From an uncultured Litoreibacter sp. (GTDB lineage: Bacteria; Pseudomonadota; Alphaproteobacteria; Rhodobacterales; Rhodobacteraceae), in assembly GCF_947487515.1 (NCBI RefSeq), contig NZ_CANKWO010000002.1:682001-746000 (forward strand): a stretch of 64,000 bases of DNA, in the 5' to 3' direction. Made by a program: the position numbers and the translations under genes. Position 1 is the stretch's first letter; every line of letters starts with the position of its first letter. Positions 1 to 64,000 of this stretch are shown in pieces. Below the pieces are notes generated by a model that was given only the letters and a program-made list of their open reading frames with translations, had not been told where the DNA came from and did not search any database.

Positions 1-857
1 CCCTCTCCAGCATCGGTCAATTCAAGGAATTCTGCGATGTCACGCTTGCGTTCAAGGTCGTCAAACAGCGCACGGACCCGATCAAGCGCCTCTGAGTCTT
101 CGGCATTTTCAATCAGATTCGATCTGCCGCGAACGATTAGGCGTTCAATCTGTTCGTTCTCATTCTCCCAAACTGCCAATCCGGTTTTTACAAGGTCTTG
201 CGCTAGAATATCCAACTCCTGACGTCTGGACTTGATCTCTGTCTCAATACGCCCGCGCAGTTCGGTAATCGTGGAGCCCACAGCCAAAGCATTTAGAAAG
301 TTCGCAGCCTCGCGCATCGAGGACGGTGTTTGCCCAATTGGCGGCGTGAACACGCGGTTTTCTACATGGCCATCTGCAAAAACCAGCACCACCAAAGCGC
401 GATCTGCGGCAAGGCTTACAAATTCGATGTGCTTGATTGGCGCTTCGTGTTTCGGGGTCAAAACTAGGCTTGCGCCCTGTGTTAGACCCGATAATGCAGA
501 CCCCACCCGATCCAACATCACTCCGACATCACGGTCGTTACTTCCTAAAGTCGCGTCCAGCTTTTCGCGGTCTCGGGTGTTGACCTCATCTACTTCCAAC
601 AAGCCATCCACAAACATGCGCAGCCCTGCTTGTGTTGGAATACGGCCCGCCGACACATGAGGACTATCCAAAAGCCCCATCAGTTCCAGATCATGCATGA
701 CATTGCGAATGGTCGCGGCACTTACGCTTTCGCTAAGCGATTGGGACAATCTGCGCGAGCCCATCGGTTCCCCGTTGGAAAGATACGATTCGACGATCCG
801 CTGAAAAACCTCACGGCTACGGTCGTTCATCTGTGACAGGTTATCATCGCGGGTCAT
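1..857 (-). CDS. hrcA: Heat-inducible transcription repressor HrcA (3' end cut by window edge)
   Basis: HrcA represses heat-shock chaperone genes such as groESL by binding the CIRCE inverted repeat. About 285 residues are visible of a family of about 350; the C-terminus lies outside the window. Read on the minus strand the protein begins MTRDDNLSQMNDRSREVFQR. It has an N-terminal winged-helix region in which the segment SESVSAATIRNVMHDLELMG matches the HrcA DNA-contact helix, followed by the signature SAGRIPTQAG. The ATG at 857 is preceded by GAGAAG. It is divergent from rph across a 94-bp gap. I see no CIRCE element in that gap, so autoregulation is not evident here. Confidence 0.95.
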   Translation of the reverse strand, partial: MTRDDNLSQMNDRSREVFQRIVESYLSNGEPMGSRRLSQSLSESVSAATIRNVMHDLELMGLLDSPHVSAGRIPTQAGLRMFVDGLLEVDEVNTRDREKLDATLGSNDRDVGVMLDRVGSALSGLTQGASLVLTPKHEAPIKHIEFVSLAADRALVVLVFADGHVENRVFTPPIGQTPSSMREAANFLNALAVGSTITELRGRIETEIKSRRQELDILAQDLVKTGLAVWENENEQIERLIVRGRSNLIENAEDSEALDRVRALFDDLERKRDIAEFLELTDAGE

Positions 858-951
858 CGGGTATCTTCTCATCTTGGTGGCAGTCTTCAATGTGGCTTGC
901 AACCAAGCGTATCACAAGGGTAACTGAAAGCGTTCCAACAGGAGAGTTCAC

Positions 952-1665
952 ATGCGCCCATCCGGCCGCCAGCTAGACGAAATGCGTTCGATTACAATCG
1001 AGACCAATGTAACCCGCCACGCCGAAGGATCTTGCCTGATCAAATGCGGCGATACGCATGTTCTTTGCACCGCGTCAGTCGATGCCCGCGTGCCGTCATT
1101 TTTGCGCAATTCTGGGCTTGGGTGGGTCACTGCAGAATATGGAATGCTGCCGCGCGCAACTCATACGCGCATGAACCGCGAAGCCAAACGCGGGCAGTCG
1201 GGCCGTACACAAGAAATTCAGCGCCTGATCGGTCGTTCTTTGCGGGCCGGTGTAGATCGCGTGGCAATGGGCGAACGGCAGATCGTCGTGGATTGCGATG
1301 TAATCCAAGCAGATGGCGGCACGCGTTGCGCCTCTATCACTGGCGGTTGGGTGGCGCTGCGGCTTGCAGTAAACGCCCTGATGAAAGCCGGTGACATCAC
1401 TACTGACCCGTTAACCGATCATGTGGCTGCGGTTAGCTGCGGGATCTATGCCGGCCAGCCCGTTGTTGATCTGGACTACCCAGAAGACAGCGACGCGGGA
1501 ACGGACGCAAATTTTGTCATGACCGGCAGTCTTGGCCTGATCGAAGTGCAAGCCTCTGCAGAAGGTGCCACTTTCAGCCGTGACGAGTTGAACCAACTTA
1601 TGGATCTCGCCGAGAAAGGCGTGTCTGAACTTACCGCAGCCCAAAAAGCTGCTGTCGGGGGCTAG
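952..1665 (+). CDS. rph: Ribonuclease PH
   Basis: A phosphorolytic 3'-5' exoribonuclease that trims tRNA 3' ends, acting as a hexamer in the cytoplasm. The 237-aa product has the usual family length and opens with [12 protein letters not shown]. It carries the RNase PH core: [14 protein letters not shown], the conserved arginine-rich stretch after it, [20 protein letters not shown] and a [10 protein letters not shown] segment typical of the metal and phosphate site. A clear Shine-Dalgarno sequence, AGGAG, lies 7 bases before the ATG. It is followed after 3 bases by rdgB, so the two are almost certainly cotranscribed, as in many alphaproteobacteria. Confidence 0.97.
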
Positions 1666-1668
1666 GAT

Positions 1669-2277
1669 ATGCGCAAGTTCAGCGGTGATACCTTGCTGGT
1701 GGCCAGCCACAACAAAGGGAAACTCGAAGAAATCTCCGAGCTGCTCAAGCCGTATGGCATCACAGTAACCTCCGCCGCTGATCACAACCTGCCGGAGCCG
1801 GAGGAGACCGAAACCACATTCGTCGGAAACGCACGCATCAAAGCACATGCCGCAGCTAAAGCTACCGGCTTGCCAGCATTGGCCGATGACAGCGGGATCG
1901 AAGTGGATTGCCTAGACGGAGCACCTGGCGTCTACACTGCCGATTGGTCCGAAACACCAAACGGTCGCGACTTTGAGTTGGCAATGAACCGAACCTACCA
2001 AGAAATTCTCAAGACGGGATCACCCGCGCCGTGGATATCCCGTTTTTGCGCAACCTTGGTTCTGGCATGGCCAGACGGGCACGACGAGGTATTCGCCGGC
2101 ACCATGGAGGGCCAAGTCGTTTGGCCGATGCGCGGCGATCAAGGTCATGGGTATGATCCGATCTTTCAACCTGACGGATACGACATCACGTTTGGCGAAA
2201 TGGATCGTTGGGAGAAAAACAAAATCAGTCACCGCTCAGACGCTTTTGCAAAACTGGTAAAAGCCTTTGGTCCCTGA
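1669..2277 (+). CDS. rdgB: XTP/dITP diphosphatase (RdgB/HAM1)
   Basis: House-cleaning pyrophosphatase that removes non-canonical purine triphosphates (dITP, XTP) from the nucleotide pool. The 202-aa protein has the family N-terminal motif ASHNKGKLEEI, the ADDSGIEVDCLDGAPGVYTA active-site segment, and a GHGYDPIFQPDGYD motif near the C-terminus with the final ISHR. It sits 3 bases after rph and its last codons overlap the TTG start of hemW by 11 bases, which points to a translationally coupled rph-rdgB-hemW operon. Confidence 0.96.
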   Translation: MRKFSGDTLLVASHNKGKLEEISELLKPYGITVTSAADHNLPEPEETETTFVGNARIKAHAAAKATGLPALADDSGIEVDCLDGAPGVYTADWSETPNGRDFELAMNRTYQEILKTGSPAPWISRFCATLVLAWPDGHDEVFAGTMEGQVVWPMRGDQGHGYDPIFQPDGYDITFGEMDRWEKNKISHRSDAFAKLVKAFGP

Positions 2278-3427
2278 GAATTGGCAACGCGCGGGCTTTG
2301 GGGTCTATGTTCATTGGCCCTTTTGCCAAGCCAAATGCCCCTACTGCGATTTTAACAGTCACGTCGTCGCGAATGTAGATCAATCCGCGTGGGTTAGAGC
2401 CTATTTGCACGAGTTAGACAGGCTTGCACTGCAGACACCCGACAGGGTTGTCAGCACGATCTTCTTCGGCGGAGGAACCCCTAGCCTGATGCTACCGGAG
2501 ACCGTTGATGCGATCATTGATCGCATCCGGTCAAACTGGCGGTGCAGCAATGACATAGAGATTAACCTCGAGGCCAACCCCACCTCCGTAGAAGCGTCCC
2601 GATTTCTGGGATTCAAGGAAGCTGGCGTAAATCGAATTTCTATGGGCATTCAGGCGCTCAATGATCCCGATCTGAAGAAGCTTGGTCGACTACATAGCGT
2701 ATACGAGGCCGAGAAAGCCTTTGATGTTGCGCGAACCCTATTTGAGCGGGTGAGTTTTGATCTCATCTATGCGCGACAGGATCAATCTGCCGCTGATTGG
2801 GAGGCCGAGCTAACAAAGGCCCTTGGAATGGCTGTCGATCACCTGTCTCTTTATCAATTAACCATTGAAGACGGCACCGCCTTTGGCGATCGCTTTGCCC
2901 GCGGTGGACTTCAGGGGCTTCCCAGTGATGACCTCTCTGCAGATCTGTACGAGATCACTCAGTCTCTGACGCAAAAGTATGGGTTTGGGGCCTATGAAGT
3001 GTCTAATCATGCCAAACAGGGTCAAGAATCCCGTCATAATCTCATCTATTGGCGCGGTGGGGACTATGTTGGCGTAGGCCCTGGAGCACACGGACGATAT
3101 GATGTCGGCGACGCGCGCAAAGCTACTGAGACCTATTTAGGGCCTCAAAAGTGGCTAGACGCAGTGGCAAGCAGTGGGAATGGAGAAAGCAGCACCAATT
3201 TGCTGCCCAAATCGGAACAGGCCTTGGAGTATCTGTTGATGTCCCTAAGGCTATCCGAAGGATGTGATCTTCACCGCCTGAATGATCTTGATGGCAGCTT
3301 GGTTTCAGAAAATAAAATCAATGACTTAGTGACCACTGGTCACCTAATGGTTCAAGACCAACGCTTGATTGTACCACCGTCAGCGAAGATCCTGCTTAAC
3401 TCTATCCTTGGGCAACTGGTCGGGTAA
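2267..3427 (+). CDS. hemW: HemW-type radical SAM heme chaperone
   Basis: HemN-like radical SAM protein. The radical SAM cysteines are C20, C24 and C27 in a CX3CX2C motif, followed by Phe at position 29. True HemN has a fourth cysteine there, so this is HemW, thought to deliver heme to respiratory proteins rather than act as coproporphyrinogen dehydrogenase. The GGGTPS motif and the C-terminal HemN domain are present, and the 386-aa length fits. The start is TTG at 2267, overlapping rdgB; no ATG or GTG lies between it and the conserved GVYVHWPFC motif. It runs convergently into parB with a 2-bp gap. Confidence 0.94.
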   Translation: MVPENWQRAGFGVYVHWPFCQAKCPYCDFNSHVVANVDQSAWVRAYLHELDRLALQTPDRVVSTIFFGGGTPSLMLPETVDAIIDRIRSNWRCSNDIEINLEANPTSVEASRFLGFKEAGVNRISMGIQALNDPDLKKLGRLHSVYEAEKAFDVARTLFERVSFDLIYARQDQSAADWEAELTKALGMAVDHLSLYQLTIEDGTAFGDRFARGGLQGLPSDDLSADLYEITQSLTQKYGFGAYEVSNHAKQGQESRHNLIYWRGGDYVGVGPGAHGRYDVGDARKATETYLGPQKWLDAVASSGNGESSTNLLPKSEQALEYLLMSLRLSEGCDLHRLNDLDGSLVSENKINDLVTTGHLMVQDQRLIVPPSAKILLNSILGQLVG

Positions 3428-3429
3428 CC

Positions 3430-4311
3430 CTAATTTCCCACCAGCAAGCGGCAAACTTCATCAAGTTGTTCAAAGTCTTTGTAAGAGATCGTCACGCGGC
3501 CACCTTCAGTCCCAGCGATGTGATCAATGCTCACTGGCATCTTCAAGGTCGCGGATAGGTCGCCCTCTAACGCCTTGGTGTCAGGATCTTTTTCCGCCTT
3601 CGCTTTCCCTTTAGTAGGTTTTGCTTTCGGGGAATCTGCCTTTGCCAACCGCTCTGTTTCGCGAACGGACAGGCCTTCTTTCACGACCTTTCGAGCAAGT
3701 TCGCTAGCATTTTCAGATGTGATCAAAGCCCGCGCATGACCGCTGGAAAGATCCCCTTGGCGAAGCATCTGAATTACATCTTCCGGTAAACTCAGCAAGC
3801 GCATCAAATTGGCAATGTGACTACGGCTTTTCCCCAAGGCAGTCGCAAGCTGTTCCTGAGTGTGGCCGAATTTATCTTGAAGTTGGCGATAGCCCATCGC
3901 CTCTTCTACGGGGTTAAGATCCGCACGTTGAATATTTTCAATGATCGCTATTTCGAGAACTTCAGTGTCGTTCATCTCGCGAACAACCACCGGAACCTCG
4001 TGAACCTGAGCAATCTGGGCCGCCCGCCAGCGCCGCTCTCCGGCGATAATCTGAAACCCGTCAGAAGTGTTTGGATGCGTGCGCACGATCAGAGGCTGAA
4101 TAATGCCTTTTTCCCTGATAGATTCGGCCAGTTCATCAAGATCAGATTTAACAAAATCACGACGTGGTTGATCCGGATTGGGCTCAATTCGCTCAATTGG
4201 AACGATACGTTCACCCACGGCCCCTTTGGTTTCTTCTTTCTCCGGTGCAGTTACATCAATATCAGCCATCAACGCTGAAAGACCGCGACCAAGTCCTCGT
4301 TTTTCTGCCAT
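3430..4311 (-). CDS. parB: Chromosome partitioning protein ParB (parS-binding CTPase)
   Basis: ParB binds parS near the replication origin, spreads as a CTP-dependent clamp and guides origin segregation with ParA. The 293-aa product starts MAEKRGLGRGLSALMAD, a classic alphaproteobacterial ParB N-terminus with the ParA-stimulating basic patch. It carries the CTP-binding GERRWRA motif at residues 91-97, the ENIQR segment near 125 and a helix-turn-helix (TQEQLATALGKSRSHIANLM). A lysine-rich linker of about 20 residues precedes the dimerisation domain. An upstream in-frame ATG at 4383 would lie inside parA and is rejected. The start is 1 base after the parA stop, so the pair is cotranscribed. Confidence 0.97.
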   Translation of the reverse strand: MAEKRGLGRGLSALMADIDVTAPEKEETKGAVGERIVPIERIEPNPDQPRRDFVKSDLDELAESIREKGIIQPLIVRTHPNTSDGFQIIAGERRWRAAQIAQVHEVPVVVREMNDTEVLEIAIIENIQRADLNPVEEAMGYRQLQDKFGHTQEQLATALGKSRSHIANLMRLLSLPEDVIQMLRQGDLSSGHARALITSENASELARKVVKEGLSVRETERLAKADSPKAKPTKGKAKAEKDPDTKALEGDLSATLKMPVSIDHIAGTEGGRVTISYKDFEQLDEVCRLLVGN

Positions 4312-4312
4312 G

Positions 4313-5113
4313 TTAAGCTCCGTTCTGATGTAAGTGTCGTGAAAGCATTTCAGTCGCCAAAGACTTATACGCAACAGCGCCAAGAGAATTTGGATCGTAG
4401 TTTATGACTGGTAAACCAAATGAAGGCGCTTCACTTAACCTTACATTTCTTGGGATCATTGTCTTAAACACAAGATCTCGTAGGTTTTCACGCACATCCA
4501 ACTCTACTTGGTGGCACAAATTGTTGCGTCTATCATACATAGTTAACACAACACCTTCTAATCTTAGCTTTGAATTTGCGGTCTCTCGTATTTCTCGAAC
4601 GGAAAGCATCAGCTGTGAAAGCCCCTCCAGCGCGAAAAATTCAGCCTGAAGGGGAACCAAGACAGAGTCAGACGCGACCATCGCGTTCAGAGTCAGCAAG
4701 TTCAGTGACGGAGGGCAGTCAATCAGGATGTAATCCAAATCTAGGGCGTCTACATCAGGGCCCGTTAAGGCATCACTAATCAAGAATACCCGCCGCGCAG
4801 TCGAGACCAATTCAAGATCAGCCGAACTAAGATCGGAGTTCGCCGGAGAGATAAACAAATTCGGAACTTCTGTTTTACGAAGTATTTCGGACAGCGGTTT
4901 TTCGTTGAGGAGAAGGTCATATGTAGTATGTTCACGATCACCGTGATCTACACCTAGGCCTGTGGACGCGTTACCTTGTGGATCAAGATCAATCAACGCG
5001 ACGCGCAAGCCCTTTGCTGCCAAGGACGCACCAAGGTTAATTGTGGTTGTTGTCTTCCCCACACCACCCTTTTGGTTTGCGACAGAGATGATCTTAGGAG
5101 GCTTTTTTGCCAT
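4313..5113 (-). CDS. parA: Chromosome partitioning ATPase ParA
   Basis: ParA/Soj-type ATPase that binds DNA non-specifically when ATP-bound and drives movement of ParB-parS complexes. The deviant Walker A motif KGGVGKTT at residues 15-22, the ALIDLDPQGNAS Walker A' and the YILIDCPPSLNLL Walker B region are all visible. The 266-aa length and the lack of an N-terminal DNA-binding extension mark the chromosomal type rather than a plasmid ParA. Its ATG directly follows the rsmG stop codon with no gap, giving a rsmG-parA-parB transcription unit. Confidence 0.98.
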   Translation of the reverse strand: MAKKPPKIISVANQKGGVGKTTTTINLGASLAAKGLRVALIDLDPQGNASTGLGVDHGDREHTTYDLLLNEKPLSEILRKTEVPNLFISPANSDLSSADLELVSTARRVFLISDALTGPDVDALDLDYILIDCPPSLNLLTLNAMVASDSVLVPLQAEFFALEGLSQLMLSVREIRETANSKLRLEGVVLTMYDRRNNLCHQVELDVRENLRDLVFKTMIPRNVRLSEAPSFGLPVINYDPNSLGAVAYKSLATEMLSRHLHQNGA

Positions 5114-5746
5114 TTATGTCGCTCGCTTCAAGCCAGTTATAGCCAGCAAAGCTGACTCGGAATTCGTTGCACTTGTTTGTTTTTCAACATGAAATTCCCA
5201 CATTTGAGATGCCGTGTCCAGTTCGAGCTGATGCTGCGCCCCTTTTAGGAACAGCCCCGTTCCGTCAGCGCTCATATGTGTTTTCGTCATTTCAAATAGA
5301 TCGCTCAACGGCGCCAATGCGCGCGCAGTCACAACATCGGCATTTTGAGAAGGAATATTCTCTACTCGCTCAGCAAAAACCGTAACGTTCAAACCCATTT
5401 CACGTGCGGCGGTAGTTAGAAATGCTGATTTCCGAACATCGGATTCCACTAAGGAAACGCTCAATTCAGGGCGCTTCTCAGTCGCCATCGCCGCAATCAC
5501 TAAGCCTGGAAAGCCACCGCCCGATCCGAAGTCGATCAACCTTTCGGCAGTTTCCGGAATGGCCTGAAAAACTTGTGCAGAATCCAAGAAATGGCGTGAC
5601 CAAATCTGTGAAGCGGTTGATTTGGCAATCAGGTTTATCTTGGACGTCCACTTTATCAGCAGATTTTCATAAACTTGAAGCTTCTCCACTGTTTCACGTG
5701 AAACATTTTGATCTAAAGCGAAGAGTTCCTGCTCACGTGCGCTCAT
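5114..5746 (-). CDS. rsmG: 16S rRNA (guanine-N7) methyltransferase RsmG (GidB)
   Basis: SAM-dependent methyltransferase that makes m7G in the 530 loop of 16S rRNA. The SAM-binding motif [17 protein letters not shown], lies near residue 70, and the N-terminal RHFLDSAQ segment is typical. The 210-aa length is normal. Codons 14-19 (NVSRET) are formed by a perfect parS site, so this gene carries a chromosome-segregation site in its coding sequence. It overlaps mnmG by 4 bases (ATGA) and abuts parA, keeping the conserved mnmG-rsmG-parA-parB order seen next to many bacterial origins. Confidence 0.97.
5690..5705. promoter_or_regulatory. parS centromere site (within rsmG)
   Basis: The 16 bases TGTTTCACGTGAAACA are a perfect palindrome and match the universal bacterial parS consensus exactly. 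The site lies in the 5' part of rsmG and encodes part of NVSRET. It is about 0.6 kb from the start of parA and about 5 kb from the proposed origin. It is the expected loading site for ParB. Confidence 0.95.
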
Positions 5747-7617
5747 CCGACACGCCTCTTATTGGACTTAAGGCGGCCCAGTATAAGCGTAAGCGCTGCT
5801 GGAGTAATCCCATCAACCTTTGCCGCTTGGGCAAGAGATGAAGGCTTCGCACGATTGAGCTTCGCCTTTAACTCGTTTGATAGGCCGACCAGTGAGTCAA
5901 AATCAAAATCATCTTCAATTACAATCGCTTCATCACGCTGAAGAGCTTCAGCATCCTTGTTTTGCCGTCCAATATAGTTGGCATAGAGCGCATCTCTGGA
6001 AATCTGAGTTGAGATTTCAGGCTCGTATGACCCGGCATTCGGCAGCAAAGACGTCAACGCCTTTAGATCAACATCGGGGAAGGATAGCAGTTCAAATGCG
6101 GAACGTCTTTTGCCATCTTTATTGACCCTTAAACCAACCTTCTCTGCTTCTTGAGGCGAAACAAGGACAGCATCCAGATCAGCACGAATGGCATCCAGTT
6201 TCTGTTTCTTAACTTCGAACAGGTGCTGACGCTCTTGGCCCACACAGCCAATCTTCACGCCACGCATGGTTAACCGTTGATCAGCATTATCTGCACGAAG
6301 CGACATGCGAAACTCTGCTCTAGATGTAAACATCCGATATGGTTCAAGCACGCCTCGCGTGGTGAGGTCATCCACCATCACCCCAATATAGGCTTCTGCG
6401 CGGCTAAGAATGAATTCTTCTTTTCTCCGAACTCGATTGGCAGCGTTAACGCCCGCCATGAGACCCTGCGCACCAGCCTCTTCATAACCCGTGGTCCCAT
6501 TGATCTGCCCAGCCAAATACAGGCCTGAAACTGCTCTTAACTCAAGCGTTTGCTTTAGCGCTCTGGGGTCAATGTAGTCATACTCAATCGCATATCCAGG
6601 TTGCAAAATCTTAGCGTTTTCAAGCCCTTGAATGGAATGTACGTAGTTTTCCTGAACTTCGATCGGCAACGAAGTAGAGATTCCATTAGGATAGACTGCG
6701 TTGCTTTGCAGCCCTTCGGGTTCAAGGAATACTTGATGAGACGTTTTGTCAGCAAACCGAACAATTTTATCTTCAATAGATGGGCAGTACCTAGGTCCAA
6801 CCCCGTCGATGTGCCCGCCATACATTGCGGATCGATCTAGATTATCCCGAATTATGTCGTGGGTTTTCTCATTTGTGTGCGTAATGGCGCAGTAAATCTG
6901 TCGCGCGGCAGGCTTTTTCGACATGAAGGAGAATAGTTCAGGCATATCATCGCCCGGTTGCTCTTCCAGCTCCGACCAATTGATCGTGTCACTGGCCAAA
7001 CGCGGTGGAGTACCCGTTTTCAACCGCCCCATATCCACGCCAAAGCTATCAATACGCTCAGCAAGCTTGACGACTGCATCGTCTCCGATCCGGCCACCAG
7101 GCCGCGAAACATCTCCGATGTGAATAACGCCTCGCAAGAATGTCCCAGTGGTTAGAACGACTGCTCCACATTCAACTGTGGATCCATCTTTCAAGCAAAC
7201 ACCGGTTACGCGATCTCCAACCATGGTAAGATCAGAGACTTCCCCCTCAACCACTGTCAAATTGGCTTGGGCTGCAATAAGCGACTGAATCGCCTTACGA
7301 TACAGATCGCGATCCGCCTGAGCCCGCGGCCCTTGAACGGCTGGGCCCTTCCTGCGATTCAACAGTCGAAATTGAATACCAGCAGCGTCTGCAGCCTTCC
7401 CCATTATTCCGTCAAGCGCATCAATTTCGCGCACCAAATGGCCTTTTCCCAACCCGCCAATTGCTGGGTTGCAGGACATAACGCCAATAGTATCAGCCTT
7501 TTGCGTTATCAAAGCAGTGTGCGCGCCAGTTCGGGCGGCAGCGTGAGCAGCTTCCGTACCAGCGTGTCCGCCACCAATGACGACAACATCAAATTTCGAA
7601 TGTTTCACGTGAAACAC
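5743..7617 (-). CDS. mnmG: tRNA uridine 5-carboxymethylaminomethyl modification enzyme MnmG (GidA)
   Basis: FAD-dependent enzyme that, with MnmE, installs the cmnm5U modification at tRNA wobble position 34. The N-terminal dinucleotide-binding motif [13 protein letters not shown], the [14 protein letters not shown]-type segment (here [12 protein letters not shown]) and the C-terminal helical domain are all present. The length of 624 aa is typical. The first residues MFHVKH are translated from a perfect parS site whose ATG is the start codon; this N-terminus is characteristic of Rhodobacterales. mnmE ends 2 bp upstream and rsmG overlaps the 3' end by 4 bases. Confidence 0.98.
7601..7616. promoter_or_regulatory. 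parS centromere site (start of mnmG)
   Basis: A second perfect TGTTTCACGTGAAACA palindrome. It overlaps the mnmG start codon: the first base of the ATG is at 7617 and the rest falls in the palindrome, which is read as MFHVKH. It lies about 1.9 kb from the first parS and about 3.2 kb from the proposed origin. Confidence 0.95.
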
Positions 7618-7619
7618 TC

Positions 7620-8900
7620 CTATTTACCAAGACAAAAACTTGCGAAAATCTCATCCAACACGGATTCGACGTCCACGCGACCTATCATACTTTCCAATGC
7701 GCGCACCGCTGTCCGCAGCTCTTCAGCAGCTATTTCCGCACGATCCATTCCATATAGCATTTCTTCGTCACAACTAAATAGCGCTTTCGATGCTTTCATC
7801 AACGCCACGCGATGTCGTTCACGAACTGCTAAACCTGCGCCCGCTGCCCTCGACTCAAGTGCGCTGAACACATCTCCCAACAGATCAGCGACCCCTTCAC
7901 CGGTTAACCCGGAGATACCGACGCCGCATTGATCAGACTTACCACGGACGACAAGGTCATCTGACTGAACAGCGATCCTGTCATCGACCCCATTCTCATC
8001 AACGAGAAACACACGCAGATCAGCGGATTGGGCGCGCCTGACCGCAAGGTCAATCCCCAAGGCTTCCACTTCGTCTTCAGTTTCTCGCAATCCAGCCGTG
8101 TCGAGGAAAGTTATTGGTAGGCCTCGAATGTCCATCCGAACTTCCACAATGTCCCGCGTAGTCCCCGCCACTGACGAGGTAATAGCAGCGTCACGACCAG
8201 CTAAAGCATTGAGAAGTGTGGATTTCCCGATGTTTGGGGGGCCTACTATAGCAACTTCGAAGCCGTCTCGAATGCGCTCTGCCGCGCCGACGCCATCGGC
8301 CATTATGTCTAGCTCTGCCCGAACCCCATTGGTAAGGTTTCGAACCTCCGGTGACACATCAACTGGCACGTCTTCATCGGCGAAGTCGATTGTTGCCTCC
8401 AGCAGCGCCGCTGCACGGACCAAGTCCTGCCGCCAAGCTTCTGCTTTTTTTCCCAATGCACCACTGAACACACGAACAGCTTGCTTGCGTTGCGCTTCGG
8501 TTTCCGCATCAATCAGATCGGCAAGTCCTTCGACTTGCGCTAGGTCGAGGCTCCCATTCTCCAACGCACGCCGCGTAAACTCACCTGGTTCAGCCAGCCT
8601 TAAGCCATCCATATCACCAAGCTGTTTTAGAACGGCCGAAACAATTGCTGGGCTTCCATGGGTCTGGATCTCAACGACTTCTTCGCCCGTAAAGCTAGCG
8701 CCATGATCAAAACCAAGAATAAGCGCCTGATCGATCAATTCACCGTCTAAATCATAGATAGAAGCAAGAACGGGCTTTCGGGTAGGAACTGAACGGCGCG
8801 CCAGCTTAGAAACCACAGATAGCGCCTCTGGTCCAGAAATTCTGACTATAGAAACACCAGCCTTACCCCGCGCAGTCGCGAGGGCGAATATCGTATCCAT
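7620..8900 (-). CDS. mnmE: tRNA modification GTPase MnmE (TrmE)
   Basis: Partner of MnmG in wobble uridine modification; a potassium-activated GTPase with an N-terminal formyl-tetrahydrofolate-binding domain. The N-terminal segment [20 protein letters not shown] is typical. The G1 motif GPPNIGKST lies at residues 220-228, the G2/G3 loop carries TTRDIVEVR and DTAGLRET, and the protein ends in the conserved C-terminal CLGK. The 426-aa length is slightly short of the 430-455 usual, as is common in Rhodobacteraceae. It follows rho after 31 bp that contain only a weak 6-bp hairpin, so read-through from rho is likely. Confidence 0.97.
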
Positions 8901-8931
8901 ATTCTCATACCTTACTGTTTTTAAACAGAAA

Positions 8932-10203
8932 TTAGGTGTTCATCGAGTCGAAGAAATCTGAATTTGACTTGGTTTGCTTCAACTTACCAATCAGGAACTC
9001 AATCGCGTCAGTGGTCCCCATGGGGTTCAGAATACGGCGCAATACAAAGGTCTTCTGCAGATCATTCTTATCGACCAACAGCTCTTCTTTACGCGTCCCA
9101 GATTTAAGAATGTCCATCGCAGGGAACACACGTTTATCTGCAACCTTACGGTCCAATACGATTTCGGAGTTACCAGTCCCTTTGAATTCCTCAAAGATAA
9201 CCTCGTCCATGCGCGATCCAGTATCGATCAACGCAGTGGCGATGATCGTCAAAGAGCCACCCTCTTCAATGTTGCGGGCAGCCCCAAAGAAGCGTTTTGG
9301 GCGCTGTAGGGCGTTGGCATCAACACCACCGGTCAACACCTTACCGGAGGAAGGGACCACAGTGTTAAATGCACGGCCCAGACGCGTGATGGAATCCAGC
9401 AGGATCACAACATCACGTTTATGTTCCACAAGGCGTTTCGCCTTCTCGATGACCATTTCTGACACGCCAACGTGGCGGGTAGCCGGTTCATCAAAGGTAG
9501 AGCTTACGACCTCACCCTTAACGGAACGTTGCATGTCGGTAACTTCTTCCGGACGCTCATCAATCAAAAGCACGATCAGATAGCATTCTGGATGATTTTG
9601 TTCGATCGATTTAGCGATATTTTGCAGCAAAACCGTCTTACCAGTCCGCGGCGGAGCAACGATCAACGAACGTTGACCCTTCCCGATTGGCGCAACCAGA
9701 TCAATAATCCGCGCCGAGCGATCCTTGATCGTCGGATCTTGCAGTTCCATATTCAACCGCTCGTCGGGGTAGAGCGGCGTCAAATTGTCAAAAGACACCT
9801 TATGACGGGCCTTTTCCGGATCTTCGAAGTTAATCAAAGTCACCGATGTGATTGTAAAGTAGCGCTCATTCTCGCCGGGCGCGCTCATCACGCCTTCCAC
9901 CGTATCCCCTGTCCGCAGGGAATGTTTACGAATCATATCCGGCGACAGGTAGATGTCGTCGGGGCCTGGTAGATAGTTAGCCTCAGGAGATCGCAAAAAC
10001 CCGAACCCGTCTTGAAGAACCTCCAAAACACCGTCGCCCGAAATTTCCCAACCGTCTTCCGCCTGCTCCTTGAGGATCGAGAACATGATGTCCCCTTTCC
10101 GCATCGTCGAGGCGTTCTCAATCTCCAGCTCCTCAGCCATGGCCACCAGCTCTGCGGGGCTGGTTTTCTTAAGGTCAGCGAGATTCATCTTTTCTTCGGA
10201 CAT
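8932..10203 (-). CDS. rho: Transcription termination factor Rho
   Basis: Hexameric RNA-dependent ATPase/helicase that terminates transcription. The N-terminal helical domain begins [15 protein letters not shown]; the cold-shock-like RNA-binding domain contains DGFGFLRSP. The Walker A motif APPRTGKT is at residues 183-190, followed by [13 protein letters not shown] and the Q-loop/R-loop region. The length of 423 aa is normal, with no large N-terminal insertion. A 122-bp leader separates it from hemJ; rho leaders are often autoregulated, but I see no decisive element here. Confidence 0.98.
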
Positions 10204-10325
10204 AATAGGTCACCCAATTCAGGCGGCGGTCAAGCCAGTCGGATATGTAATATTCAGGGAGTCATGGCAGCCGGACGGCTACTGACGCGGTAACTAGACT
10301 TCAAACAAGTCCAAGTCAATGTTGA

Positions 10326-10778
10326 TCAAAACGGCCGAACGATAACCATTACAACAATAACTATCATAAACACCGTCGGCACTTCGTTCATAATCCGATA
10401 GGTACGGCCCGCGCGAATGTTTTCACCACGCTCGAATTCTTTCCGGCGATATCCCAGCCAGTGATGAAACCAAGTCATCCCAAGAACAGCCGCAGCTTTC
10501 ACCCAAGGCCATCCCAGTGACCAATCCACGATCCCCGGCGTGAAAACCAAACAAAGCCCGAATACCCACGTGCTTATCATTGCAGGGTTCATGATCACCC
10601 GCAGAAGCTTGTACTCCATCATTTGAAATAGCTGATCGGTATCAGAACCGACTTCAACTTTCTCTGCATGATGCACAAACAAACGGGGAAGATAGAACAA
10701 ACCTGCCATCCACGAGATCACCGAGATTACATGCAGGCTTTTGGTCCAAGGGTAAATCTCTGCAAGAAAGTCGGTCAT
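10326..10778 (-). CDS. hemJ: Protoporphyrinogen IX oxidase HemJ
   Basis: Integral membrane protein of the UPF0093/HemJ family that oxidises protoporphyrinogen IX to protoporphyrin IX, the penultimate step of heme synthesis. The 150-aa product has about four membrane helices. It contains the family signature KSLHVISVISWMAGLFYLPR with the conserved His16, and a later HHWLGYRRKEF segment. hemH, for the last step, is 30 kb away at 40.9 kb. The ATG at 10778 borders the proposed origin, so the gene is transcribed away from it. Confidence 0.93.
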   Translation of the reverse strand: MTDFLAEIYPWTKSLHVISVISWMAGLFYLPRLFVHHAEKVEVGSDTDQLFQMMEYKLLRVIMNPAMISTWVFGLCLVFTPGIVDWSLGWPWVKAAAVLGMTWFHHWLGYRRKEFERGENIRAGRTYRIMNEVPTVFMIVIVVMVIVRPF

Positions 10779-10917
10779 AAGTGCCTCGCGTTCATTTTAC
10801 CTTAATAAATAAATAAAGAAGAAAGAAAAGATGATGTTGTTAGTAGGTACAGTGGATACTGTGGATCAAAGACTTGTCCACGGTTCTGCGGGATACACGA
10901 AAAAGTTCTTCACAGAT

Positions 10918-10968
10918 AATTTCTGAGTAAAATTAAATATATAAATCAATAAGTTAATGATATTTTTC
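10918..10968. other. AT-rich candidate DNA unwinding element in oriC
   Basis: About 50 bases composed almost wholly of A and T, flanked on both sides by DnaA-box clusters. The surrounding DNA is clearly richer in GC. The composition and placement are those of a duplex-unwinding element. This is inferred from sequence only. Confidence 0.6.
10944..10956 (+). promoter_or_regulatory. IHF-type site in oriC
   Basis: AATCAATAAGTTA fits the IHF consensus WATCAANNNNTTR at every defined position. It lies in the AT-rich part of the proposed origin, where DNA bending by IHF assists opening in other bacteria. One short degenerate match in AT-rich DNA can occur by chance. Confidence 0.5.
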
Positions 10969-10980
10969 GATACTCGAATC

Positions 10981-10989
10981 TGTGGATAA
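10981..10989 (-). promoter_or_regulatory. DnaA box (perfect)
   Basis: TGTGGATAA is the reverse complement of the strong DnaA box TTATCCACA. It directly borders the AT-rich stretch. Confidence 0.8.
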
Positions 10990-11162
10990 ACCCTGTATGA
11001 CTTTGCATAAACCGGTTTCGCTCACAGCCATGTTTTGGAGTACTCACAAGGGATAAGCAGCAGGCCATCTATCGAACAGTGTGGGTAAAGCAGCTTGGTT
11101 ATCTGAACGCAGTGGATAAGACAGGCCAAGCGCAATATATATCCCTAAGGTTTCCCTCAGAG

Positions 11163-11171
11163 TTATCCACA
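11163..11171 (+). promoter_or_regulatory. DnaA box (perfect), overlapping the maf start codon
   Basis: TTATCCACA ends on the A of the maf ATG start codon. DnaA bound here could also affect maf transcription or mark the right edge of the origin. Confidence 0.8.
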
Positions 11172-11770
11172 TGACACGCTCCATTATCCTCGCATCCGGT
11201 TCTGAAACACGGAAGGCAATGCTTCAGCAAGCAGGCGTCGAATTCACCTCTATGCTGGCGCGCATAGATGAAGAAAACATTAAAGCCTCTTTGGTTGCAG
11301 AAGAGGCCACTCCAAGAGACATCGCAGACACCTTGGCCGAGTTCAAAGCGCGGCGTGTCGCCAATAAGCACACAGATGCTTTAGTGATTGGCAGCGATCA
11401 GGTTCTGGAATTCGGGCGAGAGATACTTTCCAAGCCTACCTCCCCTGAAGATGCGATAGCACAGCTCACTAAACTTTCCGGTAAATCGCACAAATTATTG
11501 TCGGCCGTTGTGATCTACCAAGAGGCCAAACCAGTTTGGCGCACCGTTGGTCAGGTTCGCTTAACCATGCGTGTGCTAAGTCCTGACTATATCGAGGGCT
11601 ACGTTGCACGAAACTGGGACGATATTCGCCACAGTGTGGGCAGCTACCAGCTTGAAGCAGAAGGCGCGCGGCTTTTTGCTCGGGTTGACGGAGACTATTT
11701 CACCGTTCTCGGTATGCCGCTATTAGATGTATTAGGGTTTTTAACCATGTCAGGAGCAATAGACGGATGA
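11171..11770 (+). CDS. Maf/YceF-family nucleoside triphosphate pyrophosphatase
   Basis: Maf proteins hydrolyse modified or canonical nucleoside triphosphates and are linked to septum inhibition. The 199-aa protein has the family N-terminus ILASGSETRKAMLQQAGV, the VIGSDQVLEF motif carrying the catalytic aspartate, and a GSYQLEAEGARLF segment. The start codon lies at the edge of the origin with a DnaA box over it and no clear Shine-Dalgarno sequence, so the mRNA may have a very short leader. It overlaps aroE by 4 bases (ATGA), heading a maf-aroE-coaE-dnaQ operon. Confidence 0.93.
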   Translation: MTRSIILASGSETRKAMLQQAGVEFTSMLARIDEENIKASLVAEEATPRDIADTLAEFKARRVANKHTDALVIGSDQVLEFGREILSKPTSPEDAIAQLTKLSGKSHKLLSAVVIYQEAKPVWRTVGQVRLTMRVLSPDYIEGYVARNWDDIRHSVGSYQLEAEGARLFARVDGDYFTVLGMPLLDVLGFLTMSGAIDG

Positions 11771-12600
11771 GCAGCGACACTATCCTCTTGGCGGGGGTGA
11801 TTGGGCATCCAATCACGCATAGCAAATCCCCCATTCTTCATGGCCATTGGCTGAAACGATATGGCATCAAGGGACATTACATCCCGATGGATGTCTCTAG
11901 CGTCAACCTGCCCCATGTTTTGAACAATCTGCCGAAAATGGGGTTTCGGGGGGTGAACATCACCATTCCTCACAAGGAAAATGTACTTGATATCGCGGAT
12001 GTGATTTCCGATAGGGCTGCGTTGATCGGGGCCGCAAATACGCTGACGTTTCAAAGCGACGGGAAGCTGCATGCCGACAACACCGACGGGTTCGGTTTTA
12101 TCGCGAACCTGAAGCAAGAAGCACCTGGATGGGACCCGAAAGCTGGGCCTGCGCTAGTTCTTGGGGCTGGCGGGGCATCTCGCGCGATTGTCGCGGCGTT
12201 GCTGCATGAGCAGGTGCCAGAAATCATTCTGACCAACCGCACTCGCGCCCGCGCTGATGCGTTGAAAGCGCATTTTGGCGGGAAGATCAAAGTAGTGGAT
12301 TGGACCCAAGCAGCAAGCCATCTGGACGAGGCAACGACCCTTGTAAACACCACGTCACTCGGCATGACTGGCAAGGAAGACCTTAAGTTCAACTTAGATG
12401 CCCTCACTCCGAAAACTCTGGTGACGGATATTGTCTACAATCCGTTAATCACCCCGCTGTTGGCGCAAGCGCAGGACCGCGGATGCTTCACAGTTGATGG
12501 TTTGGGGATGTTACTTCATCAAGCAGCACCCGGATTTGAGCGGTGGTTTGGTCGCGCGCCTCAGGTTGACGCGGAACTGCGCCGTGCCGTGTTGGAATGA
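11767..12600 (+). CDS. aroE: Shikimate dehydrogenase
   Basis: NADPH-dependent reduction of 3-dehydroshikimate to shikimate in the aromatic amino acid pathway. The substrate-binding segment GHPITHSKSPILH, the catalytic-lysine motif NITIPHKE and the NADP-binding loop LVLGAGGASRAIVAAL are present, as is the C-terminal DGLGMLLHQAAPGFERWFG. The length of 277 aa is usual. It overlaps maf upstream and coaE downstream by 4 bases each, a sign of tight translational coupling. Confidence 0.97.
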   Translation: MSSDTILLAGVIGHPITHSKSPILHGHWLKRYGIKGHYIPMDVSSVNLPHVLNNLPKMGFRGVNITIPHKENVLDIADVISDRAALIGAANTLTFQSDGKLHADNTDGFGFIANLKQEAPGWDPKAGPALVLGAGGASRAIVAALLHEQVPEIILTNRTRARADALKAHFGGKIKVVDWTQAASHLDEATTLVNTTSLGMTGKEDLKFNLDALTPKTLVTDIVYNPLITPLLAQAQDRGCFTVDGLGMLLHQAAPGFERWFGRAPQVDAELRRAVLE

Positions 12601-13187
12601 CCAAGGGCTGCTTTGTTTTGGGGCTTACGGGCTCCATCGGGATGGGGAAATCCACCACCGCACAGATGTTTCGCGATCTTGGCGTTCCCGTTTGGGACGC
12701 CGATAAAACCGTTGCAGACCTCTATGCAGAAGGTGGCGCTGCGATCCCTGCATTGAAGATGTTGAACGAAGACTATGTGTCCGGTGGCGCGGCAGATCGC
12801 GACAGGATGAAACGCATTATTTCGGCCAACCCAGAGGCGTTAAAGGAAATCGAGGCCGTCGTGCATCCATTGGTTCGCGATAGTCGTCAGGCTTTTTTGA
12901 TAGACCACGCTGACAGCCCCTTAGTGGTGCTGGATATTCCGCTTTTGTTTGAAACATCTGGGCAGGATCACGTCGACGCTGTTTTGGTTGTCTCTGCCCC
13001 AAGTGACGTGCAGCGTGAACGTGTGCTGGGACGGGGGACAATGTCACCGGAAGTCTTTGAGGCCATCTTGGCCAAACAACTACCAGATGATCAAAAGCGC
13101 GCTCGCGCTGACTACATTATCGAGACGCGCACCCTTGAAGCCACCAAGGCGGACGTGACATCTTTGGTCGAAGAATTAGGGGCCTAA
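12597..13187 (+). CDS. coaE: Dephospho-CoA kinase
   Basis: Last step of coenzyme A synthesis: phosphorylation of dephospho-CoA at the 3'-ribose hydroxyl. The P-loop [12 protein letters not shown] spans residues 9-20, followed by the conserved VPVWDAD substrate motif and a lid region with the RVLGRG-type arginines. The 196-aa length is standard. It starts within the aroE stop (ATGA) and ends 1 base before dnaQ. Confidence 0.97.
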
Positions 13188-13188
13188 G

Positions 13189-13881
13189 ATGCGCGAAATC
13201 GTACTAGACACAGAAACCACCGGCTTTGAGCCAGGTGAAGGCGACCGCATCGTCGAAATCGGCGCGGTAGAGCTGCTCAACCATATGCCAACCGGCAAAG
13301 TTTATCATCAGTACATCAACCCTGAACGTTCAATGCCGGCGGGCGCATTTGAAGTTCATGGGCTTGGTGACGAATTTCTGCGCGATAAGCCGGTTTTCAA
13401 GAACATTGCTCAGGCGTTTCTGGATTTCGTCGGAGATTCCACGATGGTCATCCACAACGCAGCCTTCGATATGAAATTCCTGAACGCGGAGTTGGGCTGG
13501 GCTAAATTCAAACTGCTTCCGAATGAGCAGGCATTGGACACGTTGGCCATTGCTCGAAAGCGCTTTCCAGGGTCACCCGCGACGTTGGACGCACTTTGCA
13601 GACGGTTTGGTATCGACAACTCTGCGCGCGAAAAGCACGGAGCCCTCCTCGATAGTGAAATTCTAGCAGAAGTGTATCTGGAGCTGATCGGCGGGCGGCA
13701 ACCGGATTTGGTCCTGTCCTCTACGGATGGCGGTGCGGGTCAGGACCGGTCTGCGCCGACTTGGCGTGCCGCGCCTCGGCCAACGCCACTTGCCTCGCGG
13801 ATCACCGAAGAGGAACGCGCCGCCCATCAAACCTTCGTAGACAAGTTGGGCGACGCCGCTTTGTGGAAATCGACGACTTAA
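13189..13881 (+). CDS. dnaQ: DNA polymerase III epsilon subunit (proofreading exonuclease)
   Basis: 3'-5' proofreading exonuclease of the replicative polymerase. The DEDDh residues are visible: Exo I in LDTETTGF (Asp7, Glu9), Exo II in [11 protein letters not shown] and Exo III in [12 protein letters not shown] linker rich in Gly, Pro and Ala follows, and then a C-terminal segment that would contact the alpha subunit. The 230-aa length matches alphaproteobacterial DnaQ. It is last in the maf-aroE-coaE-dnaQ operon; its stop codon overlaps that of secB on the other strand by 4 bases. Confidence 0.97.
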
Positions 13882-14378
13882 GCGTCGGCAGTTTTTGCCG
13901 CAGCTTCGGCCTGCGCGCGGCGCGCGAGTTCGTTGCGGTAAAGCGCTAGGAAGTCGATTGTTTCCAAGTTCAACGGCGGGAAGCCACCATCACGGGTCAC
14001 ATCCGATACGATGCGGCGCATGAACGGGAACAACATGCGCGGGCATTCGATCATCAAGTAGGGGTGCAATTGCTCTTCTGGGACGTTCTCGACTTGGAAA
14101 ATGCCAGTGTACTCCAGTTCCAGCAGGAAGATCGGCTTACCTTCTCCGGTGGTTTTGGCGTTCACTTCCAGTTTGGTTGTAACCTCAAACTGGTTTTCTT
14201 CGCCGCGCTTTTTCGCGTCGAGGTTCACCTGAACCTGAATGTCCGGTGTTTGGTCACCTTCGCCAAGGCCCTTTTGGGCTGCGATGTTTTCAAAGGACAT
14301 GTCTTTGATGAACTGAGCCAGAACTTGCATGCGGGGTGGTGTTGGGGCGGCGGGTGCCGCGCCGTTTTCTTCGGCCAT
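13878..14378 (-). CDS. secB: Protein-export chaperone SecB
   Basis: Tetrameric cytoplasmic chaperone that keeps preproteins unfolded and delivers them to SecA, which is encoded at 44.8 kb. The 166-aa sequence has the alphaproteobacterial Ala/Pro-rich start, [15 protein letters not shown], the [21 protein letters not shown] strand region and [16 protein letters not shown]. The gene is convergent with dnaQ and follows fxsA at a distance of 69 bp in the divergent arrangement typical of this neighbourhood. Confidence 0.97.
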
Positions 14379-14447
14379 CTTGGGCGTCTCCTTAAAGCGG
14401 TAAACTAACTTGGAATGTGCTTAACAGGTCGTCACAGTCGCCTCAAC

Positions 14448-14936
14448 TCAATGCCGTGTCCAGCCTGAAGGTGGCCGATGTGTAGGTTGCGGCGTATCGT
14501 CATCCAATTCCGAGAACTCAGCGTCGATAACACCATCGTCCGCCTTTGGGCGCTCTTCACGATGATAGGACGTCTGAACAAAGCTTTGAACTTTCACCTT
14601 GCTGCGAAGCCAACGGAATAAAGCCAAGCGAACAGGCGGGATCAGCAAGGCGAACCCTACGGCATCCGTAAAGAAACCCGGCGTGAGCAACAGCAGGCCC
14701 GAGGCAAGTATCATCGCGCCATGAGCCAGTGATTCCGTGGGATCTTGGAACTCTTGTAGGTTGGATCGTATCTGAGACATCGCCAAAAGGCCTTGCGCAC
14801 GGACAAGAAATGTCCCCAAAATTGCTGTTAAAACCACTATGCCGAGAGTTGACCACAGGCCCAGCCACCCGCCTACCTGAATGAATAGAGCGATCTCAAC
14901 GATGGGAATCGTCACGAAAAGTAGAAATAGCCACAT
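14448..14936 (-). CDS. fxsA: FxsA family membrane protein
   Basis: Small inner-membrane protein of the FxsA family, which in E. coli relieves F-plasmid exclusion of phage T7; its normal role is unknown. The 162-aa protein opens MWLFLLFVTIPIVEIALFIQVG, the conserved first helix with a buried Glu, followed by further hydrophobic segments and LLLTPGFFTDAVGFALLIPPVR, the family signature. The tail is hydrophilic and acidic. Its promoter region is shared with the divergent Tim44-like gene. Confidence 0.9.
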   Translation of the reverse strand: MWLFLLFVTIPIVEIALFIQVGGWLGLWSTLGIVVLTAILGTFLVRAQGLLAMSQIRSNLQEFQDPTESLAHGAMILASGLLLLTPGFFTDAVGFALLIPPVRLALFRWLRSKVKVQSFVQTSYHREERPKADDGVIDAEFSELDDDTPQPTHRPPSGWTRH

Positions 14937-15053
14937 GGTAAAGCCTGTTCTTGAAAGAGCGTCTGGTGGACTTGTGTCCCCCTAGCACCTACATAAGAGG
15001 CTGAGTTCCAATTTGCCAACTTTACGGCACACAGAGGCGTTGAAGAGCACACT

Positions 15054-15710
15054 ATGACTGAACTTCTAGTATTGGCGGGTATAGCCGTCTTTCTTATCCT
15101 GAAGCTGAAATCTGTGCTGGGCACACGTGAGGGTTTTGAGAAACCTCCGTTACCCATGCCAACGTCGAACGACCCAGCCCAAAAGGCGCGCCAAAAGTTT
15201 GAAGTGATTGATGGCGGTGTTGACCGCGATATCACCGATCATGTCGATGAAGACAGCAATGCCGCCAAAGCCTTGGCAGAGATGAAGCGCACCGACCCCA
15301 GCTTCGGGGTGAGCGACTTCCTTGGCGGCGCGCGCGGCGCCTATGAGATGATCCTAATGGCGTTTGAGTTGGGGGAAATCGACGACATTGCACCGTTTTT
15401 GTCCGGCGATGTTCTTGAAGCCTTTGAAGGGGTGATTGAACAACGCGAAAAAGAGGGCCTGTTGGTACAGGCAAACTTTGTTGGCGTTCGCGAAATGACG
15501 TTACTTGACGCTGAATTCGACAAAGACACCCGAGAAGGTGAACTGAAGGTCAAATTTGTAGGCGAATTGACCTCTGTGGTACGCGACGCGGCCGGCGACA
15601 TTGTTGAGGGCGACCCAAATGAGATCAAACGCGTGAAGGACATCTGGACCTTCGCTCGTATCATGGGCAGCGATGATCCGAACTGGCAACTGGTCGCCAC
15701 TGGAGAATGA
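15054..15710 (+). CDS. Tim44-like domain protein
   Basis: A 218-aa protein with one N-terminal membrane helix (about residues 3-20) and a C-terminal Tim44-like domain (about 75-218), related to the matrix-facing part of mitochondrial Tim44. Such proteins (TimA in Caulobacter) are bound to the inner membrane; their role in bacteria is not settled. The domain features FLGGARGAYEMILMAFELGEID and IWTFARIMGSDDPNWQLVAT are clear. It overlaps mltA by 4 bases and lies in the conserved secB-fxsA-tim44-mltA-smr cluster, suggesting a link to the cell envelope or protein export. Confidence 0.9.
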   Translation: MTELLVLAGIAVFLILKLKSVLGTREGFEKPPLPMPTSNDPAQKARQKFEVIDGGVDRDITDHVDEDSNAAKALAEMKRTDPSFGVSDFLGGARGAYEMILMAFELGEIDDIAPFLSGDVLEAFEGVIEQREKEGLLVQANFVGVREMTLLDAEFDKDTREGELKVKFVGELTSVVRDAAGDIVEGDPNEIKRVKDIWTFARIMGSDDPNWQLVATGE

Positions 15711-16744
15711 GGCATGTCCGGCGGGCAGCAGCGATACTGGCGTTGGGGGCAACGATGACCCTCAACCCAGCGAATGCCGCGCCGACATATGAAATCCTCA
15801 AATTCGAAGACTTGGACGGCTGGGCAGATGATGATCACGCCGCCGCCCTTGCGGTGTTTCAGGAAACCTGTGCCGACATTAAGGACCCAGAATGGGCAAC
15901 GCTTTGCGCTTTGGCCACAAGTCAGCCCTCTGCGCGCACATTCTTTGAATTGTTCTTTCGCCCCGTCTTGATCAATGGCGACGAAGACGCGCTATTCACC
16001 GGCTACTTTGAGCCCGAACTGCGCGGCTCTCGGACCCGCGGCGGCCCCTATCAATACCCGCTTCACCGGAAACCCCCAGAGGTCAGAAACGGAAGCACCT
16101 GGAGTTCCCGCCGCGCGATTGAAGAACAAGGTTTGCTGGAAGGCCGCGGTCTTGAACTTGTTTGGATCGATGACCCTGTAGAAAAGTTTTTCTTACAGGT
16201 TCAAGGATCTGGCAGGGTTAAACTTGCCGAAGGTGGCGCAATGCGCGTGGGCTACGGCGGTAAAAACGGCCATGAATATAAATCCATCGGCAAAGAGCTG
16301 ATCCGCCGTGGCATCTACGAGCCACATCAAGTGTCAGCCCAAGTGATCCGAAACTGGGTAAAGCGAAACCCGATCGATGGCGCTGAATTACTGCGCCACA
16401 ACCCGTCCTATGTGTTTTTTCGCGAGGTGTCCGAGGTGCCGTCCCACAAGGGGCCGCTTGGAGCGATGAACCGATCCATCACACCGATGCGTTCTATTGC
16501 GGTTGATCCCAAATATAACCTGCTGGGCGGGCCAATATGGATTGAAAAGGCCGGCGCTGATCCCCTGAACCGGCTGATGATTGCGCAGGACACCGGCTCC
16601 GCGATTAAGGGCGCGCAGCGAGCAGATATTTACTATGGCACCGGCGATCAGGCAGGTCGTGATGCGGGGCGAATTCGCGACAAGGGCCGCTTGGTTGCAT
16701 TGATGCCTATCCAGACGGCTTATACTTTGGCGCCGGGCGGGTAG
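15707..16744 (+). CDS. mltA: Membrane-bound lytic murein transglycosylase A (MltA)
   Basis: Cleaves peptidoglycan between MurNAc and GlcNAc to form anhydro-muropeptides. The 345-aa product has an N-terminal signal sequence ending near NANAAP, without a lipobox cysteine, so it may be periplasmic rather than a lipoprotein. It has the MltA domain (YFEPELRGSRT...) and a C-terminal 3D domain with the conserved aspartates in QDTGSAIKG, RADIYYGTGDQAG. The start overlaps the Tim44-like gene by 4 bases; smr follows after 4 bases. Confidence 0.95.
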   Translation: MRHVRRAAAILALGATMTLNPANAAPTYEILKFEDLDGWADDDHAAALAVFQETCADIKDPEWATLCALATSQPSARTFFELFFRPVLINGDEDALFTGYFEPELRGSRTRGGPYQYPLHRKPPEVRNGSTWSSRRAIEEQGLLEGRGLELVWIDDPVEKFFLQVQGSGRVKLAEGGAMRVGYGGKNGHEYKSIGKELIRRGIYEPHQVSAQVIRNWVKRNPIDGAELLRHNPSYVFFREVSEVPSHKGPLGAMNRSITPMRSIAVDPKYNLLGGPIWIEKAGADPLNRLMIAQDTGSAIKGAQRADIYYGTGDQAGRDAGRIRDKGRLVALMPIQTAYTLAPGG

Positions 16745-16748
16745 TGAC

Positions 16749-17342
16749 ATGAAACGCGGAAAAAGGCAGCTGAACCCCGAAGAGCAAGAGCTTTGGGCGC
16801 GCGTCACCGAGACGGCAATTCCGATGAAGCTGCATAAGAAGGTAAAATTTGCAGAAGAACCGGTGAAGGCCCGTGTGCCGGATCCTGTATCCCCGCGATC
16901 CATCAAGTCGTTCAAAATGGGTGAGCGCGCAGCGTCAAAAACAGCAAAACATAACCTGTCCCCCAGCTTGGAACAGCAGTTTGCCAAGTCTCATGTTGCG
17001 ATGGATAAGAAAGCCTTCACGCGACTGAAGCAGGGCAAGCTTAGCCCTGAAGGGCGCCTAGATTTACACGGAATGACGCTGGATCAGGCGCACCCGCGGC
17101 TAAACCGCTTTATTTTGGATGCGCATGCTCAAGGTAAGCGGCTGGTTTTGGTGATTACCGGAAAAGGAAAAAGCCGCGATGACGGTGGCCCGATCCCTAC
17201 CCGTTTGGGTGTGTTGCGCCATCAGGTTCCGCAGTGGTTTCAACAACACCCCTTGAAGCCACTTATCCTTCAGGTCTCGCAAGCCAGTTTGAAGCATGGC
17301 GGGTCAGGGGCGTATTATGTCTATCTGCGCCGGATCAGATAG
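16749..17342 (+). CDS. Smr/MutS2-type endonuclease domain protein
   Basis: A 197-aa protein with a basic N-terminal region and a C-terminal Smr domain (about residues 95-197), a fold with nicking nuclease activity in several homologues. The motif LDLHGMTLDQAHPRL, the VITGKGKSRDDGGPIPTRLGVLRHQVPQWF stretch with its GKG loop, and the final HGGSGAYYVYLRR are typical of the COG2840 group. It is the last gene of the tim44-mltA-smr run. Its 3' end overlaps the 3' end of the opposite MFS gene by 39 bp. Confidence 0.92.
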   Translation: MKRGKRQLNPEEQELWARVTETAIPMKLHKKVKFAEEPVKARVPDPVSPRSIKSFKMGERAASKTAKHNLSPSLEQQFAKSHVAMDKKAFTRLKQGKLSPEGRLDLHGMTLDQAHPRLNRFILDAHAQGKRLVLVITGKGKSRDDGGPIPTRLGVLRHQVPQWFQQHPLKPLILQVSQASLKHGGSGAYYVYLRRIR

Positions 17343-18548
17343 CCGCATTCGCGCGGCCCGCAGCCCGACGAAGGCCAAGGCGGTGGCGATCACCATATAG
17401 ATGGCGACGCCACTCATTTGTCTGCTGTAGTCGACGCCGTAATCAATGATTACCCCCGTCAACCCGGGCCCTACCGCAGAGCCAAAAACCATGATTGCAG
17501 TTGCCATGGCTTTGATGCTGCCCAGATGCCGCGTGCCGAAAAACTCGGCCCAGAAAGCAGACGGAAGGGTGGATTGCATACCAGAAGTCATCGCAAAGAG
17601 GGCAATCCCGATTGCTGCAACCAGCAGCGAATTGCTTTGTGAGAATATCAAAAAACCAAGTGCCAGAGGCAAGGTGTAGACGGCCATCATCCGGCCCGTT
17701 CCAAAGCGGTCAATTGCAAATCCGGAAGCAATCATCGAGCAAACCGCAACACCTGTATAAACAGGGAAAAGCTGAACCAGATCAAAGTGGCTCCACCCTT
17801 TCACCTCGGCCAAATGAACCTGCAAAAAGAAGAACGCCGTGCCAAATGCGGGCGGGCCTAACAAAACGGGCACGATCATCCAGAACGTCGGAGACCTGAA
17901 CACCTGCATGCGGGTCCAGTGCATATTGTCCATTCCGGCTACTTGATTGTCAGCCGCGGAAGATTGCGGTGTGCGTTCCTGTTTTAACAGTCGAAAGATC
18001 ACTGGCGACAGGACGATCAGCACCCCCGCAGCCACCAGCCAAGAGCTGCGCCAACCGATTAAACCCATCAAGGCCACAAACAAGATTGGCAGCGTTGCCT
18101 CTGCAATCGAAAAGCCAAAACTCGCCACCGCCAAAGCCCGCCCGCGCGCCGCCACGAACCAACGCGCCATCGCGGTGCTGGCGACATGGGTCGACATCCC
18201 CTGCCCCATCAAGCGTAAGACAAATATCAACGCCACAAGCATCGGCACCGACGACACCAACGCCATCGAGACACAGGCAAACGCGAGGATAAGTAGCACA
18301 AAAGGCCCCAACACGCGGACCCGAAACCTGTCGGTCAATGCGCCCGCCCAAATCATCGTCGCCGCTGATCCAAGCGTCCCTAGCATGTAGATCCCGCCCC
18401 AAGTGGCATGGGTCAGGTCAAACTCTGCTCGGATTTCGCCGGCAAATATCGATAAGAAGAAGGTCTGCCCAAATGAAGAAGCGAATGTCAAAACCAGACC
18501 GGCGCTTAGCCAGTTCAGGTTGCTGCGGATAAACCGGATTGTGTCCAC
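17304..18548 (-). CDS. MFS transporter
   Basis: A 414-aa major facilitator superfamily protein with about 12 predicted membrane helices in two halves joined by a charged loop near residue 200 (LLKQERTPQSSAADNQ). The substrate cannot be read from the sequence; the layout resembles the MFS groups of oxalate/monocarboxylate or drug transporters. The start is GTG at 18548, sharing a base with the upstream TAG (TAGTG), so it is coupled to the lipoprotein hydrolase gene. The end overlaps the convergent smr gene by 39 bp. Confidence 0.85.
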   Translation of the reverse strand: MDTIRFIRSNLNWLSAGLVLTFASSFGQTFFLSIFAGEIRAEFDLTHATWGGIYMLGTLGSAATMIWAGALTDRFRVRVLGPFVLLILAFACVSMALVSSVPMLVALIFVLRLMGQGMSTHVASTAMARWFVAARGRALAVASFGFSIAEATLPILFVALMGLIGWRSSWLVAAGVLIVLSPVIFRLLKQERTPQSSAADNQVAGMDNMHWTRMQVFRSPTFWMIVPVLLGPPAFGTAFFFLQVHLAEVKGWSHFDLVQLFPVYTGVAVCSMIASGFAIDRFGTGRMMAVYTLPLALGFLIFSQSNSLLVAAIGIALFAMTSGMQSTLPSAFWAEFFGTRHLGSIKAMATAIMVFGSAVGPGLTGVIIDYGVDYSRQMSGVAIYMVIATALAFVGLRAARMRLSDPAQIDIIRP

Positions 18549-19639
18549 TAGCGGGCCACTACAGGAGACAGAATAAGTTCCGTGACATTTTGCACCGACA
18601 AAATGGTTCCAGGAAGCAGGCCCGTGCGCCCGCCATCCCCCGATAATGCGGAGTCCAAGTCCGGAATTTGCCCCAACAACTTCAGCAACGCAGCAGAGCG
18701 TGCAGTGGCAAAATGATTTGTTCCGCCTTCGCTATAAGCCGTCACATCAATGTAAGTGATCTCGTAATCGGAAATCTCGGACACATCGGTTAGCCTGCCA
18801 AGGCGGTTTTTCTGACCGGTCAACCGTTCGATCAAGCGCAGCGCCCTATCCTTTTTGGACGAGAAGATAATGAACGGATCCGGCAGTTCACCAATAGCGT
18901 CAGCCTGCGTTTTGAACAGGTCCAAGTCCAGATCGGGCGACATCAGCACCACTCCGCCAATGCGGTTCAACACTTTTGTGTTGCCTGAAATACCAAGCTC
19001 TCGCAGGGTCTCCATTGTCACCATTGATCCAAGCGAATGTGCGACCAAAATGATGTTATTGACGTTGGACTTTGACACTTCCTCAATCATCCGGCGCAAA
19101 CCGTCGCGGGCAAACAGTGCGCTGTCGCGGTCATAGGCATACCCCAGCGGGTTGGCGGCGGACGGCCAAGAATAAGACATCACTACACCCGGCAAGCCCA
19201 TGTCATGGCTCATCTGTGCAATGCGGTACACGCCATCGCTGAACCGGTTGTTGAACCCGTGCACGAAGATAATGACGTCTCGGTTTTTGGAATTTGCACC
19301 CGCAAGCGCCTTGTTCAAATCAGAGCGCAACTCAGGGCCGCCACGATAGGATTTGGTGTTAGACACCAAGAAGTGTTTCTGCGGGTTTGGCTTGCTGTTT
19401 GGCCATTCAATGTTGCCAGCTTCATGTGCTGGCGGAATGGAGACATCGATCAACCCGTAGTGCGACTGCCGCGATCGTTTGCTGCCGAACGGCAACTGGT
19501 CAGTTTGGCGAGTCGTGGCGAAGAAAACAGGGCGCAAAGTGGCGGTTTGCTCTCCCTCCGGTAGTCGCGCAAAGCCACCTGAATGAGTACAGGCAGACAT
19601 CACCAAGGTGACTACAAAAAGAAGAATTCTAGCCTTCAT
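18548..19639 (-). CDS. DUF900-family alpha/beta hydrolase lipoprotein
   Basis: A 363-aa predicted outer- or inner-membrane lipoprotein with an alpha/beta-hydrolase fold. The signal MKARILLFVVTLVMSAC ends in the lipobox MSAC. The segment DVIIFVHGFNNRFSDGVYRIAQ and the nucleophile elbow VAHSLGSM, followed by later Asp and His residues, match the DUF900/COG4782 group. The substrate is unknown. An in-frame ATG five codons upstream (19654) would break the signal peptide pattern and overlap hslU further. It lies between hslU and the MFS gene and shares its last base with the GTG start of the latter. Confidence 0.87.
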   Translation of the reverse strand: MKARILLFVVTLVMSACTHSGGFARLPEGEQTATLRPVFFATTRQTDQLPFGSKRSRQSHYGLIDVSIPPAHEAGNIEWPNSKPNPQKHFLVSNTKSYRGGPELRSDLNKALAGANSKNRDVIIFVHGFNNRFSDGVYRIAQMSHDMGLPGVVMSYSWPSAANPLGYAYDRDSALFARDGLRRMIEEVSKSNVNNIILVAHSLGSMVTMETLRELGISGNTKVLNRIGGVVLMSPDLDLDLFKTQADAIGELPDPFIIFSSKKDRALRLIERLTGQKNRLGRLTDVSEISDYEITYIDVTAYSEGGTNHFATARSAALLKLLGQIPDLDSALSGDGGRTGLLPGTILSVQNVTELILSPVVAR

Positions 19640-19643
19640 GTCA

Positions 19644-20966
19644 CTACAATACATACCTGCTGAGATCAGCTGACTTGCTCAACTCACCAAGGTGCTGCTC
19701 CACAAATTCGGCATTTACCACAACTTCGTCCCCAGATCGGTCCGGTGCCGTAAAGCTAAGCTCTTCGAATACCCGTTCCATCACCGTATAAAGCCTGCGT
19801 GCTCCGATGTTTTCTACGGATTGGTTTACCTCGGCCGCGATACGCGCAAGGGCCGCGATACCTTCATCGGTGAAGGAGACGGTGACCTCTTCGGTCCCCA
19901 TAAGGGCTGAATACTGGCGGGTAAGCGCGTTATCCGTTTCGGTCAAAATACGCACGAAGTCGTCTTCTGTGAGGGCGCGCAACTCCACGCGAATGGGCAA
20001 GCGCCCTTGCAACTCTGGTAACAAATCCGATGGCTTGGCAATGTGAAAAGCGCCCGAGGCGATGAATAGTACATGGTCGGTTTTTACTGGCCCATGCTTG
20101 GTTGAAACCGTCGTGCCCTCGATCAAAGGCAGCAGATCACGCTGAACGCCTTCACGACTTACATCAGCACCACGGGCGTCTGCACGGGCGCAAACCTTGT
20201 CGATCTCATCAAGGAAGACGATGCCATTTTGTTCAACGGCCTCAATTGCGTTCTGTGTGACGGTCTCTTGATCCAGCAGCTTGTCCGCTTCGTCAGCGAC
20301 CAAAACATCATAGGAATCCGATACCTTCATTTTGCGCTTGCTGGTCTTGCCGCCCATCGCTTTGCCGAACAAATCGCCAAGGTTCATCATGCCAGCCCCG
20401 CCCGCGCCCATACCGGGTTGGCCGGGAACCTCAAACATCTGAAACGGGTTCCCACCGCTGTTGTCGGCGACATCCAGTTCGATTTCCTTGTCGTCCAACA
20501 CGCCATCGCGGAGCTTCTTGCGGAACATTTCGCGGGTACCTTCGCGCGACTCCGGTCCGGCCAATGCGTCGATTACACGCTCTTCTGCGGCTTCATGCGC
20601 TGCGGCTTTTACGTCTTCGCGCATATGCTCGCGGGTCATGACAATCGCCGCATCAACCAAATCGCGCACGATCTGCTCCACATCACGGCCCACATAGCCC
20701 ACCTCTGTGAACTTTGTGGCCTCGACCTTCAAAAACGGTGCACGGGCCAATTTTGCCAAACGACGGGAAATCTCTGTTTTGCCCACACCCGTTGGCCCAA
20801 TCATAAGGATGTTCTTCGGGTATACCTCGTCGCGTAGATCATCTGCCAACTGCTTACGACGCCAGCGGTTGCGCAAAGCTACGGCAACGGCGCGTTTGGC
20901 GTCGTTTTGGCCGATGATAAAGCGGTCCAGCTCAGACACTATTTCGCGTGGGGTCAGGTCGGTCAC
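19644..20966 (-). CDS. hslU: HslU ATPase subunit of the HslUV protease
   Basis: AAA+ unfoldase that feeds substrates to the HslV peptidase. The 440-aa sequence opens with [33 protein letters not shown]. It has the Walker A GPTGVGKT, the pore-loop GYVGRDVE, the I-domain between about 110 and 240 with a Gly/Met-rich insertion ([16 protein letters not shown]), and the Walker B FLDEIDKV. The C-terminal LSRYVL is the HslV-docking tail. It is not adjacent to hslV: a plus-strand DM13 gene and a DUF2157-like gene lie between them. Confidence 0.98.
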
Positions 20967-21127
20967 GTTGGCATCCTTTTAGGTTCGGGAGTGTTTTAGA
21001 CATATGACCACGGCCCCGCAACTTGAAGGGCGGTTTTCACAGGAAGTGACGTTTCCGTGTAAGGGACTATCGCAGATGCGGATTTCAGAGAATACTCCGC
21101 CCATCGCATTAACTTATGGAGCACCCC

Positions 21128-21511
21128 ATGATTACTCGTCGTTCAATTCTTCGCGGCGCAATTGCCGTTTCGACCGTTGCTGCAATGCCTGCATTTGCGG
21201 GTGGTCACGGCCGCATTGGTAAATTCAAAGGCGCTAGCAACCACGTAACGACCGGTCGCGCAGAACTGGTAAAATCCGGCAAAGGCGGCACGGTAGAGCT
21301 GCTGGGCGATTTTACCTTTGATGGCGCGCCAGATCCGAAAGTTGCGCTGGGAAAGGACGGCTTCGATCCCAAGACACTTATGGGCGCACTGAAGTCGAAC
21401 AAAGGCGCATCTACTTACAAATTGCCAAAAGGCATCAACCCAGACGACTACAATGAAGTCTGGATCTGGTGTGAAAAGTTCAACGTTCCGTTGGGCGTCG
21501 CCAAGTTGTAA
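21128..21511 (+). CDS. DM13-domain protein with Tat-type signal
   Basis: A 127-aa exported protein. The N-terminus MITRRSILRGAIAVSTVAAM has a twin-arginine motif (TRRSILR), a hydrophobic stretch and a likely cleavage after AFA. The rest is one DM13 domain: GTVELLGDFTFDGAPDPKVA, then YKLPKGINPDDYNEVWIWC and EKFNVPLGVAKL, with the conserved single Cys. DM13 domains are proposed to take part in redox reactions; the Tat route would fit a protein folded around a cofactor. The ATG at 21128 has GGAG six bases upstream. Its stop codon abuts the stop of the opposite DUF2157-like gene. Confidence 0.82.
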   Translation: MITRRSILRGAIAVSTVAAMPAFAGGHGRIGKFKGASNHVTTGRAELVKSGKGGTVELLGDFTFDGAPDPKVALGKDGFDPKTLMGALKSNKGASTYKLPKGINPDDYNEVWIWCEKFNVPLGVAKL

Positions 21512-22600
21512 TTACTCCGACACCGCCAGCCCGTCCTCATAAGGCGGCAGGCGTTGTTTTCCGGGGAAGTTCGGCAACAAGCCCAGCAACCATGCACGGG
21601 CTTGCGTCCAGAACGCCCCTAGCGAGGTCACGAACAGGCCAAGCACCAGCATTGTGACGACAGGGGCCCAATCGGTCCCTGTTTCACGAATGGCAGATGC
21701 CAAAAGCAATCCCATGTAAACGAGGCCTGCGGTCAAAAAGCTGCGGCGGTCAATGATGACGGCCAACAAGGTGAACAGCGCTAGAACGACGATCGCAAGG
21801 CTGGTGCCAATTGTGCCGCCCATCTGGTAGTTTGACATGACCAAAGTGTTCACCAACGCAGGTGCCGCAAGGATATGAAGCCAAAACGCGGATGCGGACT
21901 TGCGGCTAACGCGGTGCGGGTCCTGAAGGTCGAAGCGTAGGGCGGCGATGAAGGCGATAACCCCGAAGATCAACGTACCTACAGCCAAAGAGGGCTCATT
22001 CCTAAGATCAAAAAAGTCGGTGAGATTGTTAAAGACAGTAGCTCGTGACGGCGTTGTGGCGTCAACAATACCTGTCATCAGCAAAATACCAAATAACCCC
22101 AACAGTAGCATCGCGAATGGCAATTTGAAAAACCGGTAGTATAGCGCCATGCCCGCCATTCCAATGATGCCGACGATCATGGCGTTCTGGGGCGGCGCAG
22201 GGGTGCTTAAGTCGTCATAAATCACCGCATAGATTACCGCTGTGAGGCTAAGGGCAAAGGAGATGCTAAGCGCGATTGAGGGCAGCGACATGCGCCGCCT
22301 TTTGGTGAAATAAAGCGCAAGCGCCCACGATAGCGCCAATGCCACCAACGGTACAAATGCAACGTCGCCCAGTAATGCAGACAGGCTCAATAGACCTGTC
22401 ATTAGCAACCCCAAACCGACAGTAACAAAAATTTCAGCAAAGCCTTTGAACAGCTCGAACGGTTCATCATCGCCGATCATATTGGCGCGGTAACCCTGCC
22501 TTTGATCTGACAGGATCATCAGCTTGCTGGCTTGTGTCTCGTCCAACACACCGGATGACACCGCTGCGCGAAGGTCATCGCGCGATACTCCCTTATCCAC
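21512..22600 (-). CDS. DUF2157-like polytopic membrane protein
   Basis: A 362-aa membrane protein with a short soluble N-terminus ([22 protein letters not shown]), which resembles the cytosolic start of DUF2157 proteins, and about 10 hydrophobic segments. The function is unknown. The start overlaps the hslV stop: GTG at 22600 lies 7 bases after GGAG and is preferred, with TTG at 22603 as the alternative. The overlap with hslV implies translational coupling, so it should be produced together with the HslV peptidase. Confidence 0.75.
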
Positions 22601-23150
22601 CAATTGTCTCCACGGTCAGGTTGCCGTTGGTATATACGCATATGTCGGCGGCAATTTTCATCGCCTCTCGTGCGACGGTTTCGGCGTCTTTGTCTGTACC
22701 CATCAACGCGCGGCCTGCGGCCAATGCGAAGTTCCCGCCGGATCCGATAGCGGTGACGTCATGTTCTGGCTCCAAGACGTCCCCTGCGCCGGTGATCACG
22801 AACAAGTCTGTACCGTCGGTGACGATTAACATGGCCTCTAGGTTCTTCAGATATTTATCGGTGCGCCAGTCTTTTGCGAGTTCCACCGCTGCGCGCGCCA
22901 ATTGACCGGGAACGGCCTCAAGTTTGCTTTCTAGGCGCTCCAGCAACGTAAAGGCGTCTGCGGTGGAGCCTGCAAAACCTGCAACGACGTCCATCCCACC
23001 CGGTGATAGGCGCCGTACCTTGCGTGCTGTGCCCTTCATCACGGTTTGACCGACAGAAACCTGCCCGTCCCCTGCGATGACGACTTTGCCGCCTTTGCGG
23101 ACGCCGATGATGGTGGTGCCGTGCCAGCCCGGGAATGTGTCGTCAGACAT
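22593..23150 (-). CDS. hslV: HslV peptidase subunit of the HslUV protease
   Basis: Proteasome-beta-like threonine peptidase. The 185-aa product begins [20 protein letters not shown]. The usual HslV start is a Met followed directly by TTI; here about 10 extra residues precede Thr-Thr (GTTIIGVRK), as in many Rhodobacterales, so processing is needed to expose the catalytic Thr. The segments [13 protein letters not shown] and [16 protein letters not shown] are family signatures. AGGAGAG lies upstream of the ATG at 23150. The downstream gene overlaps its 3' end. Confidence 0.96.
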
Positions 23151-23325
23151 GCTGCTCTCCTGTGTTCGTTGGGGACATATAGTCATGGTTAAGCGGGGGC
23201 GCAAAGAGGAGACAGGGGGGCAAGCGTACTGTGTGGCCCATCGCCTTCCGACTTTCCCCGTAAATTTTCTACAAATTTAAGGTAAAATCAGATCATTCAA
23301 ACCTCTAGATACAGAGACTAGGAAG

Positions 23326-24516
23326 ATGCCCGATCTATTACTGGGCGGCATTGCGATAAATGAGGTCCTCGTCGACCCCAATGGCGCAAACAACTTTGAC
23401 ACGGATGGTAGCGGTGCCGCACGCGGCGCTGACGAATTTCTTGAGCTCATTAATACCTCTGGGAGTGCAATAGACATCTCTGGTCTGGAGCTGTGGGACG
23501 CCGGACGTGACAACTGGTTTACCTTTCCACCTGGCAGCATTCTTGAGGCAGGCGCAGTGGCCGTTGTTGTGCGGAATGTGCAGTCAGGGGGTAGCCTGCC
23601 CAGCGTGTCGGGCGACAACTTGGCCTTTGATGCCGATTTCGGAAGCGGGGTGTTCAACAACGGGGCCGACAATCTAGTGGTCTATGACCCCGTAAACGAC
23701 GAATTCATTCAAGCAACCTATAACGGCGACACGTTGGATGACCCGACGACGGGGCCAAACTACGCTGGCTTTTCGAGCACAGCGACACGCGTCGGCTCGG
23801 GGGAAGACTTCGGCAATGATCAAGACGGGTTTTCAATCCAACGCAGCGGGGCAGGATTTACCAATGACGCAACCCCAACCCCCGGATCATCAAACGTTTG
23901 CTTTGCGTCCGGTACGTTGCTTGAAACACAAAACGGGTTCCAAACCATAGAAACCCTGCGCGCAGGCGATTTGGTCAAAACCCGTGATGCGGGCCTGCAA
24001 CCCATCCGTTGGATATTTGCGCGCCACGTAAGTCGCGCCGAGGTGAGAGCCGATGAGACCCTTGCACCCCTTCGGATTGCCGCAGCAACGCTACATCCCG
24101 ATCAATCGACTTTACGAGTGTCTCGTCAGCATAGGTTGCTGGTGCGAGGTAAGGTAGCGCAGCGTATGTTCGGTGAAAGTGAAGTTCTTGTGCCAGCCAA
24201 GGACCTTTTGGGGTGTTCTGGTGTTGCCTTAGACAAACCAAAGGCTGCGTTTTACTATTTTCACGTCCTTTTGGATGAACACCATGTCCTGAATGCCAAT
24301 GGCGTCGCGGCAGAAAGTTTGTTTTTGGGCGCGGAGACGATGAATATCTTGACCGACGCTGCGCGCGAAGAGCTAGAGGTGCTGTTTCCCCAGCACCACG
24401 AGGAAACGCTGCGGCGCGAATTTGAAGCTGCACGAAAGCTGAGATCAGGTGCGCGGGCAAGATGGATGATCGAGCGGTTTGAAAAGAACTCAAAGGTGGC
24501 TTTGGTCAGCTTCTAG
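23326..24516 (+). CDS. Lamin-tail-domain plus Hint-domain protein
   Basis: A 396-aa two-domain protein. Residues 5-190 resemble a lamin-tail (LTD) beta-sandwich: INEVLVDPNG, DEFLELINTSGSAIDISGLELWD, and the GFSIQRSG end. Residues 191-340 are a Hint_2 domain starting at Cys192 (VCFASGTLLET), with IETLRAGDLVKTRDAG, QPIRWI, SRQHRLLV and DEHHVLNANGV. Hint domains self-cleave in hedgehog and inteins; whether this one does is unknown, and no clear C-terminal His-Asn is seen. There is no signal peptide, so a type I secretion route is possible. A charged helical tail follows. The intergenic region before it is 175 bp. Confidence 0.82.
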   Translation: MPDLLLGGIAINEVLVDPNGANNFDTDGSGAARGADEFLELINTSGSAIDISGLELWDAGRDNWFTFPPGSILEAGAVAVVVRNVQSGGSLPSVSGDNLAFDADFGSGVFNNGADNLVVYDPVNDEFIQATYNGDTLDDPTTGPNYAGFSSTATRVGSGEDFGNDQDGFSIQRSGAGFTNDATPTPGSSNVCFASGTLLETQNGFQTIETLRAGDLVKTRDAGLQPIRWIFARHVSRAEVRADETLAPLRIAAATLHPDQSTLRVSRQHRLLVRGKVAQRMFGESEVLVPAKDLLGCSGVALDKPKAAFYYFHVLLDEHHVLNANGVAAESLFLGAETMNILTDAAREELEVLFPQHHEETLRREFEAARKLRSGARARWMIERFEKNSKVALVSF

Positions 24517-24523
24517 TTCGCAC

Positions 24524-24557
24524 AAAAAAGGGCCCCGACATTGCTGTACGAGGCCCG
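24524..24557 (-). terminator. Intrinsic terminator after infB
   Basis: On the minus strand an 8-bp stem (GGGCCTCG pairing with CGGGGCCC, including one G-T pair) with an 11-base loop is followed by a run of six T. It lies 22 bases after the infB stop and should end the rimP-nusA-ylxR-infB transcript. The same stem could slow transcription from the LTD-Hint gene on the other strand. Confidence 0.75.
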
Positions 24558-24578
24558 TTTGAATTCTTGTTGTGAAGC

Positions 24579-27080
24579 TTAGTCCAGCGTGCGCTCGACC
24601 TCTTCGCGGGTGAAAATCTCGATGACATCTGCCGCACGAATGTCGTCGTAGGCTTCAAACGCCATGCCGCACTCTTGGCCGGATTGAACTTCTGGCACTT
24701 CGTCTTTGAAGCGCTTCAGGGTTTTCAATGTGCCTTCGTGGATCACAACGTTGTCGCGTAGCAAACGGACCCCAGCAGAGCGGCGGGCCACCCCTTCGGT
24801 CACGATACAACCAGCAACTTTGCCGACGCCGGTAACCTTGAAGACTTCTTTGATCTCGGCGTAGCCGATGAAGTTTTCTTTGATCTCGGCAGACAGCAGA
24901 CCGGAGGCAGCTTGCTTCACGTCATCCACAAGGTCGTAGATGACCGAGTAGTACCGGATCTCCACGCCTTTTTGGTTGGCGGTGTTGCGGGCCGGTGTGT
25001 TGGCACGAACGTTAAAGCCAAACACTGGTGCGCCGGAAGCCTCGGCCAAGCCGATGTCGCTTTCGGTGATCGCACCAACGCCAGAGTGAAGAACACGAAC
25101 GCGAACTTCATCGTTGCCGATTTTCTCCATCGCTTGAACGATCGCTTCGGCAGACCCTTGAACGTCGGCCTTCACCAAGATTGGCATCTCGGTCAGGTTT
25201 TCGTCGTCTTTGGCTTTTGCCATCAGCTGCTCAAGGGTTGTTGCGGCACCAGCGGCGGCGCGTTTGTCCTTGGCGGCCTTTTCGCGGTATTCAGCGATTT
25301 CACGAGCCTGAGCTTCAGTATCCACCACGTTCAAAACGTCACCAGCTTCGGGCGTACCGTTGAGGCCAAGAACCTCGACCGGAACAGATGGGCCAGCTTC
25401 TTTGATGCGGTCGCCTTGGTCGTTGATCAGCGCACGAACCTTACCGTACTGCTCACCCACAACGAAGATGTCGCCTTGGCGAAGTGTACCATTTTGAACC
25501 AGAACAGTCGCAACAGGGCCACGACCCACATCAAGCTGCGCCTCGATCACGGCACCAGAGGCGGCGCGATCGGGGTTGGCTTTGAGTTCCAGAATTTCTG
25601 ACTGAAGCGCTATGGCCTCAAGCAATTGGTCCAGACCTTGGCCGGTTGTCGCAGACACTTCAACGTCTTGGACGTCACCGGACATTTTCTCAACGATCAC
25701 TTCGTGCTGAAGCAAATCGGTGCGAACTTTGTCTGGGTTGGCGTCATGTTTGTCGACCTTGTTGATCGCAACAATCATCGGCACCTTCGCCGCTTGGGCG
25801 TGGTTAATAGCCTCAATGGTTTGCGGCATAACGGCGTCGTCAGCAGCCACAACCAGAACAACGATGTCAGTTACCTGAGCACCACGGGCACGCATCGACG
25901 TAAACGCCGCGTGACCCGGAGTATCAAGGAACGTCAGCAGGCTGCCATCTTGGTCAACCTGATAAGCACCGATGTGCTGGGTGATACCGCCAGCTTCACC
26001 CGCAGTAACGCGAGCGTTGCGGATCGCATCCAGCAGGGATGTTTTACCGTGGTCAACGTGGCCCATGATCGTGATCACTGGGGCGCGTGGCGACAGGTCT
26101 TTTTCGTCGTCGTCGATCTGTGTGATGACGTCTTCAACATCCGCATCGGATACGCGAACGACCTTGTGGCCAAACTCTTCGATGATCAGCTCAGCGGTGT
26201 CAGCGTCAATTGTTTGTGTCTGCGTGGCCATGATGCCGTTTGTCATCAAAGCTTTCACAACATCTGCAACGCGCTCCGACATGCGGTTTGCCAACTCAGA
26301 AACAACGATGGCTTCTGGCAGTTGAACGTCACGAACAACCTTTTCGCGCTCAACTGATCCACCCATTGCCTTTTGACGCGCACGCTCTTGCTTGCGCTTC
26401 ATGGCTGCCATGGATTTGTGACGGCCATCGCCGCCGCGCAAAGCTTGGTTCAACGTCAACTTGCCAGAGCGGCGGGCGTCGTCGTTGCGGTTCTTTGCGT
26501 TTTTGTTGTCGCGATCGTCACGATCACGGCGGGCAGGTGTCGGGGCAGCTTTGCCGCCGCCACGTGGGCCGGATGGTGCAACTGCAGGCTCGCCAGGAGC
26601 AGCCGCCGCTGCGGGGGCAGCCGCTGGTGCTGCTGCGCGGGCTTTGGCTTCTTCAGCTTCGCGTTTCTTGCGTGCCTCTTCTTCGGCCTTGGCCTTCAAA
26701 GCGTCTTCGCGTTCTTTTTCCTGACGCTCTTTGGCTTCAGCCTCGGCGCGGCGACGTTCGCGGCGTTCCTGCTGTTCGGCCTCTTCGCGTGCACGGCGTT
26801 CCGCGTCTGCTGCTTCTTGCTCCTTTGCGGCCTGAAGCGCCTTCATGCGGCGTTCCATTTCCGCATCAGAGATGCCCGCAGGGCGTTTGGAAGGATCGCC
26901 CACCGAAGGGGATCCAGTAATCGAAGGCTTCGCGCCACCGGGTTTGGGCACAACCACGCGCTTACGCTTGGTTTCCACCACTACATTCTTGGTGCGCCCG
27001 TGGCTGAAGCTTTGCTTCACGTTGCCGGGGCGTGCGCCAGAAGAAAGGCCTAGGGGTTTTTTACCGTCACTATCGCTCAT
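24579..27080 (-). CDS. infB: Translation initiation factor IF-2
   Basis: GTPase that brings initiator tRNA to the ribosome. The 833-aa protein has an N-terminal IF2 segment, then a long low-complexity charged region (about residues 74-175) of Ala/Glu/Arg repeats with an Ala/Pro stretch, and a second IF2N region near 205-320. The G domain has G1 GHVDHGKT at 340-347, DTPGHAAF and NKVDK, and domains II to IV follow. The start overlaps ylxR by 4 bases. It is the last gene of the rimP operon. Confidence 0.98.
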
Positions 27081-27712
27081 GCGTCGTCTTTTCCTTTCGG
27101 GCGGGATTTCTTTCCGCCGCTATGTCCGCGGACACCTTTCAGCTTGATGCCCTCAACCTTGATCTGTCGGCTGAGGCCACCTGCCGTTAAGGCGCCATGT
27201 ATCACACTTTCCCGACCGAATGCCAAACCCAATTCCTGAGAGGTCAAACAGCCAATAAAAACGTCTTTTCCGGGAGGCGAGTGAAGCTTTGATTTGCCCC
27301 GCTCCGACCCATCACTTGCTTGTACCAAGAGGGTAGCGAACTCGTTCTCCAACAAGCTCTTTACCTTCTCGTAACCGGTGACCGCCTGCCCCGCCTTCCG
27401 CGCGAGCGAGATCAAATCAACCAAACGACGTGCCAGCAACTTCTCGGTCTGCTCGAACAAACCATCTGGCACGGTCACTTGCTCCTTGGCGGAGCGAGAG
27501 AAAGCCTTCGTCTTGATCGCCTTTTCCAAGGCTTCTTTTTCGGCGCTCACCCAAATGCCACGGCCGGGCAGTTTGTTGCGAACGTCTGGTACGGCCTGAC
27601 CTTCAGGCCCTACCACAAAACGGATCATATAAGCTGGGTCACGCAGCTCTCCCGTAGCGATACACCGTCGCTTTGGGCCGTCTTGCTCGTTTTCTTGACC
27701 GCCGCGGCTCAT
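27077..27712 (-). CDS. YlxR (DUF448) RNA-binding protein fused to an L7Ae-like domain
   Basis: A 211-aa protein. The N-terminal half (about residues 12-85) is a YlxR/DUF448 domain with [20 protein letters not shown] and [15 protein letters not shown]. The second part (about 90-185) resembles an L7Ae/L30e RNA-binding fold ([20 protein letters not shown]). The tail is rich in Lys, Gly and Arg. In firmicutes YlxR binds RNase P RNA, and elsewhere it acts as a regulator; the role in alphaproteobacteria is not known. The fused form between nusA and infB is common in this class. A strong hairpin lies just before its start. Confidence 0.88.
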
Positions 27713-27722
27713 GCCGGGATCC

Positions 27723-27746
27723 CTGAGGCCTGAGATCAGGCCTCAG
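27723..27746 (-). repeat. 11-bp inverted repeat at the nusA/ylxR junction
   Basis: CTGAGGCCTGA at 27723-27733 and its exact reverse complement at 27736-27746 are separated by 2 bases. The hairpin covers the last nusA codons and stop codon and ends about 10 bases before the ylxR start, close to its likely ribosome-binding site. No T-run follows, so it looks more like an mRNA processing or translation-control element than a terminator. Confidence 0.6.
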
Positions 27747-29358
27747 CCTCCGTAGCGTCTTCAGAACCTTCTTCGGCGTCATCTTCCTCGGATGCCAAAT
27801 CAGCAGGATCAACCCAGCCAAGCTGGATACGAGCGGTCATTACCATGTTCTGCGCCTCTTCCAGAGACACATCGAAGGGCTCCAAAACGCCGTCGTCCTT
27901 GGACCGTTCGCCATTCACTGTTGTCCAGCCACCGGCCAGTTCCCAGTCAGCACAGGTCGCGAAATCTTCTAGCGTTTTAACGTCATCCTTAGCGAGCGCT
28001 TCGACCATTTGAGGCGTCAGGCCGTCAAATTCGATGAGGCTGTCCTGCGCGCCCAGTTCGCGGGCGGCTTCCAATGCCTTTTTGGCTGCGGCTTCCAGAT
28101 AGTCGCGGGCACGGGCCTGCAATTCGGAAGCTGTGTCGCCGTCGACGCCGTCGATGACAAGCAATTCGTCAACTTCGACATAAGCAACTTCTTCCAAAGA
28201 GGTGAAGCCTTCGGACACCAGAAGCTGTGCAAAGAACTCGTCCAAATCCAACGATTCCATGAACAATTTGGTGCGGACTTCGAACTCGGCTTGGCGACGC
28301 GCGGATTCTTCTTCCTCAGTCATGATGTCGATATCAAGACCAGTCAGTTGCGACGCAAGGCGAACGTTTTGACCGCGACGACCAATCGCCAAGGACAGCT
28401 GCTCTTCTGGGACAACAACTTCAATGCGCTCGGCTTCTTCGTCCAGAACAACCTTGGAGACTTCAGCAGGCTGAAGCGCGTTCACCAAGAATGTTGGCTG
28501 GTCTTCGTTCCAAGGGATGATGTCGATTTTCTCGCCTTGCAGCTCGTTGACGACAGCCTGAACACGGGAGCCACGCATACCAACACAGGCCCCAACGGGG
28601 TCGATAGAGGCGTCGTTGGAAATCACAGCGATCTTCGCGCGCGAACCAGGGTCGCGGGCAACGGCTTTGATCTGGATGATGCCGTCATAGATCTCTGGAA
28701 CTTCCATTTTGAACAGTTCCGCCATGAATTGCGGGTCGGTCCGTGACAGGAAGATCTGAGGTCCACGAACTTCGCGGCGCACATCTTTGATGTAGACGCG
28801 GATGCGGTCGTTCGGGCGGTAGCTTTCGCGGCCGATCTTTTCGTTGCGGCGCAGAATGGCTTCGCCACGACCGATGTCGACGATAACATTGCCGTACTCT
28901 TCGCGTTTGACCTGACCGTTGATGATGGTGCCGGCCTTGTCTTTGAATTCTTCGTACTGACGGTCACGCTCGGCTTCGCGCACTTTCTGCAAGATAACTT
29001 GCTTGGCGGATTGCGCGGCGATGCGGCCCATTTCTACTGGCGGAACTTCGTCAACGATGGTGTCGCCCACTGCCGGATCGTCAAGGTAATCCTTGGCGTC
29101 CTCGACGTTCAGCTCGGCGCGGTCGTTTTCGATCATGTCGTCTTCAACCACGGTACGCACGCGGGTAAATGTTGCCTTGCCGGTTTTCCGGTCGATGGAG
29201 ACGCGAATGTCCAACTCAGCGCCGTAACGCGACTTGGCCGCGCGGGCGAGGGATTCTTCCATCGCTTCGACCACCAGTTCCGGGTCGATCATTTTCTCGC
29301 GGGCCACAGCTTCTGCGGTTTGCAGCAGCTCGAGTTGGTTGGCTGAGGTAATTGCCAT
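27736..29358 (-). CDS. nusA: Transcription termination/antitermination factor NusA
   Basis: RNA polymerase-associated factor controlling pausing, termination and antitermination. The 540-aa product has the N-terminal RNAP-binding domain, an S1 domain (about 135-200), the two KH domains with GACVGMRGSRVQAVVNELQGEKIDI and AIGRRGQNVRLASQLTG, and C-terminal helix-hairpin-helix repeats (residues 370-510) with an acidic tail. It starts in the rimP stop codon (TAATG), so translation is coupled to rimP. It is central to the proposed attenuation of its own operon. Confidence 0.98.
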   Translation of the reverse strand: MAITSANQLELLQTAEAVAREKMIDPELVVEAMEESLARAAKSRYGAELDIRVSIDRKTGKATFTRVRTVVEDDMIENDRAELNVEDAKDYLDDPAVGDTIVDEVPPVEMGRIAAQSAKQVILQKVREAERDRQYEEFKDKAGTIINGQVKREEYGNVIVDIGRGEAILRRNEKIGRESYRPNDRIRVYIKDVRREVRGPQIFLSRTDPQFMAELFKMEVPEIYDGIIQIKAVARDPGSRAKIAVISNDASIDPVGACVGMRGSRVQAVVNELQGEKIDIIPWNEDQPTFLVNALQPAEVSKVVLDEEAERIEVVVPEEQLSLAIGRRGQNVRLASQLTGLDIDIMTEEEESARRQAEFEVRTKLFMESLDLDEFFAQLLVSEGFTSLEEVAYVEVDELLVIDGVDGDTASELQARARDYLEAAAKKALEAARELGAQDSLIEFDGLTPQMVEALAKDDVKTLEDFATCADWELAGGWTTVNGERSKDDGVLEPFDVSLEEAQNMVMTARIQLGWVDPADLASEEDDAEEGSEDATEAEA

Positions 29359-29933
29359 TAGTCGTCTCCTTCACCATCGACGATTTGTTGAACTTCGTCG
29401 AATTGGGTTTCGTCAATTTCGCCCGCGTCTTTGCGGTTTTTAAGTACGTCGCGGATCAGCTCGTCAGTCAGAACCAATTTTGCGTCGGTGAGCCATTCGA
29501 ATTTCAGGCCAATGGTGCCTTCTTCAATGGTAATCAGAACCTCGTCGCCTTCGGTGCCAGCAAGCTGGCCTTTGAAACGGCGACGGCCGTCGATCAATTC
29601 TTCGGTTTCGATCTTCGCCTCATAGCCGTCCCACATGCCAAAATCCTTCAGGCGCGTCAGGGGGCGGTCGATGCCAGGGCTAGAGACCTCCAGATTATAT
29701 TCACCCGAAATGGGGTCTTCGACATCAAAGATCGCGGACAGGGCCGTCGAAATTTTGGCGCAGTCATCAACTTCAATGCCGCCTTCAGGCTTTTCGGCCA
29801 TAACTTGGACGATATCGGTTTTGCCAGTCTGAAGGCGCATCCGCACGAGTTCATACCCCAGCCCCTCGATGACGGGTTGGGCAATCTCGGCCAGACGACG
29901 GTCGATGGCGGCTTTGGCGATCAGATCAGACAT
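29358..29933 (-). CDS. rimP: Ribosome maturation factor RimP
   Basis: Cytoplasmic factor needed for 30S subunit maturation. The 191-aa protein starts [20 protein letters not shown]. It has the two-domain RimP layout, with [30 protein letters not shown] and the [12 protein letters not shown] signature. An in-frame ORF extends to 30128, but that part is Pro/Arg-rich, covers the leader hairpins and has no RimP similarity, so I use the ATG at 29933 with AAGGAAG in front. The Shine-Dalgarno sequence comes directly after a terminator-like hairpin. Confidence 0.95.
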
Positions 29934-29950
29934 AACTTCCTTAGAGGCAC

Positions 29951-29973
29951 AAAAAAACGGGCGCGCGGCCCGT
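29951..29973 (-). terminator. Terminator-like attenuator hairpin in the rimP leader
   Basis: On the minus strand ACGGGC, a 5-base loop and GCCCGT form a stem followed by seven T residues. The T-run ends 17 bases before the rimP ATG and just before its Shine-Dalgarno sequence. The only upstream minus-strand gene ends its own transcript more than 300 bp away, or starts elsewhere, so this hairpin sits inside the leader of the rimP operon. It is best explained as a transcription attenuator. Confidence 0.65.
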
Positions 29974-29989
29974 TGATGTTTCCCGGTGG

Positions 29990-30012
29990 GCGCTGGGGGT
30001 GGAAGCCAGCGC
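29990..30012 (-). repeat. Second leader hairpin upstream of rimP
   Basis: GCGCTGG and CCAGCGC form a 7-bp stem with a 9-base loop. It lies 16 bases upstream of the attenuator hairpin in the direction of minus-strand transcription. It may be an independent pause or binding structure in the same leader. No antiterminator pairing was found by eye. Confidence 0.45.
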
Positions 30013-30157
30013 GCCGCTGTTAAGAGGGGATATAGGCCAAGAGGGTCGAGTCTGCAAGTTTTGTTTGCGGTTGTTCTACTGAGGGCCGCAAACGGGTCCA
30101 AAATCTGCCCTATTCCCAAATTAACCATTCAAACAGTCAATTTGGAAGGATTTGAAA

Positions 30158-30286
30158 ATGGACTTTATCAGCTTTGGCGCCTTGGCGTCTGTCGGTGGCG
30201 GCGCATTCTTGTGTGGCGTGGCCGTTATGTATGTTGTCATGAACCGCACGTGGAAAAAGCGTGACGCGGAACGCGCAGCAACCTAA
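30158..30286 (+). CDS. 42-aa single-helix membrane protein
   Basis: The sequence reads MDFISFGALASVGGGAFLCG and continues VAVMYVVMNRTWKKRDAERAAT. It has one hydrophobic segment (about residues 6-28) and a short basic cytoplasmic tail. AAGGA lies 7 bases before the ATG. A strong intrinsic terminator begins 7 bases after the stop, which supports a real monocistronic gene. I do not recognise a family. It lies between the nusA operon leader and the peptide transporter operon, in its own orientation. Confidence 0.68.
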   Translation: MDFISFGALASVGGGAFLCGVAVMYVVMNRTWKKRDAERAAT

Positions 30287-30292
30287 CCAATT

Positions 30293-30327
30293 AAAAACGC
30301 CCCGCCAAAGTGACGGGGCGTTTTTTT
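30293..30327. terminator. Bidirectional intrinsic terminator
   Basis: AAAAACGCCCCG and CGGGGCGTTTTT form a 12-bp stem with a 9-base loop, followed on the plus strand by a run of seven T. The A-run on the left gives a matching T-run on the minus strand. It can end the small plus-strand gene and the minus-strand peptide transporter operon, whose last gene stops 19 bases away. Confidence 0.9.
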
Positions 30328-30345
30328 ATTCTTTTGTGGGGTCGC

Positions 30346-31890
30346 TTACGCGAACCACCAACGCTCCATGAAGCGGGAGCTGTCCATCTGGAACACGTTC
30401 CCGATGGTTCCGGAGCTCGCCAGTTTCGTAGAGTGCGCGTCAACGTAGTTCGCATACATTGGAATGACTGTGCCGCCCTCTTTGGACATCAAGCTCTGCA
30501 TTTCAGTGTATTGCTCTTTACGCTTGGCGCTGTCGAGTTCCGCACGGGCAGACAACAGCAGCTCTTGGAAGCGAGCATTTTCCCAGCCAGTGTCATTCCA
30601 CGGAACACCTGTTTCATAGGCGGTCGAGAACATCCAATCTTCGGTTGCGCGGCCAGACCAGTAGCAAGCACACCAAGATTTTTTCAACCAAACGTTAGAC
30701 CAGTAGCCATCGTCTGGCTCTTGAACCACGTTGATGTTGATACCACCGGCTTTGGCAGATGCTTGATACAGTTGTGACGCATCCACCGCACCGGCAAACG
30801 CGGCATTCGCAGCCGACAGATCAACGTCCAAGCTGTCGAGACCAGCTTCCTTGAGGTAGAACTTGGATTTGTCCGGATCATAGGAGTTTTGCTCCAGATC
30901 GGCGGCGTAATACTGGTTTGCTGGGCCGATTGGGTGGTCATTGGCGACTTTGCCGTGACCTTGCAAGATCTTGTCGACCAGCTCTTCACGGTTGATGCCG
31001 TACTTCAGAGCCTTGCGAACATTCAAGTTATCAAATGGCGCGGAGCCTGTTTGCATTGGGAAGGTGAAGTGCTGGTTGCCAGTCACCTCCATGATGGTGA
31101 CCATCGGGTTAGCCTTGAGCAATGCTTCTGTTTTCACATCCACACGGTTCACGGCATCCACTTGGCCGGTCATCAACGCGTTCATACGCGCGGAAGAGTC
31201 GTTGATCGCGATAACTTCTACTTCGTCGAAGTGGCCTGCGGAATCGCCTTTGTAGTGGTTGGCAAAACGCTTACCGACGAAACGAACGCCAGGATCGAAG
31301 GATTCGACTTGGTACAATCCTGTACCGATGCCTTTGGCGATGGCTTCATCCACTTGGCCCGCAGGGAACATCAAGATGTGATAGTCCGACAGCAGGAACG
31401 GGAAGTCAGCATTGCCCGCAGCCAAAGTCATCTGGATTTCGTGATCGTTGATTTTCTTCATCTCGGAGATGGCAGAAACGATCGGTTTGGCAGCAGATTT
31501 CGCGCCTTCAGCAGTGTGCATGCCCAAGGATTCGATCACGTCGTCCGCGCCAAATGCTTTGCCGTTGTGGAAGGTTACACCCTGACGCAACTTGAATGTC
31601 CAAGTCTTCGCATCAGCGGAGGCTTCCCAGCTTTCAGCCAATTCACCTTTCAGTTGGCCGTCTGCGCCAACTTCGGTCAGGCAGTCAAATACAGCACCGT
31701 GGGCGCACATGATCATGAAGCTATCGGAGTGCGTACGGCCATCCCAGCTATCAGAGGTGTTCGCGCCAGCAATACCAAGGCGAAGCTTACCGCCCTGTTT
31801 GGCCTGCGCGCGAAGCGGTAGGCCGGTAGCGGATAGTACGCCAGCAGCAACACCCGTCTTAAGCAGGCTACGTCTTGAAATTTGTGACAT
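30346..31890 (-). CDS. Peptide ABC transporter substrate-binding protein (DppA/OppA family), Tat-exported
   Basis: Periplasmic binding protein of the family 5 extracellular solute-binding group (SBP_bac_5). The 514-aa protein begins MSQISRRSLLKTGVAAGVLS, a twin-arginine signal (SRRSLLK). The mature part shows the usual landmarks: VFDCLTEVGADGQLKGELAESWEASADAKTWTFKLR and KALKYGINREELVDKIL. Peptides are the likely ligand from family and operon context, but nickel, glutathione or opines cannot be excluded. It is the last gene of the operon, 77 bp after the ATPase gene, with a terminator right behind it. Confidence 0.88.
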   Translation of the reverse strand: MSQISRRSLLKTGVAAGVLSATGLPLRAQAKQGGKLRLGIAGANTSDSWDGRTHSDSFMIMCAHGAVFDCLTEVGADGQLKGELAESWEASADAKTWTFKLRQGVTFHNGKAFGADDVIESLGMHTAEGAKSAAKPIVSAISEMKKINDHEIQMTLAAGNADFPFLLSDYHILMFPAGQVDEAIAKGIGTGLYQVESFDPGVRFVGKRFANHYKGDSAGHFDEVEVIAINDSSARMNALMTGQVDAVNRVDVKTEALLKANPMVTIMEVTGNQHFTFPMQTGSAPFDNLNVRKALKYGINREELVDKILQGHGKVANDHPIGPANQYYAADLEQNSYDPDKSKFYLKEAGLDSLDVDLSAANAAFAGAVDASQLYQASAKAGGININVVQEPDDGYWSNVWLKKSWCACYWSGRATEDWMFSTAYETGVPWNDTGWENARFQELLLSARAELDSAKRKEQYTEMQSLMSKEGGTVIPMYANYVDAHSTKLASSGTIGNVFQMDSSRFMERWWFA

Positions 31891-31967
31891 TGAGGTCTCC
31901 CAGTTGGTTTTTGTGAGTAGCGGTTCAGCCGCAGTTATATCGGCCCCTTCTGATGGGGCGATTCGCT

Positions 31968-33614
31968 TTACATCTTATCAACAGCAGCGTCGCCGATGTT
32001 ATCAACTCCGCGTTCCTGTAGAAGATTTGTGAGCCAGTCAGGGTCCATTTCTGGAACAGAACTTAGCAGTAAGTCGGTATATGGGTGATGCGGAGGCTGG
32101 AACATATCCAGCTTGGGGCCCTGTTCGACCACACTGCCGTCTTTCATGACCACAACCTCATCCGCGATGGAGCGAACGGTCGCCAAGTCATGCGTGATGA
32201 ACATGTAACTAAGGCCCAATTCGTCCTGCAGCTTGGCGAGCAAACGCAAAATGCCCTCTGCCACCAGTTGGTCCAGCGCCGAGGTGACCTCGTCGCAAAT
32301 GATAAACTTTGGTTCGGCCGCCAAGGCGCGCGCGATACCGATGCGTTGCTTCTGACCACCCGAAAGCTCGGATGGAAGGCGATGGAAGTATTCGGTTGGC
32401 TCCAGTTCGATCTCGGCCAGCAATTCATCCACGCGTTTGCGTTTCTCTTTGCCGGTAAGACCCATGTAAAACTCGACGGGCCGCCCAATGGTTTCGCCAA
32501 TGCTTTTGCGCGGGTTAAGGGCGGTGTCGGCCATTTGATAGATCATCTGGGCCTGTCGAAGCTGGCTTTTGTCGCGCTTCTTGTAGTCCAGCGGCAATTG
32601 TTGACCGTCAAACTCGATATGCCCAATACGCGGCGGAAGCAGGCCGGTAATACAGCGGGCGGTGGTCGATTTCCCCGAGCCGGATTCGCCAACGACAGCC
32701 ACCGTGCGGCCTGCATGAATGTCAAAGCTTACATCATGTAAAACGTCGACCGTCCCATAGGCGGCAGTCACATTGTGGATGCTAACAACAGGGGTCGCTT
32801 TGACGTTGATCGCCGGTTTGGCGGGGCGTTCAAAGCTGCGAACGGCCCATAAGGACTTGGTGTATTCCTCTTTCGGGGAGGACAGCATGGTGCGGGTGTC
32901 CGCCTCCTCTACTTCGTCGCCCTTAAGCAGAACTTTGATTTTGTCCGCCATTTGCGCAACCACGGCCAGATCGTGGGTAATGTAGATCGCGGCGGTGTCG
33001 AATTGCTCCACAATATCGCGGATCGAGGCAAGCACCTCGATCTGGGTTGTCACATCCAATGCGGTGGTTGGCTCATCAAAGATAATAAGATCGGGGCGGC
33101 ACGCCATGGCCATCGCAGTCATTGCACGTTGCAACTGCCCGCCAGAGACTTGGTGTGGGTAGCGAAACCCGATTTCGTCCGGATTTGGAAGACGCAGGCG
33201 GCGGTAAAGCTCCATTCCGTCTTGTTCACTGTCAGTTCTGCTGGATACGCCATGCTGAACTGGCCCTTCGGAATGCTGATCGATCAGCTTATGCGCAGGG
33301 TTGAAGCTGGCGGCGGCGGATTGCGCAACATAGGCGATCCGTTTGCCCAGCAGGTCCCGCTTTACCGCAGCGGAGGCGGTGACAAGATCCACCCCGTCAA
33401 ACACAACAGAGCCGTTGCTGATCCGTACGCCGTCACGGGTATAGCCCATCGACGCAAGGCCAACGGTGGATTTTCCCGCGCCGGACTCGCCGATCATGCC
33501 AAGGACTTCGCCCTTCTTCAAATCAACGTCGATGCCGTTGATAATCGGGTTCCATGTTTCGTCAGACCGACCTTCGATCTTCAGGTCACGAATTTTTAGT
33601 AGCAGGTCGCTCAT
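31968..33614 (-). CDS. Peptide ABC transporter ATP-binding protein, fused double ATPase (DppD-DppF type)
   Basis: A 548-aa protein carrying two ABC ATPase units. The first has Walker [10 protein letters not shown] at residues 42-50, signature VSGGQLQR near 156-163 and Walker [13 protein letters not shown]; the second has GESGSGKST at 309-317, LSGGQKQR and [12 protein letters not shown]. The Walker B glutamate is kept in both (DEPT and DEVT), so both sites look active. This fused layout powers dipeptide/oligopeptide importers. The start overlaps the upstream permease gene by 4 bases. Confidence 0.95.
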
Positions 33615-34810
33615 TCTTTTAGCCCCGACGATTTATGTAGCATCCAGTCGACCACGAAGTTCACGGCGACAGTCAGCAGGGCGATGGCACCAGCGGCCAA
33701 CAACGGAGTAACAGCAACATTCGGCGCAAAGGAGGCGAAGTTGATGAACTGTGACAGGTCGCGCACCATGGTGCCCCAGTCAGCCTTTGGTGGCTGAATT
33801 CCGACACCGAGGAAGCTGAGCGACGCGATGGTTAGGAACACGAAGCAGAAACGCAAACCGAATTCGGCCAGCAAAGGCGCAAGCGCGTTTGGCAAAATTT
33901 CGCGGAAGATCAGATATCCCAACCCTTCGCCACGCAGCTTTGCGGCCTCGATGTAGTCCATGACGACGATGCTTTGCCCTACGGCACGCGACAGGCGGAA
34001 CACGCGGGTGCTGTCGATCACGGCAATGATGAAAATCATGTAAATAGTGACCAACCAAGCTTCGCTGCCGGCCCACGCGGTGGCGATTGTCATCAGCAGC
34101 AGCGAAAAGATCAGCGACGGGATGGCCATCAAGGCATCCACCATGCGCGACAGAAGTTGGTCCAGCCAACCTCCCAAAACAGCGGCCAAGAAGCCCAAAG
34201 TGCCACCAAGCAAGAACGCCAGACAGGTCGTAACAAAGGCGATGCCGACTGTGTTTTGTGCGCCATAGATCAGGCGGCTAAGGATATCGCGACCAATTTG
34301 GTCGGTGCCCAATGGAAACTCGGGGTCGCCGCCCAATGCAGGATCACCACCGGCAACCACATTGGCCGCACCCAGAATTTCTTCTTGGCCGTAGGGGGCG
34401 ATGAGGCCTGCAAAAATCGAAACGAAGGCATAGATGATAATCATCATAATGCCGAACGCTGCGGTCAGCGGCATGGAGCGGAACAGCTTCTTGCTGCCCT
34501 CTGTCCCGATAGTGCGAAACACCGTGCGGAAGACCCAAGATGCAGCCGCGAAACCCAAAATGCCGATAACAGCCCAGCGGAAAAAGATAACGCCCGCTTG
34601 TGGGACACCTTCAACAGCCCGTGGCTGGAAGAAATACCAAACGCTGAATGTCAGCGCGACCGCAGCAAACACATACCCGAAAGCAACGCCTAAAGGCAGG
34701 TCCCGAAAATACGGCTTGTTGTTCGTTGCCTTTTGCGCGCCAAGGCGAAACACCCACGCAGCACCCAACATGGCGATAAGGCCGCCAATAATCCAAATAA
34801 GAGCGTTCAT
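33611..34810 (-). CDS. Peptide ABC transporter permease (DppC/OppC type)
   Basis: A 399-aa inner-membrane permease, longer than the usual 300 because the N-terminal region has extra hydrophobic segments before the conserved core. The core includes DQIGRDILSRLIYGAQNTVGIA and the ABC-coupling loop EAAKLRGEGLGYLIFREILPNALAPLL. It pairs with the DppB-like permease whose gene overlaps it by 4 bases, and with the fused ATPase downstream. The extra N-terminal helices, seen as repeated Trp/Phe-rich segments, are a lineage trait rather than a fusion with a known domain. Confidence 0.93.
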   Translation of the reverse strand: MNALIWIIGGLIAMLGAAWVFRLGAQKATNNKPYFRDLPLGVAFGYVFAAVALTFSVWYFFQPRAVEGVPQAGVIFFRWAVIGILGFAAASWVFRTVFRTIGTEGSKKLFRSMPLTAAFGIMMIIIYAFVSIFAGLIAPYGQEEILGAANVVAGGDPALGGDPEFPLGTDQIGRDILSRLIYGAQNTVGIAFVTTCLAFLLGGTLGFLAAVLGGWLDQLLSRMVDALMAIPSLIFSLLLMTIATAWAGSEAWLVTIYMIFIIAVIDSTRVFRLSRAVGQSIVVMDYIEAAKLRGEGLGYLIFREILPNALAPLLAEFGLRFCFVFLTIASLSFLGVGIQPPKADWGTMVRDLSQFINFASFAPNVAVTPLLAAGAIALLTVAVNFVVDWMLHKSSGLKE

Positions 34811-35805
34811 TTTGGATGCCTCAGACGTGGGTTGGAGACAATGGATAAGATATCCGCCGTCAGATTGAGCAAGATGTAGACCGCCGCGAAGATCAGGCAG
34901 CAGGCCTGCACAACAGGGATGTCACGAATTTTGACGCTATCCACGAACAGCTGACCGATACCGGGATAAACGAAGACAACCTCAACCACGACCACGCCGG
35001 TGACGAGATAGGCCAAGTTCAACGCAATAACGGTGATGATCGGCGCCAGTGCATTTGGTAGCGCGTGCTTCACAATGACCCGCATCGGCGACAAGCCCTT
35101 CAGGCGCGCCATCTCAATATAGGGTGAGGCCAGCAAGTTGATGATCGCCGCACGCGTCATCCGCATCATTTGCGCGGTAACTGCTAACGTCAGTGTCAAA
35201 GCGGGCAGCATGGTTTTGTTCAGCCGGTCGCTGAACTCCATGCCAGGAAAGATATTCGACAGCGATGGGAATACCGGATTCAGCACCGCAAGAAACAAGA
35301 TCAACACATATGCGAGGAAGAACTCGGGGCTGGAGATAGCTGAAAGTGTGGTGACGTTCATTGCTTTGTCGAAGGCTGTGTTGCGGTACAAAGCGGTCAG
35401 AATGCCCAATGTAACGGCCAGCGGTACGGCGATTGCAGCGCTCACTCCGGCCAGAAACAATGTGTTCTTCAGGCGCGGTACGATCTGGTCAAACACGGTG
35501 ATAACGTCACCACCGGTGCTAGCGCCAGCAAAGGACTGAAACAACGCTTGTGACATGGGGACACCCAGATCACCTTGAAGAGCGCCTCCCAGCCATTTGA
35601 GATAGCGGGTCACGGGGCTCGCGTTGAGACCAAGCTGGTCGCGAATGGCGGCGACCGCTTCGGGTGTAGCACCCTGACCTAGAATGGATTGTGCGAAATC
35701 ACCTGGTAACGCGTTGACCGCGATAAAGATGATAATCGAAACGGCGAAGAGGGTTGCGATCCCAAGCAACAGTCTTTGAAGGATAATCTTTGATAGTCCA
35801 GCCAC
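34807..35805 (-). CDS. Peptide ABC transporter permease (DppB/OppB type)
   Basis: A 332-aa permease and the first gene of the operon. The N-terminal LQRLLLGIATLFAVSIIIFIAVNALPGDFA is typical of the DppB group, and the coupling loop is EMARLKGLSPMRVIVKHALPNALAPIITVIAL. About six membrane helices are expected. The order permease-permease-ATPase-binding protein, with 4-base overlaps between the first three, indicates one transcript starting in the 111-bp gap before pip. Confidence 0.93.
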   Translation of the reverse strand: MAGLSKIILQRLLLGIATLFAVSIIIFIAVNALPGDFAQSILGQGATPEAVAAIRDQLGLNASPVTRYLKWLGGALQGDLGVPMSQALFQSFAGASTGGDVITVFDQIVPRLKNTLFLAGVSAAIAVPLAVTLGILTALYRNTAFDKAMNVTTLSAISSPEFFLAYVLILFLAVLNPVFPSLSNIFPGMEFSDRLNKTMLPALTLTLAVTAQMMRMTRAAIINLLASPYIEMARLKGLSPMRVIVKHALPNALAPIITVIALNLAYLVTGVVVVEVVFVYPGIGQLFVDSVKIRDIPVVQACCLIFAAVYILLNLTADILSIVSNPRLRHPK

Positions 35806-35916
35806 AGGTGTTTTTTACATCCCATCAGTTTCCCCAGATTGCGAGACTAACGTCAGATATTAATCTGTAAACCCGCAACGCAAGATTCTTCTGGATTTTT
35901 GGTCGTTTGAATCCAA

Positions 35917-35937
35917 TTAGGTGTAATTTTCACCTAA
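35917..35937 (-). repeat. Hairpin over the pip stop codon
   Basis: TTAGGTG and CACCTAA are exact inverted repeats with a 7-base AT-rich loop. They contain the last five codons and stop of pip. There is no strong T-run after it, so it is at best a weak terminator. Confidence 0.35.
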
Positions 35938-36894
35938 GAGGTTCATTATTCGAACAAGCTCCTCCGTGATTGAAGGTTCTGACAGCGCATGACCCGAGGC
36001 AGCAACCATCCTAAGGCGGGCATTTTGCCATCCTTTCGCAAGGTTATAGGCCGAAATGGGCGGGCAGATCATGTCATAACGCCCTTGAACAATATCTGTT
36101 GGAATATGTTCGATGGTGCTCCGGCGTGCCAGAATTTGACCATCATGGTCAAGGAAACCCTTGTGGGTGAAATAGTGGTTTTCCAGTCGCGCAAATGCAC
36201 GTGCGTATTCGGCAGGGGCATTTCCAACGGGGTGATTCACCCGCAAGGCAGCAAGGGCGTTTTCCCAACCAGCCCAAGCCCGCGCGTATAATGTCTCGAG
36301 TGCGATATCACCGGAAAACAGGCGCCGGTTGTAGGCGGCGATCATATCGTCTTGCTCTTCCAGCGGCACGAGGTCCGCAAATAGCGCCCATTGCTCTGGA
36401 AAAAACTGACCAGCGCCGCCGCCATAGAACCAATCCAGTTCTGCTTGCGTCATCAAGAAAACCCCGCGCAACACCAGATGGGCCGCGCGATCAGGATGGC
36501 TTTGCGCATAAAGTAGGGACAAGGTCGCGCCCCAGCTGCCACCAAAGACAACCCATTTGTCGATCCCGAAGGTTTCTCGGATCAACTCGATATCGCGAAT
36601 AAGGTGTTGGCTGGTATTATGCTCCACGCTTGCGTGCGGCCGCGACCGACCACAGCCGCGCTGATCAAACAAAACAATGCGGTATATGGTCGGGTCAAAA
36701 TATCTGCGCATCGCAGGAGAGCACCCTCCTCCGGGGCCGCCGTGTAGCACTACAACTGGTATACCTTGGGGGTTTCCGCATTGCTCAACGTAAATGCGAT
36801 GGCCGTCTCCCACTTCCAGCATTCGCTGATCAAAGGGGTCAATCGGTGGGTAGAGATGCGCCACCGCGCTGTTTTGTCCTGACGATCTGTCCAT
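35917..36894 (-). CDS. pip: Proline iminopeptidase (alpha/beta hydrolase, S33)
   Basis: Releases N-terminal proline from peptides in the cytoplasm. The 325-aa protein has the oxyanion motif HGGPGGG at residues 51-57, FDQRGCGRS, and the nucleophile elbow GGSWG with Ser120. The C-terminal GRYDMICPP and SGHALSEP carry the Asp and His of the triad. The length is normal for the family. It lies upstream of the peptide importer in the same direction, so imported proline-containing peptides could be a substrate. It is divergent from ubiG. A 7-bp hairpin covers its stop codon. Confidence 0.95.
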   Translation of the reverse strand: MDRSSGQNSAVAHLYPPIDPFDQRMLEVGDGHRIYVEQCGNPQGIPVVVLHGGPGGGCSPAMRRYFDPTIYRIVLFDQRGCGRSRPHASVEHNTSQHLIRDIELIRETFGIDKWVVFGGSWGATLSLLYAQSHPDRAAHLVLRGVFLMTQAELDWFYGGGAGQFFPEQWALFADLVPLEEQDDMIAAYNRRLFSGDIALETLYARAWAGWENALAALRVNHPVGNAPAEYARAFARLENHYFTHKGFLDHDGQILARRSTIEHIPTDIVQGRYDMICPPISAYNLAKGWQNARLRMVAASGHALSEPSITEELVRIMNLLGENYT

Positions 36895-36965
36895 ATAGCC
36901 CTATATAGTCGGCATAGCGCTGGGTGCCATGCCCGAAAGTGACCAAATTGAAGATGAGTTTGCAC

Positions 36966-37706
36966 ATGAATGCCTCGACCGTCGACCCCTCAGAAGTAGC
37001 GAAGTTTGAAGCCATGGCCGCAGAGTGGTGGGACTTGAATGGCAAATTTAAGCCGCTCCATATGCTGAACCCGTGCCGGTTGGACTACATCACAAGCCAG
37101 ATTTCCGCAGAGTTTGATCGAGATCTGGATGCGCCGGAGCCGTTCAAAGGACTTCGTATTTTGGATATCGGCTGTGGGGGCGGATTGCTGTCAGAGCCGA
37201 TGGCGCGTTTGGGTGCAGATGTGGTGGGTGCGGATGCGGCTGGTGGAAACATTCCGGTAGCGCAAGTGCATGCCGCGCAATCGGGATTAAACATAGACTA
37301 TCGTCACACCACGGCCGAAGCGCTGGCCGACGCGGGCGAGCAATTCGACGTCATTTTGAACATGGAGGTCGTGGAGCATGTTGCAGACCCGCTTGCCTAT
37401 TTGACCGCTTGCAAAACACTGCTGAAGCCCGGCGGACTGATGCTCTGCTCGACCATCAACCGGAACCCCAAAAGCTTCATGGTGGCGATTATCGGGGCGG
37501 AACACATCATGCGGTGGCTGCCGAAGGGGACGCATGAATGGAACAAGTTCATCACGCCGGATGAGTTGTTCAATCTGATTTCTGATGCGGGGCTAAGCCC
37601 CGTGGACCGCAAGGGGTTCGTGTTTAATCCGATTGCATGGAGCTGGTCTTTGTCGGATCGCGACTTATCGGTGAACTATGTCACGGCAAGCACAAAGCCT
37701 GCCTAG
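36966..37706 (+). CDS. ubiG: Ubiquinone biosynthesis O-methyltransferase UbiG
   Basis: SAM-dependent methyltransferase acting twice in ubiquinone synthesis. The 246-aa protein has the typical opening [33 protein letters not shown], the SAM motif [30 protein letters not shown] and the C-terminal INRNPKSF and [11 protein letters not shown]. The start is uncertain: ATG at 36966 fits family alignments, with further in-frame ATG codons at 36954 and 36924. It is divergent from pip and its 3' end overlaps the convergent MarR gene by 4 bases. Confidence 0.95.
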
Positions 37707-38143
37707 TCCTCCATTAAACTACGGCGAAGATCGCGCAGAATTGGGATAGAATCGCGAACTCTGTCCGAGCCTACGTTGTTCACGATCCCCACAATCATGG
37801 GTGCTATGGTCTCCAGCGCAGAATCGCGGGCGCGTCGGCCAGCGGGGCTAATCACAACTTGCTTGCGTCGCGCATCGTCCCAATCGGGTGAAACATGGAT
37901 GTGACCGGCCCATTCCAACTTTGCCAGCGTGTTTGTCAGCGCACCCCGTGTCAGCGCAAAACTTTTGGCCAATTGTGCAGGCGTGCGCGGGTCGGTCAGT
38001 TGATACAGGTGATTCAGCAAGGTGAAATGAGACAACTCCATGCCTTTGGGCAGCGCTTTGCTCAGCTTGTTTCGCGCAAGCTGGTCCACCATGAACAGCT
38101 CGCTAAACAGCGATACGGCAACGGAATTTGGGGTCTCTGGCAT
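37703..38143 (-). CDS. MarR-family transcriptional regulator
   Basis: A 146-aa winged-helix regulator. The DNA-binding part shows [65 protein letters not shown], the usual recognition helix and wing of MarR. The ligand and targets are unknown. It follows the Nit-type amidase gene after 3 bases and so is probably in the comF-grxC-nit operon, which could mean that it controls this set in response to a small molecule. Confidence 0.88.
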
Positions 38144-38146
38144 AGG

Positions 38147-38974
38147 TCAAAACGTATAGGGGCGGTCATGTGTTAGGGAAGGGACACGCTGTCGCGCCCT
38201 CGCAACGTCGCCCAGATCGATCTCGAGGCAGACCATACCGGCATCCGTCCCTGCGTCCAGAATTACTTCGCCCCACGGGCTAATAACGACGGAATGCCCA
38301 TAGGTGGAACGGGATTTTCTTATGCTGGATTCATGCTTTCCGGTTTGGGCAGGGGCAATCACGAAGCAGCCGGTTTCAATCGCCCGCGCCCGCAACAGGC
38401 TTTCCCAATGCGCCGCCCCAGTGACCGGAGAAAACGCCGCGGGGGCGGTGATGATGTGTGCCCCAGCATGCGCCAGATCGCGGTAAAGCTTGGGAAACCG
38501 CATATCATAGCAAATGGTCATCCCGATTTTGGCGAAACCGGCATCCGCCACGACCGCGCGGTTTCCGGGGCGGTAGCCATCGCTTTCGCGGTAGCTTTCG
38601 GTCGCCGAGATATCCACGTCGAACATGTGAATTTTGTCGTACCACGCGGCAATCTCACCTTGCGGATTTATCAAGAAGCACCGATTGGCAAACCGCCCGT
38701 CGGGGTCATTCGTCTTCAGGGCCAAAGACCCGATCATGAGCCAAACCTTGTACTCGGCGGCTGCAAGAAGGAAGGCCGCCAAGCTGGGGTCATCGTCTTG
38801 CGTGGATAACACCGACGTTTGATGTTGACGGCTTGTCGAGAGGCAGTTGGTCACCTCTGGCGTCAATATGAACTCGGCCCCAGCCGCCGCCGCGTCCTTG
38901 ATCAACGCAAGCGTTACAGGCAAGTTTTCTGCAGGAGCATCGCTTGCGTTGAGCTGGAGAAGTGCGAGCTTCAC
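38147..38974 (-). CDS. Nit-type carbon-nitrogen hydrolase (putative deaminated glutathione amidase)
   Basis: A 275-aa member of the nitrilase superfamily, branch of Nit1/Nit2. The catalytic triad is visible: Glu in LTPEVTNC, Lys in WYDKIHMFDV and Cys in TICYDMRFPKLYRDLA. Nit1-like enzymes hydrolyse deaminated glutathione; omega-amidase activity is the alternative. The start overlaps grxC, a glutathione-dependent protein, by 4 bases, which supports a glutathione-related role. Directly downstream is the MarR gene. Confidence 0.88.
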   Translation of the reverse strand: MKLALLQLNASDAPAENLPVTLALIKDAAAAGAEFILTPEVTNCLSTSRQHQTSVLSTQDDDPSLAAFLLAAAEYKVWLMIGSLALKTNDPDGRFANRCFLINPQGEIAAWYDKIHMFDVDISATESYRESDGYRPGNRAVVADAGFAKIGMTICYDMRFPKLYRDLAHAGAHIITAPAAFSPVTGAAHWESLLRARAIETGCFVIAPAQTGKHESSIRKSRSTYGHSVVISPWGEVILDAGTDAGMVCLEIDLGDVARARQRVPSLTHDRPYTF

Positions 38975-39225
38975 TTTAACAAGGCGTTTAGTTTGCCGCG
39001 ACGATCCAAGGCGTTCAGGTCATCGAATCCGCCAATATGCTTCCCGTCGATAAATATCTGAGGAACCGTCCGCCCCCCGTTTGAGCGTTGGATCATTGTG
39101 GCCTTGGCGCCGCTGTCACGCTCTACGTCGGTTTCTTCGTATGACACACCTTTTTGGGCCAAGAGGCGCTTGGCGGCGTGGCAGTAGCCACATGTCGATT
39201 TTGTATATAGCTCGATCTTGGCCAT
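38971..39225 (-). CDS. grxC: Glutaredoxin 3
   Basis: An 84-aa dithiol glutaredoxin. It begins MAKIELYTKSTCGYCHAAKR with the active site CGYC (residues 12-15), then the TVPQIFIDGKHIGG segment with the cis-proline and the GG that bind glutathione. The ATG at 39225 is preferred; an ATG seven codons upstream would add residues not seen in the family. It overlaps the Nit gene by 4 bases and follows comF by 40 bp. Confidence 0.95.
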   Translation of the reverse strand: MAKIELYTKSTCGYCHAAKRLLAQKGVSYEETDVERDSGAKATMIQRSNGGRTVPQIFIDGKHIGGFDDLNALDRRGKLNALLK

Positions 39226-39265
39226 CGGGTTCAAATCCTTCGTCATTTTTGCGTTGGCACCTTAG

Positions 39266-39985
39266 CTAGTCATCTTTTGACACGCGCGCCAGCACCACAA
39301 CGTCAACTTCTCGTGCGCCAGCTGAAATGCAGGCCTCGGTGCAGGCCGCTAAAGTCGCACCAGATGTCATGACGTCGTCAACCAGCAGAACATGTTTCCC
39401 GTTTAGTTGCGCCCCCTTTTTGGGGTGCGGGGTTATGGCTCTGCTCAGGGTGGCAAATCGGCTGATGCGCGATTTTCCGTCCAACACCTCTGTCGATTGG
39501 GGGCGCTTCAGCGCATTGGGAAGAAAGGGCGTTCCTAGCTGTTCGGCTAGAATTTTCGCGATCAGTGCCGATTGGTTGTACCGCCGTTTAAGTTGCCGAA
39601 GCCAGTGCAGCGGGACGGGAACAACAACCGTGTCAGGCTCTATCGGCGGCGCGATACGGGCCATCCACATTGCCGCCGGTCGCGCCAATTCGGTTCGATC
39701 CCCATGCTTTAAGCGCAATACGATGTCGCGCCCTTTGCCACTGTAGAGCATCGCAGCCGCGCCATGTCGCCAAGGGCGCGCAATTTTCATGCAATCGTCG
39801 CATTGCAGATCGTCGCTTTTGTCCTTTCCAGGCAGTGGAACGCCGCAGCTTTTGCAGGTTAAACCATGGATGAATTGCGTTTCACGCCAGCAGTTGCCAC
39901 ATAATGAGAGATCATCCTCCACGGCTGCGCCGCACGTCAGGCAATGTGCGGGGTAGATCAGCTGTAGGGCGGTTTGCAAATTCAT
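39266..39985 (-). CDS. ComF-family phosphoribosyltransferase-like protein
   Basis: A 239-aa protein with N-terminal zinc-binding Cys pairs (HCLTCGAAV, CGNCW, CKSCGVPL, CDDCMK) and a C-terminal PRTase fold with the VLLVDDVMTSGATLAACTEA PRPP loop. ComF proteins are needed for DNA uptake in competent bacteria; in alphaproteobacteria the gene is often kept without known competence. It is first in the comF-grxC-nit-marR run and divergent from the methyltransferase gene with a 52-bp gap. Confidence 0.92.
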   Translation of the reverse strand: MNLQTALQLIYPAHCLTCGAAVEDDLSLCGNCWRETQFIHGLTCKSCGVPLPGKDKSDDLQCDDCMKIARPWRHGAAAMLYSGKGRDIVLRLKHGDRTELARPAAMWMARIAPPIEPDTVVVPVPLHWLRQLKRRYNQSALIAKILAEQLGTPFLPNALKRPQSTEVLDGKSRISRFATLSRAITPHPKKGAQLNGKHVLLVDDVMTSGATLAACTEACISAGAREVDVVVLARVSKDD

Positions 39986-40037
39986 GGCATTCCTCTAAAT
40001 AACGGCGACTTGCCTTTCGCCTTCAGGAGCATATTTT

Positions 40038-40886
40038 GTGTCTCAGCCTCGCCCTCTAACAGACCGCATCGCCCTTACGCGCCAACGCCAACGGGCCGCG
40101 CGACAAGGCCCTGCAATGTTTTTGCATGACGAGGCAGTGTTCGAGGTTCAGGAAAGGCTTATCGACGTTAACAGGACGTTTACGTCGATGGCGATAGTCA
40201 CCGGTCACCGTGAATTTTGGGCAAAAGCCTTCCCCAATGCTGTGATTGTGCCTGATGAAGACACGTTGGCCTTGGAGCCGGAACAATTTGAGCTGGTCGT
40301 CCATGCGATGGCATTGCATTGGGCAAATGACCCTGTGGGTCAGTTGGTGCAATGCCGCAGGGCGCTAAAACCGGACGGGTTGTTTATTGCCGCTTTCTTG
40401 GGGGGGCAAACCTTGGTTGAACTGCGTGCAGCCTTGTCCGAGGCGGAGGCCTCGCTAACTGGCGGGCTTGCTCCGCGAGTGGCTCCTATGGGTGAAATTC
40501 GCGATCTTGGCGGCCTGTTGCAACGCGCCGGCTTGGCGCTGCCGGTGGCGGACAGCTTCAAGCGCGGGGTGACTTACGGATCCCCAATGGGCTTGTTGCG
40601 TGATCTGCGCGCGATGGGGGAGGGCAACGCCCTGAACGATCGCCACAGAAAATCTCCGCCGCGCGCGCTTTTCAGCCGAATGGAGCGCATATATTCGCAA
40701 CATTACGCTACCGAAGATAATCGCGTCTCTGCGACGTTTGAGATGATTTTTCTAACCGGTTGGGCTCCTTCCGAGACTCAGCAAAAACCTTTGCAACCGG
40801 GATCAGCGACGACCCGCCTTGCCGATTTCTTGAACACGCCGGAGTTGGGCTTAGATGCAAAACCGGTTACAGGGGATAAGAAATAG
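40038..40886 (+). CDS. BioC/NDUFAF5-like SAM-dependent methyltransferase
   Basis: A 282-aa methyltransferase-fold protein of the group that includes mitochondrial NDUFAF5, a complex I assembly hydroxylase, and BioC. The segment ALHWANDPVGQLVQCRRALKPDGLFIAAFLGGQTLVELR is characteristic. The usual glycine-rich SAM motif is not clear: the position reads IVTGHREFWAKAFPNAVIV. The start is GTG at 40038 with AGGAG 8 bases upstream. It lies directly before hemH. A role in respiratory complex I assembly is inferred from the homologue, not shown here. Confidence 0.85.
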   Translation: MSQPRPLTDRIALTRQRQRAARQGPAMFLHDEAVFEVQERLIDVNRTFTSMAIVTGHREFWAKAFPNAVIVPDEDTLALEPEQFELVVHAMALHWANDPVGQLVQCRRALKPDGLFIAAFLGGQTLVELRAALSEAEASLTGGLAPRVAPMGEIRDLGGLLQRAGLALPVADSFKRGVTYGSPMGLLRDLRAMGEGNALNDRHRKSPPRALFSRMERIYSQHYATEDNRVSATFEMIFLTGWAPSETQQKPLQPGSATTRLADFLNTPELGLDAKPVTGDKK

Positions 40887-40891
40887 AAAAG

Positions 40892-41944
40892 ATGATGGAC
40901 ATGATGAACGCGACGCCCTTGCCTCATGCAGATGCAGACCACCCGAAAGTGAAGTTTGGCAGGGTAGGTGTGCTTGTCGCTAACCTAGGCACGCCGGACA
41001 ACTACACCTATTGGCCAATGCGACGGTATCTAAATGAGTTCCTGTCCGATAAGCGCGTGGTCGATATTGCATCATGGAAATGGCAACCGCTATTGCAGCT
41101 TATCATTCTGACAAAGCGCCCTTTTTCCTCCGGTGAGGCTTACAAAAGCATTTGGAACCATGCGCAGGGCGAAAGCCCGCTTTTGACCATCACAAAGGAC
41201 CAGACCGCAGCGCTGAAACAAACGCTGCGAGACACCTACGGCGACAACGTCGAGGTGGATTTCTGTATGCGCTACGGCAACCCATCAACCAAATCCAAAG
41301 TCAAAGAGCTGATCGCCAAAGGCTGCGACAAGATCGTATTTTTCCCGCTTTATCCGCATTACGCTGGGGCGACCTCTGCCACGGCAAATGACGAATTCTT
41401 TCGCGCGCTGATGAAAGAAAAATGGCAACCTTCTGCGCGGACCGTACCGGCATATTTTGAAAACGAGTCCTATATTGACGCGCTTGCCCAATCAGTGGAG
41501 CGCGCCTACGAGGGGATAGAGCGTCCTGATATTTTGGTGTGCTCTTATCACGGGATGCCGATCCGCTATTTGATGGAGGGTGACCCCTATCACTGCCAAT
41601 GCCAGAAAACGACGCGCCTTCTGAAGGAGCGGCTGGGCTGGGATGACACGGAGATCACCACAACGTTCCAATCGGTATTTGGTCGCGAAGAGTGGCTGAA
41701 GCCCTACACCGTAGAGGAAGTCGCGCGATTGGCCGAAGCAGGCAAAAAGAAAATCGCGGTGATCGCCCCCGCCTTCTCGGCGGATTGCATCGAGACCCTC
41801 GAGGAGATCAACGAAGAGATCAAAGAAAGCTTCGAAGAGGCCGGCGGCGAACAGTTCACCTACATCCCCTGTCTCAACGACGAGCCCGCGCATATCGCTG
41901 CGCTGGCTGAAATCATCGGCGATAATCTAAAGGGATGGGTTTAG
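40892..41944 (+). CDS. hemH: Ferrochelatase
   Basis: Inserts Fe2+ into protoporphyrin IX, the last step of heme synthesis. The 350-aa protein has GVLVANLGTPDNYTYWPMRRYL, the catalytic histidine in LVCSYHGMPIRY, CHCQCQKT-type residues (YHCQCQKTTRLLKE) and the late FSADCIETLEEINEE motif. Several in-frame ATGs lie near the start (40892, 40895, 40904), so the first is only the likeliest. hemJ, which supplies the substrate, is at 10.3 kb. The stop codon overlaps that of the small minus-strand gene by 2 bases. Confidence 0.96.
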   Translation: MMDMMNATPLPHADADHPKVKFGRVGVLVANLGTPDNYTYWPMRRYLNEFLSDKRVVDIASWKWQPLLQLIILTKRPFSSGEAYKSIWNHAQGESPLLTITKDQTAALKQTLRDTYGDNVEVDFCMRYGNPSTKSKVKELIAKGCDKIVFFPLYPHYAGATSATANDEFFRALMKEKWQPSARTVPAYFENESYIDALAQSVERAYEGIERPDILVCSYHGMPIRYLMEGDPYHCQCQKTTRLLKERLGWDDTEITTTFQSVFGREEWLKPYTVEEVARLAEAGKKKIAVIAPAFSADCIETLEEINEEIKESFEEAGGEQFTYIPCLNDEPAHIAALAEIIGDNLKGWV

Positions 41945-42078
41945 CTGGGGCGTGGTGCAATCGGGCGGCCATCAAAAACGCGGTCGTCCACTTTTACCCG
42001 AATGAGCCCGTTCTCTAGCGCCTTAACAAAGATGCCTTGAATAGAAACGCAGCTTCCGATTGTGACGGTTGCCATCAT
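41941..42078 (-). CDS. Small conserved-looking protein (45 aa)
   Basis: Reads MMATVTIGSCVSIQGIFVKA then LENGLIRVKVDDRVFDGRPIAPRPS. GGGGGAAG lies 5 bases before the ATG at 42078; ATG at 42075 is the alternative. The alternating polar/hydrophobic pattern suggests a small beta-barrel-like fold, and there is no membrane segment. I do not recognise a family. Its 3' end overlaps the hemH stop. The codon choice looks normal for the window. It has no neighbour in the same direction closer than mutT (93 bp upstream). Confidence 0.55.
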   Translation of the reverse strand: MMATVTIGSCVSIQGIFVKALENGLIRVKVDDRVFDGRPIAPRPS

Positions 42079-42170
42079 GTTCACTTCCCCCAAAGTTACT
42101 TAGGGGCATCTTACTGAGCTGAGCTTCTTTTTCCACTGAAAAAGTCACCTTTTTGTGATATCCGCTAAGC

Positions 42171-42569
42171 CTATAACCAGTCACGCAAAATCGGAATGAG
42201 GGGGATGTCGGCAGGTGGCATTTCGTAATTTCGCAAGGCGTTCGGCCTTGCCCATTCCAGCGTCTGCCCTTCTTGTGGCGATGGAATCCCTTCCCATTTG
42301 CGACAAGCAAAAAGCGGCATCAGCAGGTGAAAATCATCATAGCTGTGGCTCGCGAATGTCAGGGGGGCCAAGCAGCTTTGCCAAGTGTTGATCCCCAACT
42401 CTTCTTGTAGCTCTCGGATCAATGCCGCTTCGGGCGTTTCGCCAACTTCCACCTTGCCACCTGGAAACTCCCATAAACCCGCCATTGATTTTCCTTCGGG
42501 GCGTTGGGCCAGCAAGACGCGACCGTCGGCGTCGATCAGGGCGACAGCGGAGACAAGAACTGTTTTCAC
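42171..42569 (-). CDS. mutT: MutT-type Nudix hydrolase (8-oxo-dGTP diphosphatase)
   Basis: A 132-aa Nudix protein that removes oxidised dGTP. The Nudix box is complete (GGKVEVGETPEAALIRELQE then ELGI), matching GX5EX7REUXEEXGU. The N-terminal VSAVALIDADGRVLLAQRPEGKSMAGLWEFPGG is typical of MutT. It overlaps argJ by 4 bases (ATGA) and is the last gene of a ppiC-argJ-mutT transcription unit, an order common next to secA in Rhodobacteraceae. Confidence 0.94.
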   Translation of the reverse strand: MKTVLVSAVALIDADGRVLLAQRPEGKSMAGLWEFPGGKVEVGETPEAALIRELQEELGINTWQSCLAPLTFASHSYDDFHLLMPLFACRKWEGIPSPQEGQTLEWARPNALRNYEMPPADIPLIPILRDWL

Positions 42570-43801
42570 GACCGGTAGTCCGCGTTGATTTCAATGTAGC
42601 CGTGGGTCAAGTCGCAGGTCCAAACGGTACTTTGCCCAGCGCCCAACCCTAGATCTACACGGATCAACAGGTCTTCGTTTTTCATGTGGGCCGCAGCGTC
42701 TGCCTCGATGTAATCGGGTGAAACCCACCCGTTCTTCGCCACCAAGACATCACCGAACCAAATCGACAGACGGTCGCGGTCGGCGCTTGCGCCCGATTTG
42801 CCCACGGCCATAACCACGCGTCCCCAATTCGGATCTTCACCCGCAATTGCTGTCTTTACCAATGGAGAATTTGCAATCGACATGGCGACTTTGCGGGCAT
42901 CGATATTGTTGTCTGCGCCTTCAACGCGAATTTCGACAAATTTGGTGGCCCCTTCGCCGTCACGCACCACCTGATGCGCGAGGTCTTTCATGACAACACC
43001 CAACGTGCGCTCAAAGGTTTCGTTGTCCTCGACGTTGGCGCCCGAGGTGCCGGTGGCCGCGACCAAAAGGCTATCGGATGTTGAGGTGTCGCTGTCGACT
43101 GTGATGGAATTGAAAGTGCCCTCATTGAGGCGCGACACCATTTCTTGCAGTCCAAGCTGGCTGATTTTGGCGTCGGTGAAGATGTAGACCAGCATGGTCG
43201 CCATGTCTGGCGCGATCATGCCGGAACCTTTTGCGATGCCTGAGACACTGACCTCAACCCCGCCAATTTCGCATGTGGCCGAAGCCCCTTTGGCGAAAGT
43301 GTCGGTGGTCATGATGGCGCGCGCGGCGTCCTCGATGCGGTCGGCGCGCAAGGTTTGTGACAACTCGTCCAGCGTGTTGGTGATTTTGTCATAGGGCAGC
43401 GGCTCGCCGATGACGCCGGTGGAGCCTGTGTAGATATGCGACACCGGCAGGGCCAATGTGTCCGCAGTCTTGCGGGTGATGGCCTCCACTGCACTCACGC
43501 CAATGCCACCGGTGAAGGCGTTGGAATTCCCAGAATTTACCAAAAAGGCAAACCCTTTGGCGTCATCTTCGACGCGGCCCATCTTGGATTGGCAATCCAG
43601 CACTGGCGCAGAGCGGGTCGAGGATTTGGTGAACACCCCAGCAATCGCGCTGCCGGCGGCAATCTCGGCGAGCATCACGTCGGTGCGATCTGAATATTTG
43701 ACCCCCGCAGCAATGGTCGAAAAGCGAATGCCGTCAATCACAGGCAATTTCGGAAACCCCCCCTTGGGCGCAAGGGGGGAGATTTTGGTAGTGCTGGCCA
43801 T
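42566..43801 (-). CDS. argJ: Bifunctional ornithine acetyltransferase / N-acetylglutamate synthase
   Basis: Transfers acetyl from N-acetylornithine to glutamate, closing the cyclic arginine pathway. The 411-aa precursor self-cleaves before a threonine; the motif DMATML is present with Thr202 as the nucleophile. NSGNSNAFTG, DSDTSTSDSLL and DPNWGRVVMAVGKSG are family signatures. Whether it also uses acetyl-CoA cannot be read from the sequence. It starts 21 bp after ppiC and overlaps mutT. Confidence 0.97.
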   Translation of the reverse strand: MASTTKISPLAPKGGFPKLPVIDGIRFSTIAAGVKYSDRTDVMLAEIAAGSAIAGVFTKSSTRSAPVLDCQSKMGRVEDDAKGFAFLVNSGNSNAFTGGIGVSAVEAITRKTADTLALPVSHIYTGSTGVIGEPLPYDKITNTLDELSQTLRADRIEDAARAIMTTDTFAKGASATCEIGGVEVSVSGIAKGSGMIAPDMATMLVYIFTDAKISQLGLQEMVSRLNEGTFNSITVDSDTSTSDSLLVAATGTSGANVEDNETFERTLGVVMKDLAHQVVRDGEGATKFVEIRVEGADNNIDARKVAMSIANSPLVKTAIAGEDPNWGRVVMAVGKSGASADRDRLSIWFGDVLVAKNGWVSPDYIEADAAAHMKNEDLLIRVDLGLGAGQSTVWTCDLTHGYIEINADYRS

Positions 43802-43822
43802 CGGCGTGGGACCTTTTGTCGA

Positions 43823-44662
43823 TTATTCCGACAAAAGGCCTACATTGCGAATGACTGTGGGATCAACCTTTACCTCTGCGCGGGTTACTTCGGCTGTCTC
43901 AGTCAGGCGCGTGATCTCGTCCTCGATTGCTTTGGCGCGCAACTCGCGCTCCAACTCGTCGCGCACCTCGTCTAGCGTTGGGGCCTCTTTGATGCGGCTT
44001 TCGTTGCGCTTGATGACGTGCCAGCCGAACTGGGTTTGAACTGGCTCGGAGACCGCGCCGTCAGCAAGGGCTACGACAGCTTCTTCAAAGGCCGGAACCA
44101 TTGCGCCTTTGCCAAACCACCCCAAAGCGCCACCACTTGGACCGCTTGGGCCGGTGGATTTCTCCTTGGCCAATTCTGCGAAATCTGCCCCGTCCTTGAT
44201 CTGGGTGATCAATTCATTGGCCTCTTCGACGGTTTCGACAAGAATATGCGCTGCGCTGTACTCTGTCTCGGATTCACCGTTGGCAAAACGATCTTGATAG
44301 GCGGCAGCAATCGCGCTTTCGTCCAGATCAGCAGTGCCGATCTTGGCAAGAAGTTCGCTTGCGAGGAAGGCGCGGATTTCGTTTTCCTGACTCAATGCGA
44401 TAGAGCCGGACAGGTCTTTTTCCATTTCCTGACTAAGTGCAGTTTGCTGGATCAGCTGGTCCAAAATGCCGTTAAACAAGACGTTGTCGTCGAGCTGTTT
44501 ATATTGCTCGGGCAGACGTTCTTGCAGCGCGATCATGTGACCAAGAGTGATATCTGTGCCGTTTACAGTGGCCATGACCGTTTTCGCGTCTTGCGCCATG
44601 GCTGGCATTGCGACGGTCACGGCAAGACCGGTTGCACGCAGAAGTGTTGAAAATTTGCCCAT
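43823..44662 (-). CDS. Periplasmic parvulin-type peptidyl-prolyl isomerase
   Basis: A 279-aa exported foldase of the PpiC/PrsA/SurA type. The signal peptide MGKFSTLLRATGLAVTVAMP ends at AMA-QD. A helical chaperone region precedes the parvulin domain (about residues 135-235), with YSAAHILVETVEEANEL, FAELAKEKSTGPSGPSGGALGWFGKGAMVPAFEEAV and FGWHVIKRNE. The ATG at 44662 is preceded by AGGAGACAG; a longer in-frame start at 44716 lacks a signal-like N-terminus. It is divergent from secA, which fits a role in folding exported proteins. Confidence 0.94.
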   Translation of the reverse strand: MGKFSTLLRATGLAVTVAMPAMAQDAKTVMATVNGTDITLGHMIALQERLPEQYKQLDDNVLFNGILDQLIQQTALSQEMEKDLSGSIALSQENEIRAFLASELLAKIGTADLDESAIAAAYQDRFANGESETEYSAAHILVETVEEANELITQIKDGADFAELAKEKSTGPSGPSGGALGWFGKGAMVPAFEEAVVALADGAVSEPVQTQFGWHVIKRNESRIKEAPTLDEVRDELERELRAKAIEDEITRLTETAEVTRAEVKVDPTVIRNVGLLSE

Positions 44663-44841
44663 ATTATCTGTCTCCTCAGGGGCCGCACGGGGCGCGGCGT
44701 TGACACTAATAGACACGGCCCTTACATCGCCAAGAGGTCTGAGGCGCGTCTTGTCTTAGCTGTCGAGATATGGTGCGGCGGCCAAAGGGGCAAGGTGAAG
44801 CTAGACACAAATTTGTTTGCCATCAAAAAAGGCGCGGAAAT

Positions 44842-47529
44842 ATGCTGGGTTTGGGTACTATTACGAAAAAGGTCTTCGGAACACCGAACGACCGCAAAGT
44901 AAAAGCTGTCCGGCCGCTTGTGGCTAAAGTGAATGCGCTAGAGCCAGAGTTCGAAGCTCTGAGCGACGACGAAATCAAAAGCCGCACTGAAAATTTGGCG
45001 ATGCGTGCGCAATCGGGCGAAAGCCTTGACGATTTGCTGCCCGAAGCCTTCGCTAATGTGCGCGAAGCCGCGCGACGCGCGCTGGGTCTGCGGGCATTCG
45101 ATACACAGGTTATGGGTGGCATTTTCCTGCACCAAGGAAATATCGCCGAGATGAAAACCGGTGAAGGGAAAACCCTTGTGGCGACCTTCCCGGCCTATCT
45201 GAATGCCTTGTCGGGCAAGGGCGTGCATATCGTCACCGTGAATGACTACCTTGCCAAGCGAGATGCCGAATGGATGGGCAAGGTCTACTCCGCCTTGGGT
45301 TTGACCACTGGCGTGATCTACCCGCAGCAGCCTGACGCGGAAAAGAAAGCGGCCTATGCGGCTGACGTGACATATGCGACCAACAACGAGTTGGGCTTTG
45401 ACTACCTGCGCGACAACATGCGCTCTAACCTGTCAGAGATGGCGCAACGCGGTCACAATTTTGCGATCGTTGATGAAGTTGACTCGATCCTGATTGACGA
45501 AGCGCGCACGCCACTTGTCATTTCCGGTCCGTCGGAAGATCGCTCCGAGCTGTATATCACAATCGACAAGCTGATCCCTGAGCTGTCTGAAGAACACTAT
45601 AAGCTGGATGAAAAAACCCGCGTCGTGACGATCACTGACGATGGCAACGACTTCCTTGAAAAACGGTTGCGCGAGATGGAGCTGTTGCCGCAAGAGCAGT
45701 CGCTCTACGATCCGGAAAGCACCTCGCTGGTCCATCACGTCACAGAGGCGTTGAAGGCCCATAAGGCATTCCACAAAGACAAAGACTACATGGTTAGCAA
45801 TGACGAAGTGATGTTGGTCGATGAATTCACCGGTCGCATGATGGCTGGCCGACGTCTTGGGGGCGGTTTGCACCAAGCAATTGAAGCCAAAGAAGGCTGT
45901 GCGATCCAGCCTGAAAACATCACATTGGCATCTGTGACGTTCCAGAACTATTTCCGCCTCTACTCGCGCCTTGGCGGCATGACAGGTACCGCGGCGACAG
46001 AAGCCGAAGAATTCAAGGAAATCTACGGCCTTGGCGTCGTGGAGATGCCAACAAACAAACCGATTGCGCGGATTGACGAGCATGACGCGATTTACCGCAC
46101 GGCCAAGGAAAAATTCGAAGCAATCGTTGAGGAAATCAAAACCGCCCATGCAACTGGGCAGCCGGTTCTGGTCGGGACCACATCGATTGAAAAGTCCGAA
46201 TATCTGTCACAGCTGCTAGAGCAGGCCGAAGTTCCGCATAATGTTTTGAATGCGCGCAAGCACGAACGCGAGGCCGAAATCGTCGGAAACGCGGGAACCA
46301 TTGGGGCCGTGACCATCGCGACCAACATGGCGGGACGCGGGACGGATATTAAGTTGGGCGGCAACGCCGAGATGAAGATCATGGATGCGCTGGAGGCGGA
46401 TCCAGAAGGCGATCCGGAAGCCATTCGTGCGCGCATCGAAGAAGAGCAATCAAAAGCCGAAGACGAAGTGAAAGCTGCAGGCGGTCTCTATGTGTTGGCA
46501 ACAGAGCGCCATGAAAGTCGCCGTATCGACAACCAGCTTCGCGGACGTTCCGGCCGTCAGGGTGATCCGGGTCGGTCCAGCTTCTTCTTGTCTTTGGAAG
46601 ACGATCTGATGCGCATTTTCGGCTCGGAACGTTTGGACAAAATGCTGTCGACGTTGGGCATGAAAGAAGGCGAGGCGATTGCGCACCCTTGGGTGAATAA
46701 GTCCTTGGAGAAAGCGCAAGCCAAAGTGGAAGGTCGCAACTTCGACATTCGCAAGCAGCTCTTGAAGTTTGACGACGTTATGAATGATCAGCGCAAAGCT
46801 ATTTTTAGTCAGCGCATGGAGATCATGGAAGCAGAAGAAATCGGCGAGATCGCGCAAGACATGCGCCATCAGGTGATCGATGATTTGGTGGATCAATACA
46901 TCCCGCCGAAGTCCTATGCGGATCAATGGGATACCCAAGGGCTGTATATTGCCGTGCTTGAAACTCTTGGTGTTGATCTGCCGGTTATTGCTTGGGCCGA
47001 GGAAGAAGGCGTGGACGACGAAAGCCTTCGCGAACGCCTGTACGATGCTTCGGACGAATTCATGGCCAAGAAAGCCGTCGACTTCGGCCCCGATCAAATG
47101 CGCAACATCGAAAAGCAGATTTTGTTGCAAACCATCGATGGGAAATGGCGCGATCACCTGCTGAAGCTGGAACACCTGCGGTCTGTTGTCGGCTTCCGCG
47201 GATATGCCCAGCGCGATCCGTTGAACGAGTATAAAACAGAAAGCTTCCAACTGTTTGAAGGTATGCTGGACAGCCTGCGGGTTGATGTGACGCAAAAGCT
47301 GTCTCAGGTTCGGCCGCTAACCGAGGCTGAGCAAGAACAGATGATGAAACAGTTCCTTGCGCAACAAGCTGGTGCGCAACCGGCAGCTCCTGCACACGAA
47401 GAGGCCCCAAAGGCGCTTTCGGGTTTTGACGAAAACGACGAAACCACTTGGGGCAATCCCGGGCGCAACTCTGCATGCCCTTGCGGATCGGGCAAGAAGT
47501 TCAAACATTGCCACGGTGAGATCGGCTAA
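44842..47529 (+). CDS. secA: Preprotein translocase ATPase SecA
   Basis: Motor ATPase of the Sec translocon. The 895-aa protein starts [20 protein letters not shown]. It has Walker A MKTGEGKT at 104-111, [33 protein letters not shown] and the helical scaffold and wing domains. The C-terminal SEC-C zinc motif [13 protein letters not shown], which binds SecB, is intact, in line with secB at 13.9 kb. An in-frame start at 44770 would add 24 non-conserved residues. It shares a 179-bp divergent promoter region with the parvulin gene. Confidence 0.98.
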
Positions 47530-47601
47530 AGGTTCCACCAAGCCAATTTTTCTGCTACGCTAAAGCTCTATTGCAACGAGAAAACTCGGCAAGGCAGGTA
47601 A

Positions 47602-48465
47602 ATGAGCAGATTTTTAACAAACGCGGCTTTGGCCGTGTGGCTTGGTGTATCATCACCGATTATGGCAGACGTGTTGCCTGCGGCGGTCACGCCACCCTTT
47701 CCCAAAATTTCGCATGTGACGCCGGACATACCAGCTGATGCGGAGGTTCCCTTTACTCATCTCAAACCCGTGGCGGCGCATTTGTCAGCACCACCCGCAC
47801 CCATCGCGGATATTGTTGCAAGACAGGCGAATATCTCGAATTTTGGTACGGCGTGTGACCCGTCAATCTCCATGGATGTGGCGATTGATGCGATGCTGGC
47901 CATTCACCTTCAAGCGCCTTGCCTGCCCTACGACATGGTCCGGATGGAGCATGAGGGGCTGTCGTTCACCGTTCCCATGCCCATGACCGGGGAGCTGCAT
48001 TTGCTTTTACCCGCCCTGTCCGAGAATGCGGTCGTGCGGGCCGATCTTTCTGATGGCACGGTCTTGTCGGCCTCGGCGGATGTGCCCGAGGCGGTAGAAT
48101 TCGCACGTGTGGCTTTGCAGTGGAAAGGTGCGGCACCAGGGGAATTGGTGGCAAAGGCCCCCAAGGTTCTGGATGGTGCGGTGATCAGACTTGGACGATC
48201 CGAGGACGCAGATGGGTCAGAGCTGCACGTATTCTCCAGCAGAATAGACGCCCGTCACGCCACAGGCGTTGTACGACTGTCACTGCTATCACCGGTCACC
48301 GCAGAGAACTGTGAAACCGGCCGTGAAGCGCGGGTACGCCGCAAGGTCCCCGGAGAGCCGACATCCGCCTATGATCTGAAGCTAAAGGGGCCAGGATGTA
48401 ATGCGGTTGGCCAAAGTATTGAGTTGAAAAATATCCTCCAAGATTTGAAACTCTCGCAAAACTAA
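47602..48465 (+). CDS. Secreted protein of unknown function
   Basis: A 287-aa protein with a signal peptide (MSRFLTNAALAVWLGVSSPI, probable cleavage after MA). The mature part begins Pro-rich (PPFPKISHVTPDIP). It has a central region with FGTACDPSISMDVAIDAML, then a beta-rich part, and four cysteines (in TACDPS, APCLPYD, AENCETG, GPGCNAV) that could form two disulfides. I do not recognise a domain. The next gene, a periplasmic PBP-OmpA fusion, starts 13 bp after its stop, so the two are likely partners in the cell envelope. Confidence 0.75.
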   Translation: MSRFLTNAALAVWLGVSSPIMADVLPAAVTPPFPKISHVTPDIPADAEVPFTHLKPVAAHLSAPPAPIADIVARQANISNFGTACDPSISMDVAIDAMLAIHLQAPCLPYDMVRMEHEGLSFTVPMPMTGELHLLLPALSENAVVRADLSDGTVLSASADVPEAVEFARVALQWKGAAPGELVAKAPKVLDGAVIRLGRSEDADGSELHVFSSRIDARHATGVVRLSLLSPVTAENCETGREARVRRKVPGEPTSAYDLKLKGPGCNAVGQSIELKNILQDLKLSQN

Positions 48466-48478
48466 GGCGGACAAAACG

Positions 48479-50029
48479 GTGCAACTCCTTTGGCGTAGTA
48501 TTTGGGCGGCTGCTTTGCTGTGCGCCTTTGGGGTTTCGGCCTTGGCAAATGACGTGCGCCTTACGTCGCGCGACGGGGGTATAGAAATCGAAGGCACCCT
48601 GCTGACCTACGATGGTGAATTCTTTCGTGTCGACACCATTTACGGACCTCTGACTTTGGATGGGGAAGGTGTTACTTGTGACGGGCCTGGATGCCCCGAC
48701 CTCAACGCATTTGTTGCGAATATCCGGATGTCCGGAACCAATCGAATGGCAGAGGTGCTGGTCCCCGCGTTGATTCAGGCCTTCGCCATGCGCAACGGGT
48801 TGACCGTCACGCGAGAGGTGGCAAGTGATCGGCAATCGACATTCGTGTTGAACGATAAGGATCGCGTAAAGGCGCGCTTTTCGCTGTCATCCGGAACCAC
48901 GGCAGAAGGATACGCCGACCTGATCGCCGAAGAAGCGGACATAGCACTGGTGCTTCGCGAGCCAAACAAAGATGAGGTTGCAATGGCTCGGGTGGCGTCG
49001 TCGGGCGACCTGTTGAAAGGGCGGCGGGCCCGTGTGGTGGCGCTTGACGGTATCGTAGCTGTCGCGGCACTTGGGCAGCCATTACGAAGCATCTCGCTGA
49101 AAGATATGGCGGCAGCAGTGTCGGGCGAAGCAAAGCACTGGTCGGACATTGGTGGGCCGGATGTTCCCATCGTGCGCCATTTGCCGGACCCCGCATCCGG
49201 ATTATACGAGGCCTTTGTAGACCATGTTTTAAAGCCGAACGGCTTGTCGGTCGCAACGGAAGCCACACATCACACATTGCTTCAAGACGTGGCAGATCAC
49301 GTGGCAGATGACACTTTTGCCATAGGGATCACCACGCTTAGTGAAATTGGAAACACCTTGCCAATGAAAGTGGCCGGAACCTGCGGCTTTGAGACCAATG
49401 CAACCCTGTCTGCCCTGCGCGCCGAGGACTACCCGCTGACGTTGCCATTGATGCTATACACACCCGCGCGGCGGTTGCCTCTAATGGCGCGCGAGTTCCT
49501 AGAGTTCACCCAAGACCCTGCGGCTGACTTGATTATACGCAGGGCGGGCTTCGTAGATCAGGCCATCACCAAGACGCGGTTTGACGATCAAGGGGATCGA
49601 TTGGCGCACGCTATTTCCCAAGCTGGGCCGGAGGTGTCTCTTGAAAACCTTCAAGGTATGGTGGCGGCGTTGCGTGATCGCGACCGGCTTTCAACCACGT
49701 TTCGATTTACCGGTGGGACACGGCTTGACGTTCAATCACAAGAGAACGTCATTCGTCTGGCGCGGGCGCTTGAAACGGGGGTGTTCAACGGGCGCGATTT
49801 GCTGTTGGCGGGATTTAGTGACGGCGATGGTCCGGCTGGGCCGAACCTTTCGTTGTCGCTAAAGCGGGCGCGCAGCGTTCTTAGTTTGTTAAAAGAGGCC
49901 GCGCCGGACGTAGATCTTGACCGCGTTACTATACAGCCCGCGGCCTTTGGTGAAGCACTGCCAATGGCCTGTGATGATACGGAATGGGGACGCGCCATCA
50001 ACCGTCGGGTCGAGGTTTGGGTGAAGTAG
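48479..50029 (+). CDS. PBP-like plus OmpA-domain periplasmic fusion protein
   Basis: A 516-aa protein with a signal peptide ending at ALA-ND. Residues 25-75 form a small domain (VRLTSRDGGIEIEGTLLTYDG and a CDGPGC pair). Residues 80-340 look like a PstS/PBP-like ligand-binding fold (RMSGTNRMAEVLVPALIQAF, FSLSSGTTAEGYADL, DGIVAVA...). The C-terminal 120 residues are an OmpA/MotB peptidoglycan-binding domain with SLSLKRARSVLSLL and NRRVEVWV. The start is GTG at 48479. Anchoring a PBP to peptidoglycan suggests a sensor or scavenger at the cell wall; phosphate as ligand is only a guess. Confidence 0.83.
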   Translation: MQLLWRSIWAAALLCAFGVSALANDVRLTSRDGGIEIEGTLLTYDGEFFRVDTIYGPLTLDGEGVTCDGPGCPDLNAFVANIRMSGTNRMAEVLVPALIQAFAMRNGLTVTREVASDRQSTFVLNDKDRVKARFSLSSGTTAEGYADLIAEEADIALVLREPNKDEVAMARVASSGDLLKGRRARVVALDGIVAVAALGQPLRSISLKDMAAAVSGEAKHWSDIGGPDVPIVRHLPDPASGLYEAFVDHVLKPNGLSVATEATHHTLLQDVADHVADDTFAIGITTLSEIGNTLPMKVAGTCGFETNATLSALRAEDYPLTLPLMLYTPARRLPLMAREFLEFTQDPAADLIIRRAGFVDQAITKTRFDDQGDRLAHAISQAGPEVSLENLQGMVAALRDRDRLSTTFRFTGGTRLDVQSQENVIRLARALETGVFNGRDLLLAGFSDGDGPAGPNLSLSLKRARSVLSLLKEAAPDVDLDRVTIQPAAFGEALPMACDDTEWGRAINRRVEVWVK

Positions 50030-50033
50030 CGCC

Positions 50034-50783
50034 CTAGATCAGACCATGCGAGCGGAAAGAATAGTTCCCCGCACCACCTACAATCAGATGATCATGAAGA
50101 ACGACACCCAACGCGTCGGCGCCGCTTTGAACCTGCCGCGTCATGGCGATGTCTTCGTCGGATGGGGTGACGTCACCCGATGGATGATTATGCACCAAAA
50201 TCAAAGCAGATGCGTTCAATTCCAATGCCCGCTTAAGAACTTCGCGTGGATAGACAGGGACGTGGTTGACCGTGCCAGTTTGCAAGGCTTCATCCGCGAC
50301 CAGCCTGTTCCGGCGATCCAAAAACAGAACACGGAATTGTTCGCGGTCCATATGGGCCATTTTGGTGCGGCAATAGGCCAGCAGGGCATCCCAAGTCGAC
50401 AAAACATCCCGATGCATTACCTTCGTGCGCGCCATTGTCTGTGCGGCTGCTTCCACGATTTTCAATTCACGAATGACGCAAGAGCCAACCCCTTGGACCG
50501 ACGAGAGCCGATTGCTTGACGCGGAAATAACCCCGTTAAAATCGCCAAAAGTCGCCAACAGACGTCGGGCCAAACTTCGAACTTCGCGGCGCGGGATAGC
50601 GCGGTACAAAACCAGTTCCAGTAATTCCATCTCTGGGGTGGCCTCACCGCCGATGCGCAAAAACCGGTCGCGCACTCTTTGGCGGTGACCGTGTTGCTCC
50701 GCCTCAGGTGCCGCTACGACAGAAAGACGATGAGAATGAAGGCCTGGCAGGGCGTCGTGTAGATGTGTCTGATGCAGTGTCAT
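50034..50783 (-). CDS. radC: RadC family JAB domain protein
   Basis: A 249-aa protein with an N-terminal helix-hairpin-helix part (ISASSNRLSSVQGVGSCVIREL) and a C-terminal MPN/JAMM metalloprotease-like domain. The JAMM residues are complete: His198, His200 and Asp211 in LVHNHPSGDVTPSDED. Despite the name, a role in DNA repair is not established; a link to competence or recombination has been proposed. It is convergent with the PBP-OmpA gene (4-bp gap) and lies 34 bp after map in the same direction. Confidence 0.94.
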   Translation of the reverse strand: MTLHQTHLHDALPGLHSHRLSVVAAPEAEQHGHRQRVRDRFLRIGGEATPEMELLELVLYRAIPRREVRSLARRLLATFGDFNGVISASSNRLSSVQGVGSCVIRELKIVEAAAQTMARTKVMHRDVLSTWDALLAYCRTKMAHMDREQFRVLFLDRRNRLVADEALQTGTVNHVPVYPREVLKRALELNASALILVHNHPSGDVTPSDEDIAMTRQVQSGADALGVVLHDHLIVGGAGNYSFRSHGLI

Positions 50784-50817
50784 GACCGCAGTTCAGACGA
50801 TTCGACTTAATTGCGCG

Positions 50818-51639
50818 TTAAGTGCCCGAGTATGTCGGGTGAAATTTCCCACTGGGTGACAGTGTAAATATCTGACACCCGTCAGATGTGACACCAATGG
50901 AATGCTCAAACTGTGCGGACAGTGATTTGTCGCGGGTCACGGCCGTCCAATCATCTGCCAGTACTTTGGTCTCTGGGCGCCCCAAATTCACCATTGGCTC
51001 AATGGTGAAGAACATGCCTTCCTCCAAAACAGCACCGGTGCCCGGGCGGCCATAGTGCAAAACATTGGGTGGAGCGTGGAAAACGCGACCCAAGCCATGC
51101 CCGCAAAAATCGCGAACAACCGACATGCGTTGTGCTTCTACAAACTTCTGGATGGCATGACCGATATCGCCGAACGTATTGCCGGGCTTGACGGCCATAA
51201 TGCCCTCAAACAACGCGTCATGGGTGATCTGGATCAAGCGCTCGGCCTTGCGGCTGGGTTTGCCCGCGACATACATCCGGCTGGTATCGCCAAACCAACC
51301 GTCCACAATCACGGTGACATCAATGTTCAATATGTCGCCTTGCTTCAGAACCTTTGAGCCTGGAATGCCGTGGCAAACGACATGGTTTACGCTGATGCAG
51401 CTGGCGTGTTGGTAGCCCTTGTAGCCAATAGTGGCTGAGGTTGCTCCGGCGTCGTCCACCATTTTGGTGATCGCCGCATCAAGAGCCGCAGTCGTGGTGC
51501 CGACCTGCACAAGACCGACCATATTGTCGAGAATTTCTGCGGCCAGCTCTCCGGCTTTTGCCATGCCCGCAAAATCCACGTCGTCATAGATGCGAATGCC
51601 ATGCTTAGTGATGCGGCCTTTATGGGTCGAGTCGTCCAC
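50818..51639 (-). CDS. map: Methionine aminopeptidase type I
   Basis: Removes the initiator methionine from nascent proteins. The 273-aa protein has the five metal ligands in DVTVIVDGWFGDTSRMY, GHGLGRVFHAPP, FFTIEPMV and the late SAQFEHSIGVT. The length and lack of an N-terminal zinc finger show the bacterial type Ia form. The N-terminus MDDSTHKGRITKHGIRIYDD is typical of Rhodobacterales. It lies between sfsA and radC, all on the minus strand. Confidence 0.96.
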   Translation of the reverse strand: MDDSTHKGRITKHGIRIYDDVDFAGMAKAGELAAEILDNMVGLVQVGTTTAALDAAITKMVDDAGATSATIGYKGYQHASCISVNHVVCHGIPGSKVLKQGDILNIDVTVIVDGWFGDTSRMYVAGKPSRKAERLIQITHDALFEGIMAVKPGNTFGDIGHAIQKFVEAQRMSVVRDFCGHGLGRVFHAPPNVLHYGRPGTGAVLEEGMFFTIEPMVNLGRPETKVLADDWTAVTRDKSLSAQFEHSIGVTSDGCQIFTLSPSGKFHPTYSGT

Positions 51640-51686
51640 GGGTCTCTCCGGTGTTGTTCACGGCACATATAATGCGCCCGAAAGCG

Positions 51687-52421
51687 TTAGACCAGCCTTG
51701 CGACCATTTGCGGCGACGGGTCTATCGGGAGGGGGGTGGTCAGCGCCATGCCTGCGTTGGATATGTCGCAGGTGTAGCACAGCATTTCGACCCCGTTGGC
51801 GCGCGCGGCATCGAAGGCTTCGGCGTAGTCCGGATCAAGGTCTGCGGCCATTTTCAATCTACCACAGTCGGTCCGGCTCACCAGATACAACATCACGGCG
51901 CGCGCCCCGCCTTGCGCCATTTCACTGAGCTCACGCAGGTGTTTGGCCCCGCGTTTTGTGACGCAATCGGGAAACTCTGCCCAATCCGTTTCGCGCCGAA
52001 GGGTGACGCTTTTCACCTCTACATAGGCGTCAGGCAGTCCGGTCTGCGTAAGCAGGAAATCCACGCGGCTTCCGGTACCATACGCCACTTCTGACCGAAC
52101 GGATTTATACGCAGAGAGCTCAACGATCTTTTGCGCAAGAAGCGCCTCTTTCACCACGCGATTGGGTAGTCCGGTGTCGATACAGGCGAAATCAACGTCA
52201 GTCAGCTCCGATATGCGCCAGCCGTATTTCAGCTTCTTCTTTGGGTCGTCATTTGGCTCCAGCCAGACGCGGGTTCCGCTATCTTTCAGCCCCAGCATCG
52301 CGCCGGGGTTGGGGCAATGGGCCGTGACCTCCTGCCCAGTGTCCTCCAATGCTACATCTGCGAGGAAACGTTTGTAGCGGCGGATCAGCCGAGCGGGAAC
52401 AAGTGGGGTTTGAAAGCGCAT
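51687..52421 (-). CDS. sfsA: Sugar fermentation stimulation protein homolog SfsA
   Basis: A 244-aa SfsA family protein. It has an N-terminal OB-like part and a C-terminal nuclease-like fold; the segments RFQTPLVPARLIRRYKRFLADV, TAHCPNPGAMLGL, EVAYGTGSRVDFLL, AYVEVKSVTLRRE and FPDCVTKRGAKHLREL are strongly conserved. In E. coli overexpression affects maltose use; DNA binding has been reported. It is divergent from the CinA-domain gene with a 46-bp gap. Confidence 0.95.
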   Translation of the reverse strand: MRFQTPLVPARLIRRYKRFLADVALEDTGQEVTAHCPNPGAMLGLKDSGTRVWLEPNDDPKKKLKYGWRISELTDVDFACIDTGLPNRVVKEALLAQKIVELSAYKSVRSEVAYGTGSRVDFLLTQTGLPDAYVEVKSVTLRRETDWAEFPDCVTKRGAKHLRELSEMAQGGARAVMLYLVSRTDCGRLKMAADLDPDYAEAFDAARANGVEMLCYTCDISNAGMALTTPLPIDPSPQMVARLV

Positions 52422-52467
52422 AAGCGGGGCCTATACCGAAACGGAGTAGCCAATCAAGGATCACGCC

Positions 52468-53199
52468 ATGCCCAACCCCTCTGCCGCAATGCTTGTTATC
52501 GGGGATGAGATCCTGTCGGGACGCACCAAAGACACCAACACCCATCATTTGGCCTGCGCGCTGACCGGTGTTGGAATTGACCTGCTGGAGGCGCGGGTGG
52601 TCTTAGATGAACACGACCGCATTGTTGAGGCGGTCCAAGCCCTGAGCGCCCGCTATGATCATGTGTTTACCTCAGGCGGCATCGGGCCCACCCATGATGA
52701 CATCACAGCGGATGCCGTCGGCGCGGCCTTTGGCGCACATGTAGATCTGCGCGATGACGCGCGTGATTTGCTGGCTGCTCATTATGCAAGTGAGGGGAAA
52801 GAATTCAACGAGGCCCGCAAGCGTATGGCGCGGATACCGGAGGGGGCGACGCTGATCGACAATCCGGTTTCGGTCGCTCCGGGATTCATTTTGGGGAATG
52901 TACATGTCATGGCAGGCGTCCCGAAGGTGTTTCATGCGATGGTCGCGACTGTGCTGCCCCTGCTGTCAGGCGGGCAGCCTTTGTTGTCGCAGACGCTAAA
53001 GGTGCATATCGGTGAGGGTGACATTGCGGGGCCGCTGGGCAGGCTAGCGCGTGCAAACCCCGATGTGTCCTTGGGATCCTACCCTTTTCAGAATGACGGG
53101 GTTTATGGCAGTAACCTCGTGGCGCGTGGAGTTGATGCGAACCGGGTGACGGTCGTTGTCGCGCAATTGGCAAAGGAGTTGGGCGTTGAACCGAATTGA
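52468..53199 (+). CDS. CinA N-terminal / molybdopterin-binding domain protein
   Basis: A 243-aa protein consisting of the MoCF_biosynth (COG1058) domain with no CinA deamidase domain. It begins PSAAMLVIGDEILSGRTKDTN and has the FTSGGIGPTHDDITADAV and MAGVPKVFHAM segments of the family. The full-length relatives act as NMN deamidase/ADP-ribose pyrophosphatase; the short form's role is not clear. Its 3' end overlaps the GNAT gene by 14 bases, beginning a run of coupled genes up to the OmpA gene. Confidence 0.92.
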   Translation: MPNPSAAMLVIGDEILSGRTKDTNTHHLACALTGVGIDLLEARVVLDEHDRIVEAVQALSARYDHVFTSGGIGPTHDDITADAVGAAFGAHVDLRDDARDLLAAHYASEGKEFNEARKRMARIPEGATLIDNPVSVAPGFILGNVHVMAGVPKVFHAMVATVLPLLSGGQPLLSQTLKVHIGEGDIAGPLGRLARANPDVSLGSYPFQNDGVYGSNLVARGVDANRVTVVVAQLAKELGVEPN

Positions 53200-53890
53200 G
53201 CTGTTTGAAGTGGTGCAGGCCACATGGCCATCTGCAGATGAAACGCGGGTTGGCCCTTGGTTGATCCGCGATGGTCAGGGGGGCGGCAAACGGGTTTCTG
53301 CTGCACGCCCGATGGAGGCTGTTCAAGCAGATGATGTGGCAACCGCCGTGGCCGAAATGAAGAAGTGCGGGCAACCAGCGCTTTTCTCAATCCGGCCTGA
53401 AGACGGTGAATTAGACTCTATTTTGGCGCAGATGGGATATGAAATCATAGACCCGTCAGTTCTGTTCGCTGGACCAATATTTGAGGCGGAGGTGCCGCCG
53501 GTGACTGCCTTCGACATCTGGCCACCTTTGCAAATTATGAAAGACATTTGGGCAGAGGGCGGCATCAATGCAGACCGTTTGTCGGTGATGGACCGTGTCG
53601 AAGGCCCCAAGACATCCATCCTAGGCCGCATCTGCGACCGCGCTGCGGGATGTGCCTTTGTTGCCATGCACGGCACGACTGCAATGGTCCATGCCGTTGA
53701 GGTTCTGCCAGAGTACCGTCGCCAAGGCCTTGCCCGCAGCATGATGAATGCCGCTGCCCGCTGGGCCAAGGAAAACGGGGCTCATCACTTCTCATTGGTG
53801 ACCACCGAGGCCAACACCGCCGCGCAATCGTTGTATAGCTCTCTGGGCATGTCCGCGGTTGGGCGGTATCATTACCGAATGAAACCTTGA
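53186..53890 (+). CDS. GNAT family N-acetyltransferase
   Basis: A 234-aa acetyltransferase. The acetyl-CoA-binding motif is in the C-terminal half: VEVLPEYRRQGLARSMMNAAARWAKENG and ANTAAQSLYSSLGM. The N-terminal half is divergent and may be a degenerate second GNAT fold. The substrate is unknown. I choose TTG at 53186 because AAGGAG lies 7 bases upstream; another TTG at 53156 would lie deeper within the CinA gene and lacks such a site. Its stop is followed closely by the AhpD-like gene. Confidence 0.86.
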   Translation: MNRIELFEVVQATWPSADETRVGPWLIRDGQGGGKRVSAARPMEAVQADDVATAVAEMKKCGQPALFSIRPEDGELDSILAQMGYEIIDPSVLFAGPIFEAEVPPVTAFDIWPPLQIMKDIWAEGGINADRLSVMDRVEGPKTSILGRICDRAAGCAFVAMHGTTAMVHAVEVLPEYRRQGLARSMMNAAARWAKENGAHHFSLVTTEANTAAQSLYSSLGMSAVGRYHYRMKP

Positions 53891-53904
53891 AAGGCCCTGC
53901 CCCC

Positions 53905-54474
53905 GTGACAAATCCTAAAGTGACAGCACTTGACCTGCCAATGGCTGACCCGCTGCCTGAGGCGACCCAAAAATACTTCGACATCTGCACCCAAAAACTG
54001 GGCATGATCCCGAATGTGTTGCAGTCCTATGCCTTTGATCCGGCCAAGCTGGACGCCTTTACCGGCATGTATAACGATCTGATGCTTGGGGATAGCAACC
54101 TGTCCAAGCTAGAGCGTGAGATGATCGCCGTGGCAGTGTCTTCCGTAAACAAATGCTTCTACTGCCTTGTGGCACACGGGGCGGCCGTGCGTCAGTTGTC
54201 GGGCGATCCGGCCTTGGGCGAGGCTTTGGTGATGAATTACCGCGTTGCGCCTTTGGACGCCCGCCAACGCGCGATGCTGGATTTTGCGGTGCAGATGACT
54301 GAAGCCAGCTACCAAATTGAAGAGGCAGACCGCGATGCGCTGCGTCAGGTCGGGTTCACCGACCACGACATTTGGGACATCTCCGCGGTGGCGAGCTTCT
54401 TCAACATGACGAACCGCATGGCATCGGCGGTCGATATGCGCCCCAATGCGGAATATCACGCGGCTGATAGATGA
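53905..54474 (+). CDS. AhpD-like peroxidase-related protein
   Basis: A 189-aa protein of the carboxymuconolactone decarboxylase/AhpD fold. The redox motif is REMIAVAVSSVNKCFYCLVAHG with CFYC and a following His, as in peroxidase-related enzymes (uncharacterised peroxidase subfamily). The C-terminal DIWDISAVASFFNMTNRMA is also typical. GTG at 53905 (AAAGG 10 bases upstream) gives the family-like N-terminus; a TTG at 53887 overlapping the GNAT stop is the alternative. It overlaps the OmpA gene by 4 bases. A role in peroxide or organic hydroperoxide removal is inferred. Confidence 0.88.
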   Translation: MTNPKVTALDLPMADPLPEATQKYFDICTQKLGMIPNVLQSYAFDPAKLDAFTGMYNDLMLGDSNLSKLEREMIAVAVSSVNKCFYCLVAHGAAVRQLSGDPALGEALVMNYRVAPLDARQRAMLDFAVQMTEASYQIEEADRDALRQVGFTDHDIWDISAVASFFNMTNRMASAVDMRPNAEYHAADR

Positions 54475-55424
54475 ACCGGACACTTCCAACATGTCTGGCG
54501 GGCATAATGTTCGCAAGCTCTGCCATTGCCGATTTGGCACTGACATTTCCGGGGCCTGTGTCCGAGACCTTTTCCCAAACCGAGGAATTTGGCAGCTATA
54601 AACTGCCAGTTGGTCCCTATGCTGATGGTTTTGTCCAAACGCTGGTGGCCGAGGGGCGCCAGATCACGCGCTCATGGCGGGTTGATGTTGGGGTGGGAAC
54701 GTCGCTGTTGGTGATGGATAGCCTTCGCCAACAACTCGAGGCCACAGGGTTCGAGCTGCTGTATGAATGCACCACGCAGGTATGTGGCGGGTTTGACTTT
54801 CGCTTCACCACAGACGTGTTGCCCGAACCGGTGATGCACGTCGATCTGGGGGATTTCCGCTTTCTGTCGGCGCAGCGGCTTGGTGGGCCTGTCCCTGAAT
54901 ATGTAAGTCTGCTGGTTAGTCGGGGCGCGGATAATGCCTTTGTGCAAATGATACTTGTAGGCAGCCCCGATACGACATCTCTGTCGACGAAATCTGCAGG
55001 GAAGGTGTCGCAGGTGGCGCCTGCAGTTCCCAACATCACCTTCGGCTCGGTGATTGAGCTTTTGCAAAGTGAAGGCCACGCGGTGTTGGATGATTTGCAA
55101 TTCGAAACCGGCTCATCTGCGTTGGGCGAAGGTAAGTTTCTGTCGCTGATTGATCTGTCGGAATACCTGTGGGCCAATCCGGAAATCCGCATTGCTTTGG
55201 TCGGCCACACAGACGCCGAAGGATCGTTGCAGGGGAATGTTGCCCTGTCTCGCAAGCGCGCGCAGTCCGTTGCGGCGCGCTTGTCCTCGGAGTTTGGAAT
55301 TCCAAAATCGCAGGTTGAATCCGACGGGGTAGGCTATCTTGCCCCGCGCGCAAGCAACTTGAACGAAGAAGGGCGCACCCTAAACAGAAGGGTCGAGGTG
55401 ATAATCACCTCGACCCAACAGTGA
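54471..55424 (+). CDS. OmpA-family outer-membrane/peptidoglycan-associated protein
   Basis: A 317-aa protein with a signal peptide (cleavage near AIA-DL). The N-terminal 200 residues contain a domain with one Cys pair (YECTTQVCGGFDF), of a type found in DUF4892-like envelope proteins. The C-terminal domain is OmpA-like, with HAVLDDLQFETGSSALGEGKF, IALVGHTDAEGS, NVALSRKRAQSVAARL and NRRVEVI. It should bind peptidoglycan. A perfect inverted repeat lies in its last codons. It is last in the cinA-GNAT-ahpD-ompA run. Confidence 0.87.
   Translation: MNRTLPTCLAGIMFASSAIADLALTFPGPVSETFSQTEEFGSYKLPVGPYADGFVQTLVAEGRQITRSWRVDVGVGTSLLVMDSLRQQLEATGFELLYECTTQVCGGFDFRFTTDVLPEPVMHVDLGDFRFLSAQRLGGPVPEYVSLLVSRGADNAFVQMILVGSPDTTSLSTKSAGKVSQVAPAVPNITFGSVIELLQSEGHAVLDDLQFETGSSALGEGKFLSLIDLSEYLWANPEIRIALVGHTDAEGSLQGNVALSRKRAQSVAARLSSEFGIPKSQVESDGVGYLAPRASNLNEEGRTLNRRVEVIITSTQQ
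55390..55416. repeat. 13-bp perfect inverted repeat at the end of the OmpA gene
   Basis: GGGTCGAGGTGAT and its exact reverse complement ATCACCTCGACCC are separated by one base. They lie in the last codons of the OmpA gene and encode most of RVEVIITST. Transcripts of both strands could fold here, and the convergent LysR gene ends 39 bp later, so it may serve as a two-way terminator or RNA-stability element, though a T-run is lacking. Confidence 0.55.
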
Positions 55425-55454
55425 TGCTGCCAAACATCGGGGAAATTGTCTTTC

Positions 55455-56366
55455 TTAGTTGGCCCAGACGTCAGGGCCCTTTTCCTTGAAAGCTTCGACA
55501 AGGAAGTCAATGAATGTGCGAACCTTTGGCTGGGTATAGCGGCCTGGCGGGTAGACCGCGTAGATGCCTTGGGTCTCTTTTGGCAGGTCTGGCATGACCT
55601 CTTGTACCAGCCCTTGGCGCAATGCGTCTGCGTAAAGGAAGCTAGGGAGATACGCGATGCCCAATCCGGATACGCAGGCATTCAGCAAGGATTGCCCGTC
55701 GTTCACGGTCAACCAGCCTTGCGTGCGCACTTGGCGTTTTTCGCCTGAGGGCGCAGTTAGCTTCCAGACATTGCCAGCAGACTGGTTGGAATAATGCAGA
55801 AGCTTGTGGTCGTTCAGATCATCAATTTTTTCGGGATGGCCAAATTGCTCAAAGTAGCTTGGGGCCGCGATAAGACGTTTGGTTGTTTCCGTTAATTTGC
55901 GTGCGCGCAGGGAGCTGTCTTCCATCTCGCCAATGCGAATGGCCAGATCGAACCCCTCGGAGATGAGCTCCACGAAGCGGTTGTTCAGCACCATATTCAC
56001 GGTGATATCTGGGTAATCCACAAGGAAGTCGCCCAAGATCGGGGACATGTGGTTCACGCCGAAATCCGTCGCCACAGATATGCGCAGCAATCCAGATGGC
56101 GCGCTTTGCATAGAGGAGACCAAAGCATCCGCTTCACCGGCGTCATTCAGAACGCGGCGGGCGCGGTCATAGTAGGCTAGGCCAATTTCCGTTGGGCTGA
56201 CGCGCCGTGTCGTACGGTTTAGCAGTCGCGCACCCAAGCGGGTTTCAAGAGAGGAGACGTGCTTCGAGACGGCGGATTTCGAAATCCCCATCTTGCGGGC
56301 AGCGTCGGTAAACCCCCCTTGGTCCACCACAGTGGCAAATGCTTCCATTTCGGTCAGTCTATCCAT
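55455..56366 (-). CDS. LysR-family transcriptional regulator
   Basis: A 303-aa regulator with an N-terminal winged helix (MEAFATVVDQGGFTDAARKMGISKSAVSKHVSSLETRLGARLLNRTTRRV) and a LysR substrate-binding domain. The subgroup resembles the DhcR/AaeR-like set of proteobacterial LysR proteins. It lies 183 bp in front of the fadH end and in the same direction, so it is not divergent from it; its target cannot be told from position alone. Confidence 0.93.
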   Translation of the reverse strand: MDRLTEMEAFATVVDQGGFTDAARKMGISKSAVSKHVSSLETRLGARLLNRTTRRVSPTEIGLAYYDRARRVLNDAGEADALVSSMQSAPSGLLRISVATDFGVNHMSPILGDFLVDYPDITVNMVLNNRFVELISEGFDLAIRIGEMEDSSLRARKLTETTKRLIAAPSYFEQFGHPEKIDDLNDHKLLHYSNQSAGNVWKLTAPSGEKRQVRTQGWLTVNDGQSLLNACVSGLGIAYLPSFLYADALRQGLVQEVMPDLPKETQGIYAVYPPGRYTQPKVRTFIDFLVEAFKEKGPDVWAN

Positions 56367-56549
56367 TCGGACACCTCAAAACTCATAATATCTGAGCCTT
56401 TATCCTCACCAATTGGGGCAGGAATGCGAAGTCGGTTGGACGATTCAAGGGAATATGCAGGGATCGTTCGTATCGTGGAAACAGGTAAACAAACGTTTCC
56501 AACTTGCAAAAGCAGCGGAAAACCTCAGCAAATCAACGAAATTGTCTGG

Positions 56550-58601
<2,052 letters not shown>

Positions 58602-58660
58602 TTACCGAAGCCTAGACACAGGTCACGCGGAACGCGGCGTCATGTAGCGGAGAAGATGGC

Positions 58661-59041
58661 TTAGCTGGTCTCAACGCAATGCCGGCGGAAAGCCTTCTTT
58701 AGCATGTCCAGTTCTGCGCGCAGCAAGTCTACTTCGGCGCGAAAGTCGTCTGAAAGAACTTCACCGGTTATAATCGCAAAGCTGTCCAGAGTTTCACCAG
58801 TGGGTCTTTCATTGATGAGAAACGTCTGCACGCCATCAGTCAGAACCTCACGCGGGATGTCAAAACGCACGTGCCAAGTGTTGCCCAGACTGGTGTCCTC
58901 GGTGACGCTCAGGCCGTCGAGTTCTCGTTCCAGATGTAGGGCGACCAAATCTGGATGGTAGTTTTCCTCGGTCTCGGCGGTAAGAACCGCCTCATAGATG
59001 CCGGCCTGAATGCGGGTCTTGGTAAGGATGACATTGCTCAT
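58661..59041 (-). CDS. Uncharacterised conserved-looking protein (126 aa)
   Basis: The product has no signal peptide or membrane segment. The sequence begins MSNVILTKTRIQAGIYEAVL and ends in a coiled-coil-like segment (DDFRAEVDLLRAELDMLKKAFRRHC). The middle includes a beta-rich part (WHVRFDIPREVLTDGVQTF). I do not recognise a family. It follows the DUF6478-like gene after 11 bases, so the two are probably cotranscribed, with fadH 86 bp further on. Confidence 0.72.
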   Translation of the reverse strand: MSNVILTKTRIQAGIYEAVLTAETEENYHPDLVALHLERELDGLSVTEDTSLGNTWHVRFDIPREVLTDGVQTFLINERPTGETLDSFAIITGEVLSDDFRAEVDLLRAELDMLKKAFRRHCVETS

Positions 59042-59052
59042 ATGCGGTTTCC

Positions 59053-59826
59053 TTAGAAGTCGGCGCGCGGGCGGCGGCTGAACGTAATGTCGCGCAAGTT
59101 GATTTCATTCATCTGGGGGCCTTCAAAGATCAGATCCATCCAGATGCGTTCCAACCGGCGCTCGCTGATCTTGGTATGGGCGAGGTCAAACTCCACCATC
59201 GATTCCGACCCGTGAAGCGGTAGCTCGCGGACGACTTGTTCCACGTTGGGGCCGTATTTGATGTTCAGGCGCGCGAAAATTTCCAAACGCTTTTCGCTTT
59301 CTACTTCAGTATCCATGCGCAAGATGTGGTTCTTGCGCAGGCCCTCGGTTGCGTCGTCTGGTAAATCCAGAACAAGGCTCAGAAAGCTGCCGTCGAATTG
59401 GAAAACATCCATGCGTAGGCCAAAGGGTGCCAAATCACCTTCGCGGGTGTTTCTTACCTGCCGCAGAGTGAGCTCGGATATCTGGCAATCGTGATACAGC
59501 GTTGCAGAATTGCCGATACGTGTGCGGCTTTCGACCGCGGCCATTCCAATCGGCGACACGGGGCCACGCCAAAGTTCCGGCCGGTGTGCCCAGTCAGATT
59601 GCGCGGGTTTGCGAATGGCATTCGAGCCGATTCGAGGAAGTGTAAGACGGGCATCAGCGACATGGGTGACCTGATCAACGCGGCGCCGCATTTGGCGTGC
59701 CTGCGCGCGCAGGTGACGCAATAGCGATAAATCAATGGTCTCAGCGTCCTTCACGGCAGCTTCCCAACGGCGCAAGGTTCGACGATGTAGTCGCCGCCTT
59801 ACGAATTCTCGCATCCGATCCATCAT
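59053..59826 (-). CDS. DUF6478-like protein
   Basis: A 257-aa protein with an Arg-rich N-terminus (MMDRMREFVRRRLHRRTLRRW) and a long C-terminal beta-rich region. Segments such as NATRIG-type RTRIGNSATLYHDCQ, LDLPDDATEGLRKNHILRMD and YGPNVEQVVRELPLHG look well conserved among Rhodobacteraceae; I believe it is the family called DUF6478 but cannot confirm this. The function is unknown. A perfect 10-bp inverted repeat lies 41 bases upstream of its ATG, between it and the lipoprotein gene. Confidence 0.72.
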   Translation of the reverse strand: MMDRMREFVRRRLHRRTLRRWEAAVKDAETIDLSLLRHLRAQARQMRRRVDQVTHVADARLTLPRIGSNAIRKPAQSDWAHRPELWRGPVSPIGMAAVESRTRIGNSATLYHDCQISELTLRQVRNTREGDLAPFGLRMDVFQFDGSFLSLVLDLPDDATEGLRKNHILRMDTEVESEKRLEIFARLNIKYGPNVEQVVRELPLHGSESMVEFDLAHTKISERRLERIWMDLIFEGPQMNEINLRDITFSRRPRADF

Positions 59827-59866
59827 GAGTGTTGAGACTGTCCTATTAACTTCGTTCTACAGCGCT

Positions 59867-59895
59867 ACCATTGTTTCTATATTGCAAACAATGGT
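59867..59895. repeat. 10-bp inverted repeat between the lipoprotein and DUF6478-like genes
   Basis: ACCATTGTTT and AAACAATGGT are exact inverted repeats separated by a 9-base AT-rich spacer. In minus-strand direction the repeat begins 1 base after the lipoprotein stop and ends 41 bases before the next ATG. It could be a terminator without a T-run or an operator for the downstream genes. Confidence 0.5.
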
Positions 59896-59896
59896 T

Positions 59897-60604
59897 TCAA
59901 CCAAATAAACGGCGCAACAGTCCCGTGTTGGTCACATCATCAGCTGATTTGGCTGTGGGGGGCGCAGCACTCGGGGCTTGCCCCTTCATCAGGGCAGCTC
60001 CGAAGTCATACAGTGTTTGAAGCCCGTCCGAACTGCTGATGGGGGACGCATCGGTGCTGAACACGGTCAGGGCAACGATGGAATTCTTAACGTTATAATA
60101 TCCCCGCCAATAGGTGTTGGACGTGCCTTCCACTAATGGCGTGGAGGTGTCCTGCGCGTGTATGACGAAGGCATCATTGCGCGAATAGCTGTCAAGAATG
60201 GTAACCTTTGCCGCATCCCCCGAGGCACTCAGCACAGCCTTACCAGCGTCTGAGTTGAAGAACTCGGCAAGAGCAACGGGAGATTGCGCAATCGTGAGCT
60301 GCTTTCGACCCGCTGGCAGCACCGTTGCAGTTACAACCGCGCTGACAAAGGGTTGAGGTAGCTCTTCATCACCAGCAATCGCGGCGCAATTGGCAAAGAC
60401 CATAAAGGCCTTGGAGGGCCGGTGATCAGAAGACTGAGGATCGATGCAAAACCCGTCTGGCCCCCGCAAAACGATCCTATCCGATGTCACTGTGACCTCG
60501 GATAGGGGTTCATTGGGGCCAGTTGCCCCCAAACCGGCCAGTGGGGTTTCCCCACAGGCCGCCAGAAGGAGGGACGCAAGCGAAAGTACTAACCATGTCC
60601 GCAC
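59897..60604 (-). CDS. Predicted lipoprotein of unknown function
   Basis: A 235-aa protein whose N-terminus MRTWLVLSLASLLLAACGE ends in a lipobox (LAAC), so it is probably anchored in the outer membrane. The mature part has no known domain that I recognise; it includes DGFCIDPQSSDHRPSKAF and FANCAAIAG with two more cysteines and ends in RRLFG. The start is GTG at 60604, 3 bases after the ilvD stop, which suggests cotranscription with ilvD although the functions seem unrelated. Confidence 0.8.
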   Translation of the reverse strand: MRTWLVLSLASLLLAACGETPLAGLGATGPNEPLSEVTVTSDRIVLRGPDGFCIDPQSSDHRPSKAFMVFANCAAIAGDEELPQPFVSAVVTATVLPAGRKQLTIAQSPVALAEFFNSDAGKAVLSASGDAAKVTILDSYSRNDAFVIHAQDTSTPLVEGTSNTYWRGYYNVKNSIVALTVFSTDASPISSSDGLQTLYDFGAALMKGQAPSAAPPTAKSADDVTNTGLLRRLFG

Positions 60605-60607
60605 AGA

Positions 60608-62341
60608 TTACAGGTCCATGTAGATATGTTGCTCTTTCTTGGCGCCTGGGTGGGTGCAAGCACCCAATTTGGCAGAACCAACCAGCTGCGAATACTTCCA
60701 CAAGGCGCCAGACGCATAAATCGTCTCGCGTGGGCCCTTCCAGTTGGCTTTGCGCTCGGCCAGAACGGCGTCGGTCAAATCCACGCTGATTTCGCCGTTG
60801 ATTGCATTCAAGGTGATGATGTCGCCATTCTCCAGCAAGGCAATCGGGCCACCGTGCGCAGCCTCTGGGCCAACGTGCCCAACACAGAACCCGCGTGTCG
60901 CACCAGAGAAACGGCCGTCGGTGATCAAAGCCACTTTCTTGCCCATGCCTTGGCCGGACAATGCAGCAGTCGTTGCCAGCATTTCACGCATACCTGGGCC
61001 GCCCGCAGGGCCCTCGTTGCGGATAACCAGAACTTCGCCTTCTTCGTATTCGCGGGCTTGAACGGCGGCAAAGGCGTCTTCTTCACATTCGAACACACGC
61101 GCGGGGCCTGTGAACATTTGGTGCTGCGAGGACATGCCGGCAACTTTAACAATCGCGCCTTCAGGGGCGAGGTTGCCTGTCAGGCCAACAACGCCGCCGG
61201 TTTTGGACAGTGGCTCACCGATGGAATAGATCACCTTGCCATCTGCTTCCAAATCGACGCGGTCAATTTCTTCACCGATGGAGTAACCCGTCGCGGTCAT
61301 GCAGTCTTCGTTGATCAGACCTGCTTTGCGCAGCTCCTTCATGATGACCGGAACACCCCCTGCTTCATACAGGTCCTTGGCGACATATTGACCACCGGGT
61401 TTCAGGTCTACGAAGTAAGGCGTGTCACGGAAAATTTCGCACACATCATTCAGATCAAAGTCGATGCCAGCCTCATGGGCCATCGCAGGCAAGTGCAATC
61501 CGGCGTTGGTGGAGCCGCCGGTGCAGGCCACAACGCGGGCCGCGTTCTGCAAGCTTTCCAACGTAACGATGTCACGTGCGCGGATGTTTTTCTCCAGCAG
61601 GTTCATCACGGCTTGGCCGGACGCAATGGAGTAATGGTCGCGGCTCTCATATGGCGCAGGGGCACCGGCAGAGTTTGGCAATGCCAAGCCGATTGCCTCA
61701 GACACACAGGCCATTGTGTTGGCGGTGAACTGTCCACCACAAGCACCCGCAGACGGGCAAGCAACACGTTCCAGCGTGCGCAGAGCCTCGTCAGACAGAT
61801 TGCCTGCTTGGTGCTCGCCGACAGCTTCAAACACGTCTTGGACTGTCACATCCTTGCCGTCCAACCGACCCGGAAGGATGGAGCCGCCGTAGATGAACAC
61901 AGACGGTGTGTTCAAGCGGATCATAGCCATCATCATGCCTGGCAGGGATTTGTCGCAACCCGCAAGTCCTACAATAGCGTCATAGCAGTGGCCGCGCATT
62001 GTCAGCTCAACCGTGTCGGCGATTGCTTCGCGCGAAGCCAAGGATGACCGCATGCCTTCGTGACCCATTGCGATGCCGTCGGTGACAGTGATGGTTGTGA
62101 ACTCACGCGGAGTTCCGTTCCCTTGTTTTACACCCAGCTTCACAGCTTGGGCCTGACGGTTCAGGGAAATGTTGCAAGGGGCGGCTTCGTTCCAGCAGGT
62201 GGCAACACCCACGAACGGCTGGTGAATCTCTTCGTCGCCAAGGCCCATTGCATAGAAATACGACCGGTGCGGAGCCCGCGACGGGCCCTCTGTCACGTGG
62301 CGGCTTGGCATGTTGGTCTTATCGGTTGGCTTCTTAAGCAT
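60608..62341 (-). CDS. ilvD: Dihydroxy-acid dehydratase
   Basis: Iron-sulfur enzyme of branched-chain amino acid and pantothenate synthesis that dehydrates dihydroxy-acids to 2-keto acids. The 577-aa product has the cluster-associated cysteines at 56 (EAAPCN), 129 (GCDKSLPG) and 201 ([11 protein letters not shown]), and the C-terminal [19 protein letters not shown]. The ORF continues 63 codons further upstream, but GAGGGAG lies 6 bases before the ATG at 62341 and the family begins there. The promoter region is shared with the divergent CPBP protease gene. Confidence 0.97.
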
Positions 62342-62462
62342 GGCTGGCTCCCTCAAACGCGTTGGAAACGGAATAAAGCCCAAGTACAGAAGGCACAAGC
62401 GTGATTGCACCTCAGGTTTTGCAGCGATAGCGTGGCATAAATTTACCAAAGGGCATTTGTAG

Positions 62463-63365
62463 ATGAATAGAACCCCGACCTTTGAGGCCTTTATCGCACC
62501 TGCACGGGAAGACTTCGCGCTGTGGCGCACTGTGGTGACCTTCTTGTTGGGGTTTGCTCTCTACATTTTCTGGACCGCAATTCTTATTCTGGGTGTGGGG
62601 ATATTTTTTGCAGGCGATTATGGGATCGAGGCCTCCTTGACCGCCTTGATGGCGGGATTGGAGAGCGGGGGAACTCCGTTCTACATGGCAATTTTGCTTG
62701 CGACATTCATACCGATGATGGGCGCAGCTATGTTGATGGTCATCTTGTATGACCGCTCCCCCTTGACGTTATTTGGCCGTCGGAAGAATTTTGTCCGGAA
62801 TTTTGCCATCGGTGCTGGCATCATCGTGGCCTTCAACCTGATTTACTTTGTGTATGACTGGCTTTGGGGTGTTAGTGATTTGACCCGCAATTTGGCCACC
62901 GCCGAATGGTTGGGATATCTGGTTTGGGCGCTGCCATTGCTTCTCATACAGATCACGGCAGAAGAGTTGGTGTTTCGTGGGTTCTTGGTGCAGCAGCTTG
63001 CCGTGCGGTTCAAAAACCCGATCTGGTGGATGGTGTTGCCGTCGGTGATTTTCGGCCTTGCCCACCTAGATCCATCTGTAGATCCCTTCCTTGCGGCGAT
63101 GGTTGTATTGGCAACAACTGTGTTTGGGATCGTTGCCGTTGATCTTACGCGAGTTACCGGCAACCTCGGGGCCGCAATGGGGCTTCACTTTGCAAATAAC
63201 TTCTTTGCCATGATGGTCGCCGCTACACCCAACAGAATGTCTGGGCTGGGACTGTTTCACACAAGTTACTCAATGCAAGACAGTGAGGTCATGATACCCC
63301 TCTTGGGTTTCGGGACGGTATTGTTAGGCGTTATTTGGCTAATTGCACGCTGGGCACTGCGTTGA
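62463..63365 (+). CDS. CPBP family intramembrane metalloprotease
   Basis: A 300-aa membrane protein with about eight hydrophobic segments. The CPBP/Abi (CAAX protease and bacteriocin-processing) motif EELVFRG places catalytic Glu167, Glu168 and Arg172, with a later FGLAHLDP (His) and [14 protein letters not shown] (His, Asn) for metal binding. The substrates of the bacterial members are mostly unknown. It sits between ilvD and accD in the plus direction, 55 bp before accD. Confidence 0.93.
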
Positions 63366-63420
63366 TTGCAATTTCTACGCCTGCAGATTATCTGAACTTA
63401 AGCAACGGGAGCAGAGCCTC

Positions 63421-64000
63421 ATGAACTGGATTTCGAACTACGTCCGGCCAACGATCAATTCACTATTTTCGCGCCGAGAGGTTCCCGAAAATCTTTGGAG
63501 CAAATGCAACGAATGCGGCACTATGCTGTTTCACCGCGAGTTGTCGGACAATCTGAACGTCTGCACCAGTTGCAACCATCACATGGCCATCACGGCGCGG
63601 GATCGGTTTACGGCGCTGTTTGACGGTGGGATTTTCTCCGAGATCGACGTCCCTGCCCCGATTGCAGATCCTTTGCAGTTTAAGGATCAAAAGAAATACC
63701 CTGACCGCATGAAGGCCGCGATCAAGAAAACCGGTGAAAAAGAAGCAATGCTGGTGGCCGAAGGGGAGATTCTGCGAACCCCCATCGTTGCGGTTGCGCA
63801 GGACTTTAGCTTCATGGGCGGATCCATGAGCATGTATGTCGGCAACGCTATCATCGCCGCCGCCGAGCGGGCAGTCGAAATGGGGCGCCCTTTGGTGCTG
63901 TTCTCCGCTGCTGGTGGGGCGCGTATGCAAGAGGGCATCCTCGGGCTGATGCAAATGCCGCGGACAACCATTGCAGTTGAAATGCTGAAGGAAGCGGGCC
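63421..64000 (+). CDS. accD: Acetyl-CoA carboxylase carboxyltransferase subunit beta (3' end cut by window edge)
   Basis: First committed step of fatty acid synthesis. 193 codons are visible. The four zinc-finger cysteines are C29, C32, C48 and C51 (CNEC and CTSC), then the carboxyltransferase core VAVAQDFSFMGGSMSM and SAAGGARMQEGILGLMQM. The ATG has GGGAG nine bases upstream. In many alphaproteobacteria folC follows, outside this window. Confidence 0.97.
   Translation, partial: MNWISNYVRPTINSLFSRREVPENLWSKCNECGTMLFHRELSDNLNVCTSCNHHMAITARDRFTALFDGGIFSEIDVPAPIADPLQFKDQKKYPDRMKAAIKKTGEKEAMLVAEGEILRTPIVAVAQDFSFMGGSMSMYVGNAIIAAAERAVEMGRPLVLFSAAGGARMQEGILGLMQMPRTTIAVEMLKEAG

Follow-up and report, generated by a model that had tools for sequence, protein, structure and literature searches.

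A very probable chromosomal replication origin between hemJ and maf in Litoreibacter

In a Litoreibacter genome, the divergent intergenic region between hemJ and maf very probably serves as the chromosomal oriC of this marine member of the Rhodobacteraceae, with DnaA binding and firing being predictions from the DNA sequence. The stretch analysed here (the window) comprises 64,000 bases, positions 682001-746000 of contig C2 in an eight-contig assembly of a 3.34-Mb genome, and the putative origin occupies positions 10779-11171 of it. The gap proper is 392 bases long (10779-11170), and its right-hand DnaA box extends one base farther, onto the A of the maf ATG. An earlier note had proposed an origin at this place, and the proposal is supported by the density of DnaA boxes, a switch in GC skew, nearby parS sites, and a length and consensus order of parts that are conserved across the family. 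We consider it highly probable that the gap is the sole DnaA-dependent origin of the main chromosome. It is almost certainly an ordinary oriC, a kind of site that is already well known and whose relatives keep parts in the same places, and the only part that might reward further work is a family-wide unwinding module. The origin would thereby be fixed for the genus Litoreibacter, with a map at base resolution (unwinding tract, order of the boxes, IHF site) that is common to the family, and such a map is of use for the construction of oriC plasmids and the orientation of draft genomes.

The DnaA box cluster and its surroundings

The features are listed below, with conservation given for 94 distinct gaps from related loci; the per-position counts of boxes with two mismatches have no shuffle control.

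3430-4383, minus: parB (TIGR00180, PF02195, PF17762)
4313-5113, minus: parA (PF13614 (AAA_31) passed; NCBIfam ParA-type models below cut-offs)
5690-5705: perfect parS inside rsmG (parS search)
7601-7616: perfect parS at the 5' end of mnmG (parS search)
10326-10778, minus: hemJ, left neighbour (TIGR00701 above cut-off)
10779-11171: very probable oriC, the hemJ-maf intergenic region (392 bases) and the first base of maf (supported by the density of boxes, the switch in skew, and a length and consensus order kept across 94 distinct gaps)
10800-10836: likely DNA unwinding element, an AT/purine tract ending GATGATG, outside the box cluster (conserved alignment block; unstable)
10843-10846, plus: conserved GTAG, which with a four-base spacer resembles the first DnaA-trios (alignment)
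10851-10859, minus: weak DnaA box GTATCCACT, forming a tandem pair with the 10860 box (at most two mismatches at this position in 27 of 94 gaps)
10860-10868, minus: DnaA box TGATCCACA, R1-like, adjoining the unwinding element (at most two mismatches in 70 of 94 gaps, at most one in 51)
10874-10882, plus: weak DnaA box TTGTCCACG (at most two mismatches in 24 of 94 gaps)
10926-10968: central AT-rich segment (the 50-mer of the earlier note), which overlaps the window's least stable 40-mer and 50-mer
10944-10956, plus: IHF-like site AATCAATAAGTTA, a perfect match to WATCAANNNNTTR (core bases C, A, T and T kept in 86, 91, 85 and 90 of 94 gaps)
10981-10989, minus: perfect DnaA box TTATCCACA (at most two mismatches in 65 of 94 gaps, at most one in 51)
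11080-11088, minus: DnaA box TTACCCACA (at most two mismatches in 15 of 94 gaps)
11111-11119, minus: DnaA box TTATCCACT (at most two mismatches in 18 of 94 gaps)
11163-11171, plus: perfect DnaA box TTATCCACA, an R4-like right edge over the maf start codon (in 63 of 94 gaps the final eight bases differ from TTATCCAC at no more than one position)
11171-11770, plus: maf, right neighbour (TIGR00172 above cut-off; PF02545)

Both perfect TTATCCACA boxes that had been read in the gap (10981-10989, minus; 11163-11171, plus) are present, as are the at least three one-mismatch boxes (10860-10868, 11080-11088 and 11111-11119, all minus). The 393 bases hold five boxes with no more than one mismatch to TTATCCACA, a cluster of the oriC type: 5,000 first-order Markov models of the gap contain 0.13 such boxes on average and three at most, and none of the 5,000 contains five. 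Setting aside stretches that overlap the gap, the window contains no 393-base stretch with more than two, and neither do 720 kb of the genome sampled as 36 stretches of 20 kb. TTATCCACA occurs 19 times in the 3.34-Mb genome compared with 18 times for a reversed control, and the perfect boxes of the gap are its only pair less than 1 kb apart. If one mismatch to the looser TTATNCACA is allowed, 10906 and 11002 qualify too; the TTATNCACA count for the whole window is 36 where 32.5 are expected, and 28 of 100 shuffles reach 36. This window-wide count is close to chance, and what stands out is the clustering.

The claim that this is the only gap above 300 bases holds in that no other stretch of more than 300 bases lacks an ORF of at least 100 aa (the two next longest have 291 bases), and it depends on the ORF cut-off, there being six other uncovered stretches of more than 250 bases at 150 aa. 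A search of the genome for a second copy showed the gap sequence to be single-copy, and an Rfam scan of the window returned nothing at the gathering score, so that the conservation of the gap is not explained by a known RNA family.

Among the genes around the gap, rsmG, mnmG, mnmE, rho, hemJ, maf, aroE, coaE and dnaQ all score above the curated cut-off of the model of the same name, as do parB and secB, and parA, parB, rsmG, mnmG, mnmE and rho all lie to the left of the gap. The genes beside the gap were said to run outward on both sides, which is correct for the adjacent operons (hemJ minus, maf plus) but not farther out, where secB (13878-14378) and the next gene are on the minus strand. The partition system expected near an origin was also found, with parA, parB and two perfect parS sites left of the gap. 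The sites at 5690 and 7601 are the only perfect parS sites in the genome and lie 3-6 kb from the gap, whereas 0.06 sites within two mismatches are expected in the window; one more parS-like site, with two mismatches, lies at 350 kb in C2. We note that both perfect parS sites are within coding sequence.

Conservation of the hemJ-maf gap

The genome has its nearest relatives in its own genus. A search for Maf yielded 80 named loci, nearly all of Rhodobacteraceae genera, and 30 from the genus and family of the window, its own locus included. At 105 of these 110 loci hemJ lies divergently beside maf, and at five (L075, L078, L079, L080 and L104) it was not found there. At all five, namely four Roseicyclus loci and that of genome G029 (seen again as L198), the gap is flanked by rho and maf and has one to five boxes with no more than one mismatch. 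Removal of identical sequences left 94 distinct gaps, with that of the window among them; the two locus sets share species and were merged only where the gaps are identical, and as the sequences are related the counts are not independent. The gaps are 354-433 bases long (median 406) and average 2.70 boxes with at most one mismatch versus 0.11 in shuffles, the family counts omitting the right-edge box, whose ninth base belongs to maf. Individual boxes are degenerate in the relatives, a point against the origin, with 60 of the 94 gaps having no perfect box and four having no box within one mismatch. The alignment consensus gives the order, from left to right, of an unwinding block, a box, the IHF core, a box and the right-edge box. 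Some box positions of the family are absent from the window, including one on the plus strand near 10886 (42 of 94 gaps), another on the plus strand at 11151 (45 of 94), and further positions that are occupied in 17 to 28 of the 94 gaps.

One locus of the search, L055 (JAPOKD010000541.1), has a hemJ-maf gap of the Rhodobacteraceae type on a 4.5-kb contig that is assigned to a Planctomycetota MAG; the contig is probably mis-binned.

Sixteen further loci include three from the same family and 13 from 13 other alphaproteobacterial families, the latter chosen by hand, and not at random, from 40 genomes of the same class. The densest 400 bases of the same-family loci L198, L199 and L204 hold five, six and two boxes respectively. 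Eight of the 13 out-of-family loci (L190, L191, L194, L195, L196, L200, L201 and L202) have at least three boxes in a 400-base stretch upstream of maf and no more than about 1.4 kb away from it. L205 is ambiguous, with three boxes 3 kb upstream, and no cluster of three boxes is present in the 8.6 kb fetched for each of L192, L193, L197 and L203, which counts against the origin; L193 also has no maf in this search. The hemJ-maf origin also suggests that the origin of alphaproteobacteria stayed in place although hemE, normally its neighbour, is not adjacent, and in some lineages neither is hemJ.

DnaA boxes occur in DnaA-controlled promoters too, and the gap could be a DnaA-regulated divergent promoter region of hemJ and maf, or a DnaA-titration site, rather than an origin. 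The two divergent genes do need promoters in the gap, and the skew by itself locates an origin only to within about 20 kb. We nevertheless regard such a role in place of an origin as very improbable: neither the window nor the 720 kb of sampled genome has another cluster of at least three boxes, the five loci without hemJ beside maf still have a rho-maf gap with one to five boxes, and the skew switch, the parS sites and the class-wide synteny converge on the gap, which counts against promotion or titration alone. The gap is better read as an origin.

GC skew and replication asymmetry

A cumulative GC-skew minimum at this site had been put forward as a check on the origin, with an outcome that is only partly as predicted. 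A minus-to-plus switch is present at the locus, with a resolution of about 20 kb, and there is none elsewhere in the sampled parts of four contigs; but the raw cumulative minimum of a 104-kb stretch is displaced to window position 29,867, where it reaches -1181 compared with -1074 at the gap, 107 counts lower and 19 kb away. To the left of the window in C2 the skew is negative in all 13 sampled 20-kb stretches (-0.023 to -0.074). In the window it is -0.078 for the first 10,970 bases, -0.006 for 10,971-32,000 and +0.025 for 32,001-64,000, and three sampled stretches of C2 to the right have values of +0.018, +0.046 and -0.001. The skew of the first 21 kb right of the gap is thus near zero (-0.006) and not positive, which counts against an origin at the gap. 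The long ORFs of the right arm at 17.3-35.8 kb (17304-35805) are mostly on the minus strand, and the displacement of the raw minimum is probably an effect of gene orientation.

Skew at third codon positions was calculated by gene strand from a mechanical, largely non-overlapping set of ORFs of at least 150 aa. It is negative for both strands left of the gap, at -0.16 (three plus genes) and -0.15 (seven minus) in the window and -0.116 (90 plus) and -0.037 (125 minus) in the sampled parts of C2 farther left. Values of -0.01 (seven plus) and -0.02 (five minus) are found at 11.2-21 kb, and of +0.11 (14 minus) and -0.09 (one plus gene) at 17.3-36.9 kb, a range that overlaps the preceding one. Beyond 36.9 kb in the window the skew is +0.08 (11 plus) and +0.14 (13 minus), and in the sampled parts of C2 to the right it is +0.028 (26 plus) and +0.075 (29 minus). 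These values indicate that the change starts at about the gap and is finished within the next tens of kilobases. They bear on the possibility that the true origin is at the lowest point of the cumulative skew, near 29.9 kb, which would take the raw minimum at 29,867 at face value. The third-position skew of the right arm is already seen in the 14 minus-strand genes at 17.3-36.9 kb, with only the single plus gene departing from it, and there is no box cluster near 29.9 kb; we think an origin there extremely improbable, and keep the gap as its place.

An origin-type switch is seen in C2 alone among the sampled parts of four contigs. C1 has a plus-to-minus change at about 0.14-0.36 Mb, the sign of a terminus, and all samples are positive in C4 and in C3, which was sampled to 460 kb of its 792 kb, 330 kb short of its end; the contigs beyond these four, C5-C8, amount to about 100 kb together by subtraction. 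In a congener (G002), 40 stretches of a 3.57-Mb contig are negative in 10 of 11 cases before 600 kb and in nine of nine from 2.52 Mb, and positive in 17 of 18 from 660 kb to 2.42 Mb; the two stretches at 600-640 kb are slightly negative, and maf is at 608 kb. At this sampling the congener has one minimum, at the hemJ-maf locus, and a single maximum roughly half a chromosome distant from it, but the continuous cumulative curve for 580-640 kb falls past maf to the end of the stretch, which counts against an origin at the gap. Rhodobacteraceae often have several replicons, and the assembly is in eight contigs, four of them (C1-C4) with skew samples; that the gap belongs to a chromid or plasmid, as the origin of a secondary replicon, is still the least probable reading. 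C2 is 853 kb long and carries dnaA as well as the core genes next to the gap, the 3.57-Mb contig of the congener includes this same locus, and the scores of RepA- and RepB-type models for the adjacent parA and parB are far under the cut-offs.

Unwinding tract, IHF-like site and comparison with known origins

The AT-rich 50-mer pointed out earlier overlaps the least stable 50-mer of the window, which starts at 10916, but it lies inside the box cluster and over the IHF-like site, and is probably not the unwinding element. The least stable 40-mer of the window starts at 10928, and the second least stable 40-mer and 50-mer both start at 10794, the central segment being a weaker duplex than the left tract in the window. 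Among the 94 gaps of the family, 57 have their least stable 30-mer in the left tract (its centre at 10800-10839) and 37 have it in the central segment. As far as can be told from sequence alone, 10800-10836 is an edge AT element that is both unstable and conserved. GATGATG is present somewhere in the gap in 68 of 94 cases compared with 2.25 in shuffles, and outside the family it is absent from all six stretches examined from the 13 out-of-family loci. According to the relevant passages of a review, unwinding elements adjoin the box cluster and are never inside it (PMC4285127). On the strength of this rule and the 30-mer counts, the hemJ-side tract at 10800-10836 is in our judgement a considerably more probable unwinding element than the central segment.

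The strict DnaA-trio rule, as given in the passages describing it (PMC8287927), calls for a DnaA box, a spacer of up to 16 bases and at least three contiguous trios. It is satisfied somewhere in the gap in 80 of 94 cases and in 22-32 of 94 over ten rounds of shuffling, a weak control in that shuffling dilutes AT-rich tracts. At the left tract it is satisfied in 34 of 94 gaps, whereas 30 permuted boxes give a mean of 1.3 and a maximum of 11; a box with at most two mismatches is by itself found there in 87 of 94 gaps. The top-ranked trio match is near 10980 in 17 gaps and near 10850 in 15, and in the window the left tract conforms only through a box with two mismatches, a higher-scoring match lying elsewhere in the gap. 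Rhodobacteraceae origins may have a fixed unwinding module outside the box cluster (an AT/purine tract ending GATGATG, a variable spacer, GTAG and tandem boxes) that is opened as in B. subtilis by DnaA-trios, in a broken or family-specific register, with an IHF bend like that of E. coli being kept. We offer this tentatively and think it somewhat unlikely; if true, it would make a mixed origin in which the trio and IHF-bend mechanisms are testable side by side.

The IHF-like site at 10944 is perfect to WATCAANNNNTTR, which we take to be the IHF consensus, and its core is conserved in the relatives. A perfect consensus is present in 11 of 94 gaps (2.2 in shuffles), in 10 of them at the 10944 position. 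Sites with one mismatch are found in 71 of 94 gaps and 38.7 in shuffles, a weak count, and 48 of 94 gaps have a site with no more than one mismatch at the 10944 position; this positional conservation is better evidence than the totals. No full CtrA site (TTAA-N7-TTAA) is present in the gap, and seven of the 94 gaps have one. A loose CtrA rule has one match in the window, at 10802, and matches in 25 of 94 gaps as against 11.4 in shuffles, an excess that may be caused by AT tracts.

These parts are open to a mechanism modelled on E. coli and Caulobacter as portrayed in the passages concerned (PMC4285127, PMC1914354). DnaA-ATP would occupy the boxes, and an IHF bend at 10944-10956 would join the left boxes (10851-10882) with those at 10981-11171; a DnaA filament would then melt the hemJ-side tract at 10800-10836, where the helicase would be loaded. 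One fork would exit via rho-mnmEG-parAB and the other via maf-aroE-coaE-dnaQ, and ParB on the adjacent parS sites would segregate the new origins.

Origins of 101 genomes of the same family have been predicted from TTATCCACA-type boxes, the minimum of GC disparity, a local minimum in GC and nearness to parAB, with coordinates assigned and internal anatomy not described in the main-text passages (PMC6699656). Among the papers listed in a literature search whose coverage is without most subscription journals or supplements, we found no account of the internal anatomy of a Rhodobacteraceae oriC.

For E. coli, the element names (R1, R4, IHF site, unwinding tract) are those we presume to belong to the positions of the record. 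The oriC of E. coli K-12 (NC_000913 3925744-3925975) has the same order as that of Litoreibacter, namely an unwinding tract, an R1-type box on the minus strand, IHF, boxes, and a perfect plus-strand box at the right edge. They differ in size (393 bases in Litoreibacter, 232 in E. coli), in GATC sites (one compared with 11) and in polarity: the adjacent boxes read TTATCCACA-like on the T-rich strand of the unwinding tract in Litoreibacter, and on the strand opposite to it in E. coli. The polarity of the Litoreibacter tract was also compared with a sequence that we take to be that of the B. subtilis origin. Tandem boxes, a short spacer, a trinucleotide-like tract and the same strand polarity are common to Litoreibacter and the basal unwinding system (BUS) of B. 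subtilis, as far as the latter is set out in the source passages; unlike in that system, three contiguous trios are reached at the Litoreibacter tract through the weaker box only (PMC8287927).

In several other alphaproteobacterial families such gaps are bordered, as in Litoreibacter, by hemJ and rho to one side and by maf-aroE-coaE-dnaQ to the other. Caulobacter itself presumably has this same wider neighbourhood beside its origin, Cori. In the Litoreibacter genome hemE is on contig C3 (G000:C3:95676-96695), and PF03618, which we take to represent the COG1806-type (ppsR) genes, has no match anywhere. The Cori of Caulobacter crescentus, in the passages that describe it, is over 400 bp long, has five DnaA boxes, one IHF site and five CtrA sites, and is located between hemE and COG1806 (PMC1914354). 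Like Cori, the Litoreibacter origin is an intergenic gap with DnaA boxes, one IHF-like site and an AT-rich region; unlike Cori as described there, it lacks a full CtrA site where Cori has five (PMC1914354), and it is flanked by hemJ and maf and not by hemE and COG1806. With hemE on another contig and PF03618 unmatched, the comparison with the Caulobacter flanks indicates that the origin has probably kept its position while the flanking hemE and COG1806-type genes have left.
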